DNA of 64,000 nt from Massilia sp. YIM B02763 (GTDB taxonomy: Bacteria > Pseudomonadota > Gammaproteobacteria > Burkholderiales > Burkholderiaceae_D). The stretch lies in NCBI RefSeq assembly GCF_030412015.1, contig NZ_JASNRD010000001.1, positions 310,001 through 374,000 on the forward strand. The letters are read 5' to 3'. Numbering within the stretch: the first letter of the stretch is position 1; every line of letters starts with the position of its first letter. This document shows, one piece after another, positions 1-64,000 of this stretch. The position numbers and the translations under genes are program-made. The notes beneath the pieces were generated by a model. That model was given only the letters and a program-made list of their open reading frames with translations. It made no database searches and was not told where the DNA came from.

Positions 1-389
1 TCCTTCTTCGTCATGCCGTGGATCAGCAGGCGGTGCTTGGACGGATCCAGGTCCGGCGAGCCCGAATGGCTGCGCTCGTAGTGCATGTCCGACGGCGTGA
101 TGGTGCCGGACAGCTTGTCGAGCGGCGTCTTGGAATTGATCGCCAGGCCAAGGTCCACCTTCAGCTTACCGGGCGCGGCCTCCAGCACGCGGTCCAGGTG
201 CACGTACTGCGAACGGTCGCTCACCGGCCCGACCGGGGCGCCGAGCGCGCGTTGCGGCACGTCGGCCAGGGTCTCGGCCAGGGCGGGCGCCGCGATCATG
301 CCGGCGCCCGCGGCGCCCAGGAACTTGCGCCGCGTGAGGACGGCGCTGGCGCCCAGGAGCGCCTGCTTTTCCTTGTCACTGATTGTCAT
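1..389 (-). CDS. soxC: SoxC-like sulfane/sulfite dehydrogenase molybdopterin subunit, N-terminal part only
   Basis: The gene runs off the left edge, so only the first 129 residues are visible. Residues 19-30 hold a twin-arginine motif (RR at 20-21 followed by KFLG and an Ala/Gly-rich stretch), which predicts Tat export of a folded cofactor enzyme. The stretch after residue 100 (MHYERSHSG, then DPSKHRLLIHG) is typical of SoxC, the molybdopterin partner of the cytochrome SoxD in periplasmic thiosulfate oxidation. The ATG at 389 has GGAGA just upstream. It lies 36 bp after the DUF302 gene and probably shares its transcript. A generic sulfite oxidase homologue is the alternative. Confidence 0.8.
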   Translation of the reverse strand, partial: MTISDKEKQALLGASAVLTRRKFLGAAGAGMIAAPALAETLADVPQRALGAPVGPVSDRSQYVHLDRVLEAAPGKLKVDLGLAINSKTPLDKLSGTITPSDMHYERSHSGSPDLDPSKHRLLIHGMTKK

Positions 390-425
390 CGATGGTCTCC
401 ACAGGATAAAAAAAATCGGGTTGCT

Positions 426-920
426 TCACTGCGCCGCCGGCGGCTGCACCGCCGCGGCGAGCAGTTTTTCCGCGGGTGCCAGGCGCTCCGTCATCCCGGC
501 CGGCAGGCCGTGGCGCCCTTCCAGGCTGGCGACCGGCTCGTACACCAGCCAGGTCTTGCCCTGTTCGTCCTCGCGCACGAGCACCTTCAGCGGCAGCTCC
601 AGCGCGAAGTCGGGCGCCGCCTGCATCAGCGGCGTGCCGCCTTTCGGATTGCCGTAGACGACGACCGTGGCGGGCCGCATCGCCAGGCCGGCGTCGCGCG
701 CGCCGGCCTGGTGGTCGATCGTGGCGAAGATGGTCATCCCCTTGCCGGCCAGCGTCGTGCGCAGGCGCGTCAGGGTGTCGTCGAAGGAATAGGGACTGGC
801 GAGTTTCATGGTACGGATCTCCTGCGCGGCGGCCGTGGAGGCGCCCGCGATGACTAGTGCAGCGAAGAAGGAAGCGCGCAGCACGGTCGTGCAGCGCGCG
901 GACAAGGACGGATGGTTCAT
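426..920 (-). CDS. Exported DUF302 protein in the sox operon
   Basis: This 164-residue protein has a signal peptide (hydrophobic core about residues 14-31, AAA-Q at the likely cleavage site). One DUF302 domain follows, with the family features DH (about residue 69), a GNP-x-GGTPLM stretch (about 90-99) and an LPLKVLV strand. DUF302 proteins are small periplasmic proteins of unknown chemistry that often accompany sulfur oxidation genes. It lies between the exporter and soxC on the same strand with short gaps, so co-expression with thiosulfate oxidation is likely. The role itself is inference. Confidence 0.8.
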   Translation of the reverse strand: MNHPSLSARCTTVLRASFFAALVIAGASTAAAQEIRTMKLASPYSFDDTLTRLRTTLAGKGMTIFATIDHQAGARDAGLAMRPATVVVYGNPKGGTPLMQAAPDFALELPLKVLVREDEQGKTWLVYEPVASLEGRHGLPAGMTERLAPAEKLLAAAVQPPAAQ

Positions 921-978
921 CGATCACCTTTGGCTAAGAAACGAGTTGAACAAGCGTGGGACAGGCCGGCGCGGGCTG

Positions 979-1998
979 CTACATGCCTAGCAGCCGGATC
1001 AGTCCGTAGCTAGCCGCCGCGAGGCCGAGCAGCGACACGACCACGACCGCCGCGACCCTGCCGCCCGCACGCAGCACGGCGCGCACGTCGACGCCCAGGC
1101 CGAGTGCCGCCATCGCCATGATGGTCAGCACGTTGGCCACGGCATGCGCCGGCCCCAGCGCCGCCTGCGGTATCCAGCCGAGGGAACGCAGGACCAGCAG
1201 GACCACGAAGCCGACGATGAACCACGGCACCAGGTGCGACAGGCTTGGACGCGCGCGCCCATCGCCCTGGCCGAACAGCGAGAGGACCAGCACCACCGGG
1301 CCGAGCATGAGGACGCGCACCAGCTTGACGAGCGTGCCGGCATGCACGCTGGCGCTCGACACGGACGCCGTCGCCGCGAGCACCTGCGGCACCGCGTACA
1401 CGGTCAGGCCGGCGAGCACGCCGTATTCGACGGCCGTGAGCGACAGCACGCCGACCAGCAAGGGCAGGACCAGCACCACGACGACGCCGAGGACGGCCGT
1501 GAACGCGATGGCGGCGGTCACCTCCTTGCCGTCGGCGTCGATGACGGGCGCCACCGCCGCGATCGCGGAGTTGCCGCAGATCGCATTGCCGCAGGCGATC
1601 AGGATCGCCATCTTGCGGGGCAGGCCCGCAAGGCGCCCGATCGCGTAGCTGAACGCCAGCGCCAGCACGACGACGGCGGCGATGCCGACGACCAGGCCGA
1701 CGCCGTCGGACAGCAGCGTGCGCGCGCTGACCGAAGCGCCCAGCAGCACCACGGCGATTTCCAGCAGCAGGTGGGCGCCGACGCGGATGCCGGGATCGAA
1801 GCGCGCGTCGATGCGCGCCAGCGTCCTGATCGCCGTGCCGATCAGGATCGCCAGCACCAGGCTCTCGAGCCAGGCGCGGCCCAGCAGCATGGTTTCCGCC
1901 CGCTCCACCAGGCAGGCCAGCACGGTCACGCCGGCGCACAGCAGCAGGCCCGGCAGCGCCGCAACGACAGTGGCCCATCCGTGCTTCATGTTCGTCAT
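979..1998 (-). CDS. YeiH/UPF0324-family putative sulfate exporter
   Basis: A 339-residue integral membrane protein with about ten hydrophobic segments and the family signature AICGNSAIAA near residue 140. YeiH-family proteins are predicted inner-membrane anion exporters. Beside soxC a role in removing the sulfate made by thiosulfate oxidation is reasonable, but it is inferred from context. An in-frame ATG exists further upstream (2160), but the extra 54 residues are not membrane-like. The ATG at 1998 has GGAG close in front and begins right before the first helix, so I use it. It is probably the first gene of the minus-strand operon. Confidence 0.82.
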   Translation of the reverse strand: MTNMKHGWATVVAALPGLLLCAGVTVLACLVERAETMLLGRAWLESLVLAILIGTAIRTLARIDARFDPGIRVGAHLLLEIAVVLLGASVSARTLLSDGVGLVVGIAAVVVLALAFSYAIGRLAGLPRKMAILIACGNAICGNSAIAAVAPVIDADGKEVTAAIAFTAVLGVVVVLVLPLLVGVLSLTAVEYGVLAGLTVYAVPQVLAATASVSSASVHAGTLVKLVRVLMLGPVVLVLSLFGQGDGRARPSLSHLVPWFIVGFVVLLVLRSLGWIPQAALGPAHAVANVLTIMAMAALGLGVDVRAVLRAGGRVAAVVVVSLLGLAAASYGLIRLLGM

Positions 1999-2014
1999 CG
2001 TCTCCAACGTCCTG

Positions 2015-2030
2015 CGTATATCGATATGCG
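2015..2030. promoter_or_regulatory. Palindromic operator candidate before the sox-side operon
   Basis: CGTATATCGATATGCG is a near-perfect palindrome: seven of eight base pairs match and the core ATATCGATAT is perfect. It lies 16 nt upstream of the exporter start, in the region between divergent genes, where a repressor would block the minus-strand promoter. Sox clusters are often controlled by small ArsR-type repressors, but none is visible in the window, so the binding protein is unknown. Confidence 0.4.
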
Positions 2031-2216
2031 TATTCTGCCGAGAAGGCGCGGAGACGGGACCTCCCAGGCGGAGGGGCGGCCACCCGGATTGCATGGACGG
2101 CGCCATGGGCGCCGCGCCAGATCCAAAGTCAGTGGCCCGGAACGGGATGCTTCCGTACATTCGGGGCCTATCGGGGCCCGTCGATGTCGCACGGTCCCGC
2201 CCAAGAGGAGGATTGC

Positions 2217-3434
2217 ATGAACGCGTTTCCCAAACATGGCCCGGACATCGCGCCGGGCATGGTGCGGCTACTGGCGACGTCCGCCGGCCTGATCGTCGCC
2301 AACCTGTACTACGCCCAGACCCTGGTCGGCCCGATCAGCGCCGCCACCGGGCTGTCCGCCGCCGCGGCGGGCCTGATCGTCACGCTGACCCAGGTCGGCT
2401 ACGCGCTCGGCCTGCTGTTCATCGTGCCGCTCGGCGACCTGGTGGAAAACCGCCGGCTCGTCTTCGTCTCCCTGCTCGCGACGGCCGCCGCGCTGGCCGC
2501 CGCGGCGCTCAGCGACAGCGCGGGATTGTTCCTGGCCGCGTCGCTGGCCATCGGCCTGGGTTCCGTCGCGGCGCAGATCCTGGTGCCGTTCGCCGCGCAT
2601 CTCGCGCGCGAGGAAAACCGCGGCCACGTGGTCGGCAAGGTCGTGAGCGGCCTCCTGCTCGGGATCATGCTGGCGCGTCCCGCCGCGAGCCTGGTCGCCG
2701 GCCACGCGAGCTGGCACGTCGTGTTCGGCGCCGCCGCGCTGGCGATCCTCGTGCTGGCCTTCGTCCTGCGCGCCAAGCTGCCGCCGCGGATGCCGGCGCA
2801 CCAGCTTTCGTACGGCCGGCTGATCGCGTCGCTGTGGCACCTGCTGGCGACGACGCCCCTGCTGCGCCGGCGCGCCGCCTACCACGCCGGCCTGTTCGGC
2901 GCGTTCAGCCTGTTCTGGACCGTCACGCCGCTCGTGCTGGCGGGCCCCCGGTTCCAGGTGTCGCAAACGGGCATCGCCATCTTCGCGTTGGTGGGGATGG
3001 CGGGCGCCGTCGCGTCCCCGGTCGCGGGGCGCCTGGCCGATGCGGGCCATACCTTGACGGCGACGGCCGCCGCCCTCCTGCTCGGCATCGCGGGCTTTGC
3101 GCTGCAGCTGTTCCAGCCGGCCTCGCGCCCCGTCGCCATCGGCGTGCTGGTCGTCGCATCGATCGTGCTGGACATGGCGGTCGCCGCCAACCTGGTGCTG
3201 GGCCAGCGCGCCATCTTCACGCTCGGCGCCGAGGTTCGCAGTCGCCTGAACGGCATCTATTTCGCGCTGTTCTTCGGTGGCGGCGCGCTCGGATCCGCCC
3301 TGGGCGCCTGGACGTATGCGCACCACGGCTGGCATGCCGCGCTGCTGACCGGCATGGCCTTCCCGGCCGCGGCCCTGCTCTACTGGGCCGGCGAACTGCG
3401 CGGCCAGCCGGCGCTGTCGCGGAGCGCGCCGTGA
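2217..3434 (+). CDS. MFS transporter
   Basis: A 405-residue major facilitator protein with about twelve hydrophobic segments. A loop 2-3 type motif (GDLVENRRL) follows the second helix, and a related stretch (GRLADAGHTL) appears in the second half. The start at 2217 has a strong GAGGAGG ribosome-binding site 6 nt upstream; the earlier ATG at 2184 lacks one. The stop overlaps the next gene's GTG by 3 nt, so it is translationally coupled to an FAD monooxygenase. The substrate cannot be read from sequence. The context suggests uptake or export of the compound handled by the downstream oxidoreductases. Confidence 0.85.
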   Translation: MNAFPKHGPDIAPGMVRLLATSAGLIVANLYYAQTLVGPISAATGLSAAAAGLIVTLTQVGYALGLLFIVPLGDLVENRRLVFVSLLATAAALAAAALSDSAGLFLAASLAIGLGSVAAQILVPFAAHLAREENRGHVVGKVVSGLLLGIMLARPAASLVAGHASWHVVFGAAALAILVLAFVLRAKLPPRMPAHQLSYGRLIASLWHLLATTPLLRRRAAYHAGLFGAFSLFWTVTPLVLAGPRFQVSQTGIAIFALVGMAGAVASPVAGRLADAGHTLTATAAALLLGIAGFALQLFQPASRPVAIGVLVVASIVLDMAVAANLVLGQRAIFTLGAEVRSRLNGIYFALFFGGGALGSALGAWTYAHHGWHAALLTGMAFPAAALLYWAGELRGQPALSRSAP

Positions 3435-4573
3435 ACCCGGGCAGCACACCGCGCGCGCTGATCATCGGCGGCTCGATCGGCGGCTTGCTGAGCGCCATCC
3501 TGCTGCGCGCCATCGGCTGGCGCGTCGATGTGTTCGAGCGCTCGCCGCACGCGCTGGACAGCCGCGGCGGCGGCATCGTCCTGCAGGCCGACGTGCTGCA
3601 CGCCTTCCGCTTCGCCGGCATCCGGCACGGCACGCTGGGAGTAGCCTCCGGCGACCGCATCTTCCTCGACCAGGCGGGCGACGTGCTGCAGCGCACCTGG
3701 CAGCCGCAGACACAGACGTCCTGGAACATGCTGTACCAGACGATGCGCCGGGCCCTGCCCGACGACTGCGTGCATCCCGGCGCGGCGCTGGCGCGCGTCG
3801 AGCAGGCCGCCGACCAGGTGCGCGCCCATTTCGCGAATGGCCGCAGCGAAGCCGGCGACCTGCTGGTCGGCGCCGACGGCGCCCGCTCGACGGTGCGCGC
3901 CCAGTTGCTGCCGGACCTGGCGCCCGCCTATGCCGGCTACGTGGCCTGGCGCGGCCTGGTGCCGGAGCCGGACCTCGACCCGGCGTCGCGCGCCTTGCTG
4001 GCCGGCGTATTCGCGTTCCAGCAGGGAGACGACCATATGCTGCTCGAATACCTGGTGCCGGGCGAGGACGGCGCCACCCAGGCCGGCCGGCGGCGCTGGA
4101 ATTGGGTGTGGTACCGCAAGGTCGATGCGGCCCTGCTGCCGGCCCTGCTGACCGACCGCGACGGCCACCCCCACGCATTCTCGCTGCCTCCCGGCGCCCT
4201 GCCCGAAGCGCGCGCCCGGGCGCTGCGCGCCGACGCCGACGCGCACCTGGCGCCGCCGTTCCGCGCGTTGGTACATGGCACCACCGAGCCCTTCATCCAG
4301 GCCATCCTCGACCTGGCCGCGCCGCGCATGGTGTTCGGGCGCATCGTACTGCTCGGCGACGCCGCCTCCGTGCCGCGGCCGCATACCGCCGGCGGCACCG
4401 CCAAGGCGGCGGCGAACGCCCTGGCGCTGGCGCAGGCGCTGCAGCGTACCGAGGCCCCGATCGAGCGGCGCCTGCAGGCCTGGGAAGCCGAGCAACTGCG
4501 CGCCGGCCGGGCGATGACCGACCGGGGCCGCGCGATGGGCGACCGCATCATGGGCATCGACCGCCCCGCGTAG
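3431..4573 (+). CDS. FAD-dependent monooxygenase, 2,6-dihydroxypyridine hydroxylase-like
   Basis: A 380-residue class A flavoprotein hydroxylase. It has a dinucleotide-binding GGSIGG loop (13-18), the DG motif VGADGARSTVR (about 145-155) and the GD motif LLGDAASVPRPHTAGG (about 306-321). The RPHTAGGTAKA sequence resembles 2,6-dihydroxypyridine 3-monooxygenase relatives rather than UbiH-type enzymes. The start is the GTG at 3431, overlapping the transporter stop; the open frame further upstream is only read-through of a stop-free GC-rich frame. With the molybdenum hydroxylase downstream it suggests ring hydroxylation of a nitrogen heterocycle, but the substrate is inferred. Confidence 0.8.
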   Translation: MNPGSTPRALIIGGSIGGLLSAILLRAIGWRVDVFERSPHALDSRGGGIVLQADVLHAFRFAGIRHGTLGVASGDRIFLDQAGDVLQRTWQPQTQTSWNMLYQTMRRALPDDCVHPGAALARVEQAADQVRAHFANGRSEAGDLLVGADGARSTVRAQLLPDLAPAYAGYVAWRGLVPEPDLDPASRALLAGVFAFQQGDDHMLLEYLVPGEDGATQAGRRRWNWVWYRKVDAALLPALLTDRDGHPHAFSLPPGALPEARARALRADADAHLAPPFRALVHGTTEPFIQAILDLAAPRMVFGRIVLLGDAASVPRPHTAGGTAKAAANALALAQALQRTEAPIERRLQAWEAEQLRAGRAMTDRGRAMGDRIMGIDRPA

Positions 4574-4623
4574 CGCCAGCCCCTCCGCCACGACACGACC
4601 ACCTCTCCACAAGGAGCACGACC

Positions 4624-5739
4624 ATGACGAACCTGTTCGACCCCATCCACCTCGGCGACCTGATACTGCCGAACCGCATCGCCATGTCCCCCGTCACGCG
4701 CGCGCGTTCCGGCCGCGACGGCATACCGACGTCCGACACCGCCGCTTATTATGCGCAGCGCGCCGGCGCGGGCCTGATCGTCAGCGAAGCGACCAACGTG
4801 TCGATCGACTCGGCCGCGTTCGAACTGGCACCGGGCTTGTACGACGAGGCCCAGATACGCGGGTGGCGCCGCGTGATGGAAGCCGTGCATGGCGCCGGCG
4901 GCACCCTGTTCGCGCAGCTGTGGCACAGCGGCCGCGTGAGCTCCTACGCGCTGCTGGACGGCCGCGCGCCGCTGGCGCCGTCCGCCGTGAACGACGACCT
5001 GCACCTGCTGCAGGCCTACGGCGCGCTCGCCAATGGCTTCTACACACGCATCGCCGCCTCGCCGGCGCGCGCCATGACGGCGGCCGACATCGACCAGGCC
5101 ATCGCCGCCTTCCGCAGCGCCGCGCGGCATGCGGCGCAGGCAGGCATCGACGGCGTCGAGATCCACGCCGCCAACGGCTACCTGCCGCAGCAATTCCTGT
5201 CGCCCCACACCAACCGCAGGGACGACGCGTTCGGCGGCAGCCTCGCCAACCGGGTGCGCTTCCTGGAGCTGGTGCTGCGGGCCGTCCTCGAAGAGATCCC
5301 GGCCGGCCGCGTTGGCGTGCGCCTGTCGCCGTTCGCCGCCTACAACAACGCGCCCGATCCCGATACGGAAACGACGTACGCTTGCGTGGCACGCCTGCTG
5401 GACGGCGCCGGCATCGCCTACATCCACGCGGCCGACACGAATGCCTGGGGCGGCGCGCCGGACATGGAACGCATCCTCGACATCCTGCGCCCCAACTTCA
5501 ACGGCGCGATCATCGCCAACGGGGGCCTGGATCCGGACAGCGGCGCCGCGCTGCTGGCGCGGGGCCGCGCGGACATGGTGTCGTTCGGCCGGCGCTTCAT
5601 CGCCAACCCCGACCTGGTCGCGCGCATCCGCCAGGGCGGGCCCTACAACGAGCCCGATCCGTTCACCTTCTACGGCGGCGGAGCGGCCGGCTACCTGGAT
5701 TATCCGACACTGGACGGTGCGCGCCCTCGTATCCTTTGA
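4624..5739 (+). CDS. Old Yellow Enzyme-family alkene reductase (NemA-like)
   Basis: A 371-residue FMN TIM-barrel enzyme matching the usual OYE length. Visible features are the N-terminal PxxLGDLxLPNRI start, the substrate-anion pair H181 and N184 in HAANGYL, the following QQFLSPHTNRR and FGGS stretch, and a C-terminal FMN phosphate loop (FGRRFIANPDLV). These enzymes reduce activated C=C bonds or nitro groups with NAD(P)H. The ATG at 4624 has AAGGAG in front. It lies 50 bp after the monooxygenase in the same direction, so it probably belongs to the same catabolic operon. Confidence 0.88.
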   Translation: MTNLFDPIHLGDLILPNRIAMSPVTRARSGRDGIPTSDTAAYYAQRAGAGLIVSEATNVSIDSAAFELAPGLYDEAQIRGWRRVMEAVHGAGGTLFAQLWHSGRVSSYALLDGRAPLAPSAVNDDLHLLQAYGALANGFYTRIAASPARAMTAADIDQAIAAFRSAARHAAQAGIDGVEIHAANGYLPQQFLSPHTNRRDDAFGGSLANRVRFLELVLRAVLEEIPAGRVGVRLSPFAAYNNAPDPDTETTYACVARLLDGAGIAYIHAADTNAWGGAPDMERILDILRPNFNGAIIANGGLDPDSGAALLARGRADMVSFGRRFIANPDLVARIRQGGPYNEPDPFTFYGGGAAGYLDYPTLDGARPRIL

Positions 5740-5801
5740 GATAGCTAGACGCCGACAGGCGCCGCTCGCGACAATCGCTTATCCGATCACGAGGAACGAC
5801 C

Positions 5802-7082
5802 ATGCAATTGCGGACTCTCTTCGGCGGCGCTGCCGTCGCCGCCATCGCCGCCGCCGCGCTGGGCGGCCTGTACGCCTGGACCCGGGCGGCGCCGATCGCG
5901 CCCGCCGACGCGCCGCCGGCGCCGCCTCCGCCGGCAGTCCTGGCCGCCGGCGCGCGCGTCGTCGCGCTGGGCGACTGCATGGTGTGCCACACGGCCGGCG
6001 ACGGCCCCGCCTACGCGGGCGGACTCGGGCTGCGCACGCCGTTCGGCACCATCTACAGCACCAACATCACGCCCGACCCGGAAACAGGCATCGGCCGCTG
6101 GACGCTCGACGCGTTCCGGCGCGCGCTGCGCGAAGGCACGTCGCGCGACGGCCACCTGCTGTACCCGGCCTTCCCCTATATCCACTACACGCGCATGTCG
6201 GACAACGACATCGAGCTGGCCTACCGCTACCTGATGACGCGCACGCCCGTGCACGCTCCGGCACCGGCCAACGAATTGATGTTCCCGCTGAGCTTCCGTC
6301 CCGTGCTCGCGTTCTGGAACATGCTGTACCTGCGCCCCGGCGGCAGCGACATCCCGGCGCGGCAGGCGACGCCCATCGAGCGGGGACGCTACCTGGTCGA
6401 TACACTCGGCCACTGTGCGTCCTGCCACAGCGGCCTGAACCTGATGGGCGGCGAGCGCTCGCCCGCGTTCCAGGGCGGCCGCATCGACGGCTGGAATGCG
6501 CCCGCGCTGACGCGCCTGACTGCGGGCGACGCGCCCTGGACGCAGGCCGACCTGGTCGAATACCTGCGCGGCGGCCTCGCGCCGGGGCACGGCGCGGCGA
6601 AGGGACCGATGCGTCCCGTGACCGAGCGCCTTGCAGGCGTGCCGCGCGAGGACGTGGAGGCGATCGCCGCCTACCTGATATCGATCCAGGTTGCACCGCA
6701 GGCCAAGCCGGCCCCCGCGCCTGCGACCAGGCCTGCCGCTGCCGTCGTTGCCGGCGAAGGCCCAGGGGCGCAGCTGTTCGCCGCGGCCTGCGCCGGCTGC
6801 CACGCGGCGCAGGCGCCGATGATGCGCATCGCGGACCGCCCGGGGCTGGCGCGCAGCAGCGCCGTGCTGGGCAGCGATCCCGCCAATTTCGTGCAGACGG
6901 TCCTGCAAGGCATCCCGTGGGAGAGCGGGTCGAACGTCTACATGCCGCCGTTCGCCGACACCCTCGACGACCAGCAGATCGCCCAGCTCGCCGCCTACGT
7001 CCGTACCGGCATCGCCGCCAAGCCGGCCTGGAACGACGTCGCCGCCACCAGCGCCAAGGCGCGCAAGGAGAACCAGCAATGA
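5802..7082 (+). CDS. Tri-haem cytochrome c subunit of a molybdenum hydroxylase
   Basis: A 426-residue exported cytochrome. An N-terminal signal anchor (about 6-28) precedes three CxxCH haem sites: CMVCH (59-63), CASCH (about 206-210) and CAGCH (about 330-334). The three-domain layout is that of the cytochrome subunits of membrane-bound alcohol, aldehyde and nicotinate/isoquinoline-type dehydrogenases, which pass electrons to the respiratory chain. Its last codons overlap the ATG of the [2Fe-2S] subunit, giving the gene order cytochrome, small subunit, large subunit known for periplasmic molybdenum hydroxylases. Confidence 0.88.
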   Translation: MQLRTLFGGAAVAAIAAAALGGLYAWTRAAPIAPADAPPAPPPPAVLAAGARVVALGDCMVCHTAGDGPAYAGGLGLRTPFGTIYSTNITPDPETGIGRWTLDAFRRALREGTSRDGHLLYPAFPYIHYTRMSDNDIELAYRYLMTRTPVHAPAPANELMFPLSFRPVLAFWNMLYLRPGGSDIPARQATPIERGRYLVDTLGHCASCHSGLNLMGGERSPAFQGGRIDGWNAPALTRLTAGDAPWTQADLVEYLRGGLAPGHGAAKGPMRPVTERLAGVPREDVEAIAAYLISIQVAPQAKPAPAPATRPAAAVVAGEGPGAQLFAAACAGCHAAQAPMMRIADRPGLARSSAVLGSDPANFVQTVLQGIPWESGSNVYMPPFADTLDDQQIAQLAAYVRTGIAAKPAWNDVAATSAKARKENQQ

Positions 7083-7541
7083 GTACCCGCATCACCCTCA
7101 ACGGCAAGGCGCAAGCCCTGCAATCCGACCCGGCACGCCGCTGCTGTACGTGCTGCGCAACGAGATGCGCCTGAACGGCGCCAAGTTCGGCTGCGGCATG
7201 GGCCAGTGCGGCGCCTGCACCGTCATCGTCGACGGCAAACCCGTGTTTTCCTGCGTGACGCCGCTGGGCGCGCTCGAAGGCCGCGCCGTGCGCACGGTGG
7301 AAGGCCTGGGAACGGCGCAGCAGCCGGGCCGGCTGCAGGCGGCCTTCATCAAGCACCAGGCGGCGCAGTGCGGCTACTGCATCGCCGGCATGATCATGCG
7401 CGCCCAGGCCCTGCTGGACAAGGTACCGCATCCCACCGACGACCAGATCCGCAAGCACATGCAGCCGAACCTGTGCCGTGCGGCACCCACCATCGCATCC
7501 TCGCGGCGATCCGCGACGTGGCGGACGGAGGCAAGGCATGA
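7079..7541 (+). pseudogene. [2Fe-2S] subunit of molybdenum hydroxylase (IorA-like), interrupted by two one-base deletions
   Basis: The frame opens with ATG at 7079 (MSTRITLNGKAQALQSDP), then needs a frame change near 7127-7132 to continue as LRNEMRLNGAKFGCGMGQCG, and another near 7477-7479 to reach the normal C-terminus (CGTHHRILAAIRDVADGG). Restoring one base at each site gives 154 residues, the standard length. It then has the plant-type ferredoxin cysteines (CGMGQCGAC plus a later C) and the second-cluster motif (CGYC ... CRC). The end overlaps the next ATG as expected for an intact operon. Either the gene is recently broken or the assembly has two errors here. Confidence 0.85.
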
Positions 7542-9766
7542 GCGGCCCGGACATGCACCGCCGCGCGATCCTGAAGGGCGGCGCCCTGGTACTCGGTTTC
7601 TCGCTGCTGCCGGCGGCGCATGCGGAACTGAATGCGCTGGGACTGCCGCCGCTCGTCGATGCGCGCCTGCCCGGCAGCCTGAAGAACACGCCGATGCTCG
7701 ACGCCTGGATCCGCGTGGCGGCGGACGGCAAGGTCACCGTCTGCAGCGGCAAGGTGGAACTGGGCACCGGGCTGCGCACGGCGATGATGCAGATCGCCCT
7801 CGAACAGCTCGAGCTGGCGCCGGCGGACATCCAGTTCATCGCCGGCGACACCCTGCTCACGCCCAACGAAGGCTTTACGGCGGGCAGCCACAGCGTGGCC
7901 GACGGCGGCACCGCCCTGCTGCACGCCTCCGCCCAGGTCGCGGCCCTGCTGCGCGCCGGCGCGGCCGCGCAGTGGCAAGTCGATGCGGACAGCGTCGTGC
8001 TGCGCGCCGGACGCGCCGTCGCCACGGATGGCCGCAGCATGCACTACGGCGAGGCCGTCAAGGGATTGCGCACGCCCGGCCTGCACCGCAGCGCCACCGC
8101 CACGTCGCCCCTGCGCGATCCGGCGCGCTACCGCCTGATCGGCAAGCCGGTCCCGCGCGTGGACATCCCGGCCAAGGTAACCGGGGGCGTCGCCTATGTG
8201 CAGGACATGCGCCTGCCCGGCATGCTGCATGCGCGCGTCGTGCGTCCGCCCCGCCTGGGCGCGCGCCTGGCCGCGGCCGACCTGGCGGCGGTGCGGCGCC
8301 TGCCCGGGGTGCGCCATGTCGTGCGCGACGGCAGCTACCTGGCCGTGCTGGCGGACGACGAATGGCGCGCGGTGAGCGCGATGAACGCCCTGGCGGCGCA
8401 AGCGCGCTGGGAAGGCGGCACGGTGCTGCCGAAGCCCGAGGATATCCACGCGACGCTGGAACACCTGCCGGCGCAAGACCTGGTCATCCTGGACCGCGGC
8501 CGCATCCGCGCGAGCGCGGGCCGCGGCGTCGCCGCGCGCTACACCAAGCAGTACGTGATGCACGGCGCGATCGGCCCTTCGTGCTCGGTAGGCCACCTGG
8601 CCGACGGCGTCCTCACGATCTGGACCCACACGCAAGGCGTGTATCCGCTGCGCGCGGCGCTGGCGGAGCTGGTGCGCATGCCCATCGAGCGGGTGCGCTG
8701 CATCCACACGGAAGGGTCGGGATGCTACGGCCAGAACGGCGCCGACGACGTCGCGGCCGACGCGGCCCTGCTGGCCTGCGCCGTTCCCGGCACGCCGGTG
8801 CGCGTGCAGCTGATGCGCGACCAGGAAAACCTGTGGGAGCCGTATGCGCCGGCCATGGTGACGAACGTGCATGCGACCCTCGACGCGAACGGGCGCGTCG
8901 ACCAGTGGCGGTACGAATTGTGGAGCGGCTCGCACAACGAGCGTCCGGGCAATGCGGGCAAGCTGGTGCCGGCCTGGCTGCTCGCCAAGCCCATCGCGCC
9001 CTCGCCCTCCGAACCCATGCTGCAGCCCGAGGGCGGCGGCGACCGCAACGCGCTGCCCCTGTACGATATCCCGAACGCCCACGTGGTCAACCACTTCCTG
9101 CCCGTGACGCCGCTGCGCACCTCGGCCATGCGTTCGCTGGGCGCGCACCTGAACATCGTGACGATCGAAAGCACCTTCGACCAGCTGGCGCAACTGGCCA
9201 GCGTCGATCCGGTGCGGTTCCGCATCGACCACCTGGCCAGCCAGCCGCGCGCGCAGGCCGTGGTGCGGCGCGCCGCCGAGATGTTCGGCTGGCAGCCCGG
9301 CGCCAGGCTGGCGCGCAACCGCGGCGTCGGCTTCGGCTTCGGCCAGTACAAGAACCTGATGGCCTACGTCGCCATCGCCGTCGAGCTGGAATACGACCCG
9401 GACCGCAACGACGTGCGCATCCTGCGCGTCTCCTGCGCCGCCGACTGCGGCCAGGTGGTCAACCCGGACGGCGCGCGCAACCAGCTCGAGGGGGCGATCA
9501 TCCAGTCGTCCAGCTGGACGCTGTACGAACACCTGCGCTACGGCCCGCAAGGCATCGGCAGCTTCGACTGGAGCAGCTATCCGATCCTGCGCTTTTCCCG
9601 CGTGCCCGAGAACATCGACGTCGACATCCTGGACCAGCCGGGGCAACCGTTCCTGGGCGTGGCGGAGGCGGCCCAGGGGCCGATGGCGGCGGCGCTGGCC
9701 AATGCGCTGGCGCAGGCGACCGGCATCCGGCGGCATGATTTGCCGCTGCTGGGGCAGGCCCGCTGA
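7538..9766 (+). CDS. Molybdopterin-binding large subunit, isoquinoline 1-oxidoreductase beta-like
   Basis: A 742-residue Mo-binding subunit of the xanthine dehydrogenase family. It begins with a Tat-type signal (RR at 8-9, then a hydrophobic stretch to AHA), so the enzyme works in the periplasm, as in IorAB-type enzymes. Family landmarks include VELGTGLRTAMMQIALEQ (about 67-85), GSGCYGQNGADDVAADAALL (about 400) and a C-terminal GVAEAAQGP. Such enzymes hydroxylate N-heterocycles or oxidise aldehydes and feed electrons to the [2Fe-2S] and cytochrome subunits encoded just upstream. Its ATG overlaps the upstream stop. Nicotinate-type and aldehyde-type substrates are both possible. Confidence 0.85.
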   Translation: MSGPDMHRRAILKGGALVLGFSLLPAAHAELNALGLPPLVDARLPGSLKNTPMLDAWIRVAADGKVTVCSGKVELGTGLRTAMMQIALEQLELAPADIQFIAGDTLLTPNEGFTAGSHSVADGGTALLHASAQVAALLRAGAAAQWQVDADSVVLRAGRAVATDGRSMHYGEAVKGLRTPGLHRSATATSPLRDPARYRLIGKPVPRVDIPAKVTGGVAYVQDMRLPGMLHARVVRPPRLGARLAAADLAAVRRLPGVRHVVRDGSYLAVLADDEWRAVSAMNALAAQARWEGGTVLPKPEDIHATLEHLPAQDLVILDRGRIRASAGRGVAARYTKQYVMHGAIGPSCSVGHLADGVLTIWTHTQGVYPLRAALAELVRMPIERVRCIHTEGSGCYGQNGADDVAADAALLACAVPGTPVRVQLMRDQENLWEPYAPAMVTNVHATLDANGRVDQWRYELWSGSHNERPGNAGKLVPAWLLAKPIAPSPSEPMLQPEGGGDRNALPLYDIPNAHVVNHFLPVTPLRTSAMRSLGAHLNIVTIESTFDQLAQLASVDPVRFRIDHLASQPRAQAVVRRAAEMFGWQPGARLARNRGVGFGFGQYKNLMAYVAIAVELEYDPDRNDVRILRVSCAADCGQVVNPDGARNQLEGAIIQSSSWTLYEHLRYGPQGIGSFDWSSYPILRFSRVPENIDVDILDQPGQPFLGVAEAAQGPMAAALANALAQATGIRRHDLPLLGQAR

Positions 9767-9788
9767 GCGCGGGGTGCGGGACAAGCAA

Positions 9789-9821
9789 GTCGCCCCGGCC
9801 TGCGCCGGGGCGACGGTTTTT
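9789..9821 (+). terminator. Rho-independent terminator of the molybdenum hydroxylase operon
   Basis: An 11-bp perfect GC-rich stem (GTCGCCCCGGC / GCCGGGGCGAC) with a CTGC loop is followed by GG and five T on the plus strand. It lies 22 nt after the large-subunit stop and 20 nt before the convergent OsmC-YcaO gene ends. The stem and loop style also resembles the short palindromes found near 51.2 and 53.9 kb. Confidence 0.85.
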
Positions 9822-9841
9822 GCCAGTTATTTCAACAAGCT

Positions 9842-12046
9842 TCAGCGCGCTGCCGCAGCCGCCTTCGCCCGCGCCGCGTGCAGCTTGCGGTAGCTGTCCA
9901 TCAGGCGGTGATGGCGGTCCAGGCCTTCCAGCTGCATGCTGGTCGGCGTGAGGCCGTAGAAGCGCACGCTGCCGTCCACCGAGCCGAGCGCCGCGTCCAT
10001 GCGCGCATCGCCGAACATGCGGCGGAAGTTGACGACGTAATCGTCCAGTTCCAGCTCCTCGTCGAGCACCACTTCCAGCACCACGTTCATCGCCTGGTAG
10101 AACAGCTTGCGTTCGACGGTGTTGTCGTTGTACTGCAGGAAGGCGCCGACGAGGTCGTGCGCGTCCTCGAAGCGTTGCAGGGCCAGGTTGATCAGGAGCT
10201 TCAGTTCGAGCACGGTGAGCTGGCCCCATTCCGTGTTCTCGTCGAACTCGATGCCGATCAGCGTGGCGATGTCCGAGTACTCGTCCAGCTCGTTGTTCTC
10301 CAGGCGGTCGAGCAGCGCGGCCAGCGCATCGTCGTCCAGGCGGTGCAGGTTCAGGATGTCTTCGCGGAACAGCAGCGACTTGTTGGTGTTGTCCCAGACC
10401 AGGTCCTCGACGGGATAGACTTCCGAATACCCCGGCACCAGGATGCGGCAGGCCGTTGCGCCCAGCTGGTCGTAGACGGCCACGTAGACTTCCTTGTCCA
10501 TGCCGGCCAGGATGCCCAGCAGCGCCGCCGCTTCCTCGGCGTTCGCGTTCTCGCCCTCGGCGGTGAAATCCCATTCGACGAAGTCGTAGTCGGCCCTGGC
10601 GCTGAAGAAGCGCCACGACACGACGCCGCTGGAATCGATGAAGTGCTCGACGAAGTTGTACGGCTCGGTGACGGCGTTGCTCTCGAACGTGGGCTGGGGC
10701 AGGTCGTTCAGGCCTTCGAAGCTGCGGCCCTGCATCAGTTCCGTCAGGCTGCGCTCCAGCGCCACCTCGAAGCTCGGGTGCGCGCCGAAGGAAGCGAACA
10801 CGCCGCCCGTCTTCGGGTTCATCAGCGTCACGCACATGACCGGATACTGCCCGCCCAGCGACGCGTCCTTGACCAGCACGGGGAAGCCCTGCTCTTCCAG
10901 GCCCCGGATGCCGGCCACGATGCCCGGGTATTTCGCCAGCACGTCCTGCGGCACGTCCGGCAGCGCGATCTCGCCTTCCAGGATCTCGCGCTTGACGGCG
11001 CGCTCGAAGATCTCGGACAGGCACTGCACCTGCGCCTCGGCCAGCGTGTTCCCGGCGCTCATGCCGTTGCTGGCATACAGGTTCTCGATCAGGTTGGACG
11101 GGAAGTACACGGTCTCGCCGTCCGACTGGCGCACGAAGGGCAGCGACACGATGCCGCGCTCCACGTTGCCGGAGTTGGTGTCGACGAGGTTCGAGCCGCG
11201 CAGCTCGCCGTCCGGATCGTAGATCGCCATGCAGTAGGCGTCGAGGATCTCCTCGGGCACGGCATCGTCCGGACCCGGCTTGAACCAGCGCTCGTTCGGA
11301 TAGTGCACGAACGGCGCGTTGGCGAATTCCTCGCCCCAGTAGGCGCCGGCATAGAAGTGGTTGTTGCTGATGCGTTCGATGTATTCGCCCAGGGCCGACG
11401 CCAGCGCGCTTTCCTTCGTCGCGCCCTTGCCGTTGGTGAAGCACATCGGCGAATGCGCATCGCGGATGTGCAGCGACCACACGTTCGGCACGATATTGCG
11501 CCACGACGCGATCTCGATCTTGATGCCCAGGTTCGCCAGCAGGCCCGACATGTTGGCGATGGTCTGCTCCAGCGGCAGGTCCTTGCCCGGAATGTAGGTA
11601 TGGGCGCCCTCTGCCGGCTGCAGCGTCAGCAGCGCCTGCGCATCGGCGTCCAGGTTCGCGACTTCCTCGATCACGAATTCCGGGCCCGCCTGCACCACCT
11701 TCTTGACCGTGCAGCGGTCGATCGAGCGCAGGATGCCCTGGCGGTCCTTTTCCGAGATGTCCGGCGGCAGCTCGACCTGGATCTTGAAGATCTGCTGGTA
11801 GCGGTTTTCCGGGTCGACGATATTGTTCTGCGAGAGGCGGATGTTCTCCGTCGGGATGTCGCGCGTATCGCAGTACAGCTTCACGAAGTACGCGGCGCAC
11901 AGGGCCGACGAGGCCAGGAAGTAATCGAAAGGACCGGGCGCCGAGCCGTCGCCCTTGTAGCGGATCGGCTGGTCGGCAATGACCGTGAAGTCGTCGAACT
12001 TGGCTTCGAGACGCAGCTTGTCGAGAAAGTTGACCTTGATTTCCAT
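9842..12046 (-). CDS. ycaO: OsmC-YcaO fusion protein
   Basis: A 734-residue protein. An OsmC-like domain (about 1-145, with the helix segment FDYFLASSALCAAYFVKLYC) is fused to a YcaO cyclodehydratase-type ATP-binding domain (about 190-560, with ATKESALASALGEYIERI and FERAVKREI) and a C-terminal helical tail. YcaO proteins activate amide backbones with ATP. The E. coli relative is linked to RimO-dependent methylthiolation of ribosomal protein S12, and natural-product forms make azolines. No precursor peptide or partner enzyme is nearby, so a housekeeping accessory role is more likely than RiPP synthesis. The ATG at 12046 begins the OsmC fold; longer in-frame starts add only Arg-rich sequence. 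Confidence 0.85.
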   Translation of the reverse strand: MEIKVNFLDKLRLEAKFDDFTVIADQPIRYKGDGSAPGPFDYFLASSALCAAYFVKLYCDTRDIPTENIRLSQNNIVDPENRYQQIFKIQVELPPDISEKDRQGILRSIDRCTVKKVVQAGPEFVIEEVANLDADAQALLTLQPAEGAHTYIPGKDLPLEQTIANMSGLLANLGIKIEIASWRNIVPNVWSLHIRDAHSPMCFTNGKGATKESALASALGEYIERISNNHFYAGAYWGEEFANAPFVHYPNERWFKPGPDDAVPEEILDAYCMAIYDPDGELRGSNLVDTNSGNVERGIVSLPFVRQSDGETVYFPSNLIENLYASNGMSAGNTLAEAQVQCLSEIFERAVKREILEGEIALPDVPQDVLAKYPGIVAGIRGLEEQGFPVLVKDASLGGQYPVMCVTLMNPKTGGVFASFGAHPSFEVALERSLTELMQGRSFEGLNDLPQPTFESNAVTEPYNFVEHFIDSSGVVSWRFFSARADYDFVEWDFTAEGENANAEEAAALLGILAGMDKEVYVAVYDQLGATACRILVPGYSEVYPVEDLVWDNTNKSLLFREDILNLHRLDDDALAALLDRLENNELDEYSDIATLIGIEFDENTEWGQLTVLELKLLINLALQRFEDAHDLVGAFLQYNDNTVERKLFYQAMNVVLEVVLDEELELDDYVVNFRRMFGDARMDAALGSVDGSVRFYGLTPTSMQLEGLDRHHRLMDSYRKLHAARAKAAAAAR

Positions 12047-12303
12047 GATGGCACTCGCCTGCAATACAAAAGCCGGCCAGTATGCCACGACTCGTCGCCG
12101 GATCAAAGCCGGACGGCGCGATCGGCGGCTAGCGCAGGTCGTTCCCCGGCGCGGACGCCAACCGTGCGCACGCCGCCGGGCAAATAGCGGATGCTGGCGT
12201 GTCCACGCCGCCGTGCGATGGCTCGCCTCGCCGTCCTGCCTGCGGCGACCATCGCCCCATGCAGGCGCATGACGGCACCGTTTCATCGACGACAGGAGAA
12301 AGC

Positions 12304-12756
12304 ATGCACGCTCCCCTTCCCGCCACGCCGCATGCTGGATCGCATGCCGGACTGAAAGCCCTGTATGCCGCGAACGTGATCGTCGCGGCAAGTGCCTGGG
12401 CGGCCGACATGAACAGGACGCATATGTTCAATCCCACCTGGCCGCCGCACGCGAAGTTCCACGACGGAATCACCATCAGCCTCGCCAGCTTGACGGGCGC
12501 GGCAGGCCTGTACTTCCTCGCGCGCCAGCCGTTCGAGGCGCGCGTGAATACGGCGCTGGGCGCTTTGATGCCGGCACTGTTCTTCGGCGCGCAGGCCTTG
12601 GCGTTCCTTTATCCGGGGGCCAGGGGCATCGAGGCGGAAAACCCGAGGCTTGCCCCCAGGGTGGCGGGCGTGCGCATGAACGAGCTGCCGTTCTCCCTCG
12701 CAGGGCTGGCGCTGGCCGGCATCGGCTACCTGCTGGCGACGAAGGCGCGGCGCTGA
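12304..12756 (+). CDS. Small four-helix membrane protein, DUF6640-like
   Basis: A 150-residue protein with four predicted membrane segments (about 21-34, 56-70, 78-98 and 126-143). The first extracytoplasmic loop has ADMNRTHMFNPTWPPHAKFHDG, rich in His, Trp and Pro, as in small DUF6640-type membrane proteins. Function is unknown. The ATG at 12304 has an AGGAGA site 5 nt upstream. It is divergent from the OsmC-YcaO gene and ends 15 bp before the convergent outer-membrane gene. Confidence 0.7.
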   Translation: MHAPLPATPHAGSHAGLKALYAANVIVAASAWAADMNRTHMFNPTWPPHAKFHDGITISLASLTGAAGLYFLARQPFEARVNTALGALMPALFFGAQALAFLYPGARGIEAENPRLAPRVAGVRMNELPFSLAGLALAGIGYLLATKARR

Positions 12757-12771
12757 AAGCCTGGCGTTGCC

Positions 12772-13974
12772 TTAGAAGTAATACCCCGCCTGCAGATTGA
12801 TCCTGCGCGTGAAACCGTCGTGCGCGGCCGAGGTCGACGCGAGTCCGCCGCCGTCCGGTGACAGATAGGGGTGGTGCTTGCCGAGCATGAAGTCCATGTA
12901 GAACGTCCACTTTCCGGACGAGAAGGTCACGCCCGTCACGTTCTGCACGGAGTCCTTGTAGCCACGCGTGCGCTTGTGCAGCACGCTGTAGTCGTTGTAG
13001 AGCCTGAAGCCGCCGAACGGGCCGAGGCGGCCCGGGATGTCGTAGCTGACGTTGGCGATATGGATGTCGCCGTTCGCCGCCACCGGATAGGGATAGCCGA
13101 ATCCGCCCAGCATCACGAAGCTGTTGGGGTCCAGGCCGCCGTAGGTCTGGGTCGGACCGTGCGCGGTCCGGTAGCGATAGCGCAGCGATTCCAGCATCAG
13201 CTTGAACGGGCCGACCGTGCCCCGGTAGTGAACGGCCACGGCATGGCGCCGGGTATCCGTACCGCTGCCGTTGTCGATCGTCCCCGTCAAGCCGGAGAGG
13301 CCGACCTCGTGCCGTCCGCCGGGACCGACATGCCAGGCCGTGCGCGCGATCAGCGTGTCGCGCTCGCGGTCATGCTGGCCCGTGCCGTAGCCGTGCGCGT
13401 CGTCGTCGGGGACGATGTTGTAGGAGTAGCGGTTCGATGCGCCGGCCGTGTTGCCGCCGCCGCCGTAGGAGCCGCCATCGCGCGGATAGAAGCCCAACTG
13501 CCATTCGAACGGGCCGGGACGGCTTTTATAGGTCACGCCCAGGTCGTACTTGTCTTCGAAGCCGGCATAGAAGGCGATCGATTCGTAGAAGTTGTTCGAG
13601 GCCAGCGGCTGGAGGCCGAACAGGTTCTGGTCCAGCCCCACGTGCACTTCGCTCTTGTCGGCGAAACGCATGCCGACCCAGCCATGATGCAGGAAATGCT
13701 GCCAGTAGCCGCCCTGCCCTTTCGGAAACCGGTTGTAGCGGTACTGGGCCGATCCGATCAGGCTGCCGTCGTCGTAGTTCAGGTCGACGCGCGCCGTATC
13801 CAGGCCGAAGAAGCCGCTGCGATAGTCGTCCTGCCAGCTCTTGTGGACGTAATTGAAGCGTATCGCCCCGCCCACCGTCAGCGGCGACGCGGATGTTTCC
13901 TGGGCGTGGACGGGCGTGCCGGCCAGTGCGCCGGCGACCGCCAGGATGGCACACAAGCCGCGTAGCGGGTGCAT
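12772..13974 (-). CDS. Outer-membrane beta-barrel protein, porin-like
   Basis: A 400-residue protein with a signal peptide (MHPLRGLCAILAVAGALAG...HAQ). Aromatic- and Gly-rich alternating strands follow throughout, and it ends in AGYYF, the terminal aromatic signature of outer-membrane barrels. Motifs such as FGLDTARVDLNYDDGSLIGS and VGLDQNLFGLQPLASN resemble carboxylate or phosphate-type porins without matching one clearly. It starts at 13974; a longer frame from 14046 adds no signal-like sequence. It appears monocistronic. The substrate is unknown. Confidence 0.7.
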   Translation of the reverse strand: MHPLRGLCAILAVAGALAGTPVHAQETSASPLTVGGAIRFNYVHKSWQDDYRSGFFGLDTARVDLNYDDGSLIGSAQYRYNRFPKGQGGYWQHFLHHGWVGMRFADKSEVHVGLDQNLFGLQPLASNNFYESIAFYAGFEDKYDLGVTYKSRPGPFEWQLGFYPRDGGSYGGGGNTAGASNRYSYNIVPDDDAHGYGTGQHDRERDTLIARTAWHVGPGGRHEVGLSGLTGTIDNGSGTDTRRHAVAVHYRGTVGPFKLMLESLRYRYRTAHGPTQTYGGLDPNSFVMLGGFGYPYPVAANGDIHIANVSYDIPGRLGPFGGFRLYNDYSVLHKRTRGYKDSVQNVTGVTFSSGKWTFYMDFMLGKHHPYLSPDGGGLASTSAAHDGFTRRINLQAGYYF

Positions 13975-14205
13975 GCGGCGTCTTTCTGTGTCACACGTCG
14001 TGATTGAAGTGGAAACAAGGGGAAGTGTACGGATGTGCAAACTCAAATCGGGTGTTCCTCCATATCGGTAAGGGTCGGGGATCGGCGGATAGCATTACGG
14101 CAACGACAAGCCATGCGGGAACGTGGCCATGGGGACGGCGGAGCCGGGGCGCGGGAGGCGCTGTACGGGATGCGACGGCCGGTTATTCTACCGCCTCAGA
14201 AAAGT

Positions 14206-14235
14206 TTGGACAAATGTAGATGTTTGTTTTATAAT
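14206..14235 (+). promoter_or_regulatory. Strong sigma70-type promoter of the betaine ABC operon
   Basis: A -35 box TTGGAC (14206-14211) and a perfect -10 box TATAAT (14230-14235) are separated by 18 nt, inside an AT-rich patch that contrasts with the GC-rich surroundings. Transcription would begin near 14242, leaving about 414 nt of leader before the first ABC gene. Confidence 0.75.
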
Positions 14236-14378
14236 AGCAACCCACCCCGGAGCTGGCCTCGGCCGGCTTCCAGCACGGGATGCACACCGCACCATCGAAC
14301 AGCGGGAGCATTCGCGCACGATTTCCCGGCAGTGAACGGGAAATCATTCTCGGGCCCTGCGCCCACATCATTAATCGC

Positions 14379-14581
14379 TTGGCGAAGTCTTCTTCGAATG
14401 CTTCGTCAAACACCTTGGCGCCATTTTTTACATGGCGCCCGCGTGGTCGAAAGTCCTGAAACCCAGCCTCTTTCGACGCGCACATGACGCCCTGCCACCG
14501 GCATGCGCCTGCCGAACGAGCGTGTTTCGCCGCCGTTTGCCGCTCGCATGCGCCGCCGCGCCATCGCATCGACGATGGCGC
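14379..14581 (+). ncRNA. Structured 5' leader of the betaine ABC operon (candidate cis-regulatory RNA)
   Basis: Four stem-loops can be read in order. 14379-14409 has 9 bp with one G.U pair. 14417-14439 has GGCGCCAT / ATGGCGCC around a U-rich 7-nt loop. 14446-14477 has GTCGAAAG / CTTTCGAC, extendable outward past one bulged base. 14558-14581 has GCGCCATCG / CGATGGCGC. They fall between the promoter and the ribosome-binding site at 14641. I recognise no known riboswitch class, so a ligand or osmotic sensor is only a suggestion. Confidence 0.4.
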
Positions 14582-14655
14582 CGGTTCGACCGGCTCCCAT
14601 CGAGCGGTCGGCCGCGGAGCGTCATGGCACCGCCAAACCGAAGGAGAACCATCAC

Positions 14656-15891
14656 GTGGCAAAACAAATCGTCATCGACCAAGTCTTCAAAGTATTCGGC
14701 GACCAGCCCGAGGAAGCGCTGGTGCTCGTCCGGCAAGGAGCCAGCAAGCAGGACATCCTGGCCAGCACCGAATGCACCATCGGCGTCTACGACGCCAGCT
14801 TCACCATCGAAGCGGGAGAAATCTTCGTCATCATGGGCCTGTCCGGCTCCGGCAAATCGACGCTGGTGCGCATGCTGAACCGCCTCGTCGAGCCGACGGC
14901 GGGCCGCATCCTCATCGACGGCAACGACATCAATACCCTGCCGGACACCCAGCTGCGCGCGCTGCGGCGCAAGGACATCAGCATGGTGTTCCAGTCGTTC
15001 GCGCTGCTGCCCCATGTGACCGTGCTCGACAACACGGCATTCGGCATGGAGCTGGCCGGCATCCCGAAGGCGGAGCGCCATGCGCTGGCCCGGCAGGCAT
15101 TGGAACAGGTGGGCCTGGCCGCCTACGGCGCCAGCTATCCGGACGAGCTGTCCGGCGGCATGCAGCAGCGCGTGGGACTGGCGCGGGCGCTGGCCTGCGA
15201 CCCGTCGATCCTGCTGATGGACGAGGCGTTTTCCGCGCTCGATCCCATCATGCGCAAGGACATGCAATCCGAGCTGCTGCGCCTGCAGCAGATCAAGCGC
15301 CGCACGATCGTCTTCATTTCGCACGACCTCGACGAGGCGATGCGCATCGGCGACCGCATCGCCATCATGAAGGACGGGCACGTGGTGCAGGTGGGCACGC
15401 CGGAAGACATCCTGCGCAAGCCCGCCAACGACTACGTGCGCAACTTCGTGCGCGGGGTCGACACGGCGGCCGTGTTCAAGGCCGGCGATATCGCCCGCAG
15501 GAGCCAGATCGTCGTGTCGGAATCGCCGACCCGCGGCTCGCGCGCCGCGCTGTCGATGCTGGAAGAGCAGGACCGCGCGTACGCCTACGTCGTCACGCCG
15601 GCCAACAAATTCCTCGGCCTGGTGTCGGTGGATTCGCTGCGCACCGCGCTGGAAGGCCATACGGGTCCGCTGGGCCTCGCGCACGCCTACCTGCCGGACG
15701 TGCAGGCGATCAGTGCCGACGAACCCGTCGCCGGCCTGTTCGGCCAGGTGGCGCAGCTGCCGTATGCCGTCCCTGTCGTGGCGGGCGACGGGAGCTTTCG
15801 CGGCGCCATCAGCAAGACCACCTTGCTGAAGTTCCTCGACCGCGACACGCCAGCCATTGCCGAGCAACACACACAGAAAGGACAAGCATGA
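14656..15891 (+). CDS. proV: Glycine betaine/L-proline ABC importer, ATPase (ProV-like)
   Basis: A 411-residue cytoplasmic ATPase with an ABC domain: Walker A LSGSGKST (about 62-69), signature LSGGMQQR (about 165) and Walker [13 protein letters not shown] (about 185-196). A C-terminal pair of CBS-like segments follows (about 285-395), the layout of ProV/OpuAA, whose CBS domains sense ionic strength. The start is the GTG at 14656, placed 9 nt after AAGGAG; the longer ATG frame is unlikely because it would use the structured leader as coding sequence. Its stop overlaps the permease ATG. Confidence 0.9.
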
Positions 15892-17000
15892 ATCCAACTA
15901 CCGCCATCACCACAACCCCGGCGGCGCCGGCAGCGCCGGCCGTCGAGCAAGCGACCCAGGCCAACCCATGGCTGCCGACCCCGCCGGCCGACACGTCCTG
16001 GCTGGACGCGGCGGCGCCGGCCGCCACGCCCGCGCACGCCGGCGGCGTCGACCTGACGCGCATCGTCGACGGCGCCCTGCCGCTGCAATCCTGGATCAAC
16101 GAGGGCCTGGGCTGGGTCGTCGAGCACTTCCGTCCGTTCTTCCAGGCCGTCCGCGCGCCCATCGACGCCACGCTGAACGGCGTGGCCCACCTGCTGCAGG
16201 CGGCGCCGTCGCTGGTCGTGATCGCCATCATCGGCCTGCTCGCCTGGCAATCTACCAGCAGCGCACTCGCCATCGGCACCGTGGTGGCCCTGCTCGTGGT
16301 CTCCATGCTGGGCGTCTGGCCGGAAGCGATGATCACGCTGTCGCTGGTGCTGACCTCGCTGGCCTTCTGCCTGGCGATCGGCTTGCCGCTGGGGATCTTC
16401 CTGGCCAGCAGCGACCGCGCGCAACACATGCTGCGCCCGCTGCTGGACGCCATGCAGACGACGCCCGCCTTCGTCTACCTGGTGCCCGTCGTCATGCTGT
16501 TCGGCATCGGCAATGCGCCAGGCGTGATCGTGACCATCATCTTCGCCCTGCCGCCGCTGGTGCGCCTGACCGATCTCGGCATCCGCCAGGTCCGCCCCGA
16601 CCTCATCGAAGCGGCCCGCGCCTACGGCGCTTCGCCCTGGCAGCTGCTGACCCGCGTGCAGTTTCCGCTCGCGATGCCGTCCATCATGACCGGCATCAAC
16701 CAGTCGCTGATGCTCTCGCTGTCGATGGTCGTCATCGCCTCGATGATCGCCGTGGGCGGCCTGGGCCAGATGGTATTGCGCGGCATCGGCCGCCTGGACA
16801 TGGGCCTGGCCACCGTGGGCGGCCTCGGCATCGTGCTGCTCGCCATCACGCTGGACCGCCTGACGCAGGCGATGGGCCAACCGCGCCGCGGCGTGCGCCA
16901 CTGGTACCAGACGGGACCCGCCGGCTTCATCCTGCGCCTGGTGCGCGGCAGCCAGGAACGCCGTGAAGCGGCCGCGCCGACCACGCCCGTCACCGAATGA
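15888..17000 (+). CDS. proW: Glycine betaine/L-proline ABC importer, permease (ProW-like)
   Basis: A 370-residue inner-membrane permease. A long, Ala/Pro-rich cytoplasmic N-terminus (about 1-100) precedes the transmembrane core, like E. coli ProW. The EAA-type coupling loop reads [25 protein letters not shown] (about 240-265). The ATG overlaps the proV stop, so the two subunits are translationally coupled. A hydrophilic C-terminal tail ends 18 bp before proX. Confidence 0.9.
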
Positions 17001-17018
17001 ACAAGAAAAAGGATCTTC

Positions 17019-18068
17019 ATGCATCGACTCGACCACTACCACATCACCCAGAAAGCGCAGCGCAACTTCAAGCTCGGCTCCGTCCTGGCGCTCCTCGCGC
17101 TCGTCCTGACCACCAGCGTGGCCATGGCGCAGACGCCGGACGCCGCCCTGCCCGGCAAGGGCGTCAAGGTGCAGGCACTGCAAAGCCCCATCGGCGAGGA
17201 GACGTTCCAGACCATGCTCGTGGACCGCGCCCTCGAACAACTGGGCTACGCGCCGCAGCCGATCAAGGAAGTCGACTACCCGACCGCCCACATCGCCATC
17301 GCCAACGGCGACGCGACCTTCCTGGCCGTGCACTGGGACCCGCTGCACCAGGATTACTACGACCACGCGGGCGGCGACGCCAAGCTGCTGCGCACGGGCG
17401 CCTATGCCGGCCCGGCCGCGCAAGGCTACCTGATCGACAAGGCGACGGCCGACAAGTACCACATCACGAATATCGCCCAGCTGCGCGACCCGAAGATCGC
17501 CAGGCTGTTCGACCACGACGGCGACGGCAAGGCCGACCTGACGGGCTGCAATCCGGGCTGGGGCTGCGAGGCGATGATCGAACACCACATGGATGCCTAC
17601 CAGCTGCGCGCCACCGTCCAGCACGTGCAGGGCAGCTATACGGCGCTGATCGCCGACACCATCGGCCGCTACCAGCGCGGCGAGCCGATCCTGTACTACA
17701 CGTGGACGCCCTACTGGGTCAGCGGCGTGCTGGTACCGGGCAAGGACGTCGTGTGGCTGCAGGTGCCGTTCTCGGCGAACCCGCAGCACGCCAATACCCG
17801 GCTCGCCGACGGCAGCGACTACGGCTTTTCCGTCAACACGACGCGCATCGTCGTGAACCGCGCCTGGGCCGAAAAGAATCCGGCGGCCGTCAAGCTGTTC
17901 GAGGTCATGCGCTTGCCGATCGCGGACATCAATGCGCAGAACGAGCGCATGCGCAGCGGGGAGAACACGCAGGCCGACATCGCGCGGCATACGGCGGGGT
18001 GGATCAAGTTTCACCAGCAGCTGTTCGACGGGTGGATCGCGCAGGCGCGGGCGGCGGCGCGGCGCTGA
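17019..18068 (+). CDS. proX: Glycine betaine/L-proline ABC importer, periplasmic binding protein (ProX-like)
   Basis: A 349-residue exported binding protein with a signal peptide ending near MAQ (about residue 38). The stretch [18 protein letters not shown] (about 168-185) is a ProX hallmark, with the paired Cys and Trp typical of the enterobacterial protein. Trp residues that could form the aromatic cage for a quaternary ammonium ligand occur in AVHWDPLH and YYTWTPYW. It completes the three-gene osmoprotectant importer. A GC-rich stem (18082-18099) follows but lacks a U-tract. Confidence 0.9.
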
Positions 18069-18131
18069 TGCGCGACCGGATGGCTCGCCGACGCGAGCCG
18101 TTCCATGCACGCGCGCGGCGGCGGTCTTGTC

Positions 18132-18161
18132 TTGCCCATCATGTCGTTGATGCGCTATGAT
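18132..18161 (+). promoter_or_regulatory. Promoter of the DUF2946-like/ABC/receptor cluster
   Basis: TTGCCC (18132-18137) and TATGAT (18156-18161) are spaced 18 nt apart. The predicted transcript start near 18168 argues against using in-frame ATGs at or before that point and favours the start at 18285 for the first protein. Confidence 0.45.
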
Positions 18162-18284
18162 TTGGCAATGCCTTTGCATCACGAAGGCCGAACCGACAGC
18201 CGTACGTCATCGTCGCATACTGCTTGCGCGCACATTGAAGCGACTTCATCGCTTCGCGCGCCTGCGTCTTTCCATCAACGGGCC

Positions 18285-18623
18285 ATGCATCTCGCCATCG
18301 AACAAGCCGTCACGCCTGCACGCGCCCTGTCGCGGCTGACCCGTTTCGTGGTGATGGCCTGCATCGCCCTGTTCGCGTTCCAATTGGTGGCCGCCGCCGC
18401 GCACCACCATGAGGACGGCAAGGTCAAGCACCATTGCGCGGCCTGCCATACGGCGGCGCCGGTACTGGGAGATGTCCCGGCCACGCCGCCCTTGCTGCTC
18501 GCCGTCTTCCTTGCAGCCGTCTACCTGCTCGCGCGTGCGCCTGCTCCCATCGTCGTCGTTGCGCCCGCCTACCTGATGCCGCCCGGCCAAGGGCCGCCAT
18601 CGCTCCTCTCCTCGCTTTCCTGA
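18285..18623 (+). CDS. Small His/Cys-rich membrane protein, DUF2946-like
   Basis: A 112-residue protein. A hydrophobic helix (about 22-41) is followed by a metal-ligand-rich loop (HHHEDGKVKHHCAACH, about 42-57), a second helix and a Pro/Gly tail. Such small proteins with a CxxCH-like or His cluster next to TonB receptors are common in copper and other metal loci. A single CxxCH could also be read as a haem site, but its position right after a membrane helix and beside His clusters fits metal binding better. The start is uncertain: an ATG at 18168 would extend it by 39 residues. It precedes an ABC exporter and receptor in the same direction. Confidence 0.6.
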   Translation: MHLAIEQAVTPARALSRLTRFVVMACIALFAFQLVAAAAHHHEDGKVKHHCAACHTAAPVLGDVPATPPLLLAVFLAAVYLLARAPAPIVVVAPAYLMPPGQGPPSLLSSLS

Positions 18624-18977
18624 TCCGCACCACCCTGGTTCGCCGGCGCTGACGCTCGCGCCGTTCCAGTACGAGCACCGCTCGTAGGCCTTCTGCCGCC
18701 GTTACGGTTCGCCCTCGAACCGGACGGTGGCCGCTCGCCTGCGCATTCGTGCCGGACATCCAGGCGGTGCCCCCCATTCGCATGACCCGACGCGCCGCCG
18801 CACGGCGCATCGGGTGCGTCTTCGCGCGCACCAACAACGCCTGAACACGATGAGCTTCGATCCATCGCGCGCCAGCACGGCGCGCTGCATCGCCGCGCCC
18901 GTCCTTGCCGACGGCGCGGCCGCCCCGCCACGCGAGCGGCGTCATCCCGCCACCGCATCCCACTACCGACTCTCGAC
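18624..18977. other. 354-bp gap without a recognisable gene
   Basis: GC-rich sequence between the small membrane protein and the ABC ATPase. Several short open frames exist on both strands, but they are Arg-rich, lack ribosome-binding sites and show no family features. No clear promoter, terminator or repeat was seen. Confidence 0.5.
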
Positions 18978-19724
18978 ATGGAGACCTGCTTGACTACTGC
19001 AACCCACACCGACGCCGTCCTCGAAGCGACAGGCGTCGTCGCCGGCTACGGCCGCAAGACCATCCTGCACGGCCTCGACCTGCACGTGCGCGCCGGCGAG
19101 ATCTACGCCCTGCTCGGCGCGAACGGCGCCGGCAAGACCACGACCCTGAGCCTGTTCCTGGGCTTCGTCGCCCCGTCCGCCGGCCAGGTGCGGGTGCACC
19201 GCGCGGACCCGGCCGCGTCGCCCGAGGAAGCGCGCCGGCGCCTCGCCTACATCCCGGAAAACGTCGCGCTGTACGAACACCTGAGCGCGCGGGAGAACGT
19301 CGCCTACCTGCTCGCCCTCGCCGGCCAGTCGGCGGCGGATGCGCCGATCGATGCGTCGCTGGCGGCGGCGGGCCTGGCCGCGGACGCGTTCGACCGCCGT
19401 GTCGCCGGCTTCTCGAAAGGCATGCGCCAGAAGGTGGCGATCGGCCTGGCGCTTGCGCGCCGCGTCCCCGTCCTGCTGCTCGACGAACCCACGTCGGGAC
19501 TGGACCCGCAGGCGACGGCGGAATTCAACCGCCTGCTCGGCGTGCTGCGCGGCGAAGGCGTGGCCGTGCTGATGGTCACCCACGACCTGCTGGGCGCGGC
19601 CGACGTCGCCGACCGCATCGGCTTCCTGGACGCAGGGCGCCTGGTCGAGGAAGTGGCCGCGACGGGCGCCGACCGCTTCGACGTGCGGTCCCTGCACCGC
19701 CGCTACGGAGGGCAAGCCGCATGA
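18978..19724 (+). CDS. ABC exporter ATPase
   Basis: A 248-residue ABC ATPase with Walker A GANGAGKTT (about 47-55), signature FSKGMRQK (about 144-151) and Walker B VLLLDEPTSGLD (about 163-174), the form used with ABC-2 type permeases. The TTG at 18990 may be the true start: the GGAG of the nominal ATG-GAG codons sits 6-8 nt before it as a ribosome-binding site. The stop overlaps the ATG of the first DUF3526 permease. It probably energises export or periplasmic maturation linked to the receptor downstream. Confidence 0.88.
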   Translation: METCLTTATHTDAVLEATGVVAGYGRKTILHGLDLHVRAGEIYALLGANGAGKTTTLSLFLGFVAPSAGQVRVHRADPAASPEEARRRLAYIPENVALYEHLSARENVAYLLALAGQSAADAPIDASLAAAGLAADAFDRRVAGFSKGMRQKVAIGLALARRVPVLLLDEPTSGLDPQATAEFNRLLGVLRGEGVAVLMVTHDLLGAADVADRIGFLDAGRLVEEVAATGADRFDVRSLHRRYGGQAA

Positions 19725-21151
19725 ACATCGCCATCCGCATCGCCCGCGACGAATGGCGCTGCCTGTTCCGCGACCGCGCCGCCGTCTCGAGCCTCGTGCT
19801 GCTGGTCGTGCTCACGCTGCTGGCCGTCCTGAACGCCCGCGAGCACCAGCGCAGCGTCGCCGCCGAGCGCGCGCATTACCAGGCCGAGGCGAACCGCGCG
19901 TTCGAAGCGCAGCCGGACCGCCATCCGCACCGCATGGTGCACTTCGGCCACTTCCTGTTCCGCCCCCTCAATCCCCTGGCGGCGTTCGATCCCGGCATCG
20001 ACGGCTATACCGGCAACACCATGTTCCTCGAAGGGCACCGCCAGAACAGCGCGAACTTCGGCGACGTGCGCCAGCATTCGCTGCTGCTGCGCTTCGGCCA
20101 GCTCACGCCCGCCTTCGTGCTGCAGGTGCTGACGCCGCTGCTGCTCGTGTTCTTCGGCCATGCCGGGGTGGCGCGCGAGCGCGAATCCGGGACGCTGCGC
20201 GTGCTGCTCGCGCAAGGCGTGCGCAGCCGCGACGTCGTGCTGGGCAAATGGCTTGCCCTGGCGGGCTTCGCCGGCCTGGCGCTGGCGCCGGCGCTGCTGG
20301 GGCTGGCCTGGCTGGCGGCGAGCGGCCAGGCGGCGTGGCCGCCCGTGCTCCTGCTCGGCGCCGCCTACGCCGGCTGGCTGGCCCTGTGGACGCTGGCGGT
20401 GGTCGCGGTGTCCACGCTCTGCCGGCGCGGCCGCGATGCATTGCTGGCGCTGCTGACCGCATGGGCGCTCGTGGTCGTCATGGTGCCCCGCTGGGCGCCG
20501 GACGTGGCCAACGCCGTCGTCGTCCTGCCCAGCCGTGTCGAGGACAACATCAACGTGCAGCGCGACTATCTGGCCCTGGGCAACGCCCACGATCCGGGCG
20601 ACCCGAAATTCGCCGCCTTCCGTGCCGGCCTGCTGCAGCGCTACGGCGTGTCCCGTATCGAGGACCTGCCGGTCAACTACAAGGGCCTCGTCGGGATCGA
20701 GGGCGAACGCCAGTCCAGCGCCTTGTTCGGCCGCTATGCGGACGCCGCGTTCGACCGCCAGGAGCGACAGGGCGCCGTGGTCGACGCGTTCGGCTGGATC
20801 AGCCCCACGCTGGCCTTGCGCCGGCTTTCGATGACGGCATCCGGAACCGACCTCGCGGCCTACCGCCGCTTCCTCGACCAGGCCGAGCGCTATCGCTACG
20901 ACCTCGTGCAAGGACTGAACCGTCTGCAGGCGCAGGAGTTGCGCTATGCGGACGACACCAACCCCGACAAGGAGAACCGCGTGTCACGCATCCATTGGAA
21001 GGCATTCCCGGAATTCCACTACGCCCCGACGCCGCTGGCGGATACCCTGCGCAAGGCGCTGCCGGCCGGCCTGGTGCTGCTGGCCTGGATCGGCGCGGCC
21101 GCCGCGCTGGCCTGGTGGCTCGCGGCACGCCTGGGGAGGGCCGTGCGATGA
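19721..21151 (+). CDS. ABC-2 type permease with DUF3526 (first)
   Basis: A 476-residue membrane protein. A first helix (about 20-37) is followed by a large extracytoplasmic domain, then a cluster of five helices (about 128-270) and a second soluble domain, closing with a final helix (about 447-466). This is the DUF3526 ABC-2 architecture. The start overlaps the ATPase stop by 4 nt and its own stop overlaps the next permease. The transported substrate is unknown. Confidence 0.8.
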   Translation: MNIAIRIARDEWRCLFRDRAAVSSLVLLVVLTLLAVLNAREHQRSVAAERAHYQAEANRAFEAQPDRHPHRMVHFGHFLFRPLNPLAAFDPGIDGYTGNTMFLEGHRQNSANFGDVRQHSLLLRFGQLTPAFVLQVLTPLLLVFFGHAGVARERESGTLRVLLAQGVRSRDVVLGKWLALAGFAGLALAPALLGLAWLAASGQAAWPPVLLLGAAYAGWLALWTLAVVAVSTLCRRGRDALLALLTAWALVVVMVPRWAPDVANAVVVLPSRVEDNINVQRDYLALGNAHDPGDPKFAAFRAGLLQRYGVSRIEDLPVNYKGLVGIEGERQSSALFGRYADAAFDRQERQGAVVDAFGWISPTLALRRLSMTASGTDLAAYRRFLDQAERYRYDLVQGLNRLQAQELRYADDTNPDKENRVSRIHWKAFPEFHYAPTPLADTLRKALPAGLVLLAWIGAAAALAWWLAARLGRAVR

Positions 21152-22503
21152 GCGCCCTGTCCTTCGAACTGCGCCTCCTGATGCGCTCGCGCCCCATGGC
21201 GGCGGCGCTCCTGCTGCTGTTGCTGCTGTCCTCGCTCGCCGTCTGGTCGGGGCTGCACGAAGTCGCGCGCCAGCGCCAGACGATCGCCCGGGTCGGCCCC
21301 CTGAACGAGCAGGACGTCGCGGCCGTGGCGCGCACGCATGCCGACAGTCCCAACGGCGGCGACGTCGCCTACTACACCTTCTACACCACGGCCGACCCGC
21401 CTTCCGACGCCGCCTTCCTCGCGATCGGCATGCGCGACGTCGCCCCTTACGTGCTGCGCGTGCGGGCCCTCGGCCTGCAGGCACAGCTGTACGACGGCGA
21501 GACGTTCAATCCCGAGCTGGCGCTGGCGGGACGGTTCGACTTCGCGTTCGTGCTGATCTATCTCGCGCCGCTGTTCGTCATCGCGCTGCTGCACGACGTG
21601 CTGTCGGGCGAACGGCAGGCCGGGCGCCTGCGGATGCTGCTGGCGCTGCCGCATGGCGCGCGGGCCTGGCGCCGGCGCGTGCTGCTGCGCTGCGTGCTGG
21701 TGTTCGCCTGCCTGGCGCTGCCCGCCTGCGCCGGGATGGTGGCCGCGTCGACCGGCGTGGCGGTTGCGGGCATCGTGCTGGCTACCACGGCCGCCTACAT
21801 CGCCTTCTGGACGGGCATCTCGCTGCTGGTCGCCACGCGCGGCTGGCGCTCGGTGGCCAATGCGACCACCCTGATGGGCGCCTGGGCCGTGCTGACGCTG
21901 GTGCTGCCGGCGCTGGCCAACGTGATGCTGACACGCGCCGTTCCCGTCCACCAGGGCGTCGACCTGATGATGGCGCAACGCCAGGCCGTGCACGGCGCAT
22001 GGGAAATCCCGCGCGAGGAAACGATGCGCAGGTTCTTCGCCGGGCATCCGGAGTGGCGGGACACGGCGCCGCTGCCGTCGCGCTTCCACTGGAAATGGTA
22101 TTTCGCCTTCCACCAGGTCGGCGACGAGAGCGTGGCGGCGCAGGCGCGCGACTACCGCGCGGGACTGGACGCGCGCCAGGCCTGGAGCGATCGACTCGGC
22201 TGGCTGCTCCCCGGCGTGGGCGCCCAGGCGATCCTGCATCGCCTGGCCGCTACCGACCTGCCGGCGCAACTGGCCTACCAGGACCGCATCGCGGCCTTCC
22301 ACCGCCGCATCCGGGAATTCTACTACCCCTACCTTTTCCGCGACCGCCCGTTCAGACAAGCCGATTACGCGCGCCGCCCCGTCTATGATGCGCGTCCCGC
22401 CGCCGCGGCGTATCCGGCCGGAGGCATCGCCGCGCTGTGCGCCCTGTCCGTGCTGGTGTTCGCATGGGGGATCGCGCGCCTTGGCCGTCTGCGCGCGGCC
22501 TAG
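21148..22503 (+). CDS. ABC-2 type permease with DUF3526 (second)
   Basis: A 451-residue relative of the preceding permease with the same layout: helix at about 17-35, extracytoplasmic domain, helices at about 127-265, a second extracytoplasmic domain with FHWKWYFAFHQVGDES, and a last helix at about 425-443. Paired DUF3526 permeases probably form the heterodimeric membrane part of the exporter. A TonB-dependent receptor gene starts 56 bp downstream on the same strand, an arrangement that suggests export of, or response to, the ligand taken up by the receptor. Confidence 0.8.
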   Translation: MSALSFELRLLMRSRPMAAALLLLLLLSSLAVWSGLHEVARQRQTIARVGPLNEQDVAAVARTHADSPNGGDVAYYTFYTTADPPSDAAFLAIGMRDVAPYVLRVRALGLQAQLYDGETFNPELALAGRFDFAFVLIYLAPLFVIALLHDVLSGERQAGRLRMLLALPHGARAWRRRVLLRCVLVFACLALPACAGMVAASTGVAVAGIVLATTAAYIAFWTGISLLVATRGWRSVANATTLMGAWAVLTLVLPALANVMLTRAVPVHQGVDLMMAQRQAVHGAWEIPREETMRRFFAGHPEWRDTAPLPSRFHWKWYFAFHQVGDESVAAQARDYRAGLDARQAWSDRLGWLLPGVGAQAILHRLAATDLPAQLAYQDRIAAFHRRIREFYYPYLFRDRPFRQADYARRPVYDARPAAAAYPAGGIAALCALSVLVFAWGIARLGRLRAA

Positions 22504-22559
22504 CGCTCCCGCCCAATGACAACCCGACTCATTCAACCATTCGAGCACCCGGAGTACCG

Positions 22560-24659
22560 ATGACGTTTCCTTCCCGCTTTACCTTCCCGCCCGCGCGCAT
22601 GCGTGCGCTCCCCCTGGCCGCCCTTCTCGCCTGCGCCGCCGGCCACGTCCACGCCGACGACGATCCTGCATCCGACGGCACTGCGCACGTCGTCGAAGTC
22701 AGGGGCAGCCGCGACGGCGAGGACCGCACGGCGCCGGGCATCGGCGCGCGCGCCCTGCCCGGCAGCGTGACCACCGTGACGGCGCAGGACATCGCCACGC
22801 TGGATGTCGGCCGCGATATTTCCAACATCTTCAAGCGGGTGCCCGGCGTCGTCGCGCACAACATCGACCAGGGCGACACCGGCAACGGCTTCCGCATGCG
22901 CGGCTTCGCGACCCAGGGCACGCACGGCGCCGACACGGCCATCCACATCGACGGCGTGCCGCAGAACATCCCGTCCAGCCAGGGCGGCGCGGGACACGGT
23001 CCGGCGTTCCTCGAATGGATGACGGCGGACATGGTCGGCACGGTGGACGTCATCAAGGGGCCGGTCTCGGCCCTGTTCGGCGACCAGAACCGCGCCGGAT
23101 CGGTGGCGATCGCCACCCGCGAGGGCGGCGCGGAGACGCCGTCCAGCGCCGCGCTGACGCTGGAAAGCTATGGCGGGCGGCGCGCATCGCTGGTGCTGTC
23201 GGGCGACCACGGCAAGGTGCGCTCCTTGCTGGTGGCCGACCGCTACCTCAGCGACGGTTTTCGCCATGGCGCCAACAACAAGCGCGCGAACCTGTTCTGG
23301 AAACTGTCCACCACCATCGGCGACGGCGTCTACAGCCTGCGCGCGAGCTATTACGAATCCGACTTCGCCGGCGCCGGCTACCTGTCGCTGCCGGCGCTGG
23401 ATGCCGGGCTCGACCCGCATGCGACCATGTACGGCCTGCCCGGCTTCGGCGATGCCCACCGCAAGACGGTCGTGTTCAACCGCCGCCCGGCGTCCGGCGA
23501 AGCGGGCTGGTTCGCCACCGCCTATGCCGAGGATTTCCAGCGCAGCCGCGCGATCCAGACGAGCCCCGTGCTGCATACCTACGGCTACGACGACCGCGAC
23601 ATCCTCGGCGCCCGCCTGGGCACGACCTGGACCGTCGGCGCCGACGGCATCCTGACGGCGGGCGTCGAGGCGCGCCAGGACAAGGGCATCGCCTATCGCC
23701 GCCAGTACCAGTCCTACCAGCCGACGGCACGCTACATCAACAGCCAGGACCTCGACCTGCTCACCTACGGCGCGTTCGCCCAGGCCCAGTACCGCGTGCT
23801 GCCGGTCCTGAAGCTGCACGGCGGCATCCGCTACGACCGCTTCGACTACGACATCGCCAACCTGAAGCTGCCGGCGGCCAGCACCGGCTACCGCAGCTCG
23901 GTCGTCACGCCCAAGTACGGCGCCATCTGGAGCGCGATGCCCGACCTCGAACTGTTCGCCAACGTGGCGCAGGGCTTCCGCTCCCCGGCCGCCGAGCAGA
24001 TCAGCGCCAGCGGCAGCCTGGGGCCGCTGGGCGCCCCGGGCGGCAGGAGCAATACCGGCATCGAGCCGAGCAAGGTCCGCTCGCATGACGCCGGCTTCAA
24101 CGCGCGCCTGGGCGAGGACTGGACGATGTCCGGGGCCGTGTACGCCATCAAGAACGACGACGAGATCGTCAACACGGCACCCGACGTCTACGTGGCCTCG
24201 GGCCGCACGACGAGGCGGGGCGTCGAATTCGACGTGCGCTACCAGCCCAGCCGCGCCTGGAGCGGCTACCTGAGCTACGGGCGCATCCTGCGCGCGCAGC
24301 TGGACAACCCGGCACCCGGCGCGGGTGCCTTGCTCTCCGTACCCGCCCATACGTGGAAAGCCGGCGCGCAGCATCGCGGCGCCCTCGGTCCCGGCATGCT
24401 GACGGTGAACGGCGACGTGTACGTCACCGCGCGCAACCCCTACTACATGGGCAGCCCGCTGGCCCGGCGCGACATGCCCACCTTCGTGCGCTACGACGTG
24501 AAGGCGACCTACGACGTCGGCAAGCTGCAGGGTTCCGTCTTCTTCACGCTGCAGCCGCACGAGTTTGCCAGCGATATCGCCTACGGCACCGCGACAGGGC
24601 TGCTGGTGTCGACTGTGCCGCGGACGCAGGGGGGTGCGTCGTTGCGTTATTACTTCTGA
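22560..24659 (+). CDS. TonB-dependent outer-membrane receptor
   Basis: A 699-residue receptor with a signal peptide (to about residue 33). The plug domain (about 45-170) has VEVRGSR as the TonB-box-like region, FKRVPGVVAHNI and VDVIKGPVSALFGDQNRAGSVAI. A 22-strand barrel follows, ending in LRYYF. It imports a ligand across the outer membrane using TonB energy. The ligand is unknown; the neighbouring His/Cys-rich protein and ABC exporter make a metal or metallophore plausible. The ATG at 22560 has a GGAG site 6 nt upstream. Confidence 0.88.
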   Translation: MTFPSRFTFPPARMRALPLAALLACAAGHVHADDDPASDGTAHVVEVRGSRDGEDRTAPGIGARALPGSVTTVTAQDIATLDVGRDISNIFKRVPGVVAHNIDQGDTGNGFRMRGFATQGTHGADTAIHIDGVPQNIPSSQGGAGHGPAFLEWMTADMVGTVDVIKGPVSALFGDQNRAGSVAIATREGGAETPSSAALTLESYGGRRASLVLSGDHGKVRSLLVADRYLSDGFRHGANNKRANLFWKLSTTIGDGVYSLRASYYESDFAGAGYLSLPALDAGLDPHATMYGLPGFGDAHRKTVVFNRRPASGEAGWFATAYAEDFQRSRAIQTSPVLHTYGYDDRDILGARLGTTWTVGADGILTAGVEARQDKGIAYRRQYQSYQPTARYINSQDLDLLTYGAFAQAQYRVLPVLKLHGGIRYDRFDYDIANLKLPAASTGYRSSVVTPKYGAIWSAMPDLELFANVAQGFRSPAAEQISASGSLGPLGAPGGRSNTGIEPSKVRSHDAGFNARLGEDWTMSGAVYAIKNDDEIVNTAPDVYVASGRTTRRGVEFDVRYQPSRAWSGYLSYGRILRAQLDNPAPGAGALLSVPAHTWKAGAQHRGALGPGMLTVNGDVYVTARNPYYMGSPLARRDMPTFVRYDVKATYDVGKLQGSVFFTLQPHEFASDIAYGTATGLLVSTVPRTQGGASLRYYF

Positions 24660-25336
24660 TGGGCGAAGCGGGCCGGGCTGGTGGGCGGCGGGCGGTGATG
24701 CGCCGACCACCTGCCCGGGGTGACGTAACGCCAAGAAATATTCCTTAAAAAAAGCTCGCCAAGGCGAGCTTTGACCGTCTGTCGGCCGCCACTGCCCTGC
24801 TGGCCGGAACCGGCGTGCGCGAACTTTCTACGTGCCGTATCGCAATGCAATTGACACAAGAATGCAAATCGGCCAGACTCGGTACTGTTGATGTTAGCGC
24901 TATATCTTTCGTGATATAGGATGTTACCAAACAGCCCGATACCGATGCACCCTGTCGCCGCTTCTGTTCACCTGCCTCATCACCTCGCCAGCGCGCTGCT
25001 GACGGGTCATGTCGGGTGTTGTCCTTCGCCCGTCGGCGGCACCGGCATCGTCACGGGCGCTCGCCGAGCCGAGGACCGCGGCCATTCCACGTTCACGGTC
25101 GGCGGGCATCCCCTTCGCATGATCCGTAGCGGCCGCAGGGATGGCCTGGCAGGCTCGACCGCTGGCCGGAACGTCGGTCTCGGCAATACACTGTTGCACA
25201 AGGAGAGATTGGCGCGCCGTTGAGGCCGCCCAGGAAACCGGTCGCACCACGGCGGCAAGTGTCGCAGAACACGCCGCGCCACCATGATTGAAACGGCACC
25301 CCATTACGGATGCAATAACAAACCAAGGAGACTACG
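24660..25336. other. 677-bp gap without a recognisable protein gene
   Basis: It contains the hairpin at 24751-24772, a small inverted repeat CTATATC-N6-GATATAG (about 24899-24918) in an AT-rich patch, and no open frame with family features or a good ribosome-binding site on either strand. It separates the receptor from the sugar porter and could hold a small RNA on the minus strand or a regulatory region for the porter. Confidence 0.5.
24745..24772 (-). terminator. Intrinsic terminator-like hairpin, best oriented on the minus strand
   Basis: AAAGCTCGCC / GGCGAGCTTT form a stem of at least 9 bp. On the minus strand it is followed by a run of seven U; on the plus strand only three U follow. 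No minus-strand protein gene lies upstream of it, so it either ends an unrecognised small RNA or weakly terminates the receptor transcript. Confidence 0.55.
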
Positions 25337-26773
25337 ATGCACCAAGTTGCTGTCGACAACACAACTACCCCCATCCAGGAGACGGAAAATACCCGTCTCA
25401 TCATTCTGATCAGCTGCGTCGCCACCATCGGCGGCTTCCTGTTCGGCTTCGACAGCGGCGTCATCAACGGCACCGTCGACGGCCTGAAGCAGACCTTCCA
25501 TTCGACGGCCGCCGAGCTGGGATTCGAAGTCGCCTCGATGCTGCTGGGCTGCGCCGTCGGCGCCTTCTCCGCCGGCCGCCTGGGCGACCTGTGGGGGCGC
25601 CGTACCGTGCTGCTCATCTCGTCCCTGATGTTCCTGCTGTCGGCATTGGGCGCGGGCTTTGCGACGAATTCGGCCTTCTTCATTGCCGCGCGCGTGCTGG
25701 GCGGCTTTGCCGTCGGCGCGGCCAGCGTGATGTCGCCGGCCTACATCGCCGAGGTGGCCTCGGCCCGCTACCGTGGCCGGCTGGCGACGGTGCAGCAGAT
25801 CGCCATCATCAGCGGCCTGTTCTGCGCGTTCCTGAGCAACTACCTGCTGGCCCAGTCGGCCGGTGGCTCGGTCGGCGTGCTGTGGCTGGGACAAGAAGCC
25901 TGGCGCTGGATGTTCTGGATGATGGCGTTCCCCTCCGTGCTGTTCCTGCTGCTGCTGCTGACGATCCCGGAAAGCCCGCGCTTCCTCGTCGTCAAGAAGC
26001 GCAAGGACGAAGCAATGGCCGTGCTCGAGCGCCTGTACGGCGCGGCCGCCGCGCGCACGAAGTTCAACGCGATTACCGTTTCGCTGTCGGAAGACCAGCA
26101 CCGTCCGCGCCTGTCGGACCTGGTCAGCAAGGCGACCGGCAAGCTGCGTCCGATCGTCTGGATCGGCATCGGCCTCGCGACCTTCCAGCAACTCGTCGGC
26201 ATTAACGTGGTGTTCTATTACGGCGCGGTGCTGTGGCAGGCCGTGGGCTTCTCCGAGAGCGATGCCCTGCTGATCAACGTGCTGTCCGGCGGCCTGAGCA
26301 TCGGCGCCTGCATCGTCACCGTCTTCCTGATCGACCGGATCGGCCGCAAGCCCCTGCTGTGGATCGGCTCGACCGGCATGGCGGCGACGCTCGGCCTGGT
26401 GACGTACGCCTTCGCCAGCGCCACGCTCGACGCCGGCGGCAAGCTGGCCCTGTCCGGCTCGATGGGCATGCTGGCCCTGGTCGCGGCAAACCTGTACGTC
26501 ATCTTCTTCAACATGTCGTGGGGACCGGTAATGTGGGTCATGCTGGGCGAAATGTTCCCGAACCAGATCCGCGGTTCCGGCCTGGCGGTTGCCGGCGCAG
26601 CCCAGTGGACGGCCAATTTCCTGATCACGGTGACCTTCCCGGTCCTGCTGACCGGCATCGGCCTGGCTGGCGCCTATGGCCTGTACACCCTGGCTGCGAT
26701 CGTGTCGATCTTCTTCGTGCTGCGCTATGTGCACGAAACGCGCGGCAAGGAATTGGAGCAGATGGAAGGGTGA
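25337..26773 (+). CDS. Sugar porter-family MFS symporter
   Basis: A 478-residue, twelve-helix sugar porter. Family signatures are FGFDSGVINGT in helix 1, GRLGDLWGRRTVL in loop 2-3, PESPRFLV at the end of helix 6, QQLVGINVVFYY in helix 7 and DRIGRKPLL in loop 8-9. These define proton-coupled hexose or pentose uptake (GalP/XylE type). The specific sugar is not readable. It has a good AAGGAG site before the ATG at 25337 and appears to be transcribed alone. Confidence 0.9.
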   Translation: MHQVAVDNTTTPIQETENTRLIILISCVATIGGFLFGFDSGVINGTVDGLKQTFHSTAAELGFEVASMLLGCAVGAFSAGRLGDLWGRRTVLLISSLMFLLSALGAGFATNSAFFIAARVLGGFAVGAASVMSPAYIAEVASARYRGRLATVQQIAIISGLFCAFLSNYLLAQSAGGSVGVLWLGQEAWRWMFWMMAFPSVLFLLLLLTIPESPRFLVVKKRKDEAMAVLERLYGAAAARTKFNAITVSLSEDQHRPRLSDLVSKATGKLRPIVWIGIGLATFQQLVGINVVFYYGAVLWQAVGFSESDALLINVLSGGLSIGACIVTVFLIDRIGRKPLLWIGSTGMAATLGLVTYAFASATLDAGGKLALSGSMGMLALVAANLYVIFFNMSWGPVMWVMLGEMFPNQIRGSGLAVAGAAQWTANFLITVTFPVLLTGIGLAGAYGLYTLAAIVSIFFVLRYVHETRGKELEQMEG

Positions 26774-26846
26774 GTGGGTACGGCGCGGCCGCCTGCAACA
26801 GTGCGGCCAGTGTCCGAGGGCTGACGCCCTCGTTCTCGTACAAAAG

Positions 26847-26887
26847 CGAAAAGCCGTTGATCGTTCGAATCGAATGATCAACGGCTT
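26847..26887 (-). terminator. Terminator at the end of the NADAR operon
   Basis: AAGCCGTTGATC and GATCAACGGCTT form a perfect 12-bp stem with a 13-nt loop. On the minus strand the stem is followed by a U-rich tail (TTTTCGCTTTT). It lies about 125 nt after the NADAR stop and may also serve the convergent sugar porter. Confidence 0.6.
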
Positions 26888-27011
26888 GTTCAGTTGCACG
26901 TATCAGGGAGCGATGACGACGATCCCGATTCCATGTTACCTCCTCATGGCCATCGCAGCCGCATTGGTCAGGTCTGGATGCAAGCGCGCTGCCCAGCTTG
27001 GCCGTATTGGA

Positions 27012-27806
27012 TCAGATTCCTTGCCCAAGCCTGAGCAGCGCAGGGTCCGGCGGCAGTTCGATTCCGAACTCTGATCGCACCCAGTGCAGGAAGCCGGCCC
27101 GTGCCGGATCGTGGATATCGACGTCCCAGAATCGGCTTCGCATCAACGCATGCAGTCCGTCGATCACCTCATGTGGCGATGCGGCGCGGATCTGCGCCAG
27201 CCAGGCCTCGTAGGTCTTCTTGCTCACCATCGACACTTCCGGATCCCATGCCCAGCATTCGCGGATCCTGGCGCGCAGCGAAAGCGGCTCCGCATATCGC
27301 TCGCGTGCGACGACGGGATCGTGGGAAGCCGTCAGCAATTCCCGCGCTCTCATCAAAGAAATGCCTTCCAGGTTGCAGCCAACCCAGTTGGCCTTGCCGC
27401 CAGACTGCACGCCGTCCGCCAGTACGGGCGCACTCCACATGGTGCCAGGATGGGTCGTCGACACGATCAGCTGTGTCCCGGTGCCGAGCAGAACATCGAG
27501 CATCTGGGGGTTGGCCTGGAATTTGTTGGAATGAGCCGTCAACAGATCGAAACGGATGCACTGCAGCCACTTCTCCTGGTCGCCCTGCTCCAGCGGACCA
27601 GCCATCGCCTCGAGCTCCGCTGGATCGTCCAGTGTCAGGAAACGATCGGCGGTGCCGTACAACTGCAGACGCGTCGCTTTCATATAGAGCAAATAATGCC
27701 ACGCGCTCATGAACCGATTGCGCAGGACATTGAACGGGGCAGGACAGCGCAATGACAAAGGGTCATCGGTGCGATCGACGACGACAACGCCAGGCTCGAC
27801 GTGCAT
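27012..27806 (-). CDS. NADAR-family protein (predicted ADP-ribose/N-glycosyl hydrolase)
   Basis: A 264-residue protein. The NADAR-like core is visible as WLQCIRFDLLTAHSNKFQANP (80-100), then LLGTG (106-110), an acceptor loop around TMWS (122-125) and WVGCNLEGISLMRARELL (141-158). NADAR/YbiA proteins hydrolyse N-glycosidic bonds of ribosylated compounds, and some remove ADP-ribose from guanine in DNA. This copy is longer than YbiA, with an extra C-terminal helical part (about 170-264) and a short N-terminal strand region, so its substrate may differ. It is the last gene of the six-gene WYL operon, 20 bp after the NucS-like gene. Confidence 0.72.
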   Translation of the reverse strand: MHVEPGVVVVDRTDDPLSLRCPAPFNVLRNRFMSAWHYLLYMKATRLQLYGTADRFLTLDDPAELEAMAGPLEQGDQEKWLQCIRFDLLTAHSNKFQANPQMLDVLLGTGTQLIVSTTHPGTMWSAPVLADGVQSGGKANWVGCNLEGISLMRARELLTASHDPVVARERYAEPLSLRARIRECWAWDPEVSMVSKKTYEAWLAQIRAASPHEVIDGLHALMRSRFWDVDIHDPARAGFLHWVRSEFGIELPPDPALLRLGQGI

Positions 27807-27826
27807 GTGAGGTTCCCAAATAATGA

Positions 27827-28726
27827 TCAGCCAGTTATAGGACGAACAGCGAAACCAAGTTCCGCCGCCCGCTCGATAAAAGCATCGATGTTACCAATTC
27901 CCCGCTGACTGCAAACGGCGGCCGGTCCATCCCGCAGTTCCATCAAGTCGCCGGGGTTCAAAAAATGACGGCGCCGTTCGTCCCTTGCATAGATATCATT
28001 TGCCTGATCGAGCGTCGAGACCACGCCAAGGGCCCCCTGTACCGATTTTGGGAAGGCTTTTTCCAGTTGCGCGAAGGTGATTTCGGGATGCGAGGCCACA
28101 TAGCGCTTCACGACCACCAAAACCAGACGCCCTTTTCCCAAGGTTTTTCCGTCGCACAGGTACTTGGTCAGGTCTTTCGCGCCAGGCAGCTTGAAGTAGG
28201 AATCTGTCGTAACCAGAACGGACCCCTCCCATCCCCGGAATCGTTGCAGGGTCAGCGCCGCGACGGGAATGCGGTCGACGACAGTCTGATATCCATCTCT
28301 GAAGAGTTTGGCGAAATCGGGAGCGATGCTGGAACCGACCAGGACACCGATCCACTTAGGATTGGGACTGGAATCGGCACCGAAAGTGTCCTTGTATGTC
28401 GACACCAACTGGGCCTTTTCGGACAAGTATTCTTCCAGCTGATCGAGCGCCGCCCGGTCGACCTCGCCCAGTTTGAGCGCGACGATGGCGACATACTGGT
28501 CCGAGTAGCTCGCGAGTATGTCAATGCGTCCCTCTCCGTCCTTGTTCTTCCGTACCCGTTCGAGCGGGACTTCCGCAGCAATGACCTCGACATTACTGAA
28601 CACATCGTCATCGAGCGCCAGCACTTGCTCATTGTCGATGAGATAGGCTTCCATCGATAGTTCTCGCTTGACCGGAAACGTTTCGAGCTGCACGCCGTTC
28701 ACGGTGATGTGACGGTAAATTCGCAT
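27827..28726 (-). CDS. NucS/DUF91-like nuclease-fold protein with degenerate active site
   Basis: A 299-residue protein. Residues 67-101 read GRIDILASYSDQYVAIVALKLG...QLEEYL, the layout of NucS/DUF91 PD-(D/E)xK nucleases (Asp, strand, ExK, QLxxY). The expected Glu of ExK is Ala83 here (ALK with K85), so catalysis is doubtful and nucleic-acid binding may remain. The C-terminal part (about 255-299) carries LNPGDLMELRDGPAAVCSQ and GIGNIDAFIERAAELGF. The start at 28726 has AGGGA upstream; the longer frame overlaps the WYL gene and is rejected. It sits between the WYL and NADAR genes. Confidence 0.55.
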   Translation of the reverse strand: MRIYRHITVNGVQLETFPVKRELSMEAYLIDNEQVLALDDDVFSNVEVIAAEVPLERVRKNKDGEGRIDILASYSDQYVAIVALKLGEVDRAALDQLEEYLSEKAQLVSTYKDTFGADSSPNPKWIGVLVGSSIAPDFAKLFRDGYQTVVDRIPVAALTLQRFRGWEGSVLVTTDSYFKLPGAKDLTKYLCDGKTLGKGRLVLVVVKRYVASHPEITFAQLEKAFPKSVQGALGVVSTLDQANDIYARDERRRHFLNPGDLMELRDGPAAVCSQRGIGNIDAFIERAAELGFAVRPITG

Positions 28727-28800
28727 GGCTTCCCTGTTTGTTGGCATTGACGATGATGGCGTCGACGAACTGGCAGGCCCGCCGCCGGGACCCTCGCTGA

Positions 28801-29808
28801 TCAGGCGTAGGCCGCAGCCATGCGCCGTGCGATGCCGCCCACCTCCTCGCGCAAGCCGGCCGGTTCCTGGATCACCACGCCGTCGCCGAAGCCGAGCAGC
28901 CACCATACGAGCGCCTTGGTATGCGGTACCGTCGCCGCCAGATGCAGCCGGCCGTCGATATCGCTGGTAAGTACTTGGTCGGCGCAAAGCGGCGTTTCGA
29001 ACAAGTGCTCGCCGGCCGCGCGCGTAAAGCTGGCGCGCAGGTTGATCGGAGCGCCGGCGATCACCCCGAACTGGCCGGATGCGATATACGCGTCGATGTC
29101 GAAACCGGGCTTCCTGCGCGCCGGCTCGTACAGCACCTCCGCCTCCTGCACGCGGTGTAGCGCGATCGTGCGCACGTCATCGTAATGGCCGAACATGCAG
29201 GCCAGGTAGACCAGGCCACCGCGCTGGACGACTGCGAGCGGGTGGACGCTGGCATAGACGGTCGGCGCCTCGGCGTCGCGTTTGCGGTAATGGAGCTTCA
29301 GCTGGCGATCCTGCATCAGCGCCAAGTAGACCTGCCGCTGGCATTCCTCGTCCATCCGCGGCGGCAGCAGCGGCTGCTGGGGTGGCACGCTGCGCACCTT
29401 GTCGAGCCAGGCCCGCGACGGGGCGGAGTCTTCGACGGCCGACAGGGTACGCGCCGCAGAGCGGAAATGCGGCTGCAAGGCATCGACCGTGATCGGCGGC
29501 AGGTGATGTCGCAGGTGCTGCTCGACCAGGGTCAGCGTCAGCGCCTCGGGCACGGTCAGGCCTGGCAGATCGAAACTCGAAGCGTCGCGCAGCCAGCTCC
29601 AGCCAAACGGCTTGTCGCGGCTGTCGACCACGATCGGGAACACTTCCGACAGCTCTTTCAAGTCACGCTCGACGGTGCGCTTGGTCACACTGAAATCAGC
29701 GGCGGCGAGGCGCTCGCACAAGTCTTTTGCCGACACCTTGGCGGGTGCGCGCGGCACCATGCGCAGCATGTGCCATTGCCGCAGCAGCGATTGCTGGTTG
29801 GTCGCCAT
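28801..29808 (-). CDS. WYL-domain transcriptional regulator
   Basis: A 335-residue regulator. An N-terminal winged helix-turn-helix (about 5-65, recognition region VTKRTVERDLKELSE) is followed by a linker, a WYL domain (about 150-230, LHYRKRD ... VHPLAVVQRGGLVYLACMFG ... RTIALHRVQEAEVL) and a C-terminal WCX-type domain (about 235-330). WYL regulators sense nucleic acids or nucleotides and control DNA-damage or phage-defence genes (for example PafBC and the BREX regulator). Strong GGAGG before ATG 29808, which overlaps the previous stop by 1 nt. It is the best candidate to bind the shared inverted repeats in this island. Confidence 0.85.
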   Translation of the reverse strand: MATNQQSLLRQWHMLRMVPRAPAKVSAKDLCERLAAADFSVTKRTVERDLKELSEVFPIVVDSRDKPFGWSWLRDASSFDLPGLTVPEALTLTLVEQHLRHHLPPITVDALQPHFRSAARTLSAVEDSAPSRAWLDKVRSVPPQQPLLPPRMDEECQRQVYLALMQDRQLKLHYRKRDAEAPTVYASVHPLAVVQRGGLVYLACMFGHYDDVRTIALHRVQEAEVLYEPARRKPGFDIDAYIASGQFGVIAGAPINLRASFTRAAGEHLFETPLCADQVLTSDIDGRLHLAATVPHTKALVWWLLGFGDGVVIQEPAGLREEVGGIARRMAAAYA

Positions 29809-30221
29809 CAGAAGCCCTCCGCCCAGCGCTCCCAGAAGCCCGGTTCGTCGTGCGCCGCATTTTCCATCGCGTGATCGAGGGGCATGACGAGGAAACGCAC
29901 GCCTTCATGGCGTATCGATCCATCCGGATGCTCGAGGTAATCGCACAGCGCGCGGTAGGCCGGCAGGCTGTCGTCGTAAGGAACGTCGATATAGACCTGC
30001 CCCAGGTAGGGTGCCATGAAGTTCGGATTGGCGAACGGGCCGCATTCCACCCAGGGCACGCCATTCCCATCGAACCAGGCCAGCACGAGCGCGCGCGTCG
30101 GATCCTGCTCGAATTCATAGTCGCGCCACTGTTTGAATGGCTTTGGATGAAATTCCAGGTAGAGGACGGCGCGCCTCTTCTGGCGGGCGATCGCGTCGAT
30201 GTGTTCGATGTGGCGGGGCAT
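29808..30221 (-). CDS. Unknown protein coupled to the WYL regulator
   Basis: A 137-residue soluble protein of no family I recognise. It is rich in aromatic and acidic residues (LYLEFHPKPFKQWRDYEFEQDP, WFDGNGVPWVECGPFANPNF, VYIDVPYDDSLPAYRALCDYL) and ends in FWERWAEGF. The start at 30221 is an ATG with a weak GAGAAG site; a TTG at 30266 would add 15 residues. Its stop overlaps the WYL start, implying coupled synthesis in fixed ratio with the regulator. A ligand-binding or protein-protein adaptor role is possible but unsupported. Confidence 0.6.
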   Translation of the reverse strand: MPRHIEHIDAIARQKRRAVLYLEFHPKPFKQWRDYEFEQDPTRALVLAWFDGNGVPWVECGPFANPNFMAPYLGQVYIDVPYDDSLPAYRALCDYLEHPDGSIRHEGVRFLVMPLDHAMENAAHDEPGFWERWAEGF

Positions 30222-30309
30222 GTCTTCTCGGGCAGCACCTTGGGCCAGGGCCACCTGCGCGTTCAAAATGTCATGTTACCAAAGTCATTTCCATAAAGAA
30301 ACTCCTGTA

Positions 30310-30960
30310 TCACGATTTCGTGTATCCGTATGCAACGGTGTGGCGTGCGCCAGGATCCTGTTCGCGCACCAATTGCGCGATCGCGGCCGCGATTTTGCCC
30401 CCACCCTGCGCGGACGGCTCTATCGGCGAAACGGCGGCATAGTCGCCCGCGTCGTCGCAGATCAGGCGCAGGTCCAGCACCGGCAGGCGGTGCGCCACCG
30501 CTTCGCGCAGGATCACATCATTGAACGGCGCCAGCGCCAGCTTCAGGCCCGGGTCGAGGCTGGGCACGGCATCGTAGATGGTCGCCAGCGCCACCGGAGT
30601 TCGCCTGGACAGCAACACATTCAGCATGCGTCGGTAGTCGTGCCGGAATCGTGCCTGCCAACCGGCGAACAGCGTCGTCGCTTCGATCACCGAGCCTACT
30701 TTGGTCTGCATCGCGCCGACCAGGCCCAGGACATCGTTGCCGCCGCAGCTGACCACCAGCCAGTCGGGCGCTTCCGGCAGCGCCTCGAGGCGCGCGACCT
30801 GTGCCGTCATGTCCGCCAGCACATCGCCGTCGCGCGCCAGCAGCGACACCCGGTCGTGCGGCGCCAGCAGCGATTGCAACTGGGCTTGCAGATACGTCCC
30901 GGTGGGGACGTAGGGGGCGTTGTCGAAGATCGAGTCCCCCATCAAGACTATATGCGCCAT
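30310..30960 (-). CDS. SGNH/GDSL-family protein
   Basis: A 216-residue SGNH-fold protein. Block I is LMGDSIFDN (6-14) with the nucleophile Ser10, and block III is SCGGNDVLG (about 71-79). Where block V should give DxxH, the sequence is AVSPIEPSAQGGGKIA, so the usual catalytic His and Asp are not in place. It may use other residues or act as a binder. Strong AGGAGG before the ATG. It is the second gene of the minus operon, 42 bp after the SLOG gene. Confidence 0.72.
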   Translation of the reverse strand: MAHIVLMGDSIFDNAPYVPTGTYLQAQLQSLLAPHDRVSLLARDGDVLADMTAQVARLEALPEAPDWLVVSCGGNDVLGLVGAMQTKVGSVIEATTLFAGWQARFRHDYRRMLNVLLSRRTPVALATIYDAVPSLDPGLKLALAPFNDVILREAVAHRLPVLDLRLICDDAGDYAAVSPIEPSAQGGGKIAAAIAQLVREQDPGARHTVAYGYTKS

Positions 30961-31002
30961 CTGCGCCTCCTTTTCGCTAACAAAAATACACTACCGCGCC
31001 CA

Positions 31003-31491
31003 TCATTGGATGGCTGGCCGGGGACGCACGGCTTGCGACAGCGTTTGACGGACCAGATCGCCGATGCCGGGCGCGGACGATTCGCGCTTGCCGGCCACGT
31101 TCAGGGTCCTCACGCCGTGGCGGTTCAGGAAGCGCGCCACGTATTTCGGGTGCACGCCCGGCCGCACGTGCAGCCAAGGCTTGCCGACGCTTTCCGCGAA
31201 TGCGCTCGTGCGTTTGGAACCGCCGTCGAGCCGGTCCGTCAGCGTGAAGATCAAGGTCGCGTCACTGTCCCTGACGTTCCATTCGGTGCGCTGGAGATAG
31301 CCCGCGTCCGGCGTTTCCTGCAGACGGTAGCACTCCGCCAGCACCCCGTCCTCCGTCTTGCGTCTCCGCGGGCACCAGCCGCCGTGGCGGATGCCTTGCT
31401 CCATTGCCCAGTCGAGGGCAGCGCGGTCGGCACCGCTTTGGCCGCCGGAGATCAGCGTGAAGCCGTCGCCAGCCAGGAATACTTCATCCAT
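31003..31491 (-). CDS. SLOG-superfamily protein (YpsA-related, 'putative molybdenum carrier' type)
   Basis: A 162-residue Rossmann-like protein. Residues 13-22 read LISGGQSGAD, the nucleotide-binding loop of the SLOG superfamily; then AALDWAMEQGIRHGGWCP and KTEDG match the circularly permuted YpsA-like group often named molybdenum carrier. SLOG proteins bind nucleotide-derived ligands and occur in conflict systems such as Thoeris. The start at 31491 follows GGAGC; the longer frame reaches back through the divergent operator and is rejected. It is the first gene of the six-gene operon and has the best copy of the shared inverted repeat 41 nt upstream. Confidence 0.78.
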   Translation of the reverse strand: MDEVFLAGDGFTLISGGQSGADRAALDWAMEQGIRHGGWCPRRRKTEDGVLAECYRLQETPDAGYLQRTEWNVRDSDATLIFTLTDRLDGGSKRTSAFAESVGKPWLHVRPGVHPKYVARFLNRHGVRTLNVAGKRESSAPGIGDLVRQTLSQAVRPRPAIQ

Positions 31492-31521
31492 CCATGCTCC
31501 ATATCGATTCGAGGGAGCGCC

Positions 31522-31559
31522 AGTGTAAGCGCGCCTCGCGACAATCGATGTCGCGAGGC
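31522..31559 (-). promoter_or_regulatory. Operator 1 (best copy) and -10 box of the SLOG-WYL-NADAR operon
   Basis: GCCTCGCGACA (31533-31543), five bases, then TGTCGCGAGGC (31549-31559): perfect 11-nt arms. A -10 like TACACT reads on the minus strand at 31527-31522, five bases from the repeat, so the repeat covers the -35 region. Same core (GCGACA-N5-TGTCGC) as the sites at 31563, 37572 and 37700. Confidence 0.7.
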
Positions 31560-31562
31560 CGA

Positions 31563-31595
31563 TGCGACGCCGTTTGTCGTGTCGCCGGATACAGT
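31563..31595 (+). promoter_or_regulatory. Operator 2 and -10 box of the 66-aa protein/hydrolase operon
   Basis: TGCGACG-CCGTT-TGTCGTG (31563-31581) is a weaker copy of the shared repeat, centred 26 bp from operator 1 and facing the opposite transcription unit. A -10 like TACAGT (31590-31595) follows after 8 nt, and the start codon is 46 nt after the repeat. Confidence 0.55.
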
Positions 31596-31627
31596 CAACG
31601 GTATCACCGGACGAGGAGGACACCACA

Positions 31628-31828
31628 ATGAACAGGCAGACCCTGACCGACGCGCGCTACCACACCATCGGCTACATCGACACAGCGAAGGACGGCAAGC
31701 AGACCGCGCGGGACGTAGGGTACCGCGTGGTCGGTCATTACGACCCGCGCACGGATACCACCCGCGATGCGCGTCACCACATGGTCGGTCGCGGAAATCT
31801 GCTCGCTTCGCTGATTCCTTCCCGCTAA
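31628..31828 (+). CDS. 66-residue triple-repeat protein of unknown function
   Basis: A 66-residue protein built from three copies of a short unit: DARYHTIGYID (8-18), DVGYRVVGHYD (29-39) and DARHHMVGRGN (47-57), then LLASLIP. Each unit has D, an aromatic or His position, V/I-G and an acidic or Asn end, suggesting a small beta-repeat fold. The N-terminus MNRQTLTD nearly matches that of the sirtuin at 37762 (MNQQTLRD). It is first in the divergent plus-strand unit and carries operator 2. Function unknown. Confidence 0.65.
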   Translation: MNRQTLTDARYHTIGYIDTAKDGKQTARDVGYRVVGHYDPRTDTTRDARHHMVGRGNLLASLIPSR

Positions 31829-31841
31829 CGGAGATGTCACG

Positions 31842-32369
31842 ATGACGAATGGACTGGTTCACTTCATGCACGGCAAGGAGAGCGGCCCTGGCGGCAGCAA
31901 GATCACGGCACTGGCCGAGGTGGCAAGGGCACGTCGTTGGGATGTCGCCATCCTCGACTATTCTCATACGACCGATCCGGCCGCCCGTCTCGTCCAGCTG
32001 CTCGGGGCCTGCGCCGACGTACGCGGGCCCTTGCTGCTCGTGGGATCGAGCATGGGCGGCTGGGTTGCGGCCGAAGCGGCGGCCCGCCTTTCGGCGCATG
32101 GGGTGTTCCTGCTCGCCCCCGCCCTTTTCGTTCCCGGTTATGCGACCCAGGCCCCGCAAGTGCCGGCTGGGCGCACGGAGATCGTGCACGGCTGGGATGA
32201 CGAGGTCATTCCTTGCGAAAACGCGATCCGCTTCGCACGCCTGCGCCACTGCAGCTTGCACTTGGTGCAGGGGGATCACAGGCTAGACACCTGCATTCCG
32301 CTGTTGCGTGAGCTGTTCGACGCCTTTTTGGCGCGCTGCAGCGCGGACCGCGCTGGGCAGGCACCGTGA
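31842..32369 (+). CDS. Alpha/beta hydrolase, YqiA/RBBP9-like
   Basis: A 175-residue single-domain alpha/beta hydrolase. It has the oxyanion-side motif HGKESGPGG (10-18), a nucleophile elbow GSSMGG (about 68-73) and a C-terminal GDHRL (about 145-149) for the catalytic His, with an Asp in WDDEVIP (about 118-124). This matches small esterase-like proteins of the UPF0227/RBBP9 type. The substrate is unknown. It starts 13 bp after the repeat protein with GGAG in front and is part of the same unit. Confidence 0.78.
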   Translation: MTNGLVHFMHGKESGPGGSKITALAEVARARRWDVAILDYSHTTDPAARLVQLLGACADVRGPLLLVGSSMGGWVAAEAAARLSAHGVFLLAPALFVPGYATQAPQVPAGRTEIVHGWDDEVIPCENAIRFARLRHCSLHLVQGDHRLDTCIPLLRELFDAFLARCSADRAGQAP

Positions 32370-32418
32370 CGAAGCGGTTTCCGGCGCTCGGCAGGACGAT
32401 TTCATCGAAAGGACGAAT

Positions 32419-32679
32419 ATGCACACGCATCAGCACGCAGCCGGCGAGCGCTTTGGCACTGCCGACCCCCTCTGGCCAGAGGTGATCGCCTGGATCGACG
32501 GCTTGCGCCATCAGGGCGAAACGATCCTGCCGTACCCGATCTCGCGCCTGCAGCGGCAATTCAGGATCGGCTATTCGCGCAGCTGCGCCCTTGTGGATGC
32601 GCTGGCGCTGGACAGGCACTGGACCATCGAGTTCACCGAGGACGGCAAGCGCTGCGCCTGCCCCCGTGCGCAGGCATGA
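32419..32679 (+). CDS. Stand-alone FtsK-gamma-like winged-helix protein
   Basis: An 86-residue protein. Residues 38-62 (PYPISRLQRQFRIGYSRSCALVDAL) closely resemble the gamma domain of FtsK, a winged helix that reads oriented chromosome sequences (ISxxQRxFRIGYNRAARLxExL). Here the domain stands alone with no translocase. It could be a small DNA-binding protein or a decoy of FtsK sites. The stop overlaps the ATG of the next gene (ATGA). The start at 32419 has a GGA-rich site; an earlier frame adds unrelated sequence. Confidence 0.65.
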   Translation: MHTHQHAAGERFGTADPLWPEVIAWIDGLRHQGETILPYPISRLQRQFRIGYSRSCALVDALALDRHWTIEFTEDGKRCACPRAQA

Positions 32680-33122
32680 GCAACGTCTTTCCGGATTGCC
32701 TGCGATTTGCCGGCCTGCTGTACGCGATCGACAGCGCTCCCCTCGAGCCCTACCTGGCCTCGCTTTCCACGCAGCCGCCAAGGCGGATTACGCCGTTCTC
32801 GCAACGCGGCTATGTCGCGACCTGGACGATCTACGAGGGTACCCTGTATCTGAGCGATATCACATCCCGCGATCACGCCATGCTGTTTGCCCATGCCGGC
32901 GCACCCGTGGCGGCATCCTGGTTCAGCGGTTTCATTCGCGGTTGGCGTGGCGATGGGCGCCGCACGGGCCCAACTGCCCGCAAATTCTGGGATGACGAGA
33001 TCGTACTCGAGGTCGTGGCAGGGCGGGTCGCGCGGGAATGGCGGCTCGATCTCAGGGCCGTCCCGGATCAGACCAGCGAGGAGCGATACCAATCCCTACC
33101 GGCCTTTTTCTTCAGGCCATAA
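32676..33122 (+). CDS. Unknown protein of the 'RGYVATW' type coupled to the winged-helix gene
   Basis: A 148-residue soluble protein. RGYVATWTIYEGTLYLSDI (about 44-62) resembles a small-protein pattern (RGYVATWEIxDGxLyL) that I associate with immunity-like or contact-toxin loci, but I cannot name a family. The end is Arg/Phe rich. It is translationally coupled to the winged-helix protein, so the two may act as a pair. It closes the operator-2 transcription unit, 62 bp before the next, AT-rich start. Confidence 0.5.
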   Translation: MSNVFPDCLRFAGLLYAIDSAPLEPYLASLSTQPPRRITPFSQRGYVATWTIYEGTLYLSDITSRDHAMLFAHAGAPVAASWFSGFIRGWRGDGRRTGPTARKFWDDEIVLEVVAGRVAREWRLDLRAVPDQTSEERYQSLPAFFFRP

Positions 33123-33184
33123 ATACTTGCAATAAAGAAATTTATTAACCATACTATTAGTCATATTTAGTAACTTAGCTAGAC
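33123..33184 (+). promoter_or_regulatory. AT-rich promoter region before a separate three-gene unit
   Basis: A 62-bp stretch of unusually low GC. TTGCAA (about 33127) and TACTAT (about 33152) are 19 nt apart, and no copy of the shared inverted repeat is present. The base composition contrasts sharply with the flanks and suggests recent insertion of the following genes. Confidence 0.4.
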
Positions 33185-34054
33185 ATGAATCAGACCACCG
33201 TAGAAGAAGCAACCCGGTTCGGGGACGCTGTTGCTGCCTACCTGAGGCTGCACAGGCACGAATTGAAGAACTATGCGTGGCCGCTGTCCCCCATGGCCAG
33301 GAAGAAGGCCCGCGAATACGGGCTTCCAGTCGGCGACGAGGATGGCGGTGCGCGGGCGACGCAGGAGCTTCGCAAGGCTGTCGCGCAGCGGGTGCGGGAA
33401 GTGCACGGCTTGTCCGGCGTGCAGCGCGACGCCCGCATGGCGGAACTGTGCGGTTTCGTGATCCGGGTGTGGGGAGGGCTTGCCAGCAATAGCGACGACA
33501 CCATCGAAGCCTATTCCAGGGTGTTCCTCGACGCTTGCCCTCCCGACCTGTCGGACATCCGGTCGCCCCGCCAGCTGCGCAGCCACGCGGGATGCGGCTT
33601 TCCCTTCAAGGGGATTTCCAGCTGGTCCAAATGGCTGAATTTTGTCTGGAGCGACTGGGCGCTGATCTACGATGCCCGCATCGGATTCGCACTGAATGCG
33701 ATCCACTTTCGCGAAGGCGTCGACGCGCGCGCATTCCGCGTCCCCGATGGACGCGACGCACTGCTCAGCAAGATCGATACCCAATCACTGGCCGCACTGG
33801 GTTACCTGAAACGCCGCGGCGAGCAGGTCCCCGGACTGGCCATGGACAACAAGAAGCTCGTCCGGTGGATGGAGGCCGCTTTGGCACCCGCAGCGGAGAC
33901 CTACGAATACTATCTGCTCGTCATGCAGCGCACTCGCGACGTGCTGGACCAGGAGGAGCCTTGCTCGCTCGTCGAGGCCGAAATGCTGCTGTTTTATTTA
34001 TCCAACCGCCAGCTCGTCCGTGATCTGCTGGGCTCGCTTAGCAGTTCGATCTGA
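33185..34054 (+). CDS. Unknown 289-residue protein
   Basis: A soluble, mostly helical protein with no family I can assign. Conserved-looking stretches are FVIRVWGGLASNSDDTIEAY (about 95-114) and FPFKGISSWSKWLNF followed by WALIYDARIGFALNAI (about 139-173), a pattern seen in helical nucleic-acid enzymes, but this link is weak. It has no clear Shine-Dalgarno sequence. It is first of three plus-strand genes lying between the two operator regions. Confidence 0.55.
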   Translation: MNQTTVEEATRFGDAVAAYLRLHRHELKNYAWPLSPMARKKAREYGLPVGDEDGGARATQELRKAVAQRVREVHGLSGVQRDARMAELCGFVIRVWGGLASNSDDTIEAYSRVFLDACPPDLSDIRSPRQLRSHAGCGFPFKGISSWSKWLNFVWSDWALIYDARIGFALNAIHFREGVDARAFRVPDGRDALLSKIDTQSLAALGYLKRRGEQVPGLAMDNKKLVRWMEAALAPAAETYEYYLLVMQRTRDVLDQEEPCSLVEAEMLLFYLSNRQLVRDLLGSLSSSI

Positions 34055-34145
34055 ACGACGGGGGTCTGCCCTCTTCCTTGCAACCCATCGGATGCGGGCC
34101 GTGGCGTCACGCGTCCGAACGACAAACCATCGAGAACCAGGAACC

Positions 34146-34694
34146 ATGAACGCGCACGACGAAGCAAAAATCATTCACAGGGTCGAGAACAACGCCTTCT
34201 CGAAAGACGAGCTGGTTTCGTATTACGAGAACATCAAAGCGCGCGGAGCAACTCCACGGGCATTGAAGGCTATCGAAAGCCGCCTGTACAAGGAGTATCC
34301 TCAGGCCGCCCGTTCCCTGTTCGGCGCCAAGGAAGAATATGCGGTGGAAGTGCTGACCCGCCTGTCGATTGCGCTGAAAGCGGACTTCGATTTCACTGCG
34401 AACAAGGTGGAAAACCATATCAAGACCGGCGGACACGAGATTTCAGGCACGGCATTCCTGTGCCGCTACCTCTCTTACAAGAATGCTGACAACCAGGGGG
34501 CCCAGCTTACCCTTGAGCAGGCGACGTTCGACAGCGAACTGCTGATCACCGTCGACCGCTACCAGACCAATGCGAAGGAACACAATTACCGCAATGGTGT
34601 GCAGTTCGGCATGGGCCAGTTCGAGGCCGCTGCCAACTTGTACCGCCAATATCTCGAAGAACTCGGCATACCGCGGCGGCGCCAGGCAGCGTGA
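34146..34694 (+). CDS. Unknown 182-residue protein
   Basis: A soluble, charged, probably alpha-helical protein: residues 1-60 are helical and basic, then KEEYAVEVLTRLSIALKADFDF and a C-terminal FGMGQFEAAANLYRQYLEELGI. No known motif was recognised. The start at 34146 is preceded by a weak site; the longer frame from 34020 overlaps the previous gene. It lies between the 289-residue protein and the putative ADP-ribosyltransferase-like protein and may belong with them. Confidence 0.5.
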   Translation: MNAHDEAKIIHRVENNAFSKDELVSYYENIKARGATPRALKAIESRLYKEYPQAARSLFGAKEEYAVEVLTRLSIALKADFDFTANKVENHIKTGGHEISGTAFLCRYLSYKNADNQGAQLTLEQATFDSELLITVDRYQTNAKEHNYRNGVQFGMGQFEAAANLYRQYLEELGIPRRRQAA

Positions 34695-34715
34695 ACGTTC
34701 ATGCCAGGACACCCA

Positions 34716-35294
34716 ATGAATATCTTCCGTGCCGTGCCCCGCGCCGGCTTCGATCCGGCGCGCTTGCACACGCGGCACCCCGGCACGCGCCTGCCGGCAA
34801 ACGTTCCCTATCTGGTCGATAACCTGTGGGAGTTCACAAGGCCGGCCAGCATGCCTTCCCGCCGCAAGAGCGTGTATGCCAGCCCGAGCGCCTCATTGGC
34901 GCTGGACGGTGCAGCGGGCGTCGGTCGAGCACAGGACGGCTTCGTTGCCTGCCGTGTCGTATGCCGCTATCCGCCGACATGCTTTCAGTTGTCGGTCACC
35001 GATGCCCGTTACCACCCGGACGTCAAGGCACTGCAAAAAGTGGTCCACGCAAGATTGGCTGACCTGGGCCCGGCCGGGCTCCAGGACAAGCTCGCGTTAG
35101 CGCCGCTGTTCGTCCCGGGGATGACGCCCGACGAACTCCATGCCGCCATGGAAGGCAATGCCGCGCTTCGCGATCTCGTGCAGGAATTGGCGGCCCTCGT
35201 CACTTTGTGGACGGGCACGCCGGATCCCGATGCCGGCGAACTCTTCTTCGAGATCGACGAGAACAACGTCTACAGCCTGCACCCCGTCGGGTAA
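34716..35294 (+). CDS. Unknown protein with an ADP-ribosyltransferase/RES-like segment
   Basis: A 192-residue protein. Residues 25-66 read RLPANVPYLVDNLWEF...PSRRKSVYASPSASLAL. The element RRxSVYASPxxxLAL resembles the second block of RES/ART-fold enzymes (GRxN...VYLAxxxxTALxE), where the Tyr stacks on NAD+. An upstream HTRHPG (18-23) could give the first-block His or Arg, and an acidic strand near 179-185 (FEIDEN) could supply the last residue. This is pattern-level inference only. Its position between NADAR and sirtuin genes makes an NAD-using activity attractive. The start is the ATG at 34716. Confidence 0.4.
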   Translation: MNIFRAVPRAGFDPARLHTRHPGTRLPANVPYLVDNLWEFTRPASMPSRRKSVYASPSASLALDGAAGVGRAQDGFVACRVVCRYPPTCFQLSVTDARYHPDVKALQKVVHARLADLGPAGLQDKLALAPLFVPGMTPDELHAAMEGNAALRDLVQELAALVTLWTGTPDPDAGELFFEIDENNVYSLHPVG

Positions 35295-35434
35295 TTCGAC
35301 TCTCGACAACGCAGCCCAGGTGCGCACGGGCTGGTCACTTGCACGGTGCGAGGTAGCCATCGCTCCCGGCAAGCCGCGCGCACCGGCCTGCGCCTGCATG
35401 GCGCGCGGCCTGCTTTTCCGGTGGCGACGGTGGA

Positions 35435-37534
35435 TCACCCCAGGAATCCGATCGGCGGCGACACAGGCACTTTCAGAGCACACTCCTGCGCGAGCGCCTG
35501 CACGAAGGCGGCCGCCGAGCGGACCGGGCGGAAGCGGTTCTGGCGAACCACCGCCGAAAAATCGCCCGGGGTCAGATTGCGCAGCGCGCGCAGCCGGCCA
35601 AGCTCGGATTCGGTCGCCGGCGCCAGTTCCAAACCGACCAGGTAGCGCCCGAGCAGCAGCGCCGCCTGCCCGGGCAAAAGAAAATCGAAGCATACCTTCA
35701 GATCGAAGCGGCGCAGCGCCGCCGGATCGAGACCGGCCACCAGATTGGTCGATGCGATGAATACGCCGGAATAAACCTCCATCCGGGTCAGCATCTCGTT
35801 GACCATCGTGACTTCCCAGGACTGTCGTGCGCGTCCACGGTCCTGCAAGAAGCTGTCCACCTCGTCGATCAGCAGCAAGCCGTTTTCGCTTTCGGCCCGC
35901 TGGAATGCGGCGGCGATGTTCTTTTCGCTTTCGCCCACCCACTTCGAGACCAGATCGGACACCCTGTAAACCAGGAGCGGCATGTCCAGCCGCTCGGCCA
36001 GCCAACGTCCGTAGCCGGTCTTCCCGGTACCGGGGGGACCATACAGACACAGCCTGGCACAGCGGCTTGCGGCGATGCCGTCGGCAAGCTCCAGCAAGTG
36101 GGTGTCCGCATTCACCAGCGCGGCATCGTATTCGGGCGGCAGGCGCGCGGCCTCGCCTTGCCGCAAGGGCGCGTGACCCTGGGCTTCGAGCGACCGGTCG
36201 AGCAGGAATTCGAGTGCGCGGGCGGCGTGTGCCGGGTCGAGCCTGGCTCCGATGGTACGCACCACGTCGGCTGCACGGCTGACCACTGCGGGAGCCAGTT
36301 GCGGCGAGGATGCGACACGCCGGACTGCATCCTCGTCGAGCACGCCGGCGCAGGTTTCGCGCACCATCCGCTCGCGCTGCCTGCGCGGCGGCACCGGCAT
36401 TTCGATGACCATGTCGAAGCGGCGCAAGAAAGCCGGATCGATGTTCTCGATCGTGTTCGACAGCCACAGGGTCGGGACGGTATTCTGTTCCAGCGTGCGG
36501 TTGAGCCAGGCCTTGCGCTTTTGCGCCGTACTCATGCGGCCGAACAGGCGGTCGCCGTCGTTGAAGACGTCTTCCACCTCGTCGAACAGGATCATGGCCT
36601 TGCGCTGGCCAAAAAAACTCTGCGCGGCGCGGAAAGCCCGCAGTCGGCGTTCGCCCAGGACCGGATCGCCGTCGGCGTCCTCGCTGGCGACGTCGAACAG
36701 TTCGCAGCCCAGTGCCTTGGCGAGCGCACGCGCCAGCTCGCTTTTCCCCGTGCCCGGTGCGCCATGCAGGAAAACGTTGACGCCCACGCGGCCAGTCGTC
36801 AGCGCCTGCTCGAGGTAAGGCGTCAGCAAGGCAAGAGAATCGTCGATATGCCCGTAGTCGGACAGCTCGAGAAGCGCCGGCGCGCTGGGGCTGACGGTAT
36901 CCCTCAGCAGCGTCATCGCGTCCGCTTCCGCGCCCAGGATCAGGTCCGCGAAACTGTCGGACAGCAGGTCGAGCTTGCCGCGCAGGTAGCCGCTGCCGCC
37001 GCGGTCGACCGTCAGGAGGCCGGAGCGGGCAAGCACCCCATGGGCGCCGAGGGCGGTCTGTACGCAGCGGCGGTCGAGGTCCAGCACGGTTGCCAGTACA
37101 TCGACGACTTTCACCGAATTGAGCTGGCCGAGGGTGTCCGCGCAATCGTCCAGGACCCGGTCATGGTGGATCAGCGCGGCGAACTCGAGGATCCGGCAGT
37201 CGGTGTCCGACAGTCCCACGAGCTGGGCAAGCCGCGTCATATTGGCCCGCAGGCCGGATGGCGGCGCCAGCCTGGCCGCACTGGCCTCGGCGGCGACGTG
37301 CAGTTCGCGCAACTGGCTGCGGACGGTCGCGTTGTCGAAGTCGAGTTCATCGTTATCGATCCAGTCGCCGACACCGACAAAACGGGCGACCGTATCTTCG
37401 GAAAACCCGTTACGCAGGACAAAGACTTTATGACCTGCCAACGGGACCAGGATGCGCAACATCCAGAGCTGGTAAATGGACTCGATCTGCTGGACTGGCG
37501 AAGGCTTGGAAGGACGGTGGCGTTGGGTTTTCAT
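35435..37534 (-). CDS. Tandem AAA+ ATPase
   Basis: A 699-residue protein. An alpha-helical N-terminal region (about 1-220) precedes two AAA+ modules. The first has Walker A GAPGTGKS (about 258-265) and Walker B ILFDEVED (about 314-321). The second has GPPGTGKT (about 500-507), LLLIDEVDSF (about 552-561) and sensor-like IASTN and LRRFD stretches. Two-ring or CDC48/spastin-like remodelling is suggested, with the target given by the N-terminal domain. It is monocistronic, divergent from the sirtuin, and has a perfect shared repeat 37 nt upstream. Confidence 0.85.
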   Translation of the reverse strand: MKTQRHRPSKPSPVQQIESIYQLWMLRILVPLAGHKVFVLRNGFSEDTVARFVGVGDWIDNDELDFDNATVRSQLRELHVAAEASAARLAPPSGLRANMTRLAQLVGLSDTDCRILEFAALIHHDRVLDDCADTLGQLNSVKVVDVLATVLDLDRRCVQTALGAHGVLARSGLLTVDRGGSGYLRGKLDLLSDSFADLILGAEADAMTLLRDTVSPSAPALLELSDYGHIDDSLALLTPYLEQALTTGRVGVNVFLHGAPGTGKSELARALAKALGCELFDVASEDADGDPVLGERRLRAFRAAQSFFGQRKAMILFDEVEDVFNDGDRLFGRMSTAQKRKAWLNRTLEQNTVPTLWLSNTIENIDPAFLRRFDMVIEMPVPPRRQRERMVRETCAGVLDEDAVRRVASSPQLAPAVVSRAADVVRTIGARLDPAHAARALEFLLDRSLEAQGHAPLRQGEAARLPPEYDAALVNADTHLLELADGIAASRCARLCLYGPPGTGKTGYGRWLAERLDMPLLVYRVSDLVSKWVGESEKNIAAAFQRAESENGLLLIDEVDSFLQDRGRARQSWEVTMVNEMLTRMEVYSGVFIASTNLVAGLDPAALRRFDLKVCFDFLLPGQAALLLGRYLVGLELAPATESELGRLRALRNLTPGDFSAVVRQNRFRPVRSAAAFVQALAQECALKVPVSPPIGFLG

Positions 37535-37557
37535 GAGACATCTCCTTGGAGAAATTC

Positions 37558-37590
37558 ATCATAAGGACGCTTGCGACATTTCATGTCGCA
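37558..37590 (-). promoter_or_regulatory. Operator 3 and -10 box of the AAA+ gene
   Basis: TGCGACA-TTTCA-TGTCGCA (37572-37590) has perfect 7-nt arms and the same 5-nt spacing as operator 1. On the minus strand a -10 like TATGAT (37563-37558) follows after 8 nt, so the repeat occupies the -35 position. Confidence 0.7.
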
Positions 37591-37699
37591 GGGTAAGGGC
37601 CAAGCGTCGTTACGGCAGCAGGCCTGATCGACGCAGCCTTTCCTGAGCCAGAACGTCGAGGACGGCCGTTCCGGCGCGAACCCCGGACTGCATACTATG

Positions 37700-37718
37700 T
37701 GCGACGACGCTTGTCGCA
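37700..37718 (+). promoter_or_regulatory. Operator 4 upstream of the sirtuin gene
   Basis: TGCGACG-ACGCT-TGTCGCA matches the shared repeat with one mismatch in the left arm. It lies 43 nt before the sirtuin ATG. No convincing -10 follows at the same distance as for the other three sites; a GATACAT lies somewhat further downstream. Confidence 0.6.
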
Positions 37719-37761
37719 GCCCAGTGCAGGATGGATACATCCAACCCGTACAGGAACACGC

Positions 37762-38646
37762 ATGAACCAGCAGACCCTCAGGGACGGGCACAGCCAGAAC
37801 ATGGACGCCGTGCCTCTCGATCACGAAGCCATCGAACAGGCCGCCGCATTGATCTCCAGCGCTGATGCACTTGTAATCGCCGCCGGCGCGGGCATCGGGG
37901 TCGATTCCGGCCTGCCCGATTTCCGCGGCAACGCCGGCTTCTGGAAAGCGTACCCGGCGCTCGCGGCCGAAGGCACTGCCTTCATGGATATCGCGTCGCC
38001 GGCCGCGTTCCAGCGTACGCCACGCCGCGCCTGGGGCTTCTATGCACACCGGCTGGCGCTGTATCGCGCCACCATCCCGCACGCCGGATTCGGACTGTTG
38101 CGCAAATGGGGCGATGCGATGGCGCGAGGCAGCTTTGTGTTCACCAGCAACGTCGACGGTCAATTCCAGGAAGCTGGATTCGATCCGCTACGCATCGATG
38201 AATGCCATGGTTCGATCCACCACATGCAGTGCCTGGCGCCATGTTCCCAGGCGACATGGCCGGCGACCGGTTTTACGCCAACGGTCGACGCGGCGCGCTG
38301 CGAATTGCTCGGTGCGTTGCCGACGTGTCCACACTGCGGCGGCCTGGCGCGCCCGAACATCCTCATGTTCGACGACTGGGCCTGGGTGGACGCCAGGCGC
38401 GAAGCGCAAGCCGCGCGACGCCAGTGCTGGCTCGAGCAGGTGCGACGGCCGGTCGTCATCGAGATCGGCGCAGGCGTCAATATCGCGACGGTCCGCCACT
38501 TTGCGCACCGGATCGTGCTTCAGCATAAGGGGCCCCTCGTCCGCATCAACCCGCGCGAGCCGCATGTCAGCCACTTGCTCGGCGTCGGGATCGCCGGCGG
38601 GGCGCTGCAGGCGTTGACCGCCATCGATGCGATGCTGCCGGCATGA
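37762..38646 (+). CDS. Sirtuin (SIR2-family NAD+-dependent deacylase/ADP-ribosyl enzyme)
   Basis: A 294-residue SIR2 protein. The NAD+ loop GAGIGVDSGLPDFRG lies at about 41-55, the TSNVDG stretch at about 128-133 and the catalytic-His region ECHGSIHH at about 147-154. Zinc-type cysteines include CLAPC (about 157-161) and CPHCGG (about 190-195). These fit a Zn-containing deacylase rather than the zinc-less SIR2 of Thoeris ThsA. The N-terminus MNQQTLRD repeats the start of the 66-residue island protein. It carries operator 4 and its stop overlaps the next ATG. Confidence 0.85.
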   Translation: MNQQTLRDGHSQNMDAVPLDHEAIEQAAALISSADALVIAAGAGIGVDSGLPDFRGNAGFWKAYPALAAEGTAFMDIASPAAFQRTPRRAWGFYAHRLALYRATIPHAGFGLLRKWGDAMARGSFVFTSNVDGQFQEAGFDPLRIDECHGSIHHMQCLAPCSQATWPATGFTPTVDAARCELLGALPTCPHCGGLARPNILMFDDWAWVDARREAQAARRQCWLEQVRRPVVIEIGAGVNIATVRHFAHRIVLQHKGPLVRINPREPHVSHLLGVGIAGGALQALTAIDAMLPA

Positions 38647-39356
38647 CAGCGCTGGAGACGGCGACCGCGCCGCAGACGCTGTTTTACGAATTGGTCGAAC
38701 TGGCCGACGTGATATTCGACATGCTGACCGGACCGGACGTGGCTGTCAGGCAGTGGTCGGCGTACGACATGGTGTACGTGCAAGTCGGGCGGCTGTGCCG
38801 CGACCTCGGCCAAGCGACTGGCCACCTTGGGCGTCCTTTCATCGACGTCAACGGCAAGATCGACACGCCGCGCATCGTTACGGCCAACGCTTGCCTGGCG
38901 CGGATCGGCCGGCATGTCCGCGTCATCGTCGACCTGCTTGGCCGCATCGAGCAGCATCGCCTGGTCATCTACGGAAATCCTGCGTTGCAGGACGTCATTC
39001 AGGCGCATTTTTTCGCCGGCAGTGCGTGGTACCAAATGTGCCAAGTGCAATTTTGCGCCGGCCACATCGCGCCCGATGGCCTCGTAATGGATCGCACGGC
39101 CTTGCTCATCGATCGTTATCCGGTCGATCGCGTAGCCGACATCCAGGGAAAGAATCTGTTGCAGCGCCAGAGGTTCCGTCTCTTGCCGATGCAGTCACGC
39201 GCGCCGCTGGAGTTAACGCGCCGGGACGTGCAAGCCAAACTGAATCGGGTGCATGCAGCCTTGCGCCAGTTTCTTCTTTCTCGTTCCCCGTCTGTCACGG
39301 CCCCCTTGCCACCAACGAGCCATCGGAAAGGCGCCGAAGCCACACTGCTCGTATGA
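38643..39356 (+). CDS. Unknown protein coupled to the sirtuin
   Basis: A 237-residue soluble protein without a recognised family. The N-terminal two thirds look alpha-helical (FYELVELADVIFDMLTG, RHVRVIVDLLGRIEQHRL), followed by GSAWYQMCQVQFCAGHI and a basic tail that may be disordered. The ATG overlaps the sirtuin stop (ATGA), which argues that the two proteins form a complex or that this one is the sirtuin's substrate or regulator. Confidence 0.55.
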   Translation: MTALETATAPQTLFYELVELADVIFDMLTGPDVAVRQWSAYDMVYVQVGRLCRDLGQATGHLGRPFIDVNGKIDTPRIVTANACLARIGRHVRVIVDLLGRIEQHRLVIYGNPALQDVIQAHFFAGSAWYQMCQVQFCAGHIAPDGLVMDRTALLIDRYPVDRVADIQGKNLLQRQRFRLLPMQSRAPLELTRRDVQAKLNRVHAALRQFLLSRSPSVTAPLPPTSHRKGAEATLLV

Positions 39357-39446
39357 ACATTTCCATAAAGGAATTGCATGTTGACGGCCTATCCTTGATA
39401 CTTCAATCTATTGCGTGTTCAACATCTCCTACGGCCAGCGCCTGTC

Positions 39447-42400
39447 ATGCAAAAGAACGGTCCCGAACTCCTTTACTCTCCCAGCGACTTGACCACCTTC
39501 GTCGCCAGTCCGTTTGCCAGCTGGATGGCGCGCTTCGCGCTTGAACATAAGGACGAACTGCCGCCGGAAGACGCTCCGGACGCCTTGATGACACTGCTCG
39601 CCGAACGCGGCCTCGCGCACGAGAAGAGCAAGCTGTCGCTCTTGCGCGCAAAAGAACTGAACATCGTCGAGATCGCGACGAGCGGTTCGCGCACTGCCCG
39701 CGCTGCGGCGACGCTCGAAGCCCTGCAATCGGGCGCCGACGTCGTTTATCAGGCCTACCTGGCGCTGGCGCCATTCGCCGGCGTGGCGGATTTCCTGATC
39801 AAGGTACCGGGCTCTTCCGCGCTAGGCGATTGGCATTATGTCGTGTGGGACACCAAGCTGTCGTCCACCGTCAAGCCCGATTATTTGTTGCAGATGTGCT
39901 GCTACGCCGAGATGCTGGAATCGATCCAGCAGCGTATGCCGGGTACGCTGACCGTGGCCCTTGGCAACGGCAAGGACGTATCATTCAAGACCGCTGACTA
40001 TTTTTCCTACTACCGCTGCATCAAAGCCGACTTTTTGCAAGCACAAGCCGATTTCGACTGCGCTGCGCAACCGGATCCAGCCGATTCCGATGCGTGGGGG
40101 CGCTGGTCGGACCATGCGAATAGCTTGTTACTGGAACGCGACCACCTGATTCAAGTGGCAAATATTCGTAAGAGCCAGATTGCACGCTTGACGGCTGCAG
40201 GTATCACGACGATGAGCCAATTGGCGGATGTATCGCCCACGGCCGAGATAAGGGGCATCAATCCGCAAGTCTTGGCGAAGCTGCGGGCACAAGCCCGCAT
40301 CCAGCGCGACAGTGCGGATCGCGCAACGCCGCTTTTCGAAATCCTGACGGCGCCGAACCAAGGGTTGGAATTGCTGCCGCCGCCGTCGGCGCTGGACGTG
40401 TTCTTCGATATCGAAGGCTTTCCGCTCGAACGGGGCGGCCTGGAATATCTCTGGGGCTGCACCTTTTTCGATGACGCTCGACAGCGGCAATTCATCGATT
40501 TCTGGGCGCACAACGCCGAACAAGAGAAACAGTGTTTCGCCGATTTTATCGGATGGGCGTATGCGCGCTGGCAGCAGGATCCGTCCATGCACATCTACCA
40601 TTACGCGAGTTATGAAATCACTGCCTGCCGCAAACTGATGGGGCAGTACGGCATCTGCGAAATGGAAGTCGATGAGCTGCTGCGTAACAACGTCTTCGTC
40701 GACCTCTACAAGGTCGTCAAAGGCTGCTTGCTGCTCGGCGAGCCGCGCTATTCGATCAAGAACGTCGAGCACCTTTACCGCGAACGGCGCAGCACGGAAG
40801 TTGCCAATGGCGGCGATTCGGTCGTCGCCTACGAAGCGTGGCGGACACGATTCGCGCTCGATCACCCGGGCATTCCACCCGCACGGGATGCATGGCGACA
40901 GTACGACATACTGGCCAACATTCGCGCTTACAACAAGGACGACTGCGACTCGACGCAAGAACTGGTGGATTGGTTGCGCCAGCAGCAGCACGTGCATGGC
41001 ATCGTCTACCGGACGCCGCACGATGACGCGGCGGGCGAGGAAGCGCAGCCGGTGCACGACACCCCCCGCGTCCATGTCGATCTGCTCGCGATGGCCATGC
41101 GCGAACGGGCCGCGGGCGCGGGCGCTGCCGATGCCGATGCCACCGACGTCCCGCTGGCCGAGACCTTGGCGTGGCTGGTCGAATTCCACCGGCGCGAAAG
41201 CAAGCCCCTGTTCTGGCGCCTGTTCGACCGGATGGGCCAATCCGAAACCGAGTTGTTCGACGACCTCGATTGCATTGCCGGATGCCTGCGTACCGGGCGC
41301 GCACCATTCAAATTGGCACCGAAGGACAGGAATCTGGTTTATGAGTACCAGTTCGATCCCGACCAGGAATGCAAGGGACTGTCCGGCAAATATCACGTGC
41401 TCGATGCCGGCGACAAAGTCGATGTTGCACTGCTGGATTCAGCCCGGGGACTGCTACTCGTGAAAGCCAGGGCGGAGCCACCCGCGCGCATGACGCTGGT
41501 CCCCGACGAATTCGTGAATCCGCACCCTATCCCAGCCGCCATCGAGACGGTGCTGACGCATTATGTGGCCACAGCCGGGACCGGCGACTCGGCCATCCGG
41601 GACTTCCTGCTACGCCGACCGCCGCGCATCCGCCATATCACCGCCGGGCAAGCACTCGTCACCGCCAGCACGGGTGCCGAACGGCTGAAGGAAATCATCG
41701 CTGCCGTCAGTGGCTTGCAGCAGTCTTGCCTCACCATTCAAGGACCGCCAGGGACCGGGAAAACGTACACGGCGTCGCGTGTCATCGCCGAACTGATGCG
41801 TCAAGGGAAAAAGGTCGGCATCAGCAGCAACAGCCATAAAGCCATCAACAATCTGGTGTTGCGAACAGCGGAAGTGTGTGCCGAAGAGAATATCGCAGCG
41901 ACGTTTGCATGCACAAAAGACACCGATCCCAAAATCCAGCAGCTCGGCGTGGCGGTCATCGCCAACAAGGATCTGATTGGTCGGCTCCAGCCCGGGTGTG
42001 TGATCGGCACGACGGCATGGGGTTTTTGCCGTCCTGAGCTCGAACAACAATTCGACTATTTGTTCGTCGACGAAGCAGGCCAGGTCAGCGTCGCCAATCT
42101 GGTCGGCATGAGCAACGCTGCACAAAACATCGTGCTGATCGGCGACCAGATGCAATTGGGCCAGCCGATGCAAGGCACGCACCCGGGCGACAGCGGCAAG
42201 TCCGCGCTCGACTACCTGATGGGTGAGCAGGCCACGATTGCCAACGATCGCGGCATCTTCCTGGACACCACGGTACGCATGCACCCGGCCGTAAATAAAT
42301 TTATCTCCAGTGCGATTTACGACGGCCGCCTGCAAGCCGCCGACGGCAATGAGCGCCAGGTGGTGCGCGTGCCGGAGGGATATGCCGGTCCCCTGGACCA

Positions 42401-42890
42401 GCCGGCGGGTATCGTCGTGGTTCCGGTACGGCACGCGGGCAACAGCCAGGCCAGCGATGAAGAAACCGAGGAAATCGCCCTCATGGCCGCCGAACTGCTG
42501 ACGCGTACGCTGGTCGACAAGCGCGGGGACGAACGCCGGGTCGGCTGGGACGACATGCTGTTCGTCGCGCCCTATAACTTTCAAGTCAATAAGCTCAGGG
42601 CCCGCTTGTCCCGCCTACCCGGCGGCGCTGCTGCCATGGTCGGCACGGTGGACCGGTTCCAGGGCCAGGAGGCGCCCGTCGTGTTCGTGTCGATGTGCAG
42701 CAGCGACGCCAACGATGCGCCGCGTGGCATGGACTTCCTGTTCGACGAGCGGCGCTTGAACGTGGCAGTGTCGCGCGCGCAAAGCCTCGCCGTGGTCGTC
42801 ATGCATCCGGCGCTGGCCACGACCAAGGTCGCCAATCCGGCACAAATGCGCAAGGTAAACCTGCTGTCGCGGTTGCTCTTGAAGCAGTAA
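39447..42890 (+). CDS. TM0106-family RecB-like nuclease fused to an SF1 helicase
   Basis: A 1147-residue protein with three parts. The RecB-like nuclease (about 10-200) has WDTKLSS and the QMCCYAEML Q/Y helix. The RNase H-like domain (about 320-515) has FFDIEGFP and YNKDDCDST. The Upf1/DNA2-type helicase (about 740-1147) has GPPGTGKT (about 766-773), FVDEAGQ (about 872), GDQMQLGQP (about 899), TVDRFQGQE and RRLNVAVSRA. These proteins are expected to unwind and cut DNA or RNA-DNA structures and appear in defence islands. The start at 39447 was chosen because the 12 upstream codons lack family features. Confidence 0.85.
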   Translation: MQKNGPELLYSPSDLTTFVASPFASWMARFALEHKDELPPEDAPDALMTLLAERGLAHEKSKLSLLRAKELNIVEIATSGSRTARAAATLEALQSGADVVYQAYLALAPFAGVADFLIKVPGSSALGDWHYVVWDTKLSSTVKPDYLLQMCCYAEMLESIQQRMPGTLTVALGNGKDVSFKTADYFSYYRCIKADFLQAQADFDCAAQPDPADSDAWGRWSDHANSLLLERDHLIQVANIRKSQIARLTAAGITTMSQLADVSPTAEIRGINPQVLAKLRAQARIQRDSADRATPLFEILTAPNQGLELLPPPSALDVFFDIEGFPLERGGLEYLWGCTFFDDARQRQFIDFWAHNAEQEKQCFADFIGWAYARWQQDPSMHIYHYASYEITACRKLMGQYGICEMEVDELLRNNVFVDLYKVVKGCLLLGEPRYSIKNVEHLYRERRSTEVANGGDSVVAYEAWRTRFALDHPGIPPARDAWRQYDILANIRAYNKDDCDSTQELVDWLRQQQHVHGIVYRTPHDDAAGEEAQPVHDTPRVHVDLLAMAMRERAAGAGAADADATDVPLAETLAWLVEFHRRESKPLFWRLFDRMGQSETELFDDLDCIAGCLRTGRAPFKLAPKDRNLVYEYQFDPDQECKGLSGKYHVLDAGDKVDVALLDSARGLLLVKARAEPPARMTLVPDEFVNPHPIPAAIETVLTHYVATAGTGDSAIRDFLLRRPPRIRHITAGQALVTASTGAERLKEIIAAVSGLQQSCLTIQGPPGTGKTYTASRVIAELMRQGKKVGISSNSHKAINNLVLRTAEVCAEENIAATFACTKDTDPKIQQLGVAVIANKDLIGRLQPGCVIGTTAWGFCRPELEQQFDYLFVDEAGQVSVANLVGMSNAAQNIVLIGDQMQLGQPMQGTHPGDSGKSALDYLMGEQATIANDRGIFLDTTVRMHPAVNKFISSAIYDGRLQAADGNERQVVRVPEGYAGPLDQPAGIVVVPVRHAGNSQASDEETEEIALMAAELLTRTLVDKRGDERRVGWDDMLFVAPYNFQVNKLRARLSRLPGGAAAMVGTVDRFQGQEAPVVFVSMCSSDANDAPRGMDFLFDERRLNVAVSRAQSLAVVVMHPALATTKVANPAQMRKVNLLSRLLLKQ

Positions 42891-42957
42891 TGCATATCAT
42901 CGTGCAACGATGTTCCAAGTCTGAGATCCTCCCCCCCCCCTTCCTCCGCTCTGCCGG

Positions 42958-43260
42958 GACGGTGGCCAATATCGCGAGCTCGACATCCTCGAACGCTTGC
43001 GCGGCTGACCGCCGCACGGCTTCGACGCCGTCCACAACATCTCGCGATACACGCTACGCGGCGGACGCTCCACCCACGGCGAAATCGACATCATCGTGCG
43101 GGCGCCATACGGTGCGAAGCCATTGATGGAAGCGAAGGCGGGGCTGGTCGTTCTGCGCGACGCCACGGTCTTCAAGCGGTCCACTTCGCATTTCGCCACC
43201 CGCGCAGCGCGCCGCAATCCTGTCCGCGGCTTCAGGCCGGCGCGGTTCGGCAGGTCGGTA
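42958..43260 (+). pseudogene. Remnant of a NERD-like nuclease domain
   Basis: In one frame the sequence reads GQYRELDILERLRG, a TGA stop (43006-43008), then FDAVHNISRYTLRGGRSTHG followed by EIDIIVRAPYG and LMEAKAG. GEIDII ... ExK is the pattern of NERD/PD-(D/E)xK nuclease domains. No start, no downstream domain and an internal stop show that it is dead. A run of ten C (42931-42940) precedes it. Probably the leftover of a nuclease or helicase gene cut when the McrBC genes were inserted beside it. Confidence 0.6.
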
Positions 43261-43308
43261 GCGGGTCGCGCAACACTGACCTGCGAGCAGGAAGCAGGGA
43301 TTACGCAG

Positions 43309-44694
43309 TCACGAGTGAATGTCCAGCAGGGCCGCCAGTCGAGCCACGAAGCGCACTTCGCTGGCGAGAACATCGGCGGCCCCGCCGGCATCGTCCTTCG
43401 GCACCGCAATCCCGTCGACAATGAATTTGGGCGTCTCGTCCCCCATCCAACGATCGTGGCAGCGCTGTATATCCGGCTCTTCAGCCAGCGGATAAAGTAG
43501 CCCGCCCACCACCAGCTGCTTGCCGGGCCGGTGTTCGAAATGGCTCATGTAGGTCGCAATCTGGAAGAAGTCCTCGCGGTCCACATCGCCCATGCCGTAC
43601 CGACCGCTCCCCAGAAAGTTCATGCGCTTGTATTTCGTGTCCAGAACCACGACACGGCGCCCGTCCTCGTGCGCCATGACGATGTCGGGAATGATGCTGC
43701 GCTCGTAGAAGCGGCCCGCATGCAGCCGGATCGCAGGCGAGGACACGCTCCATTCAGGAAAATGCAGCGCCAGAAGCTTGCCCACGTAGATTTCGAACAG
43801 CTCGGCGACGTTGACCAGCAGTCCCGCCATGCCCGTGCTCCCGTCGGGCGCGTCGCGCGCGCTATCGAGCTGGATGATCACCTCCGCAAGACGGAGCACT
43901 TTCCGGTACGGTGCGAAGATCGGGTTGGCCAACGCTTTCTCTGTTTTGGCTTGGCGAATGGTGGCGGCATCGACCGCCTTGTTCCGACGCAGGCTGACCA
44001 GTTTCATACGTACATGAGCAATACGCAGCAGCATCCCGGCGCCTCCGCTTCGGTCGATGACCTGGATCGCCTTGGCCAGTACGTCGATGATAGACTGGCT
44101 CGGCAGCTGTTCGCGCGCCACACTCGCTACCCGGCCCGCAAACGGCAAGTCCTCCCGGATAAAACGTGGAATGTCGATTCGTCCGCGGACCACATGTTCG
44201 TGATGCCGAATACTGCGGTAAGCTTTGGGCAAGCCGAGCAGGTGGGCCTTTTCCAGCGCCTGCACGAACATCATGAAGATCAGGGCGCGTGCGTAATCCG
44301 GCTTGCTGGCGTCGATTCGTTCGGCTGGCGAGGTCCAATCGTCGACGTAGATATCGTTCGAAAAATTCAGCATGCGCTGCACGAATGCATCGCCGAACCG
44401 CGAACGGATCTCGAACCGGTGCTTGTGGTATGTGACACTGCCGACGTAATTGCCGGTCTGAGCCACCCATCCGGCTTCGGCCTCCTCCGTCAAGGCCAGG
44501 ATCAACGCGTCGTCCTGATTACGCTTGCCGCGCTTTTCCTCATCCCCGTCATGGAACGAAAACAGATAATTGCCGGCCGCCTGGTAGCCGCCGAGTGTGA
44601 GGGGCGGCAACACGCCCGGCTTCTTTGGAAAATCTCTTACCTTGACTTGGCCGCCCAGCGGATGCGAGCGGCAATTGTCGTGCAATGCAATCAT
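43309..44694 (-). CDS. mcrC: McrC-like subunit of a type IV restriction system
   Basis: A 461-residue McrC-family protein. The N-terminal half matches the McrB-contacting domain. The C-terminal PD-(D/E)xK nuclease is visible as IPDIVMAHEDGRR...VVVLDTKYKRMN (about 333-358), with the catalytic D and D-T-K. McrBC cuts modified DNA, so this limits methylated phage DNA. The ATG overlaps the stop of the upstream McrB gene, consistent with a coupled complex. Its 3' end faces the nuclease remnant. Confidence 0.88.
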   Translation of the reverse strand: MIALHDNCRSHPLGGQVKVRDFPKKPGVLPPLTLGGYQAAGNYLFSFHDGDEEKRGKRNQDDALILALTEEAEAGWVAQTGNYVGSVTYHKHRFEIRSRFGDAFVQRMLNFSNDIYVDDWTSPAERIDASKPDYARALIFMMFVQALEKAHLLGLPKAYRSIRHHEHVVRGRIDIPRFIREDLPFAGRVASVAREQLPSQSIIDVLAKAIQVIDRSGGAGMLLRIAHVRMKLVSLRRNKAVDAATIRQAKTEKALANPIFAPYRKVLRLAEVIIQLDSARDAPDGSTGMAGLLVNVAELFEIYVGKLLALHFPEWSVSSPAIRLHAGRFYERSIIPDIVMAHEDGRRVVVLDTKYKRMNFLGSGRYGMGDVDREDFFQIATYMSHFEHRPGKQLVVGGLLYPLAEEPDIQRCHDRWMGDETPKFIVDGIAVPKDDAGGAADVLASEVRFVARLAALLDIHS

Positions 44695-46424
44695 TCGTCG
44701 GCCACTGGCTCATCCTTCTTTGCAGCCGAGCTCAGCGAGAAGATCTTGCGCGCCTCTTTTACCCGGGCTGCAATCTGCTCTGGACTGTATTCGGCGCGAA
44801 GGTATTCGGACAATAGTGGCTCGATCCGCGTGTCGAACAGCTGCCGCATCGACGTATCGCTGACGCCGCGGCCCGCAATCGTCATGAAGTAGGCGTGACC
44901 GATTTCATAGTCCTGCCCCAGTTTCAACGTGAAGCGTATGAACTTGTTCAGCTGTTCGCAGATGGCCACGTACGCGGAAGCATGCTTATCACCGGCAACC
45001 GCTTCGCGGATCACCTCGTAGTCGCAGCCGGTCCTGACCCAGGCGAAGCGCCGCCTCAAGGCCATGTCGAAACTGTCGACGCTGCGGTCAATGTCATTCA
45101 TGGTGCCGATGAAGTACAGATTGGCCGGAACGCCGAATCTTCCCTCCCCCTCGCCCGCCATGTAGCCGTATTGGGTGGTCACGCGCAGGCCGGTTTCGTT
45201 GCCTTCCAAGTCGAAATCGATGCGTTTCGATTCCTCGAGACATACCAGGACTTCCCCCAGCACCCGTGACAGTTCTGCACGGTTGATCTCGTCCGCCACG
45301 AAGTAGTAGGTACGCGGCTCCTTTTCCCCACGCATCCGGTCTTCGCGCAAAGCATCCGTAGCCCTCTTGCAGAAGCGCCTGAACACGCCGGGCATGACTA
45401 CCAGTGCGATCCCACCGCCCGCCACATTGACCGGCTTGAGGCCTTCGATAAAGTCCTCATACGAATAGCTCGGGTGGAACTGCACGATCTCGCACATATC
45501 GTCGAACTTGTGGCCGTCGGCTAGTATGCGTTGCTCGATCGCTTCGTTGACCCGGTGCGTCTTGCCGGTTCCGGGCGGCCCGTAGTACACCACGTTCTTC
45601 TGCTCGAAGTCGAGCGAGAGACCGAAACGCTGGTAAAGAAAGCCAGTCATCTTCTGGCTCACCTCAAACTCACGAGTCAGACGAATCTCGTCGTCGTCAA
45701 GCTTGCGTCCATCGGCCAGGGTCCATTCGCGAAGCTCGTCGATGCTCCAGGAGCACGCGTCCTCGATACTCACGCTCCATTCTGCCGTAAGCTGTTCCTT
45801 GATCGCCTGGGTCGCCCGGTAGCCCTTCAACTTGTCGCGGATGCCCAGGAAGGTGCCAATGCGGGCAATCACTTCATTCTTGTACAGCGCCAGCAGCTGG
45901 CCAGGGTTGTACATGTAAGCGACTTTGCGCGCGAAGTTGGTCTCGAGCGGCCGCAGGTCCGGGCGTGAGTCGTAGTTCGCAAGGGCCACCAGGACAGGGC
46001 GGACATTTTTTTCGAAGAAATCGTTCGCCGTCGGAAGCCCCACCTCGGCCCGGGCTGCGCGGCCGTTGTTCGGCCCGGGGATCGAGAATCGTAGCGCCTC
46101 GTTCGGCTGGCCGTTCTCAGGCTTGATGCGGTAGATTCCATAGCCCGCGCTGCTGGCCGGCCGGAATCGCCCACAACGCGTGGTCCGGCGTTCGATGAGA
46201 TTGGTGAAGTAGATGCCGCCCCCGTCCCGGAGCAGGTTGGTATAGCGCTCGAGCGCCAGGGTGTCTACCGGATCGCTTCGCTTCCAGTCGAGGAACAAGC
46301 GCCACTCCTCGGCGACGCGTTCATCCAGCCGCTTACCCTTGAATTCGTGCCAATCGCGCCGCAAGGTGTCGCGGCTCGCTGCGTCGCCGTCTCGTGCCTC
46401 CATCGATGCTTCAGCCATGGTCAT
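44691..46424 (-). CDS. mcrB: McrB-like GTPase subunit
   Basis: A 577-residue protein. A variable N-terminal region (about 1-260) probably recognises the modified DNA, and an AAA+ GTPase module follows. Walker A is GPPGTGKT (about 280-287), then FHPSYSYEDFIEG (about 310-322), the Walker B region FVADEINRAELSRVLGE (about 376-392), and the McrB-type FIGTMNDIDRSVDSFDMALRRRF (about 445-468), where the MN-x-x-D signature matches McrB. The N-terminal domain has no DUF3578-like sequence I recognise, so target specificity may differ from E. coli McrB. Confidence 0.88.
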   Translation of the reverse strand: MTMAEASMEARDGDAASRDTLRRDWHEFKGKRLDERVAEEWRLFLDWKRSDPVDTLALERYTNLLRDGGGIYFTNLIERRTTRCGRFRPASSAGYGIYRIKPENGQPNEALRFSIPGPNNGRAARAEVGLPTANDFFEKNVRPVLVALANYDSRPDLRPLETNFARKVAYMYNPGQLLALYKNEVIARIGTFLGIRDKLKGYRATQAIKEQLTAEWSVSIEDACSWSIDELREWTLADGRKLDDDEIRLTREFEVSQKMTGFLYQRFGLSLDFEQKNVVYYGPPGTGKTHRVNEAIEQRILADGHKFDDMCEIVQFHPSYSYEDFIEGLKPVNVAGGGIALVVMPGVFRRFCKRATDALREDRMRGEKEPRTYYFVADEINRAELSRVLGEVLVCLEESKRIDFDLEGNETGLRVTTQYGYMAGEGEGRFGVPANLYFIGTMNDIDRSVDSFDMALRRRFAWVRTGCDYEVIREAVAGDKHASAYVAICEQLNKFIRFTLKLGQDYEIGHAYFMTIAGRGVSDTSMRQLFDTRIEPLLSEYLRAEYSPEQIAARVKEARKIFSLSSAAKKDEPVADE

Positions 46425-47026
46425 TGCCCTCCCAACACCGAGTTACGTGCCTCGACAACGCGTTGCAAGGCAAGCTCTGGCTGAAACCCTTCAATCAGGA
46501 GATTGAGGATTTCGCTCTTCTCATCGTTGCTGAGGTCCGCGTAAGTCGGTCGATTGGCCGAATAATGTTCCCAGCGCATTTCTTTCGCCTCTTGATAGCT
46601 GCGGCGCTTTTTCGGGGCGGCCACGAGCTTCGCATCGTGAACATAAGCGTCCAGCTTCGCCCGCGCGATCGACCAGTCGAACGCTGCGACGGAGCGCCGG
46701 TCCGTTTCCCAGTCACCCTTGTAGCCTTCGCTTGGCCGGCCCGTGCTCCTGCTTACGGCCAGGCAGGCAAGATTCGGATATCCGCTCGCGACGCAGAAAC
46801 TCTCAACGAACAATAGCTTCATGCCGATCCCGATCGGAACGGCATGTTGAAGTTCTTCGTCATGCGGATCTAGTGCCTTCGCCTGCGCCAGAATGTCCGA
46901 ATAAAACACTGCAGCGCCTTGGGTCACAAGCGCATGCGCGACGAGCGCCGTGTACAGACGGGTGCCTACATGGATGTCATTGAGTGTAAATTCGGAGATG
47001 TCGACTGGTTGCTGCGCCACTGTCAT
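46421..47026 (-). CDS. Unknown third gene of the McrBC operon
   Basis: A 201-residue soluble protein upstream of mcrB, with its stop overlapping the mcrB start. Residues 38-105 (AAVFYSDILAQAKAL...IGIGMKLLFVESFC...YPNLACLAVSRSTGRPSEGYKG) resemble a small domain (VGxxLxxIxxyCxxxgLPxLTALVVxxxTGxPG) that recurs at the start of restriction and HNH-type proteins. It may add specificity or regulate the McrBC complex. The start at 47026 follows AAGG. Confidence 0.6.
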   Translation of the reverse strand: MTVAQQPVDISEFTLNDIHVGTRLYTALVAHALVTQGAAVFYSDILAQAKALDPHDEELQHAVPIGIGMKLLFVESFCVASGYPNLACLAVSRSTGRPSEGYKGDWETDRRSVAAFDWSIARAKLDAYVHDAKLVAAPKKRRSYQEAKEMRWEHYSANRPTYADLSNDEKSEILNLLIEGFQPELALQRVVEARNSVLGGQ

Positions 47027-47083
47027 GTAAAACCTTGTGGTATTGAAGGAGTAGTGCATTTCGCCTACGGCAATTGCAAAACT

Positions 47084-47099
47084 ATAACATCGATAACAT
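47084..47099 (-). promoter_or_regulatory. Direct repeats upstream of the McrBC operon
   Basis: ATAACAT occurs twice, 9 bp apart (47084-47090 and 47093-47099), in an AT-rich patch 58 nt before the first gene. A minus-strand -10 like TATAGT (47087-47082) overlaps. The repeats may bind a regulator; they do not resemble the TGCGACA repeats. Confidence 0.35.
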
Positions 47100-47234
47100 T
47101 AAATTGCACTGATGCACCTTTTCTTGCGGCCGGCAAACGCAGAGGTCCACGGCAACCGTCCAACCCCAGCCGAGTTGAGCGCCAATTTTTGAACCGACAC
47201 AAGTTGACCCGTCCCTGGGACGTCGATGCCTATG

Positions 47235-47260
47235 AAAAAGCTCGCCGAAGCGAGCCTTTT
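47235..47260 (-). terminator. Terminator of guaA
   Basis: On the minus strand GCTCGC-TTCG-GCGAGC is followed by five U, 35 nt after the guaA stop. The stem and stable UUCG loop are a classical intrinsic terminator. It also marks the boundary between the McrBC island and the core genes. Confidence 0.85.
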
Positions 47261-47294
47261 AAAATCGCACAAGCGGAATTTCCACCTAGAAACC

Positions 47295-48905
47295 CTACTC
47301 CCACTCAATCGTCGCCGGCGGTTTCCCCGAAATATCATACACAACGCGATTCAACCCACGCACCTCGTTGATGATCCGGTTCGACACCCTTCCCAGCAGA
47401 TCGTGCGGCAGGTGCGCCCACTGCGCCGTCATGAAGTCCAGCGTCTGCACGGCGCGCAGCGCGACGACGTATTCGTAGGTGCGGCCGTCGCCCATCACGC
47501 CCACCGATTTCACCGGCAGGAAGACGGCGAACGCCTGCGACGTCGCTTCGTACCAGTTCACCGGCGCCTTGCCGGCGTCGATGCCCGGCACCATCGGCGC
47601 CACGAACGGGGTGTTGCGCAGTTCTTCGATGAAGATGGCGTCCGCTTCGCGCAGCAGGTCGGCGTATTCGCGTTTCACTTCGCCGAGGATGCGCACGCCC
47701 AGGCCCGGGCCCGGGAACGGGTGGCGGTAGACCATGTCGTGCGGCAGGCCCAGGGCCACGCCCAGCTTGCGCACTTCGTCCTTGAACAGTTCGCGCAGCG
47801 GTTCCAGCAGTTTCAGGTTCAGGGTTTCCGGCAGGCCGCCCACGTTGTGGTGGCTCTTGATGGTCTGGCCCTTCTTGCCCTTGCCGGCCGACTCGATCAC
47901 GTCCGGGTAGATGGTGCCCTGCGCCAGCCAGCGCGCGCTGGTCAGCTGCTTGGCTTGTTCCTGGAACACTTCGACGAATTCGCGGCCGATGATCTTGCGC
48001 TTCTGTTCCGGGTCGGTCACGCCGGCCAGGTGGCCCATGAACTGGTCGGACGCATCGATGCGCAGCACTTTCACGCCGAGGTTCTTCGAGAACATGTCCA
48101 TGACCATCTTGCCCTCGTCCTTGCGCAGCAGGCCGTGGTCGACGAAGACGCAGGTCAGCTGGTCGCCGATGGCGCGGTGGATCAGGGCGGCGGCCACGCT
48201 CGAGTCGACGCCGCCGGACAGGCCGAGGATGACTTCGTCGGTGCCCACTTGCGCGCGGATCTTCTCGACGGCTTCGCCGATGTAGTCCGGCATGTTCCAG
48301 TCGCTCTTGCAGCCGCAGATATCGTGCACGAAGCGGCCGATGATGGCTTCGCCCTGGGTCGTGTGCGTGACTTCCGGGTGGAACTGCAGCGCGTAGAAGC
48401 CGCGCTCTTCGTCGGCCATCGCGGCGACCGGGCAGGACGGGGTCGAGCCCATCAGCTTGAAGCCTTCCGGCATTTCCAGGACCTTGTCGCCGTGGCTCAT
48501 CCAGACCTTCAGCATGCCGTGGCCTTCGTCGGTGACGAAGTCGTTGATGCCGTTCAGCAGCTTGGTATGGCCGCGGGCGCGCACTTCGGCGTAGCCGAAT
48601 TCGCGCACTTTACCGTTCTCGACCTTGCCGCCCAGCTGGGCCGCCATGGTCTGCATGCCGTAGCAGATGCCCAGCACGGGCACGCCCAGCTCGAACACGG
48701 CTTGCGGGGCGCGCGGGGAGTCGCCTTCCAGCGTCGAGTTGTGGCTGCCGGACAGGATCACGCCGGACGCGCCATAGTTGCGGACGAACTCGTCGCCGAT
48801 GTCGTACGGATAGACCTCGGAGAACACGCCGGCGTCGCGGACGCGGCGGGCGATCAGTTGCGTGACCTGGGAACCGAAGTCGAGGATGAGGATTTTGGAG
48901 TGCAT
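47295..48905 (-). CDS. guaA: GMP synthase (glutamine-hydrolysing)
   Basis: A 536-residue enzyme. A class I glutamine amidotransferase domain (about 1-200, nucleophile Cys81 in [15 protein letters not shown] near 192) is joined to an ATP-pyrophosphatase domain (SGGVDSSV about 229-236) and the C-terminal dimer domain. It converts XMP to GMP with glutamine and ATP, the last step of guanine nucleotide synthesis. The start is at 48905 ([13 protein letters not shown]). It lies directly downstream of guaB in the same direction. Confidence 0.97.
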
Positions 48906-48966
48906 GTATGGAGCGAAATGGATGTTCGTCGGCGCCCGTTGGCGCCAACATGATTCACGCGTCATG

Positions 48967-48985
48967 GTGGGCACGGGGTGCCCAC
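48967..48985. repeat. GTAGGGTGGGC-type palindrome (guaB-guaA gap)
   Basis: GTGGGCAC-GGG-GTGCCCAC with the flank CCTACG. It is a member of the dispersed hairpin family also seen at 54.8 and 58.7 kb. Confidence 0.65.
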
Positions 48986-48996
48986 CCTACGATACG

Positions 48997-49020
48997 AAAA
49001 CGCGGCCGACCAGGCCGCGT
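48997..49020 (-). terminator. Terminator after guaB
   Basis: On the minus strand ACGCGGCC-TGGTC-GGCCGCGT is followed by four U within the guaB-guaA gap. It would attenuate read-through, so guaA may also have its own promoter. Confidence 0.6.
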
Positions 49021-49028
49021 CTCGTGGC

Positions 49029-50492
<1,464 letters not shown>

Positions 50493-50654
50493 TTATTTCC
50501 TATAGGCGCAAAAGCGAATTATACAGAAACTCCAGGAAAACGTCGCAACATTGCCAAAAAAGGCCATAAATAGCAAAAAGCCATGAATTGACAGGCCCGG
50601 TCAACCATGGCGAAATCGCGTATGTGATCCAAGGAAATACTGACCGACAATTCG

Positions 50655-51176
50655 ATGACCCCGACGACTTTCCCGCGGCTGCGTGCCGGCCTACCTCTCC
50701 TGCTGGTTCTGATGGCGGCCCCCGCCTTCGCACAGTACTCCTGGATCGACGACAAGGGCACACGCGTGTTCTCCGACCGCCCGCCCCCGGCCGGCACGCC
50801 CGAGGCGCGCATCCTGAAAAAGCCTCGGACGCTCGATGCGTTGGCGCCGTCCGCCGCACCTGCCACTGCCCCTGCCCCTGCTTCTGCCCCGGCCGAGCCC
50901 GCCAAGGCGGCGCCGACGCTGGCCGAGCGCGAAGCGGACTACCGCAAACGCCAGGCGCAGCAGGCCGAAGCGGAAACGAAGGAGCAGCTGGCGGCGCACA
51001 AGCAGACGATGCAGATGGAGCGCTGCAAGAGCCTCAAGCGGCGCGAGATGACGCTGACGGCGGGAACGCGCCTGTCGGAGTACGACGAAAAGGGACAGCG
51101 GAGTTTTGTCTCGGACGAAGAGCGGGCGCGCAGGCTGGCGGAGACGCGCAGGATGCAGGGAGCCGAGTGCCAGTAA
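50655..51176 (+). CDS. Exported DUF4124 protein
   Basis: A 173-residue protein with a signal peptide ending AFAQ (about residue 27). One DUF4124 domain (YSWIDDKGTRVFSDRPPP, about 28-45) follows, then a long Ala/Pro linker and a charged coiled-coil-like C-terminus (about 85-165). DUF4124 proteins are envelope proteins of unknown function that are common in betaproteobacteria. It is divergent from guaB, as in related genomes. Confidence 0.85.
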   Translation: MTPTTFPRLRAGLPLLLVLMAAPAFAQYSWIDDKGTRVFSDRPPPAGTPEARILKKPRTLDALAPSAAPATAPAPASAPAEPAKAAPTLAEREADYRKRQAQQAEAETKEQLAAHKQTMQMERCKSLKRREMTLTAGTRLSEYDEKGQRSFVSDEERARRLAETRRMQGAECQ

Positions 51177-51200
51177 CCCCGTAAAACAAGACCAACGGTC

Positions 51201-51320
51201 GTTCCCGCGAAGGCGGGAACCCAAGCCGAGCATCGGAACCCCGTATCCCTGAAACACTCCGGCACGCTATCGACGTTGCGACTTCGGTGCTTCGGCATGG
51301 GCTCCGGCCTTCGCCGGAGC
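51201..51320. repeat. REP/BIME-like inverted pair
   Basis: Two palindromes face each other: GTTCCCGC-GAAG-GCGGGAAC (51201-51220) and GCTCCGGC-CTTC-GCCGGAGC (51301-51320). Each carries a flank of the type TCG before and CCCA-x-GC after the stem, in opposite orientation. They fill the gap between convergent genes and may also stop transcription. Confidence 0.65.
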
Positions 51321-51330
51321 GACGGCAGCG

Positions 51331-51630
51331 TTACTTCGCCGCTTCCTTCTTCGCCGCCCGCTTGCGGCGCGAATCCTTCGGATCCGCCACCAGCGGCCGG
51401 TAGACCTCGATGCGGTCGCGCTCGCGCAGCACCGTGTCGAGCGTCTTCTTCTTCGCGTAGATGCCCACGGGCTGCGTCACCAGGTTGATCTCCGGATGGG
51501 CCTGCAGCACCCCGCTCTGCTCGATGGCCTGGCCGATGGTCGTGCCGGGCGCCACCTGCATGCCTTCCAGGTATTCGAACGTGCCGGCTGCGTACGACAC
51601 CCAGACCTGGACGCCGGCCGTATCAGCCAT
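51331..51630 (-). CDS. rnfH: RnfH-family protein
   Basis: A 99-residue ubiquitin-like-fold protein with the family patterns VWVSYAAGTFEYLEGMQV, GIYAKKKTLDTVLRERDRIEVYRPL and a Lys/Arg-rich tail. Its exact role is unknown; family members accompany ratA and smpB. Its start overlaps the ratA end by 8 nt. Confidence 0.9.
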   Translation of the reverse strand: MADTAGVQVWVSYAAGTFEYLEGMQVAPGTTIGQAIEQSGVLQAHPEINLVTQPVGIYAKKKTLDTVLRERDRIEVYRPLVADPKDSRRKRAAKKEAAK

Positions 51631-52054
51631 ACACGACCTCGGCCCGCTTGCAGAAGGAATCGACCATCGTGTTGGCGATCATGCCGAACACGGGGCCGAC
51701 GATCTGTTCCAGGATGATGCTGGAGAACTCGTACTGCATGTCGAAGTCGATCTTGCAGGCGTCCTCGCGCAGCGACTTGAAGCTCCACGTCGCTTCCAGC
51801 ATCTTGAAAGGTCCGTCGACGAGATGCATCTTCATCTGGGCCGGACGCTGGTTGTGGTTCGCCGTCGTGAAGCTCTGCTTCACGCCATGGAAGTTGATCT
51901 GCAGGCAGGCGGTCAATTTCTCGTCGCTGCGTTCGATCACTTTCACGCCGCTGCACCAGGGCAGGAACTTGGGATAATCCTCGACCTTTGCGACCAGGTC
52001 GAACATCTGCTCGGCGCTATAGCCTAAGAAAACTGATTTGTGCACTACTGCCAT
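51623..52054 (-). CDS. ratA: RatA/COQ10-type START-domain protein
   Basis: A 143-residue single-domain START/polyketide-cyclase-like protein (MFDLVAKVEDYPKFLPWC, VVDSFCKRAEVVYG end). Called a ribosome-associating toxin in E. coli and a coenzyme Q-binding protein in other lineages. It is divergent from smpB, the usual gene order. Confidence 0.92.
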   Translation of the reverse strand: MAVVHKSVFLGYSAEQMFDLVAKVEDYPKFLPWCSGVKVIERSDEKLTACLQINFHGVKQSFTTANHNQRPAQMKMHLVDGPFKMLEATWSFKSLREDACKIDFDMQYEFSSIILEQIVGPVFGMIANTMVDSFCKRAEVVYG

Positions 52055-52142
52055 TGGTCAACCGTTTGTTATGATGTTGGTGTGGTTTGCCCTGCGAGGG
52101 CGACAACCGTAGTTTAACCGACGCGCGCATTTTAGCTATTTC

Positions 52143-52592
52143 ATGAGTATTATTGATAATAAGAAAGCCTTTTTCGACTACTTCATCGAGGACCGCTACG
52201 AGGCCGGCCTGGTGCTGGAAGGCTGGGAAGTGAAGGCGATCCGCGAGGGACGCGTGCAGATCAAGGAGGCCTATGTCGTCGTGCGCAACGGCGAGCTGTA
52301 CTTGTTCGGCGCCCACATCAGCGCGCTCTCTTCCGCCTCCGCCTGGAGCCATCCGGAAGCCATCCGCACCCGCAAGCTGCTGCTGCACAAGGCCGAGATC
52401 GACAAGCTGGTCGGCAAGGTGGAGCGCTCCGGCTACACGCTGGTGCCCCTGAACCTGCACTTCAAGGCTGGCCGCGTGAAATGCGAAGTGGGCCTGGCCA
52501 AGGGCAAGAAGCAGCACGACAAGCGCGACACCGAGCGCGATCGCGATGCCAAGCGCGAGATCGAAAAGGCGATGAAGAACAACCGTCGTTGA
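52143..52592 (+). CDS. smpB: SsrA-binding protein SmpB
   Basis: A 149-residue tmRNA-binding protein with the canonical N-terminal OB barrel ([31 protein letters not shown]), LVPLNLHF and a basic C-terminal tail ([21 protein letters not shown]). It guides tmRNA to stalled ribosomes in trans-translation. Confidence 0.97.
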
Positions 52593-52661
52593 CGGACTGT
52601 ACCGGCGCCGCGGTCACGCGGGCGCCGGCAAACGTGCGGACGGCCACGGGCCGCCTCCGGA

Positions 52662-53867
52662 TCACGCCGCGGTGGCCGAGCCGTCCACCTTGCGCTCCAC
52701 CGCTCCCGCCAGCAGCGAGGCCACGAAGCTGGCCGCCACCATCACCGCCAGTCCCGCCGCCAGCCTGGTCGCACTGCCGAACAGCAGCGGCGTCACGAGC
52801 CCGGACACCAGCGCGAACGACATCATCTGGATGAACGACAGCAACGAGGACGCGAGGCCGCGATTGTGCGGGAACAGGCCCAGCGCCGTCACCTGGATCG
52901 CCGGCATCGCCACCGTCAGGCCGAACGTGAACACCATCAGGGGCAGCACTGCCCAGGGCACCGCCACGCGGTCCGACACGGCCGCCGCATAGCCCAGGTT
53001 GGCCACGCAGGCCAGCGCCATCAGGCCGTAGCCGATGCGGCGCAGGCGCGCCGGCGGCACCTTCGTGGCGCGCTTGCCGCCCCAGGCCGAACCGGCCACC
53101 ATGCCGCCCACGAGCGGGAAGAACATCCAGCCGAACGCCGTCTCCGGCAGGCCCAGGATCTCCATGACGAAGTTGGCGGCGGCGCCGATGTAGATGGCGA
53201 TGCCGGCGAACGCCAGGCCCACCGACAGCGACAGCAGCAGGAACTGCGGATGGCGCAGCACCTTGCCGTAGTTGGCCAGGATCGCCATGCCGTGGAAGGC
53301 GTGGCGCTTTTCGCGCGGCAGGCTTTCCGGCAGCAGCTTCCACACCACCAGCATCATCAAGAGCGCGAACAGCGACAGGAACACGAAGGTCGCGCGCCAG
53401 CCGAAGGTCACGTGCAGCCAGCCGCCCAGCACGGGCGCGATGGCCGGCGCCAGGCCGAACACCATCAGGATGTGGGACATGACGCGCTGCGCGTCGGCGC
53501 CGTTGAAGCGGTCCTGGACGATAGCCTGGCCGACGACGGAACCGGCGCCCGCCGACAGGCCCTGCAGCGCGCGGCACACGAGCAGCCAGCCGAACGACGG
53601 CGCCAGCACGGCGCCGGCCGAGGCGCCGACATAGACGGCCAGCGCGACGAGGATCACGGGACGGCGGCCGAAGGAATCGGACAGCGTCCCGTAGAACAGC
53701 ATCATGAAGGCGAAGGTGAACAGGAACACGGACAGCGTCTGCTGCACGGCGACGGCGCCGACGCCGAATTCCTGGCCGATTGCGGGAATCGACGGCAGGT
53801 AGGTATCGATCGCCAGCGGGCCCACCATGCTGAGGCAGGCGAGGATGGCGGTCAGTAGTCGTTGCAT
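52662..53867 (-). CDS. Bcr/CflA-family MFS drug exporter
   Basis: A 401-residue, twelve-helix exporter. The first helix contains PLAIDTYLPSIPAI, typical of the Bcr/CflA subfamily, and loop 2-3 reads GTLSDSFGRRPVIL. Family members expel bicyclomycin, chloramphenicol or small metabolites; the substrate here is unknown. The start is the ATG at 53867 after AAAGG. It is transcribed away from lepB's terminator-like repeats. Confidence 0.85.
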   Translation of the reverse strand: MQRLLTAILACLSMVGPLAIDTYLPSIPAIGQEFGVGAVAVQQTLSVFLFTFAFMMLFYGTLSDSFGRRPVILVALAVYVGASAGAVLAPSFGWLLVCRALQGLSAGAGSVVGQAIVQDRFNGADAQRVMSHILMVFGLAPAIAPVLGGWLHVTFGWRATFVFLSLFALLMMLVVWKLLPESLPREKRHAFHGMAILANYGKVLRHPQFLLLSLSVGLAFAGIAIYIGAAANFVMEILGLPETAFGWMFFPLVGGMVAGSAWGGKRATKVPPARLRRIGYGLMALACVANLGYAAAVSDRVAVPWAVLPLMVFTFGLTVAMPAIQVTALGLFPHNRGLASSLLSFIQMMSFALVSGLVTPLLFGSATRLAAGLAVMVAASFVASLLAGAVERKVDGSATAA

Positions 53868-53932
53868 AGGAATGCCTTTCAAAACTCGGCACTGCACCAT
53901 GCAAGTCCGAAAGGCAGCATTCTACCGCGTCG

Positions 53933-54009
53933 CCCCTGCGCTGGCAGGGGTCCAATCGATTGGCGCCACGGCAGCATTCGCGCTATTGGGTCCCTGCCTG
54001 CGCAGGGAC
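53933..54009. repeat. REP/BIME-like inverted pair, second copy
   Basis: CCCCTGC-GCTG-GCAGGGG (53933-53950) and GTCCCTGC-CTGC-GCAGGGAC (53990-54009) face each other with mirrored flanks (TCCAAT and ATTGGG). Same architecture as the pair at 51.2 kb with different stem bases. Lies after lepB. Confidence 0.6.
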
Positions 54010-54029
54010 GACGGCGCACGCGTTCGCGG

Positions 54030-54704
54030 TCAATTCGGCCGGTACAGCGACATGCCAAAACGCTCCGTGCGCGGCATCCAGTTGCCCTGGTAGTCGGCCG
54101 ATACGAGCACGCGTTCGGCGCGGCCCACGATCAGCTTGCGCGGCACCAGGCCGATCACGCGCGAGTCGGCGCTGTTGTCGCGGTTATCGCCCAGCATCAG
54201 GTACTGCCCTTGCGGGATGGTGACGGGACCGAAGGTGCGCGGCGCCATCACGTCCGGGATCAGCTGGATGTGGCGGCGCGCGCCGTTGAACGATTCCGCC
54301 AGCTGCACGGCGCGCACGGCGGATCCGCCCACGGAATCCATCGAGTGCTCGACGACGTGGTAGTCGGCGCCGCGGCCGTTGATGTAGAGGCGCTCGTTGC
54401 GCATCTCGACCACGTCGCCGGGCAGCGCGACGAGGCGCTTGATCAGGAGTTCGCCGTCGCGCGGCGAGCGGAAGGTGACGATGTCGCCGCGCTGCGGTTC
54501 GCCCAGGCGGGCCAGCACGACGTCGGTGAGCGGCACCTTCAGGTCGAAGGCCACGCGGTTGACCAGCACCACGTCGCCTTCCAGCAGGTTCGGATGCATG
54601 GACGAGGACGGGATCGGATTCCAGTCGGCCACCGCGGTGCGGAACACGCCGAACAGGACGAGAAACGCCAGAAAGCCTTTGTTATTCCGGATCAGGTTCT
54701 TCAC
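54030..54704 (-). CDS. lepB: Signal peptidase I
   Basis: A 224-residue membrane peptidase with an N-terminal helix (about 10-26). The catalytic Ser35 lies in PSSSM and Lys89 in LIKRLVALPGD. GDNRDNSADSR is box D/E near residue 165. It removes signal peptides from exported proteins. The correct start is the GTG at 54704: AAGGAG lies 6 nt upstream. A TTG start 30 nt earlier would place that ribosome-binding site inside the coding sequence. Confidence 0.9.
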   Translation of the reverse strand: MKNLIRNNKGFLAFLVLFGVFRTAVADWNPIPSSSMHPNLLEGDVVLVNRVAFDLKVPLTDVVLARLGEPQRGDIVTFRSPRDGELLIKRLVALPGDVVEMRNERLYINGRGADYHVVEHSMDSVGGSAVRAVQLAESFNGARRHIQLIPDVMAPRTFGPVTIPQGQYLMLGDNRDNSADSRVIGLVPRKLIVGRAERVLVSADYQGNWMPRTERFGMSLYRPN

Positions 54705-54820
54705 CGCGCACTCCTTGTTGTCGTTATGGTTCAACAGGATTTATACGCGGGTTGGGCGGGACGATGCTTAACAGAAGATTAAAGCACCAATACATACGTC
54801 GGTGTCGGCGATGCGGTAGG

Positions 54821-54916
54821 GTGGACAGCTCCGCTGTCCACGCGTCCGACCGTCCCCTGCGCGACCGCAACGTCGATTCGGACTCCTGTTGGACGCGTGG
54901 ACGGCAAGCCGTCCAC
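54821..54916. repeat. GTAGGGTGGAC-type inverted repeat pair
   Basis: GTGGACAGC-TCC-GCTGTCCAC (54821-54841) and GTGGACGGC-AA-GCCGTCCAC (54897-54916) face each other, with GTAGG on one side and GCGTCC on the other. Same hairpin family as those at 48.97, 58.65 and 58.74 kb. Confidence 0.65.
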
Positions 54917-54933
54917 CCTGCCCGTCTCGCACG

Positions 54934-55125
54934 CTATTTCGCGTGCTCGTGCGGTGACTTCAGGGGCCGCGACCAGTACCAGCCGATCGTGAGCACGGGA
55001 ATGGCCAGCGCGACGACGGACACCATGTCCCACACGCCGTCGCCCAGCAGCGCCGACAGCAGGCCCACGACCGTCACGATGCCCAGCAGGACCGGTGCCA
55101 GCCAGATCTGCCTTGCCGTCTTCAT
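54934..55125 (-). CDS. Small two-helix membrane protein in the PepSY operon
   Basis: A 63-residue protein with two hydrophobic helices (about 8-27 and 32-49) and a short WYWSRPLKSPHEHAK tail. Its ATG overlaps the PepSY gene stop (ATGA). Function unknown. Proteins like this often accompany PepSY-type ferric reductases. Confidence 0.65.
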   Translation of the reverse strand: MKTARQIWLAPVLLGIVTVVGLLSALLGDGVWDMVSVVALAIPVLTIGWYWSRPLKSPHEHAK

Positions 55126-56297
55126 CGCGCATCCCCTTCGCGCACCAGCGCCGGCGCGCGCAGGCCAGCGGCGCGGCGTGCCTCCTTCTCCGCCTTCTGC
55201 GCCGCGCGACCGCGCTTGACCCACAGGTACAAGCCGCTGCCCAGCACGATGATGGTGGCGACGTCCAGCAGCGCCCACAGGAACTGCATGCCGGCCCCGC
55301 CGTAGTCGCCGAAGTGCAGCGGCTGCGAGACCAGCAGCGCCGTCAGGTACCACGGCAGGTTGCGGCGGTCGGTGATCTGCGCATTGGTCGCGTCGACCAG
55401 CACGGGCTTGTACAGGCGCGACGTCAGGGCCTGGTCGCCGTGCATGTAGACGCCGTAGTGGTGCGGCGTGGCGAACGGCGTGCCCGGGAAGGCGATGAAG
55501 CCGACCTTCATGCCCGGCTCCGCGCTTTCCGCGCGCTTCACCGAGGTCTCCATCGACGCCAACGTGGTCGGGATGGGCTGGCCCTGGTAGGGCTTGGTCA
55601 TCTCGGCGATCTCGGTGGCCTGCCATACCTTCAGCAGCACGTCCGCCAGGGTGTTGATCACGCCCGTGCAGCCGACGACCAGCGCCCACACGAGCGTGAC
55701 GATGCCCAGCAGGTTGTGCAGGTCCAGCCACTTCAGGCGCGCCGTGCGGCCGTGGCGCACGGCGCCGAAATCGAGCTTGCGCATGAACGGCGCGTACAGC
55801 ACGACGCCGGAAACGATGGCGACGACGAGCAGCAGGCCCATGAAACCGAGGAACAGCTTGCCCCACAGGCCGGCGAACAGGTCGACGTGCAGGTGGAACA
55901 TGATGGACATGAAGCCGCCGCCCTCGATCGGCGGTTCGGCCACGTACTTGCCGGTGCGCGCGTCCACGGCCAGCGACACGAATTTCTCGTCGTTCGCATG
56001 GGCGCCCATCGTCAGGAACCAGAACGCGGGCTCCTCGGCGTCCTGCGACATGTACATCATGACCTTGTCCGGATAGCGCGCCTTGCCGGCGGCGATCACG
56101 GTGTCCAGGTTCGCGCGCTGCTGCGCCTGCTCCGGCGAGACGGCGGGCGCCTCGATCTCGTTGCCGAGCAGGTGGCCGATTTCGTGGTGGTAGATCAGCG
56201 GCAGGCCCGTCAGGCACAGCAGCAGCATGAAGACGGTGCAGACCAGGCTGCTCCACTTGTGGATCCAGGACCACGCGCGCAGGGTTGAATTCGACAT
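55122..56297 (-). CDS. PepSY-domain membrane protein (siderophore/ferric reductase type)
   Basis: A 391-residue membrane protein with four helices. It has the PepSY_TM start HKWSSLVCTVFMLLLCLTGLPLIYHHEIGHLL, with His residues suited to haem binding, then the periplasmic PepSY part (about 65-145), FHLHVDLFAGLWG, a second His-bearing helix pair (WLDLHNLLG) and a late helix near 345-365. Members next to TonB siderophore receptors reduce ferric siderophores at the membrane. The start is the ATG at 56297, which follows a Fur-box-like site. Confidence 0.85.
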   Translation of the reverse strand: MSNSTLRAWSWIHKWSSLVCTVFMLLLCLTGLPLIYHHEIGHLLGNEIEAPAVSPEQAQQRANLDTVIAAGKARYPDKVMMYMSQDAEEPAFWFLTMGAHANDEKFVSLAVDARTGKYVAEPPIEGGGFMSIMFHLHVDLFAGLWGKLFLGFMGLLLVVAIVSGVVLYAPFMRKLDFGAVRHGRTARLKWLDLHNLLGIVTLVWALVVGCTGVINTLADVLLKVWQATEIAEMTKPYQGQPIPTTLASMETSVKRAESAEPGMKVGFIAFPGTPFATPHHYGVYMHGDQALTSRLYKPVLVDATNAQITDRRNLPWYLTALLVSQPLHFGDYGGAGMQFLWALLDVATIIVLGSGLYLWVKRGRAAQKAEKEARRAAGLRAPALVREGDAR

Positions 56298-56339
56298 GGA
56301 AAAGCGGGCAGGAGCAGGCCTACGTTGCGAACGAGACCA

Positions 56340-56358
56340 GATAATAATGGTTCTCATT
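56340..56358 (-). promoter_or_regulatory. Fur-box-like site for the PepSY operon
   Basis: Read on the minus strand it is AATGAGAACCATTATTATC, resembling the Fur consensus and lying 43 nt before the PepSY start. It would give iron repression. Confidence 0.6.
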
Positions 56359-56379
56359 TACGAAGGCAAGGACGGCCGC

Positions 56380-56398
56380 TATAATGATAATTATTCTC
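56380..56398 (+). promoter_or_regulatory. Fur box and -10 box of the siderophore receptor gene
   Basis: TATAATGATAATTATTCTC matches 16 of 19 positions of the Fur consensus GATAATGATAATCATTATC. The embedded TATAAT can act as the -10 box, so Fur binding would block the receptor promoter. The start codon is 20 nt downstream. Confidence 0.75.
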
Positions 56399-56418
56399 AT
56401 CCAACAACAAGAGTTTCC

Positions 56419-58632
56419 ATGAAGACGACAGTACGCTCCACCCTGCCCCTGACGCCGAAGTTGACACCGTGCGCCCTGGCCGCCCTGCTCATGACGAGCG
56501 GCGCCGCGTTCGCGCAATCGCAGCCGGCCGACGCCGGCCAGCCGCCGGCCGACCAGAAGATGTCGACCGTGGTCGTCACCGCCTCGGCCGACGCCTCGGC
56601 GCAGGGCCTGCCTGGCGCCTACGCCGGCGGCCAGGTGGCGCGCGGCGGCCGCCTGGGCCTGCTGGGCAACGTCGACATCATGAACACCCCGTTCAACACC
56701 ACCAACTACACGCTCGCGCTGATCCAGGACCAGCAGGCCCGCAGCGTGGGCGACGTCGTGCAGAACGACCCGTCGGTACGCGTGGCGCGCGGCTTCGGCA
56801 ACTACCAGGAGCTGTACGTGATCCGCGGCTTTCCGGTCAACTCGGACGACCTGTCCTACAACGGCCTGTACGGCCTGCTGCCGCGCCAGTTCGTCGCCTC
56901 CGAACTGCTCGAGCGCGTGGAGGTCTTCCATGGCGCGAACACCTTCGTCAACGGCGTCGGCCCGGGCGGCGGCGGCATCGGCGGCATGATCAACCTGGTG
57001 CCCAAGCGCGCCCCGAACAAGGACCTGAACCAGGTCACGCTGGGCGTCGAATCCGGCGGCCAGGGCTACGGCGCCTTCGACGTCGCGCGCCGCTTCGACG
57101 ACGGCCGCGGCGGCATCCGCATCAACGGCGTGCGCCGCGACGGCGACACCTCGGTCGACCGCGAGAAGCGCGAGCTGAACGTGCTCTCCATCGGCCTGGA
57201 CTACCGCGGCGACAACTACCGCCTGTCGGCCGACATCGGCTTCCAGGAGCACAACCTGGACGCTCCGCGCCCGAGCGTGACGCCGAGCGCCGGCGTGCCG
57301 CTGCCGAGCGCCCCGGACGCCGACAAGAACTTCGCCCAGCCGTGGACCAAGTCCAACGAGCGCGACACCTTCGGCAACGTGCGCGCCGAAGTCGACCTGG
57401 GACCGGACGCCGTGGCCTGGGCCGCGGCGGGCGCGCGCAACGGCGAGGAATACAATGTGCTGGGCCAGGCGACGAACACCAACACCAGCGGCGGCCTGCT
57501 GATGACGCGCTTCGACAACTTCCGCAAGGACCAGAACCGCACCGGCGAGATCGGCCTGCGCGGCGCCTTCACCACGGGCCCGGTCTGGCACACGATCAGC
57601 ACCACCGCCTCGTGGCTGGAGCTGAAGTCGCGCAACGCCTACGCGCTGGGCGACTTCTCCGGCTGGACGTCGAATCTGTACAACCCGGTCGACGTCGCGG
57701 CGCCGTCGAACACCGCCTTCACCGGCGGCTCGATGAGCAACCCGCTGCTGACCGCGAAGACGATCCTGAGCAGCTACGCGGTGGCCGACACCATGTCGAT
57801 GTTCGACGACCGCTTCCTGGCCACGGTCGGCATCCGCCGCCAGACCATCAAGGCCTACGGCTACGACTACAACACGGGCGCGCAGAATGCCGGCTACGAC
57901 CAGAGCGCCAACACGCCGGTGCTGGGCCTCGTCTACAAGCCGCTGAAGAACGTCTCGGTCTACGCCAACTACATCGAGGCGCTGCAGCAGGGCCCGACGG
58001 CATCGGGTCCGGACGTCGTCAACCAGGGCCAGATCTTCGCCCCGTACACCTCGCGCCAGAAGGAAGTAGGCGTGAAGGTCGACAGCGGCAAGCTGGGCGC
58101 CAGCCTGTCCTTCTTCACCACCTCGCAGCCGATGGGTTTCGTGCAGGACCGCATCTTCGGCCTGAACGGCGAGCAGCGCAACCGCGGCGCCGAGCTGTCC
58201 GTGTTCGGCATCGCCGCGCCGGGCGTGCGCGTGCTGGGCGGCCTGACCCTGCTCGACGCAGAACAGCGCCGCACCCAGGGCGGCATCAACGCCGGCAACG
58301 ACGCGATCGGCGTGCCGGAAACGCAGCTGAACCTGGGCGCCGAGTGGGACGTCCGCCAGGTGCCGGGCCTGTCGCTGAACGCGCGCACCGTGTACACGTC
58401 GAAGCAGTACGCCGACGCCGCCAACACGCAGCGCCTGCCGTCGTGGACGCGCGTGGACCTGGGCGCCAACTACGCGACCCGCATCATGGACCGCGACGTG
58501 ACCTTCCGCGCCCGCGTCGACAATGCGTTCGACCGCGACTACTGGGCCTCGACGGGCGGCTATCCGGGCTCCAGCTACCTGGTGCTGGCGGCGCCGCGTA
58601 CCTTCACGGTGTCGGCGACGGTCGACTTCTGA
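56419..58632 (+). CDS. TonB-dependent siderophore receptor
   Basis: A 737-residue receptor. Its signal peptide ends AFAQ (about 33) and MSTVVVTAS precedes the plug (about 48-56). The plug carries IQDQQARSVGDVVQNDPSVRVARGF, YVIRGFPV and ERVEVFHGANTFVNGVGPGGGGIGGMINLVPKRA (typical of siderophore receptors), and the barrel ends in VDF. It imports a ferric siderophore, with the PepSY protein on the other side of the Fur boxes probably reducing it. Confidence 0.92.
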   Translation: MKTTVRSTLPLTPKLTPCALAALLMTSGAAFAQSQPADAGQPPADQKMSTVVVTASADASAQGLPGAYAGGQVARGGRLGLLGNVDIMNTPFNTTNYTLALIQDQQARSVGDVVQNDPSVRVARGFGNYQELYVIRGFPVNSDDLSYNGLYGLLPRQFVASELLERVEVFHGANTFVNGVGPGGGGIGGMINLVPKRAPNKDLNQVTLGVESGGQGYGAFDVARRFDDGRGGIRINGVRRDGDTSVDREKRELNVLSIGLDYRGDNYRLSADIGFQEHNLDAPRPSVTPSAGVPLPSAPDADKNFAQPWTKSNERDTFGNVRAEVDLGPDAVAWAAAGARNGEEYNVLGQATNTNTSGGLLMTRFDNFRKDQNRTGEIGLRGAFTTGPVWHTISTTASWLELKSRNAYALGDFSGWTSNLYNPVDVAAPSNTAFTGGSMSNPLLTAKTILSSYAVADTMSMFDDRFLATVGIRRQTIKAYGYDYNTGAQNAGYDQSANTPVLGLVYKPLKNVSVYANYIEALQQGPTASGPDVVNQGQIFAPYTSRQKEVGVKVDSGKLGASLSFFTTSQPMGFVQDRIFGLNGEQRNRGAELSVFGIAAPGVRVLGGLTLLDAEQRRTQGGINAGNDAIGVPETQLNLGAEWDVRQVPGLSLNARTVYTSKQYADAANTQRLPSWTRVDLGANYATRIMDRDVTFRARVDNAFDRDYWASTGGYPGSSYLVLAAPRTFTVSATVDF

Positions 58633-58650
58633 TCGACCGCCGTTGAACGC

Positions 58651-58757
58651 GTGGACGGCAAGCCGTCCACCCTACCGCAACCGTAGGGTGGACGAGTCCC
58701 CCGTCCACGCGTGCAATCACCCTGTGAATCCACGTAGGGTGGGCACCACGTGCCCAC
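58651..58757. repeat. Cluster of three GTAGGGTGG-type hairpins
   Basis: GTGGACGGC-AA-GCCGTCCAC (58651-58670), GTGGACG-N7-CGTCCAC (58688-58708) and GTGGGCAC-CAC-GTGCCCAC (58739-58757) lie in tandem between convergent genes. The first two are inverted relative to each other and share the GCGTGG / GTAGGG flanks. Confidence 0.65.
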
Positions 58758-58780
58758 CATCGCGCGCACACCCGCGCCGC

Positions 58781-59701
58781 TTAGCGCTGCGACTTCACGA
58801 TCTGCAGCGCACTGGCAATCAAGCCGCTCATGTCCCCCAGGTCCGCCGGCACGATGATCGAATTGTTCGTCTTGGCCAGCTTGCCGAACGCATCGACGTA
58901 GTGTTCCGCCACGCGCAGGTTGACGGCATCGATGCCGCCCGGCGAACGGATCGCATCCCCCACCTGGCGCAGCGCCGAGGAACTGGCTTCGGCCAGCGCC
59001 ACGATGGCCGTCGCCTCGCCCTGCGCGCGGTTGATCGCCGCCTGCTTCTCTCCTTCCGACCGCGCGATCTGCGCTTCCCGCTCGCCGCTGGCGATATTGA
59101 TCGCCTCCTGGCGCCGGCCTTCGGACGCGGCGATCAGCGCGCGCTTCTCGCGCTCCGCCGTGATCTGGCGCTGCATCGCATGCAGGATCTCGGCCGGCGG
59201 CGTGAGGTCCTTGATCTCGTAGCGCAGCACCTTCACGCCCCAGTTGGCGGCCGACTCGTCGATGGCGTTGACGATGGTCGTGTTGATGTGGTCGCGCTCC
59301 TCGAAGGTCTTGTCGAGCTCCATCTTGCCGATCACGGAACGCAGCGTGGTCTGGGCCAGCTGCGTGATGGCGGCGATGTAGTTGGAGGAGCCGTAGGACG
59401 CGCGCATCGCGTCCGTCACCTGGAAGTACAGGATGCCGTCCACCTGCAGCTGCGTGTTGTCGCGCGTGATGCAGACCTGCGGCGGCACGTCGAGCGGGAT
59501 CTCCTTCAGGCTGTGTTTATAGGCGATGCGGTCGATGAAGGGCACGACGATGTTCAGGCCCGGCGCCAGCGTCGCATGGTATTTGCCGAGGCGCTCGACG
59601 ACCCAGGCATGCTGCTGCGGCACCACGTTGATGGTCTTGAAGACGAACACCAGCGCGATGATGAAGATCACCAGCGCGAACGTACCGAACGAGAATTGCA
59701 T
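58781..59701 (-). CDS. SPFH/stomatin-like protein (QmcA-type)
   Basis: A 306-residue protein. An N-terminal helix (about 6-23) is followed by an SPFH domain (VVPQQHAWVVERLGKYHATLAPGLN, about 26-50) and a long Ala/Glu-rich coiled coil (about 180-255). Such proteins form membrane microdomain scaffolds and usually pair with NfeD partners; an NfeD gene is two genes upstream in the same direction. The ATG at 59701 has AGAAGG 7 nt upstream, better placed than the ATG 6 nt earlier. Confidence 0.9.
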   Translation of the reverse strand: MQFSFGTFALVIFIIALVFVFKTINVVPQQHAWVVERLGKYHATLAPGLNIVVPFIDRIAYKHSLKEIPLDVPPQVCITRDNTQLQVDGILYFQVTDAMRASYGSSNYIAAITQLAQTTLRSVIGKMELDKTFEERDHINTTIVNAIDESAANWGVKVLRYEIKDLTPPAEILHAMQRQITAEREKRALIAASEGRRQEAINIASGEREAQIARSEGEKQAAINRAQGEATAIVALAEASSSALRQVGDAIRSPGGIDAVNLRVAEHYVDAFGKLAKTNNSIIVPADLGDMSGLIASALQIVKSQR

Positions 59702-59753
59702 GGACATCCCTTCTGTTGTCGATGATGGAAATCGTGGAAACCGGTCGCGCCGC

Positions 59754-60167
59754 TCAGGCCAGCGCGGCGTGGATCAGCAGGCCCGCGGCCAGCGTCGCCG
59801 ACAGCAACAGCATGAAGCCGAAGGCGCGCAGCACCGCACGCCACTTCTGGCCCCATGGGCGGCTGCGCAGCAGGTAGTACGGCACCGCGACGGTGCCCAG
59901 GCCGATCACGGCGGCATTCAACAGCAGCGAGCGCCGGTACTGGCGCGCGTCGCTGTCCAGGCGATACCAGTAGAAGGCCAGGAAGCTGAACGACAGCTCG
60001 ACGACCATGTCCGAGACGAGGTGCGACACCTGTCCCATCGTCCTCGGATCGGCCAGGCCGGCCGCCAGGGCCAGCGCCAGCAGCAGGCCGAGCACCTGCC
60101 GCTGCGTCAGTGCGGGACGTTCCCCCGCCGGTTGATCGGGCGTTGCCATGCCATGTGCGTGCGTCAT
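59754..60167 (-). CDS. Four-helix membrane protein between NfeD and SPFH genes
   Basis: A 137-residue protein with hydrophobic segments at about 23-38, 46-63, 78-96 and 111-133 and the exposed stretch YWYRLDSDARQYRRS between two of them. Unknown function; its position inside the NfeD-SPFH operon suggests a microdomain-related role. The start at 60167 is best spaced after GCGAGG; the ATG at 60173 is too close. Confidence 0.65.
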   Translation of the reverse strand: MTHAHGMATPDQPAGERPALTQRQVLGLLLALALAAGLADPRTMGQVSHLVSDMVVELSFSFLAFYWYRLDSDARQYRRSLLLNAAVIGLGTVAVPYYLLRSRPWGQKWRAVLRAFGFMLLLSATLAAGLLIHAALA

Positions 60168-60186
60168 GCTCATCCTCGCTTGCTTG

Positions 60187-60612
60187 CTATAAGTGATTCG
60201 CCACGACGAGGCGGCTCCCATGGACTTCGACGATGCGGAAGTCGCCCGCGTGCGGCGTAGCGCCGTGGCCCAGCTCGACGTCCCACAGCGCACCGCGGTA
60301 CATCACGCGCGCGCGGCCGTTGTCCCAGGCGGGCACGGTGACGCGCTGGCCGATGTCCAGGTTGACGTTGCGGTCGCGGCTGGGGTCATGCCGTTGCCGG
60401 CGACCGAAGCGCGATCGATGCAGCAGCCCCGTCGCCAGCACGCCGGCGATGCCCGCCACGATCGCCTGCACGGACGGCCCGGCCCCGGCGAGCGCGACGA
60501 TGCCGCCCAGCGCCAGGCCGATGGCGATCATCAGGAGATAAAAGGTCCCGGTGAACAATTCCAGGATCACGAGCAAGCCGGCCGCTACGAGCCAGCCCAT
60601 CCAGTCAGCCAT
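60187..60612 (-). CDS. NfeD-family protein
   Basis: A 141-residue short-form NfeD. Hydrophobic helices lie at about 6-55 (WLVAAGLLVILELFTGTFYLLMIAIGLALGGI), followed by a soluble OB-fold domain (about 85-140, LDIGQRVTVPAWDNGRARVMYRGALWDVEL). NfeD proteins partner with SPFH proteins. The start MADWMGW at 60612 has GGAGGAGA 5 nt upstream. Confidence 0.9.
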   Translation of the reverse strand: MADWMGWLVAAGLLVILELFTGTFYLLMIAIGLALGGIVALAGAGPSVQAIVAGIAGVLATGLLHRSRFGRRQRHDPSRDRNVNLDIGQRVTVPAWDNGRARVMYRGALWDVELGHGATPHAGDFRIVEVHGSRLVVANHL

Positions 60613-60871
60613 GGCGGTCTCCTCCATGTAGGCGTTTCAAAAGATAAAACCCTCGCTGCCCGGCCCGGGTAACGAGGGTTCTGCGTGGGTTTCCCGTGCG
60701 TCGATGGCGATTTTTATTGTTTGTAGGTGATCTATGTCGGTCTACACGGCCAGTCTACCGCGTCGGTACGGTGTGTCAATCTGCCAATCCCTTTTGTTAC
60801 ATTCTTTTCTGCAAGATTGCCGTTCGCTCAAGCGCCGTGTATGGTGGCCGCTTTGCCTCGCCGGATCGCCC

Positions 60872-61216
60872 GTGTTTGCCTTCGCCAAGCTTGCCGCCCT
60901 GTTCGCCGTGACCGCCGTCGCCGAGATCGTCGGCTGCTACCTGCCGTGGCTCGTCGTCAAAGGCGGCCGCACGCCATGGATGCTGCTGCCTGCCGCCTTG
61001 TCGCTGGCGCTGTTCGCCTGGTTGCTGACGCTGCATCCCGCAGCAGCCGGACGCACGTATGCGGCATACGGCGGCATGTATATCGCCGTTGCGCTGCTGT
61101 GGCTGCGGTTCGTGGATGGGGTTGCATTGACACGCTGGGATGTGGCGGGCGCCGGCATCGCGCTGGTCGGGATGGCGGTCATCGCTCTGCAACCATTGAC
61201 GTCTTGTCACTCATGA
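60872..61216 (+). CDS. YnfA/UPF0060-family small membrane protein
   Basis: A 114-residue four-helix protein matching the family: [61 protein letters not shown] and [13 protein letters not shown]. YnfA-like proteins are related to small multidrug transporters. The GTG at 60872 fits the usual length; ATG 60734 would add 46 atypical residues. The ribosome-binding site is weak, so the start is not certain. Confidence 0.8.
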
Positions 61217-61240
61217 CTTCAACGACAATCCTCCACACGT

Positions 61241-61259
61241 AAAGTGAAGATGTCACTTT
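61241..61259. repeat. Small inverted repeat upstream of the unknown gene at 61361
   Basis: AAAGTGA-AGATG-TCACTTT, followed at 61263 and 61284 by two copies of GCAGATCT. It could be an operator. Confidence 0.3.
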
Positions 61260-61360
61260 GATGCAGATCTGCGATGTCCTTTTGCAGATCTAATGTGTTG
61301 GATTTTCTTGATATGGTTTCACGGTTCTCCATTGACAGATCCCGTGTGCGGGTTATCGAT

Positions 61361-62050
61361 ATGCTCAAAAAATTATTTTCTGCTTTTGGCAAAAATTCGG
61401 GTTCCAGCGGCGCAGTAGAGACGACAGGACTTCACGCCCCTTATGCGGAGCCGCACGTCAATCTTTTATACAACCTGCTTTTCTGCGACGACCTGGACCT
61501 GTTCAAGAGCCGGACGAACGAGCCGGACGATGGTCTGTGGCCAGTGTTGTTGGCTGCTCAAGCGGATAGCGCCGCGCTTTTGGAGATCGCAAACAACATT
61601 AGCAATGAAGGTAGGGTACGTGCGCTTGCCTTTAACCGCTTACGCGCCCGCGGTGAAGTGCTCCCGGCGAAGAACCTGCTGGGCGTAATCGTCGAGGTTC
61701 GCTTCGCACAGGGCTTGGACGTGCTCGCCGCATTCAATGAAGGCGGAGTGCGCTATTTGAATCAGTCGGGCAAAGTGGCTGTGTTCGAGGGTGACGCACA
61801 TCCGGTTGCGCACTTGGCGAAGGGTTTGATATCGGCCGCTCAACCAGTTATCGAGAAGATCGGTCCGTGGGAAGAACAGCGATTGCCGCCGCCGAGAGTA
61901 GGAAACGTTCGCCTTACATTTCTCGTGTCGGATGGCCTGTACTTCGGTGAAGGCCCTTTTTTGGCGCTCCAGGAGGATAATACGGCTGGACCAATCCTTG
62001 CATTAGCGGCTCAGTTGCTCCAACGTGTCACGGAACGGATTCCCCAGTGA
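61361..62050 (+). CDS. Unknown 229-residue protein
   Basis: A soluble protein without a recognised family. The N-terminus is basic (MLKKLFSAFGKN), then PHVNLLYNLLFCDDLDLF, a helical middle, and a central beta-rich region (LGVIVEVRFAQGLDVLAAFNEGGVRYLNQSGKVAVFEG) followed by LTFLVSDGLYFGEGPFLALQED. In-frame ATGs at 61274 and 61313 are possible. A TTGACA / TATCGA pair right before 61361 could be a promoter or coincidence. Confidence 0.6.
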   Translation: MLKKLFSAFGKNSGSSGAVETTGLHAPYAEPHVNLLYNLLFCDDLDLFKSRTNEPDDGLWPVLLAAQADSAALLEIANNISNEGRVRALAFNRLRARGEVLPAKNLLGVIVEVRFAQGLDVLAAFNEGGVRYLNQSGKVAVFEGDAHPVAHLAKGLISAAQPVIEKIGPWEEQRLPPPRVGNVRLTFLVSDGLYFGEGPFLALQEDNTAGPILALAAQLLQRVTERIPQ

Positions 62051-62066
62051 TGCCGCCAGCCTGAGC

Positions 62067-62405
62067 TCACCCTGCCTTGGGCTCGGCAGGCTTGCTGCAC
62101 CCGCGCGTACAGCGCTGGTAGGTCTGTTCGCACTGCCCGACCCGCGACATCCTGCGCTGGTCGTTCCCCGCCTTCTCCAGCGCGCCACCGTCGTCGGACC
62201 TCATCTGGAGCTGCGCCGTCCGCGCAAACGGATTTTTTTCCGGCACACTCGTCGGCAACAGGCCCTCCGACTTTTCGCTGGCCTGCGCATTGGCACGGCA
62301 GGTGTTCCTCTCTGAGCCGCACACGGATTTGCAGAACGCAGGCTCTTTGGCGAAGCTGGCGCTCCCGATGCCGAGCAGGACCATCATGACGACAAGGCGA
62401 TGCAT
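62067..62405 (-). CDS. Secreted Cys-paired small protein
   Basis: A 112-residue protein with a signal peptide (to about residue 19). Two cysteine clusters follow, CKSVCGSERNTC near the N-terminus and CEQTYQRCTRGC near the C-terminus. The matching Cx3C-like patterns suggest two helices held by disulfides. Function unknown. It is convergent with the preceding gene, and 61361-62050 ends 17 bp away. Confidence 0.6.
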   Translation of the reverse strand: MHRLVVMMVLLGIGSASFAKEPAFCKSVCGSERNTCRANAQASEKSEGLLPTSVPEKNPFARTAQLQMRSDDGGALEKAGNDQRRMSRVGQCEQTYQRCTRGCSKPAEPKAG

Positions 62406-62514
62406 ATGGACTCCAATAATCGATTCAGCGGCAGCGCCGACTTGTTTTAAGCATAATGCATCATGGCCTGGAAACCAATCTTCACAGCAGGCCTTATATC
62501 CGGCAAGGAAAAAG

Positions 62515-63054
62515 ATGACCAGTCAAAACCAGTTCGCCGATGCCCTTTTCGAACTCCGGAGTTTATCGAAGGCACTTGATGACATCTCGTCAAATCCTTA
62601 TCACGAGCGCATCAATCGACAAGGATCGCTGGAAGAGCTGTTTGACGCAATTCTGGCATTCGACTATGCCGCGAACTCCAAGGAACTTCGTGACACGGGA
62701 GATGAGCGGGTCCACGCTCTCTTGAATGAGGTGAGGGAAGTAAGCAAAAGCATCTATCCCTTTTTCGTCACGAAAATTTGCCCGGAGTCATCGCGACAAG
62801 CACAGGAATGGCAAACGGCCGCGCGACGAGAACCGAGCGCTACATATGCGTTTCAAGATAACGGATCCACCGAAATCAGCTTGCTCGATGCGACACTCGA
62901 CGGGTCCACGCTCATCGTGAAGCGGCTTTGGAGCTACGTCAGTAATTTCGACGGGACGTGGACGAACCTCAAAGTCGGGCTTGGCCCGAAGCAAGTCGAA
63001 GATCTAAAAACCAAGTTTGCCGAGCTTGGGGCGATACGGAGCGCATTTCGATAA
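62515..63054 (+). CDS. Unknown 179-residue protein
   Basis: A soluble protein of no known family: a helical N-terminus (FADALFELRSLSKALDDISS, LLNEVREVSKSIYPFFV) followed by a beta-rich C-terminal part (STEISLLDATLDGSTLIVKRLW, GTWTNLKVGLGPKQVEDL). A weak AAGGA site precedes the ATG. Codon use is less GC-biased than in the neighbouring core genes. Confidence 0.55.
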   Translation: MTSQNQFADALFELRSLSKALDDISSNPYHERINRQGSLEELFDAILAFDYAANSKELRDTGDERVHALLNEVREVSKSIYPFFVTKICPESSRQAQEWQTAARREPSATYAFQDNGSTEISLLDATLDGSTLIVKRLWSYVSNFDGTWTNLKVGLGPKQVEDLKTKFAELGAIRSAFR

Positions 63055-63069
63055 CCGCGCTTTCCCATA

Positions 63070-63102
63070 AAAAACCCCGGGCCATCGGCACCGGGGTCTT
63101 TA
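63070..63102 (-). terminator. Terminator of ppsA
   Basis: On the minus strand GACCCCGG / CCGGGG stems are followed by six U. Read on the plus strand a shorter U-tract (TCTTT) follows, so it may also serve the preceding plus-strand gene. Confidence 0.75.
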
Positions 63103-63146
63103 CAATGCATGACACCGGCCGCGCTCGGCCAGCGTCCATCAGACGC

Positions 63147-64000
63147 TTACAGCTTCGCCAGCTTCTGCCACGTCTCGATCACCGAATCCGGGTTCAGCGA
63201 CATCGACTCGATGCCCTGCTCCATCAGCCATTCCGCGAAGTCCGGGTTGTCCGACGGCCCCTGGCCGCAGATGCCCACGTACTTGCCCTGCTTCTGGCAG
63301 GCCTTGATCGCCAGCGACAGCATGGCTTTCACGGCCGGGTCGCGCTCGTCGAAGTCCTTGGCCAGCAGCTCCATGCCGGAGTCGCGGTCCAGGCCCAGGG
63401 TCAGCTGGGTGAGGTCGTTCGAGCCGATCGAGAAGCCGTCGAAGTAGTCCAGGAACTGCTCGGCCAGGATGGCGTTCGACGGGACTTCGCACATCATGAT
63501 GACGCGCAGGCCGTTTTCTCCGCGCTTCAGGCCGTATTTCGCCAGCAGCCCGATGACCTTCTCGGCCTGGCCCAGCGTGCGCACGAACGGGATCATGATC
63601 TCGACGTTGGTCAGGCCCATTTCCTCGCGCACGCGCTTCATGGCCATGCATTCCATCTCGAAGGACTCGGCGAAGTCGTCGGAGATGTAGCGGGCGGCGC
63701 CGCGGAAGCCCAGCATCGGGTTTTCCTCGTCCGGCTCGTAGCGCGAACCGCCGATCAGCTTCTTGTACTCGTTCGACTTGAAGTCGGACAGGCGCACGAT
63801 GACGGGCTTCGGCCAGAACGCGGCGGCGATGGTCGCCACGCCTTCGGCCAGCTTGTCGACGTAGAACGCGCGCGGCGAGGCGTGGCCGCGGGCCACCGAT
63901 TCCACGGCCTTCTTGAGGTCGTTGTCGATGTTCGGGTACTCGAGGATGGCCTTCGGGTGCACGCCGATATTGTTGTTGATGATGAACTCCAGGCGCGCCA
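63147..64000 (-). CDS. ppsA: Phosphoenolpyruvate synthase, C-terminal part
   Basis: The gene runs off the right edge. The 284 visible residues cover the PEP-utilising C-terminal domain: [72 protein letters not shown] (substrate-binding block) and GICGQGPS with the active-site Cys. It makes PEP from pyruvate and ATP in gluconeogenesis. Confidence 0.95.

Follow-up and report, generated by a model that had tools for sequence, protein, structure and literature searches.

A shared inverted repeat at four divergent promoters of a Massilia island is probably the operator of a DriD/PafBC-type WYL activator

The stretch of DNA analysed here (the window) comprises 64,000 nt of Massilia sp. YIM B02763 and carries four transcription units facing away from each other across two divergent intergenic regions (Table 1). 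The AAA domain of the unit-3 ATPase fits the IetA/IteA models, under the NCBIfam cut-off, and the match of this protein to the TRIP13 models is weaker than that to IetA. No match to the BREX core or to a CBASS cyclase was found among the ten window proteins scanned, and the Pfam scan of 20 proteins at 27-47 kb gave no ADP_ribosyl_GH (ARG) domain. McrBC restriction genes are found near the operators. The window has no tRNA, and for this reason a tRNA-flanked island was rejected.

Table 1. Features of the four units and of their promoter regions (positions in the window).
Feature	Position	Strand	Remarks
NADAR-domain protein, last gene of unit 1	27012-27806	-	Pfam PF08719, E 3e-13
Protein of no assigned family, unit 1	27827-28855	-	start uncertain
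WYL regulator, unit 1	28801-29808	-	Pfam WYL and WCX; HTH_11 under cut-off; putative operator binder
U152, 152 aa, unit 1	29808-30266	-	no Pfam match; conserved, adjoins WYL in relatives
GDSL hydrolase, unit 1	30310-30960	-	Pfam
SLOG, cpYpsA-type, first gene of unit 1	31003-31491	-	Pfam PF12694, E 3e-51
Predicted -10 box TACACT	31522-31527	-	9 nt from operator-1 core
Operator 1	31533-31559		GCCTCGCGACA-N5-TGTCGCGAGGC; arms 11 bp, 100% complementary; SLOG operon (minus strand)
Operator 1 core	31537-31555		12/14 arm positions
Operator 2	31563-31581		weak, 11/14; TGCGACG-CCGTT-TGTCGTG; S66/hydrolase operon
Predicted -10 box TACAGT	31590-31595	+	8 nt from operator 2
S66, 66-aa repeat protein, first gene of unit 2	31628-31828	+	no Pfam match
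Alpha/beta hydrolase (UPF0227/YqiA-like), unit 2	31842-32369	+	Pfam
Double AAA+ ATPase, unit 3	35435-37534	-	Pfam PF00004, E 5e-43
Predicted -10 box TATGAT	37558-37563	-	8 nt from operator 3
Operator 3	37572-37590		perfect, 14/14; TGCGACATTTCATGTCGCA; AAA+ gene
Operator 4	37700-37718		13/14; TGCGACGACGCTTGTCGCA; sirtuin operon
Degenerate -10 candidate CAGGAT	37727-37732	+	8 nt from operator 4
Single-domain sirtuin (NAD-dependent deacylase type), unit 4	37762-38646	+	Pfam SIR2; NCBIfam PRK00481-like under cut-off
237-aa protein of no assigned family, after the sirtuin, unit 4	38643-39356	+	

A scan of the window with the consensus TGCGACA-N5-TGTCGCA, scored over the 14 arm positions, recovered all four inverted repeats of the preliminary description, one copy for each divergent promoter. 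The distance of 37-46 nt to the start codons of the SLOG (31491, minus), S66 (31628, plus), AAA+ (37534, minus) and SIR2 (37762, plus) genes was also found as described, and the neighbouring helicase, McrBC and 33-35 kb genes have no preceding repeat. Sites 1 and 2 are 26 nt apart from centre to centre, a spacing that is the same in the related loci L100, L101, L103, and L107, and the position of the weak operator 2 is kept in L101 and L103, where the copies are stronger. Taken alone, the repeat count of the whole window is poor evidence against chance, given that 11 matches with up to three mismatches were found versus 5.5 expected, and that 11 were reached in 3 of 100 shuffles; the seven matches other than the operators lie at 1235, 6722, 7479, 19025, 29495, 30491, and 31034. 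The occurrence of four sites in the two divergent intergenic regions was equalled in none of 2000 dinucleotide shuffles, which gave a mean of 0.027 sites. Across the 5.9-Mb genome, the fully symmetric GCGACA-N5-TGTCGC is present in two copies, both in this window, and the looser GCGACR-N5-TGTCGC is present at nine places, three of them in the window, compared with one for the control pattern.

A -10 box follows the repeat in three of the four cases, as first proposed, but the gap is 8-9 nt when counted from the 19-bp repeat and not the 5-8 nt given earlier. The repeat is kept in related islands and plasmids, where copies matching at least 12 of 14 positions are found at 74 deduplicated promoters from 29 gene clusters, some of them by chance. 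In these promoters a TAnnnT box starts at +8 in 17 cases and at +9 in 19 (36 of 74), while the 32 other offsets scanned hold 11 in all; shuffling of the flanks placed a mean of 1.6 and a maximum of 7 boxes at +8/+9 in 1000 trials. When one promoter per cluster is considered, the box is found at +8/+9 in 16 of the 29 clusters. These counts draw on 39 of the 45 WYL matches besides that of the window, on 10 of the 18 plasmid records and on 11 of the 45 SLOG loci (L036, L039-L047, and L070). L037 and L038 were left out as duplicates of L101 and L103. The other 32 SLOG loci, mostly with SLOG alone, were also left out; among these, L049 and L064 carry one 12/14 repeat each, L054 has McrBC, and L057 a 23% WYL match. 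The repeat covers the -35 region, in agreement with the preliminary description; nonetheless, a good -35 hexamer at 16-18 nt is absent from the related promoters, with the best candidate matching at most two of six bases in 31 of the 36. The fact that a consensus sigma-70 scan scored none of the four sites as a promoter is consistent with this missing -35.

It is very improbable that the repeats are RNA hairpins, terminators or products of chance. Although the stems fold well, with z values of -3.1, -4.0, and -1.4, each repeat stands upstream of its own -10 box, its arms are kept among the related promoters while the centre varies, and no Rfam family matches across 27-43 kb. A terminator or RNA element was rejected because the promoter/terminator scan, folding and Rfam gave it no support, and chance is opposed by the shuffles of the intergenic regions, the phasing of the -10 box and the genus control given below. 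A promoter for an extracytoplasmic-function sigma factor was rejected by reasoning only, given that the distal half would be 20-21 nt from the -10 box and that no palindrome would be needed.

The distribution of the repeat follows that of the WYL gene. Within the genus, the 15 genomes that encode the WYL protein contain 38 repeat sites versus 6 for the reversed control pattern, while the 47 genomes that do not encode it contain 17 versus 18 (Fisher p 0.0005), which means that the surplus over the control is found only in genomes encoding this protein. At the level of the order, the WYL gene is present in 5 of the 8 genomes with a perfect repeat, compared with 22 of 250 overall (p 0.00016). Repeats followed by a -10 box make up 9 of 18 in WYL-encoding genomes of the genus versus 0 of 13 in genomes lacking a close WYL protein, the latter being 13 of the 20 repeat sites of such genomes. 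The nine core sites of the extra genus stretches with no -10 box at +8/+9 belong to L189 and L190 (inside genes), L191, L194, L199, L200, L196 (one), and L197 (two); of the nine that have it, five (L186, L187, L192, L195, and L198) are not followed by a gene start called in the 120 nt on the side of the box. Four genomes counted as lacking a close WYL protein (G193, G253, G274, and G276) have distant matches, from 3e-21 to 9e-13.

These associations could also arise if the repeat were the operator of another island protein, such as the FtsK-gamma-like small protein, the AAA+ protein or U152, with the WYL gene only travelling along. The genes for these three recur in the islands with the box upstream, and G193 has the box before an AAA+ gene with no WYL match nearer than the distant one at 3e-21. 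However, this is quite unlikely. The WYL gene was often the bait in the searches for related islands, but in a prospective scan of 369 genomes of the class, in which hits were chosen by the repeat and -10 box alone, it is still found in 7 of the 11 hit genomes, the own genome excluded, compared with 1 of 7 control-pattern genomes and 3 of 25 others (p 0.002). Moreover, two islands from this test, L249 and L252, have the WYL gene in stretches that contain no AAA+ match, and the combination of HTH and sensor known from activators is seen here in the WYL protein only. Since the repeat tracks the WYL gene, and the genome encodes one protein of this family at E <= 1e-10, the proposal that the island WYL protein is the best candidate to bind the repeat holds as a putative assignment.

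The WYL protein is composed of an N-terminal wHTH, a helical bundle or linker, a WYL domain and a WCX domain, which is the DriD/PafBC-type order. DriD is its nearest solved relative by both sequence and fold: the profile search gave 1e-19 for DriD, 5e-16 to 2e-11 for PafBC, 2e-4 for CapW, and 4e-3 for BrxR, and Foldseek gave 2e-16, 1e-12, 1e-7, and 5e-6, respectively. The recognition helix has R-T-x-E-R in common with DriD. In an alignment of 37 sequences R219 is invariant and R213 nearly so, and both align with arginines of DriD; most rows of the structure-linked list for this protein hardly test the part beyond about residue 249.

The same regulon and the same binder would also fit a repressor of the BrxR/CapW kind, the dimer of which blocks RNA polymerase at the -35 region and is released when a ligand (a phage product, an ADP-ribose derivative or nucleic acid) occupies the WYL domain. 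Acinetobacter BrxR sits over the -35, the 11-bp arms and 5-bp centre of site 1 have the geometry of BrxR operators, McrBC restriction genes are nearby, and the WYL factors of ADP-ribose systems were predicted to act negatively (Iyer et al. 2022). A repressor has no need, however, of a -10 box phased at 8-9 nt across many unrelated genes, nor of a missing -35, and both the profile search and Foldseek rank activators as the closest relatives. The recognition helix likewise resembles that of DriD, while the SRQQ motif of Acinetobacter BrxR and its close homologues, absent also in E. fergusonii BrxR, is not in the window protein, as judged by a comparison of strings and not by alignment with BrxR. 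A repressor is, on balance, unlikely.

The repeat is thus probably the operator of a DriD/PafBC-type transcription activator encoded in the first operon, and an island regulon bound by its own WYL protein is the best-supported reading. The proposal of a regulon is supported, but not its restriction to the window, given that the same box is found in related islands, plasmids, and unlinked loci. We infer that the WYL protein would bind as a dimer, with one winged helix on each CGAC/GTCG half-site, and that binding would activate transcription. The promoter-proximal half TGTCGCA would lie at about -27 to -21, followed by the gap of 8-9 nt and the -10 box. Because a usable -35 is absent, the housekeeping RNA polymerase alone would fire weakly and would need the WYL dimer docked over this region. 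Given that the WYL gene is inside the operon controlled by operator 1, switching on is likely to involve feedback. The signal would most likely be a nucleic acid, by analogy with DriD and PafBC, for which it is ssDNA. The output would be a mobile modular set of NAD+/ADP-ribose and nucleotide enzymes, here SLOG, NADAR and the sirtuin, together with AAA+ machines, and elsewhere ADP-ribosylglycohydrolase, nucleases, and other genes. One island WYL sensor probably switches on a mobile set of genes for defence and for handling of NAD and nucleotides.

More tentatively, and at somewhat less than even chances, this may be a mobile, SOS-independent DNA-damage regulon across Beta- and Gammaproteobacteria, in which one DriD-type WYL activator commands interchangeable modules, genes join by acquiring the box even far from the regulator, and phage or DNA damage is read as ssDNA and answered by ADP-ribose/NAD-based defence or repair. 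The pool of modules would then include NAD+/ADP-ribose, nucleotide, deacetylase, AAA+, and nuclease functions. The joining box reads TGCGACA-N5-TGTCGCA-N8/9-TAnnnT, and a distant example is an AddAB-like pair located 0.5 Mb away in a relative.

The operator with its phased -10 box provides a sequence rule for finding scattered members of the regulon. It also brings numerous NAD/ADP-ribose and nucleotide genes that are still uncharacterised under a single switch, the sign of which can be put to the test. For related ADP-ribose systems under WYL control, the published predictions are of repressors that ADP-ribose releases, while the promoter layout of this island suggests activators, which may respond to DNA damage. 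In the open-access literature, which most subscription papers fall outside of, none of the 20 titles listed, out of 4,340 papers matching the motif letters, was relevant, and no paper was found there for DUF2779 together with WYL. Judged on that literature alone, this activator-type control would be a further variant of the DriD/PafBC scheme.

The ARG-centred counter-defence systems, for which negative WYL factors and ADP-ribose sensing were predicted (Iyer et al. 2022), likewise have a WYL factor beside ADP-ribose/nucleotide enzymes, but differ by the ARG that is missing among the window proteins scanned. ARG with a WYL or Nudix regulator is present in the related loci L176 (by annotation) and L249, an ARG gene is under the box in G669, and a 12/14 box with a -10 is found at a locus of a Methylomonas plasmid that combines YbjN, yfbR and ARG. 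The WYL repressors BrxR (BREX islands) and CapW (CBASS islands) share the wHTH-WYL-WCX build, the palindrome and the encoding in islands. Site 1 is, like BrxR operators, an inverted repeat of 10-11 bp with a 5-bp centre in a promoter, and pEFER likewise has two sites. Nonetheless, their similarity to the window protein is lower than that of DriD, and the phased -10 box with the missing -35 suggests activation.

The DriD motif reads ATACGAC-N7-GTCGTAT; it lies over poor -35s and keeps a constant distance to the -10 (PMC12340889). The domain order is the same as in the window protein, both operators have the core CGAC-N7-GTCG, and in both the site overlaps a poor -35 with the -10 at a fixed distance. 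The two differ in that identity is about 20%, the outer bases are TGCGAC/GTCGCA in the window versus ATACGAC/GTCGTAT, and the targets are island genes and not didA/bapE; moreover, the window type is encoded in variable islands and plasmids, with a response to ssDNA that is putative, by analogy. PafBC and SiwR of mycobacteria are WYL activators that act by sigma adaptation or a related mechanism at -26. The PafBC motif, tTGTCRgtg followed after 8 nt by TannnT (PMC5656591), resembles TGTCGCA-N8/9-TAnnnT of the window. The window sites carry the CGAC-N7-GTCG core or TTGTCR half-site expected of this type of activator. The PafBC heterodimer has a one-sided motif, while the window combines a palindrome with a single WYL gene.

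The preliminary description had placed one inverted repeat, TGCGACA-N5-TGTCGCA, before four different transcription units of the island, and this is borne out by the sequence: the repeats occur two per divergent intergenic region, in two regions, and four such sites were never reached in 2000 shuffles of these regions. The repeat centre lies 47-56 nt from the start codon of its own unit in all four units, each of which, judging from gene spacing, would be one transcript. The fully symmetric core, GCGACA-N5-TGTCGC, occurs at 2 places in the whole 5.9-Mb genome, both in the window. The neighbouring helicase and McrBC genes adjoin the regulon and carry no box, as claimed. The window has a GC content of 0.656, the nearest SLOG relatives listed are from Herbaspirillum sp. 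SJZ107 and Massilia (84-82% identity), and the source genome is, by sequence, Massilia-like.

Positions of the repeats, units and associated genes in the window and in stretches from related genomes or plasmids (L-numbers)
Stretch	Position	Feature	Remark
Window	31537-31555	Site 1	12/14 arm positions; within perfect 11-bp-arm repeat 31533-31559
Window	31563-31581	Site 2	11/14 arm positions
Window	37572-37590	Site 3	14/14 arm positions
Window	37700-37718	Site 4	13/14 arm positions
Window		Unit 1 (-)	cpYpsA SLOG, GDSL hydrolase, U152 (152-aa protein), WYL regulator, unknown protein, NADAR
Window		Unit 2 (+)	66-aa S66, alpha/beta hydrolase
Window		Unit 3 (-)	Double AAA+
Window		Unit 4 (+)	Single-domain sirtuin, 237-aa unknown
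Window	31628-31828	S66	Some three 18-aa repeat units (DARxHxxGYID or variants)
Window	32416-32679	Small protein	Weak FtsK-gamma winged-helix match, below cut-off
Window	39411-42890	Large RNase H-helicase protein	MkoA-like (PADLOC)
Window	43309-47059	McrBC pair, 212-aa gene	
L117	11363	Variant box	TGCGACG/C-N5-CGTCGCA
L118	8258, 10660, 16146	Variant box	TGCGACG/C-N5-CGTCGCA
L119	7184-8080	Histone-deacetylase fold	Pfam
L129	12355-13257	Histone-deacetylase fold	Clustering
L127	16034-16972	Histone-deacetylase fold	Clustering
L129	6889-7827	FtsZ/tubulin-like	Pfam
L119	10615-11406	FtsZ/tubulin-like	Weak
L178	before 8216	369-aa gene, FtsZ/tubulin-like	Clustering; divergent from AAA+, boxes between
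L188	2-5952	AddB-like/AddA-like pair	Genome G259

Across genomes, the repeat goes with the WYL regulator gene. Of 250 genomes in the order, 22 encode a homologue of this regulator (E <= 1e-30), and so do 15 of 62 in the genus (E <= 1e-50), the own genome counted in both; the own genome holds one member of the family at E <= 1e-10. Within the genus, the 15 WYL-positive genomes hold 38 copies of the core and 6 of the reversed pattern; the 47 others hold 17 and 18 (Fisher p 0.0005). In the order, 8 of the 250 genomes carry the perfect 19-mer, at 10 places in all, and 3 genomes carry the reversed control, once each. Five of the 8 are WYL-positive (p 0.00016); they hold 7 of the 10 copies, none of them more than 8 kb from the WYL gene. 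A prospective test with GCGACA-N5-TGTCGC-N9/10-TAnnnT as sole query in 369 genomes of the class returned 15 sites in 12 genomes, against 7 in 7 for the reversed control, and about half of the hits may be due to chance. The enrichment of WYL (E <= 1e-25) among them is clear, with 7 of 11 hit genomes (own excluded) versus 4 of 32 for the rest (1/7 control-pattern genomes and 3/25 others; p 0.002). Site and WYL gene are about 1 to 75 kb apart in five of these seven genomes and on different contigs in two.

Conservation in related islands had been proposed as a check, and the repeat is indeed kept: at least 12/14 positions match in 32 of 39 stretches, which cover 39 of the 45 other WYL matches of the order and genus, and in 8 of 10 loci taken from 18 plasmid records with a WYL match, although some of these repeats surely arise by chance and some lie within genes. 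Perfect repeats persist where WYL is only 36-38% identical (L119, L129-L132), and L100, L101, L103 and L107 keep the pairing of sites 1 and 2, again with 26 nt between the centres. The WYL loci without a 12/14 repeat are L044, L102, L120, L123, L133, L134, L136, L137 and L177, some being short contigs; L177 (NZ_CP077849.1) is a 3.66-Mb Acinetobacter record that is labelled a plasmid and lists just 45 features, and no good box was found within 12 kb of its WYL relative. In L119, L121, L122, L125 and L128-L132 the repeat precedes WYL, or a DUF2779 gene and then WYL, which makes feedback control of WYL likely. In genome G160 the DUF2779-WYL island is present as two inverted copies (L129, L130), which share their gene order and are separated by about 0.8 Mb. 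The variant box goes with a second group of WYL paralogues (61-62% identity to the WYL of the window), which suggests that the recognition helix and operator base 7 may vary together.

Promoters were collected from 92 stretches as repeats of at least 12/14 outside called genes and 25-90 nt before one, the genes being called by our own script, which missed some starts; deduplication left 74 promoters in 29 blastp clusters, many of them single. Counted from the downstream edge of the repeat, TAnnnT starts at +8 in 17 promoters and at +9 in another 19, and occurs 11 times at the other 32 offsets (0 to 33); shuffled flanks gave a mean of 1.6 at +8/+9 and a maximum of 7 in 1000 shuffles. Orthologous promoters are not independent; with one promoter per cluster, the count is 16 of 29. 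NAnnnT lies at +7 to +9 in 56 of 74. Among the 36 promoters with TAnnnT at +8/+9, the -10-proximal half-site TGTCGC is nearly invariant and the distal half looser, and the best -35 at 16-18 nt from the -10 has at most two consensus bases in 31. Core repeats have a -10 at +8/+9 in 9 of 18 cases in additional stretches of WYL-positive genus genomes (only 4 of the 9 have, on the -10 side, a called gene that starts within 120 nt), and in 0 of 13, taken from 20, in genomes without a close WYL; four of these 13 trace to genomes or relatives whose WYL matches are all distant (G193; G253, which counts twice by stretch; G274; G276).

The regulon that the preliminary description had defined inside the window stands, but it is wider than the window. 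S66 genes own 12 of the 74 promoters; this protein has no Pfam or NCBIfam match, and relatives occur in L036, L039, L101, L103, L104, L107, L118 and L196. Five further promoters with a box belong to relatives of the FtsK-gamma-like small protein. Elsewhere the box stands beside genes for DUF2779 proteins, FtsZ/tubulin-like proteins, M41 peptidase, ankyrin proteins, ADP-ribosylglycohydrolase, a PD-(D/E)XK protein (L188), HDAC-like proteins (two promoters, without -10) and, 97 nt off and without TAnnnT, a 5'-nucleotidase. No sirtuin match was seen in the islands of the tabulated histone-deacetylase-fold genes, whose products perhaps stand in for the deacylase role of the sirtuin. In genome G286, S66 and AAA+ promoters lie more than 2 Mb from WYL genes found at E <= 1e-50, and in G259 the AddB-like/AddA-like pair, with box and -10, is about 0.5 Mb from WYL (same threshold), its assignment being by clustering with L043 genes and weak, below NCBIfam cut-offs. 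Taken together, its NAD/ADP-ribose, nucleotide and nuclease functions suggest a role of the regulon in damage repair or phage defence. For relatives centred on an ADP-ribosylglycohydrolase, Iyer et al. 2022 (PMC9503650) proposed an ADP-ribose counter-defence with WYL repressors. A Methylomonas plasmid locus has YbjN, yfbR and ADP-ribosylglycohydrolase together, and TGGGTCAGAATTTGTCGCA-N9-TATCCT upstream of YbjN ties these systems to the island box.

WYL could act at the box as a repressor of the BrxR/CapW type, whose palindromes share the geometry of the island boxes (PMC9122601, PMC9122589, PMC9122588), but repression leaves the -10 phasing and the missing -35 unexplained. Activation is favoured instead. 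According to a preprint, DriD binds ATACGAC-N7-GTCGTAT over poor -35 elements at constant distance to the -10, and activates once ssDNA is bound by its WYL domains (PMC12340889); other reports give PafBC promoters as tTGTCRgtg-8 nt-TannnT (PMC5656591), with PafB touching a -26 motif (PMC11804915), and SiwR likewise relying on the -26 region (PMC10693628). The island boxes share the CGAC-N7-GTCG core with the DriD operator and the spacing to the -10 with PafBC promoters, which favours activation by a DriD-type WYL dimer that would dock over the -35 region. A role for ssDNA as the signal of the window WYL would be an analogy only. The box most likely serves a mobile regulon as an activator site of the DriD/PafBC type.
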